NCBI GenBank assembly: GCA_003557545.1
Contig: PWOD01000118.1
Coordinates: 1-22,714, forward strand
From: a bacterium
Lineage (GTDB): Bacteria > T1Sed10-126
Direction: 5' to 3'
DNA: 22,714 bases
The position numbers and the translations under genes are program-made. The notes under the pieces are model-generated. The model ran no database searches. It was not told the DNA's origin and worked only from the letters and a program-made list of their open reading frames with translations. Shown here one piece after another: positions 1-22,714 of this stretch. Position 1 is the stretch's first letter. Each line of letters begins with the position of its first letter.

Positions 1-3000
1 GAAATCGAGGGTAAGGGCTATGTGGTGGTTGATGGTGAAACGATAGCCTGGTCTGATGCTCCCTATGAAAAGGATGTTGATCCGGGAGATATTGTCGATC
101 TTTCGGCGATCGCTGCAGAATACTGGGAGTTTGTAAGATGGTCGGATGATCTGGAGAGTTTTGACCCGGTTGAGCAGTTGCTTATCGATGGTAATAAAAC
201 GGTAACAGCTCACTTTAGCGACAGTTATATTCTGACCCTCGATATTGTTGGGCAGGGTGCTATTGAGGTTGATCAGCAGGATAGTTACGGCCCAGAAGAT
301 ATGACCCTTAGCTTGCCGGTCAGGGGAGGTCAGCTGGTTGACCTTGAAGCGATTGCCGATCAGTTCTGGCAGTTTGATCGCTGGCTGGGAGATCTGGATA
401 GCTTCCCGGCCGGTCAGGAAATATTGATTGATGGTGATAAACATTGCACGGCTGTTTTTGTCCGACGAAGCTATATAGTGACCGTCGATATTATCGGTCA
501 GGGGGACGTTGAGGTTGAGGGGGACAGATATGGCCCGGAGGATGTACCGGAGACCTTTGTGGTGACGGCCGGTGAATATTTAAATCTTGACGCAATAGCT
601 GCTGAATACTGGGTTTTTAAGGAATGGATCGGTGATCTTCAGGGGCGGCCGGCGGCACGGGAATTATTCATTGATGGAGATAAAAACTGTACGGCGGTTT
701 TCATACAAGACACCTATATTCTAACTGTCGATATTATCGGTCAGGGGGAAGTTGAGGTTAAGGGGGACAGCTATGGCCCGGAGGATGTACCGGAGACCTT
801 TGTGGTGACGGCCGGCGAATATCTGGATCTTGATGCAATTGCTGCTCAATACTGGAGTTTTGAGGGTTGGATTGGCGATCTAACCGGTGGTCCGGCGGCC
901 CGACAGCTGTTTATTGATGGTGACAAACATTGTACGGCAGTCTTTATCCAGGACACCTATATTTTAACCATCGATATTATTGGGCAGGGGAAAATAGTTT
1001 ATCAGGGGGACTCATCCTACTGGCCGGAAGATGTTCCAGAAACCTTTGTGGTAAAAGCTGGTGAATATGTTAATCTGAACGCAATCCCTGCCGAACACTG
1101 GCATTTTGTCGAATGGATTGGAGATCTTACCGGGCCGGTGGCTGACCAGGATCTGTTTATCGATTCCGACAAATACTGTACGGCTGTTTTTGCCCAGGAT
1201 ACATATGTTATTACTATTGAGCCCCCGGAAGATTCACCTGTCACCGGAGTTGTGGTAATTGATGGTGATACATATGATCTGTCCGATGGTCCGATCGATA
1301 TAGTAGTAGGTTCCGGGGATACAATTAATATCGAATTTATTCCTGGGGATCATTCTAATTTTGTCGGTTGGGAGGGCCATATAGGGGGTTCTAATCCTAA
1401 TCAGGATTTTTCAAGTGACACGGATATTACGATTGAGCCAATTTATGAACCGGACACCTTTATTCTAACGATCGATATTATCGGTGAAGGGTCGATTGTT
1501 GAGGACGGTACCAAATCTTATTATCCACCTGATGTTATCGCTGAGATTCCGGTGCATTACGGTCAGGTAGTTGATCTTGAGGCAATTCAGGCTGAACACT
1601 GGAGCTTTGCCGGCTGGATAGGTGATTTGACCGGCCATCCGGCGAATCAATCCCTGTTTATCGATGGTGACAAACATTGTACGGCAGTCTTTACTCAGGA
1701 TACCTATACCCTGACTATCGATGTTATTGGTGAGGGGACCGTCCAGGTGGGGGATACCGATTTTCGACCTCCCGATCTGCCTCAGACAATAGTTGTGGGG
1801 GCCGGCGAGCTGATTGATCTCGATGCGATCGCCGATGAACATTGGTATTTTACCGGCTGGATTGGTGATCTGACCGGTCAACCGGCTGATCGTTATCTGC
1901 TGATGGATGGGGACAAGCATTGTACCGCTGTCTTTACACAGGACACTTTTACCCTGACAATCGATATTGAGGGACATGGACGGGTTGAAGATGATGGTTA
2001 TCCAGTATCGATTTACTGGGTTGATGTACTGGTCACCCGGGATGTTTATGCAGGGGAATATGTCGATCTTGAGGCAATTGCCGAGGAACATTGGGAGTTT
2101 GTTAAATGGACCGGTGATCTTGACAGTACCAATCCCGACCCGCTTTTATATATCGATGGAGATAAATATGTTAAAGCCCATTTCAGGAATGAATTTATTC
2201 TTGAAATAGATATTATTGGCGAAGGGACTGTCACGGTTAACCAGGATACTGTTTATTATCCCGAACATACCGTTGTGACAATTCCGGTTACCGGCGGAGA
2301 TGTTTTTGATTTTTCAGCCCTGGCCCAGGATCAGTGGGAATTTGTTGGCTGGAGTGGTGATCTGGCCGGTAATAACCCGGATCAGCAGTTAGTTATAGAT
2401 TCCGACAAAAAGGTAATCGCTCATTTCCGAGATACCTATGTTCTTACGATAGATGTGGTGGGTCAGGGAACAGCCCGGGTCAATAGTGAAGATTACCGGC
2501 AGCCCGGTCTGCCGGAACAGATTGAATTTACCGGGGGAGAGCTGGTCAATCTTAATGGAATTCCGGATCAATACTGGAGATTTGTTGAATGGCAGGGAGA
2601 TCTAACCGGCAGTCAGCCTGATCAGCAGCTGTTGATGCTTGAGGATAAATTTTGTACGGCTGTATTTGAACCGGTGACCTATATTTTAGAGATCGATATC
2701 AGCGGTCAGGGTTCTGTCTATGATGATGGTGAATTGCATGGCGTAGATGATGTGATTGTTACCCGGGTGGTAGAGGCCGGGGAGCTTGTTGATCTGGAAG
2801 CAATTGCTGACCAGTACCACCACTTTGTCCGCTGGAGTGGAGATATCGACAGTTTCGATACGGCTTATCAACTTTATATTAACGGTAACAAATCGGTTGT
2901 TGCTAATTTCTCTCAGACTGAATATCAACTGACCATTGATATTGAAGGGGCAGGATCTATTCAGACTGGAGATACCCTTTATACTACCGAGGACGTTGAG

Positions 3001-6000
3001 CTGGTGAAGACAGTAACTGCCGGAGAAACTATTGATTTTACTGCAATAGCTGATCAATTCTGGGAGTTTTCTCACTGGTCTGACGACCTCACAGGTCAGC
3101 TTTCCGAACAGGTTCTACTGATCGATTCCGACAAGCGGGTTACAGCCAATTTTACCCGTAATCAGCTGACGTTAGAACTTGATATGCGGGGAAATGGTGC
3201 GATAGAAGTTGACGGTCAGCTGTATGAACAGCCGGCAATAATAACTGTTGATGCCGGGGATAGTTTCCTGCTTGAAGCTCTCCCATCGACTTACTGGGAC
3301 TTTAACTTCTGGTCGGAGGATCTAACCGGCGATAATCCTCTGCAGGAGTTGTTTGTTGATGGCAATAAAAAGGTTGTGGCAAATTTCCGACGTGATACCT
3401 ATATTTTGACGATCGATATAGTCGGTGAAGGGAACGTTGGATTTGGTGATACGGTTTATAGTCCCAACGATATGGTAGTGACAAAGGTTATTGAGGCCGG
3501 GACTACCGTTGATCTTGAAGCAATTGCTGAGGACTACCATCAGTTTATCCATTGGACCGGTGATCTCTCAGGGAATCAGACCGCCCAGCAGCTGTTGATA
3601 GATGGGAATAAGACAGTTGTAGCAAATTTTGGCCGGATTCAATACAGTCTGATCGTTGATATTGAAGGAAAGGGGCAGGTGATGGTTGATTCGGCCCTTT
3701 ACAGCGTTGATTCGGTTCCGCTGGAGCTCACCTTCGATGCCGGTGAAACCGTTGACCTGGACGCTTTCCCGGCTGATTATTTCCATTTTGTTGGATGGAG
3801 TGGTAGTCTGGTTGGTCAGCCGGCTGACCGTCAGCTGTTTGTTGATGGAAACAGGCAGGTAACCGCAAATTTTGCCCGTGATCAGTATACCCTTGAAATT
3901 GATATTAGAGGCCAGGGCTCATTTGAGGTTGATGGTGTGATTTATGAGGAATCGGTTACCTTAACAGTCGATGCCGGCGATAGTTATGCTCTGCAGGCAG
4001 CTGCTGATCAATACTGGCATTTTGCCGAATGGACTGAGGACCTGACCGGGCCCGAACTTTACCAGGAGATTTTTATTGATCAGAGTAAAACAGTTGTAGC
4101 TAATTTTGAACGTGATAGCTATATTTTAACGATAGATATTGTCGGCGATACCGGGTCGGGTGATATTGAGCTGGGAGGGGAGCTATACTGGCAGGAGGAT
4201 ATGGTTACGACAAAGATAGTTTATGCCGGGACTAACCTTGAATTTGAAGCAGTTCCCCGGCAGTACTATCATTTTGTGGAATGGACCGGTGATCTAACAG
4301 GTGATCAGTCTGAAAACTCTCTGCTGGTTGATTCTGATAAAGGGGTTACCGCCCATTTCGCCCGTGATCAACATATCCTTGAGGTTGATATTGAGGGTAA
4401 GGGTTCTGTAACTATTGATGGTGATACTGTTTATTTAGATTCCCAAACTCCGGTGAATCTTTCTGTTGAAGGTGGCCAGCAGATAGAGTTTTTGGCCTCG
4501 GCAGGGGAGCACTGGCATTTTACAGGATGGAGTGGCACTCTTGCGGGAACGCAACCGTCGACCTCCTTAATTGTTGAGGATTCGGGACGGGCAACCGCTA
4601 ATTTTGCTCGGGACACCTTTCTTTTGACGGTAGAGATAGAGGGTGAAGGTCAAGTTGAAGGGCCTGAACTAATAGTTTCTTCGGAGAATCAACCCCGTGT
4701 TTTTCAACTTTATGCCGGTGAAACAATAGCTCTTGAAGCAATTGCTGATGAATACTATCAGTTCGATTTTTGGTCTGGAGATCTGGCTGGAAGCGATACT
4801 GCAGCTCGATTGTTTTTAGATTCCGATAAGACTGTGCGGGCCAATTTTCAGCGGGATACTTATTCAATAACGCTGGACATCGTGGGGCGCGGCGGTGTTG
4901 AGTTGAATGATCAACTTTACTCGGATAGTCAGGTTTCGCTGGTAGAGACTGTCTATGCGGGAGACACTATAGATCTGGAGGCGATTGCGGCCGACCATTG
5001 GTATTTCATCCAATGGTCGGGTGACCTTGGGGGGACTGTTTCGACAAATCAGCTGTTTGTAGATAGTGACAAAAATATTACCGCTCATTTCGGTGATACC
5101 TATATCCTGTCAGTTGATATTATTGGTCAGGGCTCGGTTCTGGTTGATGGTAATACGGTATCCAGCGCCCAGGCTCCTGTAGAAATATCAGTTTCTGTGG
5201 GACAGGTTGTGGAATTTGAAGCAGAAGCGGGGACCTACTATCATTTTGCTGGTTGGTTGGGAGATCTGGAAGGGACTGATCTAACAGAGCAGCTGCTTAT
5301 CCAGGGGGATAAATCGGTGACGGCTGAGTTTGTCCGGGATACCCATGTTGTGACGTTTGATATCACCGGAATTGGTGATTTAGAAATTGGTGGGGAGCTG
5401 TATGAAGCAGATGAGTTCCCCGAGCAACTGATTTTTCTGGCCGGTGAGACAGTTAGTCTGGAGGCAATTCCAGATGACTTTTATCATTTTGTTGAGTGGT
5501 CAGGTGACCTGCAGGGAGATAGTCTGCAACAGCAACTGTTTATTGATAGTGATAAAACGATTACAGCAAATTTTGGCCAGGATAGTTATACCTTGATTTT
5601 AAATATTGAGGGACACGGTGAGCTTCAGTTTGCCGGTGATACAGTCTATACGACCGGCGATCTACCGGTCACTTTACCGGTATTTGCCGGGGAAAACTAT
5701 AGTCTTGATGCATTGCCGGTTGATTACTGGCATTTTCTCCAGTGGCGTGATGATCTTACGGGTGATGATCCTTCCACCGAGATATTTATTGATCAGGATA
5801 AAGAGGTTACGGCAATTTTCGCTGAGGATACCCAGATTTTAACAATTGAAATTATCGGGCAAGGTATGCTTGATATTGAGGGAGACATCTATACCGATAC
5901 AGGGGTAATAATTCATAAAGTTGTGGTCGCCGGCGAGCAGTACTCTGTTGATGCTATAGCCTATCAGTACTGGCATTTTTCCACCTGGGAGGGTGATCTT

Positions 6001-8040
6001 ACTGGAACCTCGCCCGCCGGCTCTCTATTTATGGATGAAGATAAACAGATACGAGCAATCTTTGAGCGTGATGTTCATAGCTTTACGCTGGATATTGTGG
6101 GAGAGGGAACGGTTGACCTTAACGGTACTCTGTACACAGCTGATTCAGTTCCGGCGGAACTGTTTTTCTATGGTGGTGAACTGGTTGAACTGGAAGCGCT
6201 GCCCGATCTCTGGCACCAGTTTGCTGGCTGGAGCGGGGACCTTGCTGGTGATCAGTCACCCACCGAGTTGTTGATCGATTCATCAAAACAGGTCACAGCT
6301 TTGTTTGAGCAGGAAGAATATTTATTAGAAATCGATGTTGTGGGTGACGGTCAGCTGATTGTTGATGGACAGTCATATCTCACGGTGGATTTACCTGATT
6401 CACTGACTGTTTTAGCTGGTGAAACTGTTCAGCTAATTGCAGAAGCGGGGGATTATTATCACTTTGCCGGTTATCAAGGTGATCTGACAGGATTAACTCC
6501 TGTTAGGGAGTTGTTCATTGATGGGAATAAGGCTGTAACTGCAGATTTTGCGCGAGATACCCACACAATTGTTATTCAGATTGAGGGAGATGGGCAGGTA
6601 ATAGCCGATGGTAATTCGATTTTTGCTCCGGCCGCCCCTGTGGAAAAGGTTTTTTATGGCGGAGAAGAGATCGATTTTGAGGCGATCGCCGGCCAATACT
6701 ATCATTTCCTCGAGTGGGAGGGATTGCTCGCAGGTAACCCGCAGAGCAGCTCCTTGCTGGTTGATTCGGATGGGGAAATTACCGCTGTCTTTAAACGTGA
6801 TGAACATATTCTTCATCTGGATATGGTCGGACAGGGAACCGTGGAACTGGACGGTCAGCCTTATATGAAGCAGAATCTTCCTACCCAGATAAGTCTGCTT
6901 GCCGGGGAAACAGTTGAGCTGGGAGCCTTTGCCGAAGAGTTCTACAGTTTTTCTGGTTGGACCGGGGAAATTACTGGTTCCAATCCCGATGTAGAGCTGT
7001 TTATTGATGGTGATAAATATCTGACAGCGAATTTTGTTCAGGATAGTTTTACTTTAACAGTTGATTTTGATGGACAGGGGATCGTCGAGGTTGATAATGA
7101 TACATTCTCCTGGCTGAATGGGAGCTTTTCTACCACGATAATGGGTGGCGAAACAATTAGCCTCGGGGCTGAGGCTGATCAGTACTGGAATTTTGTTGAG
7201 TGGTCCGGGGACCTTACTGGGACCCTGCCGGATCAGCAGTTATATGGGGATATGGACAAGCAGCTGACTGTCAGTTTTGCCCATGCTGAATATACAGTTA
7301 CGGTCGATATAGTGGGTGAGGGAGCAGTTCAGATCGCTGGTGAGTCTGTCTATCAAACTCCAGAGTTCCCCCTAACAAGGACAGTTAAAGCCGGTGAAAA
7401 TATCGATCTGGAAGCAATTTCGGTGGACTACTGGCATTTTGTCGGATGGACCGGTGATCTGACTGCTGATGATCCCGCGCAGTCCGTTTATGTTGATGAT
7501 GATAGACAGTTGACGGTCAATTTTGAACGGGATACACAGTTGTTAGAACTGATTATTGAAGGGGCAGGTTCAGTCCAGTTAGATGGTGATATCTATTCTG
7601 GCCCGGACAGTAGTTTGATAGTGGTTGAAGCCGGGAACTATGTTGAGTTAATAGCAATTTCTGTGGACGATTGGGATTTTGCCTGGTGGGAGGAGGATCT
7701 GCAGGGCTTTGAATCTGAACAGACCCTGTTTATCGACGCTGATAAGCAGGTCAGGGCGCTGTTTGTCGAACACCTTGATACCTATCTGTTGACGATTAAT
7801 GATCCTGACTCCGGGACTATATATGTCGATGGTGTGCCGGCGGATGATGGTGAGCAATTTATCTATCCCGAAGGGGCAGTGATCAATATTGTTGCTGTTC
7901 CCTGTGCCCTGGGAGAGTATGAGTTTGATGGTTGGGAGCTGCAGGCGGATACTACTGCGACCATGATTGGAACCTCTCGTGAAACACAGATTACCATGCT
8001 GGCCGACGCTACGGTTACTGCAACCTTTACCCGGCATGGT
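1..8040 (+). repeat. Tandem array of 33 coding repeats (about 240 bp each)
   Basis: Repeat boundaries are visible as recurring D-T-Y-I-L-T-like strands, for example at 220, 466, 1198, 1453, 2674, 2917, 3160, 3394, 3880 and 4612. Unit length is mostly 78-82 codons, with longer units where insertions occur. The protein pattern is strongly conserved but most DNA copies have diverged, so the array is mainly old. The exception is the pair starting at 466 and 709, which is nearly identical over about 100 bp. One unit (1198-1452) is degenerate: it lacks the usual Trp-x-Phe core and the Asp-Lys-x-Val end. The last unit belongs to a distinct cap subtype. Confidence 0.92.
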
Positions 8041-8382
8041 TCAGGAACCATAGGAGGTTTTAGCTATGAAACCTCACTGGAGACGCTGATGGTCGGTCCC
8101 AATCCTTACAGGACTTCTGATAATTATGGTGGTATCAGGTTCCAACTGAAGCGCTCTCAGAGTCAACGGTTCCAGTTGGAGATCTATACCCTGACCGGAA
8201 CTCTGGTTTTTGTCCAGCGCTATGGCCCGGCTCAGATCTACAATGATGAATCATATACCTATATTGAGTGGGATCTTACGACAACTTCCGGGCAGAAGGT
8301 TGTCAGCGGTCATTACCTCTATAATTTCCGTGATCTGGAGAATAGAGATAATAAAACTGGAAGAATTGCCATAGTTCGTTAA
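1..8382 (+). CDS. Giant secreted InlB-B-repeat-like surface protein, 5' end outside window
   Basis: The frame is open from the first base, and codon 1 already lies inside a repeat, so the true start is upstream; the GTG at 22 is not a start. The visible 2793 residues are one partial and 32 further tandem repeats of about 80 residues, then a 113-residue C-terminal domain starting near 8041. Each repeat runs from D-T-Y-I-L-T-x-D-I through a G-x-G turn, an A-G-E turn, the core Y-W-x-F-x-x-W-x-G-D-L and an end like D-K-x-V-T-A-x-F. This is the divergent InlB B-repeat/Flg_new pattern known from bacterial surface proteins. Asp and Glu far outnumber Lys and Arg. There is no frameshift or stop over 8.4 kb. 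The next gene encodes a paralogue with the same ending. A role as an extracellular stalk, adhesin or shield is inferred; no catalytic motif is visible. Confidence 0.93.
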   Translation, partial: EIEGKGYVVVDGETIAWSDAPYEKDVDPGDIVDLSAIAAEYWEFVRWSDDLESFDPVEQLLIDGNKTVTAHFSDSYILTLDIVGQGAIEVDQQDSYGPEDMTLSLPVRGGQLVDLEAIADQFWQFDRWLGDLDSFPAGQEILIDGDKHCTAVFVRRSYIVTVDIIGQGDVEVEGDRYGPEDVPETFVVTAGEYLNLDAIAAEYWVFKEWIGDLQGRPAARELFIDGDKNCTAVFIQDTYILTVDIIGQGEVEVKGDSYGPEDVPETFVVTAGEYLDLDAIAAQYWSFEGWIGDLTGGPAARQLFIDGDKHCTAVFIQDTYILTIDIIGQGKIVYQGDSSYWPEDVPETFVVKAGEYVNLNAIPAEHWHFVEWIGDLTGPVADQDLFIDSDKYCTAVFAQDTYVITIEPPEDSPVTGVVVIDGDTYDLSDGPIDIVVGSGDTINIEFIPGDHSNFVGWEGHIGGSNPNQDFSSDTDITIEPIYEPDTFILTIDIIGEGSIVEDGTKSYYPPDVIAEIPVHYGQVVDLEAIQAEHWSFAGWIGDLTGHPANQSLFIDGDKHCTAVFTQDTYTLTIDVIGEGTVQVGDTDFRPPDLPQTIVVGAGELIDLDAIADEHWYFTGWIGDLTGQPADRYLLMDGDKHCTAVFTQDTFTLTIDIEGHGRVEDDGYPVSIYWVDVLVTRDVYAGEYVDLEAIAEEHWEFVKWTGDLDSTNPDPLLYIDGDKYVKAHFRNEFILEIDIIGEGTVTVNQDTVYYPEHTVVTIPVTGGDVFDFSALAQDQWEFVGWSGDLAGNNPDQQLVIDSDKKVIAHFRDTYVLTIDVVGQGTARVNSEDYRQPGLPEQIEFTGGELVNLNGIPDQYWRFVEWQGDLTGSQPDQQLLMLEDKFCTAVFEPVTYILEIDISGQGSVYDDGELHGVDDVIVTRVVEAGELVDLEAIADQYHHFVRWSGDIDSFDTAYQLYINGNKSVVANFSQTEYQLTIDIEGAGSIQTGDTLYTTEDVELVKTVTAGETIDFTAIADQFWEFSHWSDDLTGQLSEQVLLIDSDKRVTANFTRNQLTLELDMRGNGAIEVDGQLYEQPAIITVDAGDSFLLEALPSTYWDFNFWSEDLTGDNPLQELFVDGNKKVVANFRRDTYILTIDIVGEGNVGFGDTVYSPNDMVVTKVIEAGTTVDLEAIAEDYHQFIHWTGDLSGNQTAQQLLIDGNKTVVANFGRIQYSLIVDIEGKGQVMVDSALYSVDSVPLELTFDAGETVDLDAFPADYFHFVGWSGSLVGQPADRQLFVDGNRQVTANFARDQYTLEIDIRGQGSFEVDGVIYEESVTLTVDAGDSYALQAAADQYWHFAEWTEDLTGPELYQEIFIDQSKTVVANFERDSYILTIDIVGDTGSGDIELGGELYWQEDMVTTKIVYAGTNLEFEAVPRQYYHFVEWTGDLTGDQSENSLLVDSDKGVTAHFARDQHILEVDIEGKGSVTIDGDTVYLDSQTPVNLSVEGGQQIEFLASAGEHWHFTGWSGTLAGTQPSTSLIVEDSGRATANFARDTFLLTVEIEGEGQVEGPELIVSSENQPRVFQLYAGETIALEAIADEYYQFDFWSGDLAGSDTAARLFLDSDKTVRANFQRDTYSITLDIVGRGGVELNDQLYSDSQVSLVETVYAGDTIDLEAIAADHWYFIQWSGDLGGTVSTNQLFVDSDKNITAHFGDTYILSVDIIGQGSVLVDGNTVSSAQAPVEISVSVGQVVEFEAEAGTYYHFAGWLGDLEGTDLTEQLLIQGDKSVTAEFVRDTHVVTFDITGIGDLEIGGELYEADEFPEQLIFLAGETVSLEAIPDDFYHFVEWSGDLQGDSLQQQLFIDSDKTITANFGQDSYTLILNIEGHGELQFAGDTVYTTGDLPVTLPVFAGENYSLDALPVDYWHFLQWRDDLTGDDPSTEIFIDQDKEVTAIFAEDTQILTIEIIGQGMLDIEGDIYTDTGVIIHKVVVAGEQYSVDAIAYQYWHFSTWEGDLTGTSPAGSLFMDEDKQIRAIFERDVHSFTLDIVGEGTVDLNGTLYTADSVPAELFFYGGELVELEALPDLWHQFAGWSGDLAGDQSPTELLIDSSKQVTALFEQEEYLLEIDVVGDGQLIVDGQSYLTVDLPDSLTVLAGETVQLIAEAGDYYHFAGYQGDLTGLTPVRELFIDGNKAVTADFARDTHTIVIQIEGDGQVIADGNSIFAPAAPVEKVFYGGEEIDFEAIAGQYYHFLEWEGLLAGNPQSSSLLVDSDGEITAVFKRDEHILHLDMVGQGTVELDGQPYMKQNLPTQISLLAGETVELGAFAEEFYSFSGWTGEITGSNPDVELFIDGDKYLTANFVQDSFTLTVDFDGQGIVEVDNDTFSWLNGSFSTTIMGGETISLGAEADQYWNFVEWSGDLTGTLPDQQLYGDMDKQLTVSFAHAEYTVTVDIVGEGAVQIAGESVYQTPEFPLTRTVKAGENIDLEAISVDYWHFVGWTGDLTADDPAQSVYVDDDRQLTVNFERDTQLLELIIEGAGSVQLDGDIYSGPDSSLIVVEAGNYVELIAISVDDWDFAWWEEDLQGFESEQTLFIDADKQVRALFVEHLDTYLLTINDPDSGTIYVDGVPADDGEQFIYPEGAVINIVAVPCALGEYEFDGWELQADTTATMIGTSRETQITMLADATVTATFTRHGSGTIGGFSYETSLETLMVGPNPYRTSDNYGGIRFQLKRSQSQRFQLEIYTLTGTLVFVQRYGPAQIYNDESYTYIEWDLTTTSGQKVVSGHYLYNFRDLENRDNKTGRIAIVR
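3160..4611 (+). repeat. Three-repeat higher-order unit, two tandem copies
   Basis: Repeats at 3160-3879 and 3880-4611 match in order three by three. The first member of each triplet is a shortened repeat with a T-V-D-A-G-D-S turn and an E-D-L-T-G loop. The second has an M-V-x-T-K-x-V/I segment. The third has V-D-I-E-G-K-G and ends T-A-N-F-A-R-D. The repeat at 2674-2916 resembles the second member (3394) at the same 720-bp spacing, so the periodicity may begin earlier. This suggests block duplication of about 720-730 bp. Confidence 0.7.
8041..8379 (+). other. C-terminal FlgD-like / sorting-type domain of the first giant protein
   Basis: After the last repeat the protein changes to a 113-residue domain: a Gly-rich linker, M-V-G-P-N-P-Y, a strand of the type R-F-Q-L-E-I-Y-T-L-T-G, then Y-I-E-W-D-L, S-G-H-Y-L-Y-N and the terminal G-R-I-A-I-V-R. 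The N-P-F/Y, W-D and S-G-x-Y-x-Y pattern is that of the FlgD Ig-like fold and of C-terminal sorting domains seen on many large secreted bacterial proteins. A nearly matching domain ends the second giant protein. A role as secretion or surface-attachment signal is inferred. Confidence 0.7.
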
Positions 8383-8429
8383 ACCTTCACCGCGGTCCTT
8401 TTTATTAACAGTTTTTTCTAAAATTTTTT

Positions 8430-8444
8430 AGCCGCCCGGCGGCT
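8430..8444 (+). terminator. Weak GC-rich hairpin, possible terminator of the first gene
   Basis: The sequence forms a 6-bp stem (agccgc with gcggct) around a 3-nt loop, 47 bases after the stop codon. It is preceded by T-rich sequence but not followed by a clear run of T on the + strand. A Rho-independent terminator is therefore only a weak possibility. No better candidate is seen after this stop. Confidence 0.25.
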
Positions 8445-8532
8445 TCCTGATTTTGAATAAATCTAGCCAAAATTTCATCTGTTAAATCTCTTAATAAAAA
8501 TTTAAAAATGGCTATTTATCCACTTTGACCTG

Positions 8533-8556
8533 GCTCAAAAATTATTTTTTTTGAGC
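8533..8556. repeat. 9-bp perfect inverted repeat in spacer
   Basis: Arms gctcaaaaa (8533-8541) and tttttgagc (8548-8556) are perfectly complementary around a 6-nt loop. No T-run follows on either strand, so it is not an obvious terminator. It could be a regulator site or an incidental A/T-rich palindrome. Confidence 0.4.
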
Positions 8557-8661
8557 GGCAAAAAAATCCTGAAATAACTCTATAAATAAGCGATTTTTTC
8601 TTGCTTTTTAAATCGTAATAGATTAAACTATAACTGTCGAAACTAAGTGCAATTAGCTGTT

Positions 8662-8691
8662 TTGTAATTATTTCTGAAAGCGATATATATT
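8662..8691 (+). promoter_or_regulatory. Candidate sigma-70-type promoter for the second giant gene
   Basis: A -35 candidate TTGTAA (8662-8667; 4 of 6 consensus bases) and a -10 candidate TATATT (8686-8691; 5 of 6) are separated by 18 bp. Transcription would start near 8698, giving a leader of about 85 bases before the ATG at 8784. The A/T-rich context makes chance matches likely, so this is a candidate only. Confidence 0.4.
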
Positions 8692-8706
8692 AAGCCAGAA
8701 ATAATT
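8666..8706. promoter_or_regulatory. 11-bp perfect inverted repeat over the promoter candidate (possible operator)
   Basis: Arms aattatttctg (8666-8676) and cagaaataatt (8696-8706) are perfect complements, 19 bp apart. They straddle the candidate -10 element and the expected start of transcription, the arrangement of a repressor or activator site. As RNA the same bases would form an 11-bp stem with a 19-nt loop only if transcription starts further upstream. The palindrome is seen directly; its function is inferred. Confidence 0.45.
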
Positions 8707-8767
8707 GTACTTATATGTCATGAGTATCAGTTTTTCAGTGGTCGGTTTTTAAAAAACAGATCGTTTT

Positions 8768-8774
8768 GGGAGAG
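8768..8774 (+). promoter_or_regulatory. Ribosome binding site deciding the ATG start at 8784
   Basis: The purine run gggagag ends 9 bases before the ATG at 8784. The longer reading frame could begin at the TTG at 8766, but that codon would lie directly upstream of this run with no Shine-Dalgarno of its own. The ATG also puts a normal signal peptide at the protein N terminus. Confidence 0.7.
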
Positions 8775-8783
8775 ACAAATTTT

Positions 8784-11700
8784 ATGTCTCAGTTTAACGT
8801 TTTAAAGCTTGGCGCTTATTCAGCTTTTTCTCCCAAATTTTTTCTATTGCCGCTCTGTCTGTTTTTCCTCCTTGTACTCTTTATTTCCCCATCATTTGCT
8901 TCTACCGCTCAGCAGCTTGGTGTTGTTAATCAGCCCTCAACAACCTTTGTGAATGGGGTTATTACCGGGGAGAATGGGCAGCCGGTTCGTGTAGAGATCC
9001 AGGATAGTAGTGGTAACCGGGTGAATAATGCGGATCGGGAGGTTGTGGCTTCAATCGAAAATAACGCGGGGCCCGGCCAGCTCTCCGGAACCAGGACGGT
9101 GACCAGCTCGGGAGGAGTGGCGGTTTTTGATGATCTGCGGATTGACCGGCCCGGTGAAGGATATACCCTGTTGTTTGAAACCCGGAAATTTTCTGGAGTC
9201 CCCCTCTATCCTGTAAATGGTGATTGGAACTCCTCCGGCTCAAACCTTGAGGGACTGGATGAAGATATATCTGACAGTTTTGATATTATCGTCGAACCGG
9301 GTATCTATGTGGTTACCGTCTATGACCCGGAAGGTGGAACGATTTATATCGATGGTGTGGCTGCGGGGCACGGTGATACTTTCGTCTACTCTGAAGGGAC
9401 TGAAATATTGCTTGAGGCCGAAGCAGAAGATCTCTGGGAGTTTGACCGCTGGGGGTCCAGTGTTTCCGGAACCACTCCCACAAAAACTCTTGTGGTAGAT
9501 TCTGATAAGCAGATAACTGCTAATTTTGAGCAGCATAGTTACCAGGTCAATCTTCAGATTATTGGTGATGGGTTGGTCGTGGTTGATGGTGATACCTATA
9601 CGGAATCAGCCACCCTGGTAGTTGATCTGGACGATAATATTGATCTGCAGGCTGTTCCAGAACAGTACTGGAATTTTTATGGTTGGGATGGAGATCTGGA
9701 CGGTTCTCAACTGGAAGAGTCTCTCTTTGTTGATGAAAACAAACAGATTACGGCAATTTTTGTCCAGGATAACCATACTCTCCGGTTGGATATTCAGGGA
9801 TCGGGGACGATTGTGTTTAATGGTGGGACATACAATGAATCTCTCACCCCGGTGGAGCTTACAGTTGAGGGTGGAGAGCAGATCAACTTAGATGCTATTG
9901 CCAGCTCCGGCTGGGATTTTTATCGCTGGCAGGGTGATCTTACCAGTAGCTCTACCAGTGAACAGCTGCTAATTGATGGTGACAAGGAGATTACTGCAGT
10001 TTTTCATGGTGATCAGCCAAAGATTCATCTGGAGATAATTGGTCAGGGGGTAGTTAATATAGATGGGACTGATTATTCCTCCAGCACAGTCATAGAGATA
10101 CCGGAAGGCGAAACGGTTGATCTTGAAGCTATTGCTGCCGATTACTGGGCTTTTGAAGGTTGGGAACAGGATCTTTCGGGAACCGATCAACAGCAGATTC
10201 TGACCGTCGATACTGATAAATATGTCACAGCTCGATTTGTTCATGACACCTATACTCTTATCCTCGATATTGTTGGTGAAGGGACAGTTTACCTCGATGG
10301 GGTAGCTTATCCGGAACCGCAACTGGTAACCGTGCCCGCCGGTTCCACTCTGGATTTTGAAGCTGTTGCTGATAATTCCTGGGAGTTTATCGAGTGGCAG
10401 GATGATTTAACGAGTTCCAACCCGGAAGAGCAGCTTTATTTTAACTCCGACAAACAGGTCACAGCTTTTTTCCAGGAGGTCAGCCTTGATCTAACAGTGG
10501 AAATAGTTGGTGAGGGGACTGTCTTTGTTGATGGGAATAGTTACACACAGTCGGTTGTCATCCCGATTGATGAAGGGGAAGAGCTTAATTTTGAGTCGCA
10601 GCCTGCTGAATATTATAGTTTTTTCGGCTGGGAGGAGGATCTGACCGGGACAGATTTCCAGCAGACTCTTCAGGCCGATACCAATCTATTTGTCCGGGCG
10701 ATTTTTCAACGAGATACCCATATCCTGACAGTTGATGCTGAAGGGGAGGGTAAAATTGTTGTTGCCGGGGATAGTTACTGGGCTGAGGATTTACCGGAAA
10801 CTATTGTTGTCGATTCCGGGTTAACCCTTGATTTTGAAGCGATTGCAGCGGACAACTGGTATTTTGCTAACTGGACCGGTGATCTCACCGGGACTACCAG
10901 GCAGCGGCAGCTGTTAATTGATTCTGATAAATCGCTTTCTGCTATTTTTGATGAATCGGAGTTGACGCTGCAACTGGATATTATTGGCGATGGTGCTGTG
11001 CATCTTCGAGGCACAACCTATCTTGAGTCGGTAACTTTACCGATTGAGGAGGGGGAAACTTTAGAGTTTACAGCCCATCCTGAAGACTATGTGAGTTTTT
11101 CGGGATGGTCCGGTGATTTAACCGGTACTGCTTTGGATGAGCAGCTTACCGTAACGGGCAATCAATATGTAGCTGCCCGTTTTATCCGGGACACATATAT
11201 TTTAACTGTTGATATAGAAGGGCGCGGCTCGGTGGCGGTGGACGGTGAGGTTTATAGTCAGGATGATCTGGTTACTCAGCTGGTAGTTTCGGCCGGCCAG
11301 CATCTGGATTTTCAGGCCACGGCTGCCAGTTACTGGTCATTTGTTGAGTGGACCGGAAATATCACCGGGAGCAACCCGGACGAGCAGCTCTTTATCGACG
11401 GGGATAAAACTGTTACCGCTCATTTTGAACATGATCAATATCGGGTCGCTGTCGATGTTGATGGGCTGGGTGACCTGCTGATTGATGGTCAACTTTATGA
11501 AAATCAACAGTTCGACACTGAGTTTTTTGTTAACGGTGGCGACCAGCTGGATTTTGAAGCTTTACCTGCTATTGGGTGGAGTTTTGTCCGTTGGGAGGAT
11601 GATTTGAGCGGGTCGAGCGCTTCCGAAGAGCTTTATGTTGATTCTGATAAACAGGTCGTGGCCATCTTTGAAGAACGGAATTACACTCTGACGGTTAATA

Positions 11701-14700
11701 TTGAGGGACAGGGGACTGTTGACTTAGAGGGAACTGCTTACCCCACCGATAGTGCTCCGCTGACTTTGACTGTCCCGGCCGGTGAAACTCTGGAGTTAGA
11801 AGCGATTGAGTCAGCAGCGGACTGGAGTTTTGTTGGTTGGTGTTGTGATTTAAGTAGCACTGAATTTTTTGAAACTATTACAGTTGATGCTGACAAAGAG
11901 GTTACTGCTAACTTCCAGGCCGAACAATATACGCTCACCATAGATTTCCAGGGGGCCGGAGAGATCGATATAGATGGTGTGCTTTACAGCCATGAGGATG
12001 GTCTGCAGGAAATAACCGTATCAGCCGGTGACCAGCTGGATTTTATCGCAATCCCCGCTACTGGCTGGGAATTTGATGAGTGGCAGGATGATCTTACGGG
12101 GACTCTTCCTGAAGAAAGCTTGACGATTGATTCTAATCACCATGTAACGGCTGTTTTCGAACGGGAAACATATAATTTAATGCTTGACATTAATGGCCAG
12201 GGTTCGGTTGAAATAAATGGACAGATCTATACCGGGCCGGAAATAATTTCTGTTGATTATGGGACCGAACTGGAGTTTATTGCCGATCCGGATGAAGGGT
12301 GGAATTTCAGTGGTTGGGAGGATGACCTTACCGGTCATAATTTAGAAGAACAGCTGGAAGTGGTTTCTAACCATGCCGTAACAGCGAACTTTCAACAGAT
12401 CACCGAATACAATCTTCTGCTTGATATAGTTGGTCAGGGTTCAGTCAATCTGCAGGGGGATAGTTATACGCAGGATGATGTGACCGAGACTTTTACCTTT
12501 CAATCGGGAACAACGATCGACCTGTCTGCCATTGCTCATGTTGATGGTTGGAGTTTTATTGAGTGGGAGGGGGATCTGCTGGGTCCTCAGCCAGTCCAAG
12601 AACTTTTTATGAATTCTGACAAGCATACCACCGCTGTCTTCGGACAACCTGATTACACCTTGATTGTTGATATGGAGGGTGATGGAGTGGTTGTGGTTGA
12701 CGGTGAAACATATACGGAACGGACTGAAATACCGGTTTTTGATGGACAGCAACTTGATTTCCAGGCAGTTTCCGGGGAAGGCTGGTTTTTTGATCGCTGG
12801 CAGGGGGATCTGATTGGATCCGATAGTTCACAGCTGCTGCCGATCGATGGAAACAAAGAGGTTGTTGCCCATTTTGATCGCTACAACCTTACCCTCGACA
12901 TTGTCGGTGAGGGAGCGGTTGTGGTTGATGGTGAAACCCATAGTTCAGCTTTTGTAGAGTCGGTTGATCCAGGGCAGAATATTGAGTTTGTAGCGATCCC
13001 GGAGGAGGGATGGAGCTTTGATCGCTGGTCAAACGATCTTGATGGATCTGACCCTGAGGAGTCGCTTTATATCGATTCCAGTAAATCTGTCCAGGCGATT
13101 TTTGTTCGGGATACCTACAGTTTGACGATCGATATTGAGGGCCAGGGAACTGTAACAGCCCGTGGAGACAGTTATCGACCACCGGATGTGCCGAAAACTA
13201 TTGTTGTTAATGCCGGCGAAACTGTCGATCTTGAGGCGATTGCTGACCAATACTGGAATTTTGATCGCTGGACCGGCGACCTGTCCGGCTCTAACCCTGC
13301 CCGCCAGATTGTTGTTGATTCAAACAAATCAGTTACTGCCCATTTCAGGGATACCTTTATTTTAACTGTCGATATAGTTGGCGAGGGTTATGTGGTGGTT
13401 GATGGTGAGACGGTCAGCTATCAGGATGCAGCAGTAAATATTCCGGTCGATGGCGGTCAGACTGTTAATCTGGAAGCGATTCCTGAAGAATACTGGGAAT
13501 TTATCCAGTGGACGGGAGACCTTAGCGGATCTAATCCTGATGGTGAACTATATATTGATTCTGACAAATCAGTTACAGCCCATTTTGAAGAGGAAGAGCT
13601 AACTCTGACTATAGATATTGTCGGACAGGGGTCGGTTGTTGCCGATGGTGAAACCTATACATTCCCCACCGTTATTCCGGTTACTCGCGGTCAGGTTGTT
13701 GATCTGGGAGCCTTCCCCGCTGACGGCTGGTTTTTCGATAGATGGGAAGATGATCTGTCAGGCAGTAATCCTGACGAGGAAATTTTAATTGATGAAAGTA
13801 AAACAGTTACGGCAGTTTTCGATCGTTGTGCGCTTGTTCTCGATATTATTGGTGAAGGTTCGGTTATTGTTGCGGGCGAGACCTATACCCATAATGATGT
13901 TCCTACTGATGTTTTAGTCAGCTGTAGTGATTCTGTCTGTCTGGAGGCGATCGCCGATACCGGCTGGCATTTTGTTGAGTGGCGGCGTGATCTTCAGGGA
14001 GACAATCCAGAAGAATCGATTTTCATTGATTCCAGCAAAGAGGTGACAGCTGTATTCGCCCGTGACACATATACTCTGACGATTGATATCGAAGGGGAGG
14101 GCACAGCAGTGGCTGATGGTGAAAGTTATCGGCCACCGGATGTTCCTGAAACTATCGTGGTTGAATATGGTCAGGAGATCGATTTTGATGCTTTTGCTGA
14201 CTCGGGCTGGTTCTTTGAAGGATGGAGTGGTGATCTGACCGGATCTAATCCGGAACAATCCCTGATAATAGACTCTAACAAGCATGTTACGGCTCATTTT
14301 GTCGATACCTTTGTCCTTGAAATTGATATTGTGGGGGAAGGGATTGTAACTGTTGGTGGAGAGATTGATGGGGATACGGTTACGCCGGACAACGTTGTCT
14401 GGCGGGTTTATGTTGAACCGGGAACAACCGTTGATCTTGAGGCTATAGCCGCTGAACACTGGCATTTTGACCGTTGGACCGGTGATCTCTGGGGGTCTAA
14501 TCCCAACAGGGAAATCTACATGGATTCAAATAAATCGGTCACGGCACATTTTAAAGAAGACACCTTTATTCTCCGGGTGGACATAATCGGTGAGGGTAAT
14601 GTGGTGGTTGATGGTGAAGAGTATACCCCGGACGACGTGGTGGTGGAGATTCCGGTGGTCGCCGGACAGACGATTGATTTTGAAGCGATAGCGGATGAAT

Positions 14701-17700
14701 ACTGGTATTTTGATCGTTGGACCGGAGATCTTGGAGGGTCTGACACCGAGACCTCATTATTTATTGATTCGGACAAGAATGTAACGGCTGTTTTTGATCA
14801 GTATCAACTGATCATTGATATAGTCGGAGACGGTAATGTAGTGGTAGATGGTGAAACCCATTCTCAACGGGTTCAGAAGACAGTTAAACCGGGTGCGACC
14901 ATCGAGCTTGATGCATTTCCTGAGGAATACTGGCAGTTTATTCAATGGACCGGTGATATAAACAGTCCGCTTCCCGAGCAGGATCTTTATATCGATTCAG
15001 ATAAACATCTGACTGCTCATTTTGAGCGTGACACCTATACGTTGATCGTTGATATAGTCGGAGAGGGAACCGTTGATGTGGATACTGAAACTTTAGGTCC
15101 ACCCGATGTTCCCAGGGAGTTCGTGGTTGAAGCCGGTCAGGCAATTGATTTTGAGGCCATAGCCGACCAGAACTGGCATTTTGAAGGTTGGACCGGTGAT
15201 CTGGGGGGAGACAATCCGGAACAGCAGCTGATTATCGATTCAGATAAACATGTGACCGCCCACTTTAGTGACTCCTACACCCTTCTGGTTGATATTGTGG
15301 GTGAAGGTACAGTTGATGTTGATGGGGTGAGCTATGGACCTGATGATGTCGTTGTTGAAATTCCTGTGGTCGGTGGGCAGCTGGTTGATCTTGATGCAAT
15401 CGAGGTTGATGGCTGGTATTTTACCGGCTGGACCGGCGATCTTTCAGGAGATGAAAACTCTCAGCAGCTGCTCATAGATTCGAATAAGAGTGTCACTGCC
15501 CATTTTCAGGATACTTTTATATTAATTGTTGATATTGTGGGAGAAGGTTATGTGCTGGCCGATGGCCAGTTATATAGCGATTCGGATGTTCCGGTTCAGA
15601 TACCTGTGGCGGCCGGCTCTACGGTAAATCTTGATGCTTTCCCGGAGGATTTATGGAATTTTGTCGAGTGGACCGGGGATCTGAGCGGGTCGAGACCCGA
15701 CCAGCAACTTTTCTTCGATTCTGATAAACATGTTATCGCTAATTTTACCCCCGACACTTATACCTTGACAATCGATATTGTCGGGGAGGGTTTTGTTAAC
15801 GCTGAAAATACAATTTATGATACGGATGATGTCGTGGTTGAGCTGACCGTCTCTGCTGGGGATTCCTTTTCCCTTGATGCTTTTCCCGCTGATTATTACA
15901 GTTTTGTTCATTGGTCAGGAGATCTTCAGGGTCCACAATCTGCGCAGGATCTGTTTATTGATGGTGATAAACAAGTAACTGCCCATTTTCAACGTGACAC
16001 CTATATTTTAGAGATAGATATCAAAGGTTCGGGCATGGTAGATGCTGATGGTGAGTTGTATGATACCGGTGATATTATTGTGGAAAAAATTGTTGATGCC
16101 GGGCAAACTGTTGATTTAACGGCAATAGCTGCAGCCAACTGGCGTTTTGTTAACTGGTCAGGTGATTTGACAACAGATAATCCTGAAGAGCAGATCTATA
16201 TTAATTCTGATAAACATGTGACCGCCCACTTTACTGATAGTTATATTCTTCAACTGGATATAGTTGGTGAGGGTATGGTGATTGTCGACGGGGAGACCTA
16301 TCTACCGGAAGATGTTCTGGTTGAAATACCTGTCCAGGGTGGAGATCTGTTAGATTTTGAGGCTATTGCCGCTGATAATTGGAGTTTTGTTGAATGGTCT
16401 GTAGATCTTAGCGGTAGCGCTTTGCAGGAGCAGTTGCTGATTGATTCAGATAAAAAGGTGGTTGCAAATTTCCAGCGTGATACCTATATAATCGAACTGG
16501 ATATTGAGGGGGCCGGAACGGTTGAACTTGATGGAACCCTTTATACTGTGGAAGATGTGGTTGTAGAAAAAACTGTTTATGCCGGTCAAACTATTGAGTT
16601 TGAAGCTACTGCTGACGATTACTGGTATTTTGTTGAATGGAGCGGTGATCTCACAGGAACTGAGCTTAATGAAAGTTTAGTTGTTGACGGCAACAAACAG
16701 GTAACAGCTCATTTCGGCCGGGATAGTTATATTTTGACTATCGATATCGAGGGCCAGGGGGCGATTGATCTTGACCAGGATCTTTACACGGTTGATGATG
16801 TTCTGGCCACCCGAACTGTTTATTCCGGAGAAATAATTAATTTTGAAGCAATCGCCGATACCTACTGGCAGTTCTCTAACTGGTCCGGTGATCTGTCCAC
16901 CACATCTCCTCAAGAGGAGTTACTTATAACATCAGATAAAACTGTGGTGGCCAATTTTATTCAGGACGAGTTGACCGTTATTTTAGATATTGAGGGCCGG
17001 GGGACGGTTGAGTTTGATGGGACAGTTTATGATCAGGATGATGTTGAAGTGGAAATCAATGTACTTCCCGGTGAGACTATCGATTTGGTTGCGGATCCGG
17101 CTGCCGACTGGCATTTTATCGGCTGGACGGGAGATCTATCCGGTGACACACCGGTGCGGCAGCTCTATGTTGATTCTAACAAACATGTTACTGCTAATTT
17201 TGGTCGAGACAGCTACATTCTTGAAATTGATATTCAGGGCCAGGGTATGGTGGAAGCCGGCGGCCAGCTTTATACGGTTGACCAGGTTGTTGTTGAAAAA
17301 ACAGTCTATGCTGGAGAGACGATTGCTCTGGAGGCAATTGCTGCTGATTACTGGGAGTTTATTGAGTGGTCTGGAGATCTTACCGGTAATTCTGTCGTAA
17401 AACAGCTGTTGATTGATGGTAATAAGCAGGTTACAGCTCATTTTGCTGCTGTTGAGTATACGGTTCTGATTGATATTGCTGGTGAAGGGACCATCGAGGT
17501 TGATAATCAGAGTTTTACCCATGAAGATGTTGTTCATCAGATGACTGTTTCGGGTGGAGAAACCGTGCTGTTTGAGGCGTTTGACGATCTGACCTGGCAG
17601 TTTACCGGTTGGTCGGGGGATCTGTCCGGCTCCAATCTCCAGCAAATAGTTTATGTCGATCAAGATAAGGCTGTAACTGCTGTTTTTGAATATATACTGT

Positions 17701-18779
17701 ATGATTTGATAGTTAACATTGAAGGGGAAGGGTCTGTGCTGGTTGACGGCGATACAGTCTCTCATTCGGCGGCCCCGTTTGAGGACAGTTTTGAACCCGG
17801 GGAAAACATCGAACTGGAGGCTATATCACCTCAGTACTGGAGTTTTTCCGGATGGACTGGAGATCTAACAGGAGCCAGCCCAACCGGTAGTTTGACTATG
17901 GATCAAAACAGGGAGGTTACTGCTCATTTTACTCGCGACACCTACATAATCAGTCTTGATATTGAAGGTGAAGGGGCGGTAAATCTTTTAGGTGAGACCT
18001 ATACCCATCAAAGCGGGACTGTCACCATAGTTGCCGATGCCGGCGATTTTGTTAATTTCCGGGCTACCCCTTCCGACTATTGGATTTTCTCAGAATGGCA
18101 GGATGACATTCAAAGCTTCCAGCCGGAGGAGAGCTTATTTATTGATGGAAACAAATCTGTCACGGCAATCTTTGTGGAAGATTTGCCAACCTATATCTTA
18201 ACCATTGAGGATCCTGATTCCGGGACAATTCTTGTTAATGGTGAACCGGCTGCTGATGGTGAAACCTTTGACTTTGATCCGCTGACAGAAGTCGACCTGG
18301 AGTTGGTAGTTGACCATGGGTATGAATTTGAAGAGTGGCTGGGTGACATTCATCTGTTTATAGGAGATACTTTTTCCAGAACGATGGTAATCAGAATGAC
18401 CGATAATGCAACTATTTCGGCCAAACTTCGGACATCCGGTTCTGCGGTGATTGGTGGCTCCAGTTACAGCGGTGGCTTAAATAGTCTCATGGTTGGACCA
18501 AATCCGTTTAATTCCTCAACCGATGATCTGATCCGCTTTCAATTTGAGGTTACTCAGAGTGAACGATTTTTACTTGAGATATTTACTATTTCTGGAAATC
18601 TGGTTTATCAGCGCCGTTATGGGCCCGGGGATATTCGTAGTTTCAGTGATAAAAACTATCTTGAATGGGATCTATCGAACAATTCTGGACATACGGTATC
18701 CAGTGGCCATTATCTGTATAATTTGCGTGACCTGGACGCGGGCGATCAGCAGAGTGGACGTATCGCGATAATCCGTTAA
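8784..18779 (+). CDS. Giant secreted InlB-B-repeat-like surface protein (complete, 3331 residues)
   Basis: Residues 1 to about 39 form a signal peptide: a Lys at 8 and 18, a hydrophobic core at about 19-34 and a likely cleavage after S-F-A. Residues of about 44-140 look like an invasin/Ig-type domain (V-N-Q-P-S near its start, then R-V-E-I-Q-D-S-S-G-N and V-F-D-D-L-R-I-D). From residue 174 to 3219 there are 38 tandem repeats of about 80 residues of the divergent InlB B-repeat/Flg_new type. Residues 3220-3331 are a FlgD-like C-terminal domain ending G-R-I-A-I-I-R. The protein is extremely acidic, consistent with a high-salt environment. It is a paralogue of the preceding gene, sharing repeat type, last-repeat subtype and C-terminal domain. 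A stalk, adhesin or protective-layer role is inferred; no enzymatic motif is seen. The 10-kb frame has no interruption. Confidence 0.96.
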   Translation: MSQFNVLKLGAYSAFSPKFFLLPLCLFFLLVLFISPSFASTAQQLGVVNQPSTTFVNGVITGENGQPVRVEIQDSSGNRVNNADREVVASIENNAGPGQLSGTRTVTSSGGVAVFDDLRIDRPGEGYTLLFETRKFSGVPLYPVNGDWNSSGSNLEGLDEDISDSFDIIVEPGIYVVTVYDPEGGTIYIDGVAAGHGDTFVYSEGTEILLEAEAEDLWEFDRWGSSVSGTTPTKTLVVDSDKQITANFEQHSYQVNLQIIGDGLVVVDGDTYTESATLVVDLDDNIDLQAVPEQYWNFYGWDGDLDGSQLEESLFVDENKQITAIFVQDNHTLRLDIQGSGTIVFNGGTYNESLTPVELTVEGGEQINLDAIASSGWDFYRWQGDLTSSSTSEQLLIDGDKEITAVFHGDQPKIHLEIIGQGVVNIDGTDYSSSTVIEIPEGETVDLEAIAADYWAFEGWEQDLSGTDQQQILTVDTDKYVTARFVHDTYTLILDIVGEGTVYLDGVAYPEPQLVTVPAGSTLDFEAVADNSWEFIEWQDDLTSSNPEEQLYFNSDKQVTAFFQEVSLDLTVEIVGEGTVFVDGNSYTQSVVIPIDEGEELNFESQPAEYYSFFGWEEDLTGTDFQQTLQADTNLFVRAIFQRDTHILTVDAEGEGKIVVAGDSYWAEDLPETIVVDSGLTLDFEAIAADNWYFANWTGDLTGTTRQRQLLIDSDKSLSAIFDESELTLQLDIIGDGAVHLRGTTYLESVTLPIEEGETLEFTAHPEDYVSFSGWSGDLTGTALDEQLTVTGNQYVAARFIRDTYILTVDIEGRGSVAVDGEVYSQDDLVTQLVVSAGQHLDFQATAASYWSFVEWTGNITGSNPDEQLFIDGDKTVTAHFEHDQYRVAVDVDGLGDLLIDGQLYENQQFDTEFFVNGGDQLDFEALPAIGWSFVRWEDDLSGSSASEELYVDSDKQVVAIFEERNYTLTVNIEGQGTVDLEGTAYPTDSAPLTLTVPAGETLELEAIESAADWSFVGWCCDLSSTEFFETITVDADKEVTANFQAEQYTLTIDFQGAGEIDIDGVLYSHEDGLQEITVSAGDQLDFIAIPATGWEFDEWQDDLTGTLPEESLTIDSNHHVTAVFERETYNLMLDINGQGSVEINGQIYTGPEIISVDYGTELEFIADPDEGWNFSGWEDDLTGHNLEEQLEVVSNHAVTANFQQITEYNLLLDIVGQGSVNLQGDSYTQDDVTETFTFQSGTTIDLSAIAHVDGWSFIEWEGDLLGPQPVQELFMNSDKHTTAVFGQPDYTLIVDMEGDGVVVVDGETYTERTEIPVFDGQQLDFQAVSGEGWFFDRWQGDLIGSDSSQLLPIDGNKEVVAHFDRYNLTLDIVGEGAVVVDGETHSSAFVESVDPGQNIEFVAIPEEGWSFDRWSNDLDGSDPEESLYIDSSKSVQAIFVRDTYSLTIDIEGQGTVTARGDSYRPPDVPKTIVVNAGETVDLEAIADQYWNFDRWTGDLSGSNPARQIVVDSNKSVTAHFRDTFILTVDIVGEGYVVVDGETVSYQDAAVNIPVDGGQTVNLEAIPEEYWEFIQWTGDLSGSNPDGELYIDSDKSVTAHFEEEELTLTIDIVGQGSVVADGETYTFPTVIPVTRGQVVDLGAFPADGWFFDRWEDDLSGSNPDEEILIDESKTVTAVFDRCALVLDIIGEGSVIVAGETYTHNDVPTDVLVSCSDSVCLEAIADTGWHFVEWRRDLQGDNPEESIFIDSSKEVTAVFARDTYTLTIDIEGEGTAVADGESYRPPDVPETIVVEYGQEIDFDAFADSGWFFEGWSGDLTGSNPEQSLIIDSNKHVTAHFVDTFVLEIDIVGEGIVTVGGEIDGDTVTPDNVVWRVYVEPGTTVDLEAIAAEHWHFDRWTGDLWGSNPNREIYMDSNKSVTAHFKEDTFILRVDIIGEGNVVVDGEEYTPDDVVVEIPVVAGQTIDFEAIADEYWYFDRWTGDLGGSDTETSLFIDSDKNVTAVFDQYQLIIDIVGDGNVVVDGETHSQRVQKTVKPGATIELDAFPEEYWQFIQWTGDINSPLPEQDLYIDSDKHLTAHFERDTYTLIVDIVGEGTVDVDTETLGPPDVPREFVVEAGQAIDFEAIADQNWHFEGWTGDLGGDNPEQQLIIDSDKHVTAHFSDSYTLLVDIVGEGTVDVDGVSYGPDDVVVEIPVVGGQLVDLDAIEVDGWYFTGWTGDLSGDENSQQLLIDSNKSVTAHFQDTFILIVDIVGEGYVLADGQLYSDSDVPVQIPVAAGSTVNLDAFPEDLWNFVEWTGDLSGSRPDQQLFFDSDKHVIANFTPDTYTLTIDIVGEGFVNAENTIYDTDDVVVELTVSAGDSFSLDAFPADYYSFVHWSGDLQGPQSAQDLFIDGDKQVTAHFQRDTYILEIDIKGSGMVDADGELYDTGDIIVEKIVDAGQTVDLTAIAAANWRFVNWSGDLTTDNPEEQIYINSDKHVTAHFTDSYILQLDIVGEGMVIVDGETYLPEDVLVEIPVQGGDLLDFEAIAADNWSFVEWSVDLSGSALQEQLLIDSDKKVVANFQRDTYIIELDIEGAGTVELDGTLYTVEDVVVEKTVYAGQTIEFEATADDYWYFVEWSGDLTGTELNESLVVDGNKQVTAHFGRDSYILTIDIEGQGAIDLDQDLYTVDDVLATRTVYSGEIINFEAIADTYWQFSNWSGDLSTTSPQEELLITSDKTVVANFIQDELTVILDIEGRGTVEFDGTVYDQDDVEVEINVLPGETIDLVADPAADWHFIGWTGDLSGDTPVRQLYVDSNKHVTANFGRDSYILEIDIQGQGMVEAGGQLYTVDQVVVEKTVYAGETIALEAIAADYWEFIEWSGDLTGNSVVKQLLIDGNKQVTAHFAAVEYTVLIDIAGEGTIEVDNQSFTHEDVVHQMTVSGGETVLFEAFDDLTWQFTGWSGDLSGSNLQQIVYVDQDKAVTAVFEYILYDLIVNIEGEGSVLVDGDTVSHSAAPFEDSFEPGENIELEAISPQYWSFSGWTGDLTGASPTGSLTMDQNREVTAHFTRDTYIISLDIEGEGAVNLLGETYTHQSGTVTIVADAGDFVNFRATPSDYWIFSEWQDDIQSFQPEESLFIDGNKSVTAIFVEDLPTYILTIEDPDSGTILVNGEPAADGETFDFDPLTEVDLELVVDHGYEFEEWLGDIHLFIGDTFSRTMVIRMTDNATISAKLRTSGSAVIGGSSYSGGLNSLMVGPNPFNSSTDDLIRFQFEVTQSERFLLEIFTISGNLVYQRRYGPGDIRSFSDKNYLEWDLSNNSGHTVSSGHYLYNLRDLDAGDQQSGRIAIIR
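9303..18440 (+). repeat. Tandem array of 38 coding repeats (about 240 bp each)
   Basis: Units average about 80 codons and follow the consensus strand D-T-Y-I-L-T-I-D-I-V-G-E-G, then V-D-G-x-x-Y, V-x-A-G-x-x-V-D-L-E-A-I-A, Y-W-x-F-x-x-W-x-G-D-L-x-G and L-x-I-D-S-D-K-x-V-T-A-H-F. Some units start short by several residues (12882, 13827, 14802). One unit beginning near 14310 has an insertion after the first strand. The first unit (9303) and the last share the distinctive subtype D-P-x-x-G-T-I-x-V/I-D/N-G. All units are in one continuous frame. Confidence 0.92.
12648..15509 (+). repeat. Four-repeat higher-order unit, three tandem copies
   Basis: Three blocks of four repeats can be aligned position by position: 12648-13595 (948 bp), 13596-14558 (963 bp) and 14559-15509 (951 bp). 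The first member of each ends in F-D-R or F-D-Q. The second is a shortened repeat starting 12882, 13827 and 14802. The third carries P-P-D-V-P (repeats starting 13110, 14064 and 15030). The fourth starts after a shortened linker such as H-F-R-D-T-F. The DNA has diverged, so the block duplications are not recent. Confidence 0.75.
18441..18776 (+). other. C-terminal FlgD-like / sorting-type domain of the second giant protein
   Basis: Residues 3220-3331 have a Gly/Ser linker, M-V-G-P-N-P-F-N, R-F-L-L-E-I-F-T-I-S-G, L-E-W-D-L, S-G-H-Y-L-Y-N and the end G-R-I-A-I-I-R. This is the same domain as at 8041-8379, conserved over its full length including the R-Y-G-P segment in the middle. Conservation of the ending in two repeat proteins suggests a shared export or anchoring route, which is inferred. 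Confidence 0.72.
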
Positions 18780-18851
18780 TCTTATAGATTTAACTTTTTA
18801 CCAGCCCTGTTCTATAGCATACCTTTTGAAAATAGCTGTTTAATATCATAG

Positions 18852-18877
18852 AATAAATGAGACCATTTTATTTTTTT
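18852..18877 (+). terminator. AT-rich hairpin followed by T-run, possible terminator
   Basis: aataaatg (18852-18859) pairs with cattttatt (18864-18872) with one bulged base around a 4-nt loop, and a run of T follows to 18877. The stem is almost entirely A-T, so it is a weak terminator candidate. The rest of the 174-bp spacer holds no gene. Confidence 0.3.
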
Positions 18878-18905
18878 AAGCACTGCAGGGGAGTTTATAA
18901 TTGGA

Positions 18906-18934
18906 TTGAGACAGTTATCGATCCTGCATAATAT
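18906..18934 (+). promoter_or_regulatory. Candidate promoter of the protease gene
   Basis: TTGAGA (18906-18911; 5 of 6 to the -35 consensus) is 17 bp from TAATAT (18929-18934; 4 of 6 to the -10 consensus). An overlapping CATAAT (18927-18932) is a better -10 match but at a short 15-bp spacing. The predicted start would leave a leader of only about 14 bases, barely covering the ribosome binding site, so confidence is low. Confidence 0.3.
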
Positions 18935-18942
18935 TTTGATTT

Positions 18943-18947
18943 AGGAG
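18943..18947 (+). promoter_or_regulatory. Strong ribosome binding site (aggag) for the protease gene
   Basis: aggag lies 7 bases before the ATG at 18955, the optimal Shine-Dalgarno spacing, and fixes that start. A basic n-region and a hydrophobic stretch follow directly. Confidence 0.8.
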
Positions 18948-18954
18948 CAAAAAC

Positions 18955-21900
18955 ATGTACAAGCGTTTTACTCTGGTTTTGTTGTTGATTGGCTGTTTAT
19001 TAGCTGGAACATTCATTTCACCAAACTTTGTAGTTGATTCTCACGCGCGGTCTCGCGCGAGGGTTGCTGAACTGCAATCACTTTCAGCCGATTATTCGGC
19101 TCGCTGGCAGCGGGATCGTTCTGAAATTGAGCAGTTTGCTCAGCAGCGGGGGATAGAGATAAGACGTGAGTTCGCGGACGGGCGGGTTGTTGAACTTGTG
19201 CGGATGCGAAATGGTTTTCCTATGTTTTATCAAACACTTAACCGTGATGCGGCTGAGCTGTCGGGGGTTAATGAGCTCTGGCCCGGTGGGGCGACCGACG
19301 TTGATCGAACGGGTAGCCAGCTGGCCACCGGTCATTTGGGAATCTGGGATGGTGGCCGGGTACTTTTAGAACACCAGGAGTTTAACGGTCGTGTTCAGCA
19401 GCGTGATGGTGCAGATATGAATTCGGATCATGCCACTCATGTGGCCGGGACAATGGTCGCCGCGGGAGTCCAGGCGGCGGCCCAGGGGATGAGTTATGAG
19501 GCCAATCTCGACGCCTATGATTGGAATGATGATTATGCTCAAATGGCCAGTGCTGCAGCCGGCGGAATGCAAGTGTCCAATCATTCTTATGGGTATATAA
19601 GAGGCTGGAATTATCATTCATTTGATGGATGGGAATGGCATGGTAATCCCACTGTCAGTCAGCAGGAAGATTATCTTTTTGGGTTTTATTCTGAAGAAAC
19701 TGAGATAGTTGATGAAATCGCCTATGCGGCACCTTATTATTCGATTGTTTGGGCGGCAGGAAATGATCGATTGTTTGGACCTGAGACTCAACCAGTAGAA
19801 CATTGGGTTCAGACTGCTCCTGATACTTGGGAACTAAGTATGGCGGAAAGAGATTGGGATGGTGGCCCTGAAGGTTATACTGCAATTTCAGGTTCTGCTG
19901 TAGCAAAAAATCTGATTGTCGTTGGGGCGGTCGATAAAGCTCGTCAGATGACCGATTTCAGTTCCTGGGGACCGACCGATGATGGACGGATAAAACCGGA
20001 TATTACGGCTGCAGGTCAGGATGTTTATTCGCCCATATCTGACCATACAAGTGCTTATGAGTCCTGGTCTGGTACTTCGATGGCGGCGCCGGTGGTTACG
20101 GGGTCGATCGGGCTGCTTCAGGAGCAGCATCAGGAGTTGTACGGAAGAGCACCGCTTTCCTCGACGGTGCGGGCCCTGTTAATCCATACGGTTGATCAGA
20201 CCGGGGATGAGGGACCTGATTACCGGCATGGCTGGGGGCTGTTGAATGCTGAACGGGCCGCCGGAGTTCTGGAAATGAACGACCAGGTCGGGGGGGATAG
20301 TTTTGTTCGTGAGGTGGCGCTGCAGAATAATCATCAATATAATTACACTGTTGAAACTGATGGGCAGGATCCGCTCAAGCTGACGATCGCCTGGACCGAT
20401 ATTCCGGGAACTCCTGTCTCTCCGCAGCTTAATCCAACCGATTTGATGCTGGTCAATGACCTTGATTTAAGAGTCATCGGTCCTGACCAGACCGTTCATA
20501 AGCCGTACATACTTGATCCTGCTAACCCGTCTCAGCCGGCGACAACCGGCGATAATTATCGTGACAATGTTGAGCAGATCTATATTGCCGATCCTCAGCC
20601 GGGAGAGTATATAGTTTCAATATCACACAAGAATTCCCTGGAAAATGACAGTCAGATATTCTCGCTTGTCTCTTCCCATGAACTGCTAAACAAACAGGTG
20701 GATGGGCCGTCAAATCTGTTGACCAACCAGTTTTTTGAGGAGTGGAACGACGAACCTGTTGGCTGGGACTGGAATGGTGCGGCCGGACGGATTAAACAGC
20801 TTGATTCCGATCCGCTGGTTGGTGAGTATAATGTTGGACTTGTTCCGATCGGTGGGCATAATATTCTCGAACAAATAGTTGATGGCAAGGAGGCTGTGAC
20901 TTATCATGCGGAGCTCTGGGTCCGGGGAACCGACGGTGTGAAAGTTCGGCCCGGAATCCGACGTGATGGCCATAACCATTATGGTGATTATCAGGAGTTA
21001 GAAAACAATCAATGGGTGAAACTAACTCACACCCGCGATAGCCAGGACGGAGAAGATGATGGACTGTTAATTTCAGTTGTAGAAAGTGAGACTGGTGAGC
21101 GCCCGCCGGTTGAGGTGGGGGCGGCCTGGCTGGGGATTCAGCCACCGCCGGATGGCTGGCTGCAGATCGATACTCCGTTAACCGATCCGACCCTGCATCC
21201 CACTGCAACTGAGTTTGATCTGGCTGATCCGTTTGATCTGGAGAGTTTTATTGAGTGGGGAGATGCTTCCGTTGTGGAAGTTGTTACCGGTGAAGGGATA
21301 ACCGGGAGCGATTGGACGGTTGAGGGGGATATGTTAATTATTAAGGCTGATTTTTTAACTGCCTTCCAACCGGCTGAACAGCTCGAATTTACCGTTAGTT
21401 TTGACCAGGGAGAAGATCAGTTATTCACCGTTGAAATTACCGATTCGTCGGCGCCGCCCACGGGGGTCTGGCGTTACATATTCGCTCCGGTCGGCCAGGC
21501 TGATGCCGCACTTTTACTCAGTCCCCAGGGACATGCTGCGGTAATCGACGCCGGTTTTCATCATGATGATAATGCGGGCTACCGGACGGCAATTTTCACC
21601 GATCTTCTCGATCATCATGGGGTTGAGGAGATCGAAACACTGGTTATTACTCACCCACATTATGACCATATTTCAATCATGCCGACTTTACTTGAAAACT
21701 ATCAGGTCAATCAGGTCTGGGATATTGAAAATAATCATACCGCGGTAACATATAACCATATCTTGAATCTGATCGACCAAAAAAATATCGACTATTATCA
21801 GCTTTACCGGGGTGATGTCGGGGAGCTTGTCCCGGGTCTTGAAGTGGATATTATCAATCCCACCGATCCACCGCCTACCGATAATAATGGCTCGGTAAGT

Positions 21901-22714
21901 CTGAATGAAGCTTCACTTAGCTTTCCCATTGAAATAAATGGTGTGACCATACTTACCACCGGAGATGCCTATATTGCGCAGGAGGATGAGTGGGTTAACC
22001 AGGGGCTTATCAGTAATGTTGATATTCTTAAAGTTGGTCATCACGGAAGTCACAGTTCGACCGGGGATCTTCTACTTTCCCACACTTCACCCGATGTTGC
22101 AATAATTCCCGCCCCGGAGGATAGTCCTCACGGGCACCCCCATGGGGTCACTCTTGATCGTCTGGATGCTGCCGGTGTAACCTACTACCAGACTGGACTT
22201 CATGGGTATTTCGATGTCAGCATTGATCTGTCTGATCCACCGGGGACCTACAGTTATCAGACCTATCAGCCCTGGGAATCTTTTCCGGGTGAAGAATCCG
22301 AAAATATTTTGGAAAATCAGTACATGGAAGATTGGATTGATGCATCAACACTTGAACACTGGAATATCGGCACGCAGGCCGGTCGCTCGGCTGCTTCTGA
22401 AGGTCTGGTTGGAGATTATTCTATTCATCACCAATATAGCTTCGCCGGTCCTTATGAAGATGATCAGGAGTTCATCCATTCGCTGGCCGGCGGCCAGAGT
22501 TTAACCTATAAGGGAGAGATCTGGGTTCGTGGCCAGGGTGATGTAAGAATTGGTATTCAACGTCCCGGATACACACAGGCGACCTATGGTGACTGGCATA
22601 CAGTCGATAGTGTGCAATGGGAGAAGTTAACCCATCAGGTAGAAAAAGATGATCGAGAGGGGACGGAAGGGCTGTTCAGGATACAGAATAAAAGAACAGA
22701 TGGGGAGGATAATA
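18955..22714 (+). CDS. Secreted subtilisin-like (S8) protease fused to X2-like and ComEC-type MBL domains, 3' end outside window
   Basis: The frame is open to the window end (1253 visible residues). Residues 1 to about 31 are a signal sequence and about 32-120 a propeptide-like region. The S8 protease domain has Asp132 (I-W-D-G-G), His159 (H-A-T-H-V-A-G-T, with Ala for the usual Gly), oxyanion Asn270 (A-A-G-N-D) and Ser375 (G-T-S-M-A-A-P), so it should be active. Residues of about 460-577 resemble the C-terminal beta domain of KP-43-type subtilases (L-V-N-D-L-D-L, D-N-V-E-Q). A jelly-roll-like module (about 585-728) and an X2-like module (about 748-831) follow. A metallo-beta-lactamase fold domain (about 839-1090) has H-P-H-Y-D-H at 900-905, Asp1004 and V-G-H-H-G-S-H at 1027-1033, closest to the ComEC/Rec2 C-terminal type. 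A second jelly-roll-like module starts near 1117. It probably acts outside the cell; the MBL substrate is unknown. Confidence 0.93.
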   Translation, partial: MYKRFTLVLLLIGCLLAGTFISPNFVVDSHARSRARVAELQSLSADYSARWQRDRSEIEQFAQQRGIEIRREFADGRVVELVRMRNGFPMFYQTLNRDAAELSGVNELWPGGATDVDRTGSQLATGHLGIWDGGRVLLEHQEFNGRVQQRDGADMNSDHATHVAGTMVAAGVQAAAQGMSYEANLDAYDWNDDYAQMASAAAGGMQVSNHSYGYIRGWNYHSFDGWEWHGNPTVSQQEDYLFGFYSEETEIVDEIAYAAPYYSIVWAAGNDRLFGPETQPVEHWVQTAPDTWELSMAERDWDGGPEGYTAISGSAVAKNLIVVGAVDKARQMTDFSSWGPTDDGRIKPDITAAGQDVYSPISDHTSAYESWSGTSMAAPVVTGSIGLLQEQHQELYGRAPLSSTVRALLIHTVDQTGDEGPDYRHGWGLLNAERAAGVLEMNDQVGGDSFVREVALQNNHQYNYTVETDGQDPLKLTIAWTDIPGTPVSPQLNPTDLMLVNDLDLRVIGPDQTVHKPYILDPANPSQPATTGDNYRDNVEQIYIADPQPGEYIVSISHKNSLENDSQIFSLVSSHELLNKQVDGPSNLLTNQFFEEWNDEPVGWDWNGAAGRIKQLDSDPLVGEYNVGLVPIGGHNILEQIVDGKEAVTYHAELWVRGTDGVKVRPGIRRDGHNHYGDYQELENNQWVKLTHTRDSQDGEDDGLLISVVESETGERPPVEVGAAWLGIQPPPDGWLQIDTPLTDPTLHPTATEFDLADPFDLESFIEWGDASVVEVVTGEGITGSDWTVEGDMLIIKADFLTAFQPAEQLEFTVSFDQGEDQLFTVEITDSSAPPTGVWRYIFAPVGQADAALLLSPQGHAAVIDAGFHHDDNAGYRTAIFTDLLDHHGVEEIETLVITHPHYDHISIMPTLLENYQVNQVWDIENNHTAVTYNHILNLIDQKNIDYYQLYRGDVGELVPGLEVDIINPTDPPPTDNNGSVSLNEASLSFPIEINGVTILTTGDAYIAQEDEWVNQGLISNVDILKVGHHGSHSSTGDLLLSHTSPDVAIIPAPEDSPHGHPHGVTLDRLDAAGVTYYQTGLHGYFDVSIDLSDPPGTYSYQTYQPWESFPGEESENILENQYMEDWIDASTLEHWNIGTQAGRSAASEGLVGDYSIHHQYSFAGPYEDDQEFIHSLAGGQSLTYKGEIWVRGQGDVRIGIQRPGYTQATYGDWHTVDSVQWEKLTHQVEKDDREGTEGLFRIQNKRTDGEDN

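Follow-up and report, generated by a model that had tools for sequence, protein, structure and literature searches.

The question raised by this locus is whether a subtilisin-type (S8) protease and a metallo-beta-lactamase (MBL) domain of the ComEC type are truly joined in one exported polypeptide and, if so, what such an enzyme might do. The window, that is the whole stretch of 22,714 nucleotides that was analysed, is the complete contig C133 of a metagenome-assembled genome (MAG; 2,151,867 bases in 239 contigs) that can be assigned with strong support to the phylum T1Sed10-126. This phylum, Candidatus Busufiota, is represented by two genomes, 2.15–2.2 Mb in size, that derive from the sediment of hypersaline soda lakes (PMC11382960); two T1Sed10-126 MAGs have also come from the Odiel saltmarshes (PMC12942990). 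Our comparison within the phylum is a comparison of two genomes, one of them isolate T1Sed10_126. On the + strand, an open reading frame (ORF) at 18955–22713 begins with an ATG, which is preceded by TTTAGGAGCAAAAAC and has an AGGAG ribosome-binding site just ahead of it. The frame continues without a stop for 1253 codons and then exits the contig end: as the window is the complete contig, the fusion gene is cut by the end of the assembly and no stop codon is reached. ORF analysis, Pfam and a residue check bear out what had been claimed in the sequence-only reading, namely that both hydrolase sites are intact in a single frame behind a secretion signal. The domain order is signal peptide, S8 subtilase, jelly-roll-like module, CBM_X2, ComEC-like MBL and second jelly-roll-like module, with the following features:

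18955..19047, + strand: signal peptide, about residues 1–31 (sequence)
19048..19329, + strand: probable propeptide, about residues 32–125 (alignments with S8 homologues of several phyla begin at ~residue 30; putative function)
19330..20262, + strand: S8 subtilase catalytic domain, about residues 126–436 (Pfam PF00082, 4e-36; SubHal/KP-43 PDB chains, 1e-24; residues checked)
20263..20679, + strand: subtilase C-terminal beta domain of KP-43/SubHal type, about residues 437–575 (alignment to 5fax reaching residue 572)
20692..21174, + strand: jelly-roll-like (CBM_4_9-like) module 1, about residues 580–740 (homologous modules in C210, C206, C154 and G001)
21196..21432, + strand: CBM_X2 module, residues 748–826 (PF03442 above cut-off)
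21451..22266, + strand: ComEC-like MBL domain, residues 833–1104 (PF00753, TIGR00361, AlphaFold, structure matches, alignment and residues)
22288..22713, + strand: jelly-roll-like module 2, residues 1112–1253, cut by the contig end (54% and 49% identity to modules in C153 and C210)

The known part of the fusion protein is very acidic (pI 4.35), a composition that would fit an exported protein of a halophile. Just upstream, the window encodes two giant exported repeat proteins on the + strand (1–8382 and 8766–18779; at least 2793 and ~3330 residues). They consist of divergent B-repeats of the InlB type (PF18998), with 23 such stretches in the first protein, and their tails both weakly resemble the C-terminal domains of type IX secretion (CHU_C, E-values 0.003–0.009; T9SS PorU model, 2e-5). 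For the second of these, an ORF of 3337 residues, translation probably starts later than the assigned TTG: an ATG that lies six codons further on (8766–8783; MSQFNVLKLG...) heads a stretch that resembles a signal peptide.

In the N-terminal half, the Pfam model Peptidase_S8 (PF00082) matches residues 145–428 (4e-36, 125 bits against a cut-off of 21.8), and the catalytic triad is complete, with D132, H159 and S375 exactly at the positions assigned to them beforehand and the oxyanion residue N270 also present. The nearest solved chains amongst PDB sequences are SubHal and KP-43 (E-value about 1e-24), and the alignment takes in the C-terminal beta domain as far as residue 572: these alkaline subtilases (1wmd, 5fax) share both the catalytic and the beta domain with the fusion protein, but end after the beta domain, whereas the fusion protein continues for ~680 residues that include the MBL. 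Homologues that are 43–48% identical over residues ~30–575 were found in several other phyla. Their lengths vary, and one of those scanned carries Laminin_G_3, fibronectin III and He_PIG modules at its C-terminus, so that residues 1–575 would appear to be a standard type of exported protease with a probable propeptide, behind which different lineages attach different, exchangeable modules.

Turning to the MBL half, Pfam Lactamase_B (PF00753) matches residues 848–1051 above cut-off (3e-7), whilst the NCBIfam ComEC_Rec2 model (TIGR00361) matches residues 829–1082 (1e-22) with 80 bits, below the model cut-off of 190. The metal site is complete, with all of the ligands that had been proposed (H900, H902, D904, H905, D1004 and H1029/H1030) in place and with N984 (motif III), S1032 and H1061 also present. 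An AlphaFold model of residues 575–1253, computed with 37 relatives, displays the alpha-beta/beta-alpha MBL fold together with the metal site, in agreement with the sequence-only reading: the pLDDT is 88–98 over most of the domain, dips to ~71–74 around an extra loop after D865 and is low outside the MBL, including the linker stretches between modules. Comparison with solved structures gave a consistent ranking: in phmmer searches the MBL matched the ComEC MBL domain (9ic4, 9e-18), full ComEC chains and, more weakly, the pneumococcal phosphorylcholine esterase Pce (4e-6); Foldseek placed 9ic4 at the top (target TM-score 0.88), followed by Pce; and VIA-align 2 aligned 261 residues with both, at Z 32.5 and rmsd 2.3 for 9ic4 and at Z 27.6 and rmsd 2.9 for Pce. 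Judged by these sequence and structure matches, the fusion MBL belongs to the ComEC branch of MBL domains.

The likeness to the C-terminal MBL of ComEC/Rec2 extends over the fold, the order of motifs, the motif III Asn and the GHHGS motif and makes this domain the best match in both sequence and structure; however, the fusion protein exhibits neither the competence channel nor the OB fold, has HxHxDH rather than HxDxDH as motif II and places the MBL within an exported modular protein. A ComEC orthologue was hence rejected, given that there is no channel domain and that the score lies far below the TIGR00361 cut-off. Only one segment of the fusion protein, the signal peptide, scores as transmembrane, and the region upstream of the MBL consists of the S8 protease and adhesion modules. 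It had previously been suggested that a ComEC-type MBL outside the membrane is out of its usual setting in DNA uptake: the location in an exported chain holds, but such a setting is ordinary, as membrane-anchored, single-domain or multi-domain secreted relatives are very common. Kinship to ComEC alone does not link the fusion MBL to DNA uptake. Haloarchaeal proteins combining an MBL with a lamin-tail domain (Hlac_1867) have been described, and extracellular DNA has been proposed as their target (PMC5118699). These proteins and the Bacillales S-layer plus MBL proteins (Alkalihalophilus) are, like the fusion protein, exported modular ComEC-like MBLs from salt-loving or alkaliphilic microbes, although unlike it they have no protease domain.

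The ComEC domain acts in vitro as a Mn-dependent phosphodiesterase, endonuclease and 5'-3' exonuclease (PMC8579336, PMC12455585). In characterised ComEC nucleases the second His of motif II is replaced by Asp (HxDxDH) and motif III provides an Asn, where Pce has a His (PMC8579336). The fusion MBL displays features of both, with a Pce-like motif II (HPHYDH, i.e. HxHxDH) and a ComEC-like motif III (N984), and metal and substrate may differ from those of the characterised ComEC nucleases. HxHxDH is also found in many full-length membrane relatives of ComEC, and therefore motif II leaves the substrate undecided; the motif II counts from our search of genome contigs with the MBL alignment are biased, since one of its patterns demanded THPH.

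These features lead to the first alternative, in which the MBL would resemble Pce in function, as an esterase or phosphodiesterase whose targets are cell-surface polymers or lipids (teichoic-acid-like polymers, phosphocholine or other head groups), with the subtilase and the adhesive modules aiding access. Pce/CbpE (2bib, 1wra) is itself a secreted modular MBL with the HxHxDH motif, in its case not fused to a protease; it is the second-best fold match (Z 27.6) and is also matched by sequence, and the fusion protein shows no DNA-binding module. ComEC is nevertheless clearly the better match (Z 32.5 versus 27.6, phmmer 9e-18 versus 4e-6), motif III carries an Asn as in ComEC in place of the His of Pce, and no choline-binding repeats were found in a Pfam scan of the known part, the C-terminus lying beyond the contig. 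We thus regard a Pce-like activity as unlikely.

The modules that link the two hydrolases bear on a second alternative. Pfam CBM_X2 (PF03442) matches residues 748–826 (2e-9, 37.9 bits against a cut-off of 28.9) and occurs as a single copy in the genome. Flanking the CBM_X2–MBL pair, two modules (~580–740 and 1112–1253) are homologous to each other (32% identity), whilst the jelly-roll label given to them in the sequence-only reading is plausible but unproven: module 1 has a marginal Pfam CBM_4_9 match below cut-off (E-value 0.03), module 2 has no Pfam CBM_4_9 match, and the models in which they appear all-beta are of low confidence (pLDDT 47 for module 1 alone). Such modules recur on further contigs of the same genome (C153, C210, C206 and C154) and in the sister genome, and on C210 the module adjoins a lamin-tail-like domain that scores just below cut-off. 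In both Ca. Busufiota genomes, several of the large exported proteins (L003, L004, L007, L008 and L039) share a family of ~150-residue jelly-roll-like modules with no clear Pfam match. Subtilases of the KP-43/SubHal type bear propeptides and mature through cleavage, and it could be that the subtilase of the fusion works mainly on its own chain or on partners, freeing or activating the MBL after export, such that the fusion would serve as a device for delivery and maturation. The low-pLDDT linkers between the modules and the presence in the same genome of a solo MBL unattached to a protease are compatible with this, but no cleavage site was identified in the chain and related subtilases with other C-terminal modules suggest simple module exchange, which makes such a role quite unlikely.

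As to the origin of the fusion, the same genome encodes (contig C77) a protein of 518 residues that starts with a single membrane segment and ends in a different C-terminal domain, its MBL sharing 54% identity with the fused MBL. The sister genome has a counterpart (L015, PWHN01000052, isolate T1Sed10_126) with an MBL 59–60% identical to the fused one; these two proteins are 49% identical to each other over their full length, and neither carries a protease. The next nearest MBLs, among the matches listed, are ~30–39% identical. The simplest reading is that the anchored extracellular MBL of the phylum was duplicated and then moved behind an S8 protease, to which it would have been joined via modules widespread in the lineage; the solo anchored relatives further suggest that the same MBL may work on the outside of the cell with no need of a channel. 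Amongst the anchored solo MBLs, two (L002, 913–2469, - strand; L040, 411–2018, + strand) share a conserved ~190-residue C-terminal domain with no meaningful Pfam match, and a protein from another phylum (L037) has a C-terminal extension similar by eye to that of the solo MBLs of this phylum. A 1669-residue ORF from Myxococcota (L090, 3–5009, + strand) exhibits an N-terminal ComEC-like MBL followed by ~1350 residues without a Pfam match. Given that the fusion occurs in one genome only and that the sister genome has solely the solo MBL, the chain could also be a chance shuffle of domains with no joint function, comprising two independently useful secreted modules or one that is decaying: this appears very unlikely, as both active sites are complete despite 40–57% divergence from their nearest relatives and the lineage's own modules flank the MBL on both sides.

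An assembly artefact joining two genes, which would have undone the architecture altogether, is very improbable and was rejected as such on assembly-level sequence checks: although the MAG is in 239 contigs and the contig ends inside the gene, the frame is open over four module junctions, GC3 is 0.41–0.51 in all five segments, the modules on either side of the MBL come from one lineage-specific family, and when 19955–22713 was searched as DNA against its own genome, the one match besides itself was a stretch of 65% identity within the C77 MBL, so that no repeat across the junctions was found that could bridge two genes.

In order to place the architecture in a wider context, we looked for both halves in other sequence collections. 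Among 176 fetched loci, 45 ORFs contain the S8 part only and 127 the MBL part only, both being present solely in three overlapping copies of the fusion gene itself. Whole-protein searches reaching about 500 distinct genomes, in which not every weak candidate was scored, gave, among the matches listed, no further genome in which a single frame encodes the two halves; plasmid and phage collections gave one half or the other among the matches listed, and nowhere in them was 80% of the protein covered; viral contigs contained distant MBL relatives only; and a scan of genome contigs detected relatives with the MBL alignment but none when the full protein served as query. No protein combining S8 and MBL domains was described in the literature searched, which covered few subscription journals. 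The fusion is absent elsewhere within the data searched, in keeping with the architecture having gone unrecognised at first reading, and uniqueness is not thereby proven. The S8 plus MBL fusion is a new combination of two kinds of protein, the secreted modular MBL and the modular subtilase, that are each already known. AVAST type 1 defence systems likewise pair an MBL with a protease: they comprise the MBL protein Avs1a, a separate protease and a STAND ATPase encoded by separate intracellular genes, in contrast to the one chain with signal peptide and carbohydrate-binding module found here. A defence pair of this type was rejected: the Avs1a model scores 35 bits against a cut-off of 420 and the neighbouring genes encode giant exported repeat proteins.

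The reading that we prefer, to which we would assign an even chance, is that the fusion is a scavenging enzyme bound to the surface or matrix, with predicted protease and phosphodiesterase/nuclease activities. The protein would be exported and the subtilase would mature upon removal of its propeptide; CBM_X2 and the jelly-roll-like modules would anchor the chain to polysaccharide, matrix or the cell surface; the subtilase would cleave proteins, and the MBL, as a putative binuclear metal hydrolase of the ComEC-CTD/Pce branch, would cut phosphodiesters, most likely those of extracellular nucleic acid, such that protein-DNA debris or biofilm matrix could be degraded at one spot. In favour of this scavenging role are Pfam domains above their cut-offs, the presence of all catalytic residues and the ComEC nuclease domain as the closest predicted fold, along with the apparent kinship to exported alkaline proteases of the KP-43/SubHal type, the recurring jelly-roll-like modules and the acidic pI; dual hydrolysis by the two domains is a reasonable conjecture, beyond what sequence evidence could confirm. 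Against it speaks the DHIS motif of the MBL, where the relatives in the alignment mostly have DHIGG or DHxGG. Nor does the MBL seem to favour DNA as substrate, being strongly acidic (2% K+R), with no OB fold, helix-hairpin-helix or other DNA-binding domain alongside it in the known part. Since the MBL combines an acidic surface with a motif II resembling that of Pce and has no DNA-binding module beside it, its substrate may be a different phosphodiester. That the fusion represents an undescribed class of exported bifunctional enzyme, with protease and nuclease or phosphodiesterase in one chain digesting nucleoprotein or biofilm matrix at the site to which it is bound, is a proposal that we put forward tentatively and consider less probable than its negation. 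The parts are familiar and the surprise is accordingly moderate. If both sites are active, however, one protein would couple proteolysis to phosphodiester cleavage outside the cell, offering a clue to debris feeding by an uncultured soda-lake phylum and a salt- and alkali-tolerant tool for breaking biofilms. Our findings add support to the view that ComEC-type MBL domains may be general extracellular hydrolases that move among modular proteins and are not bound to DNA uptake.
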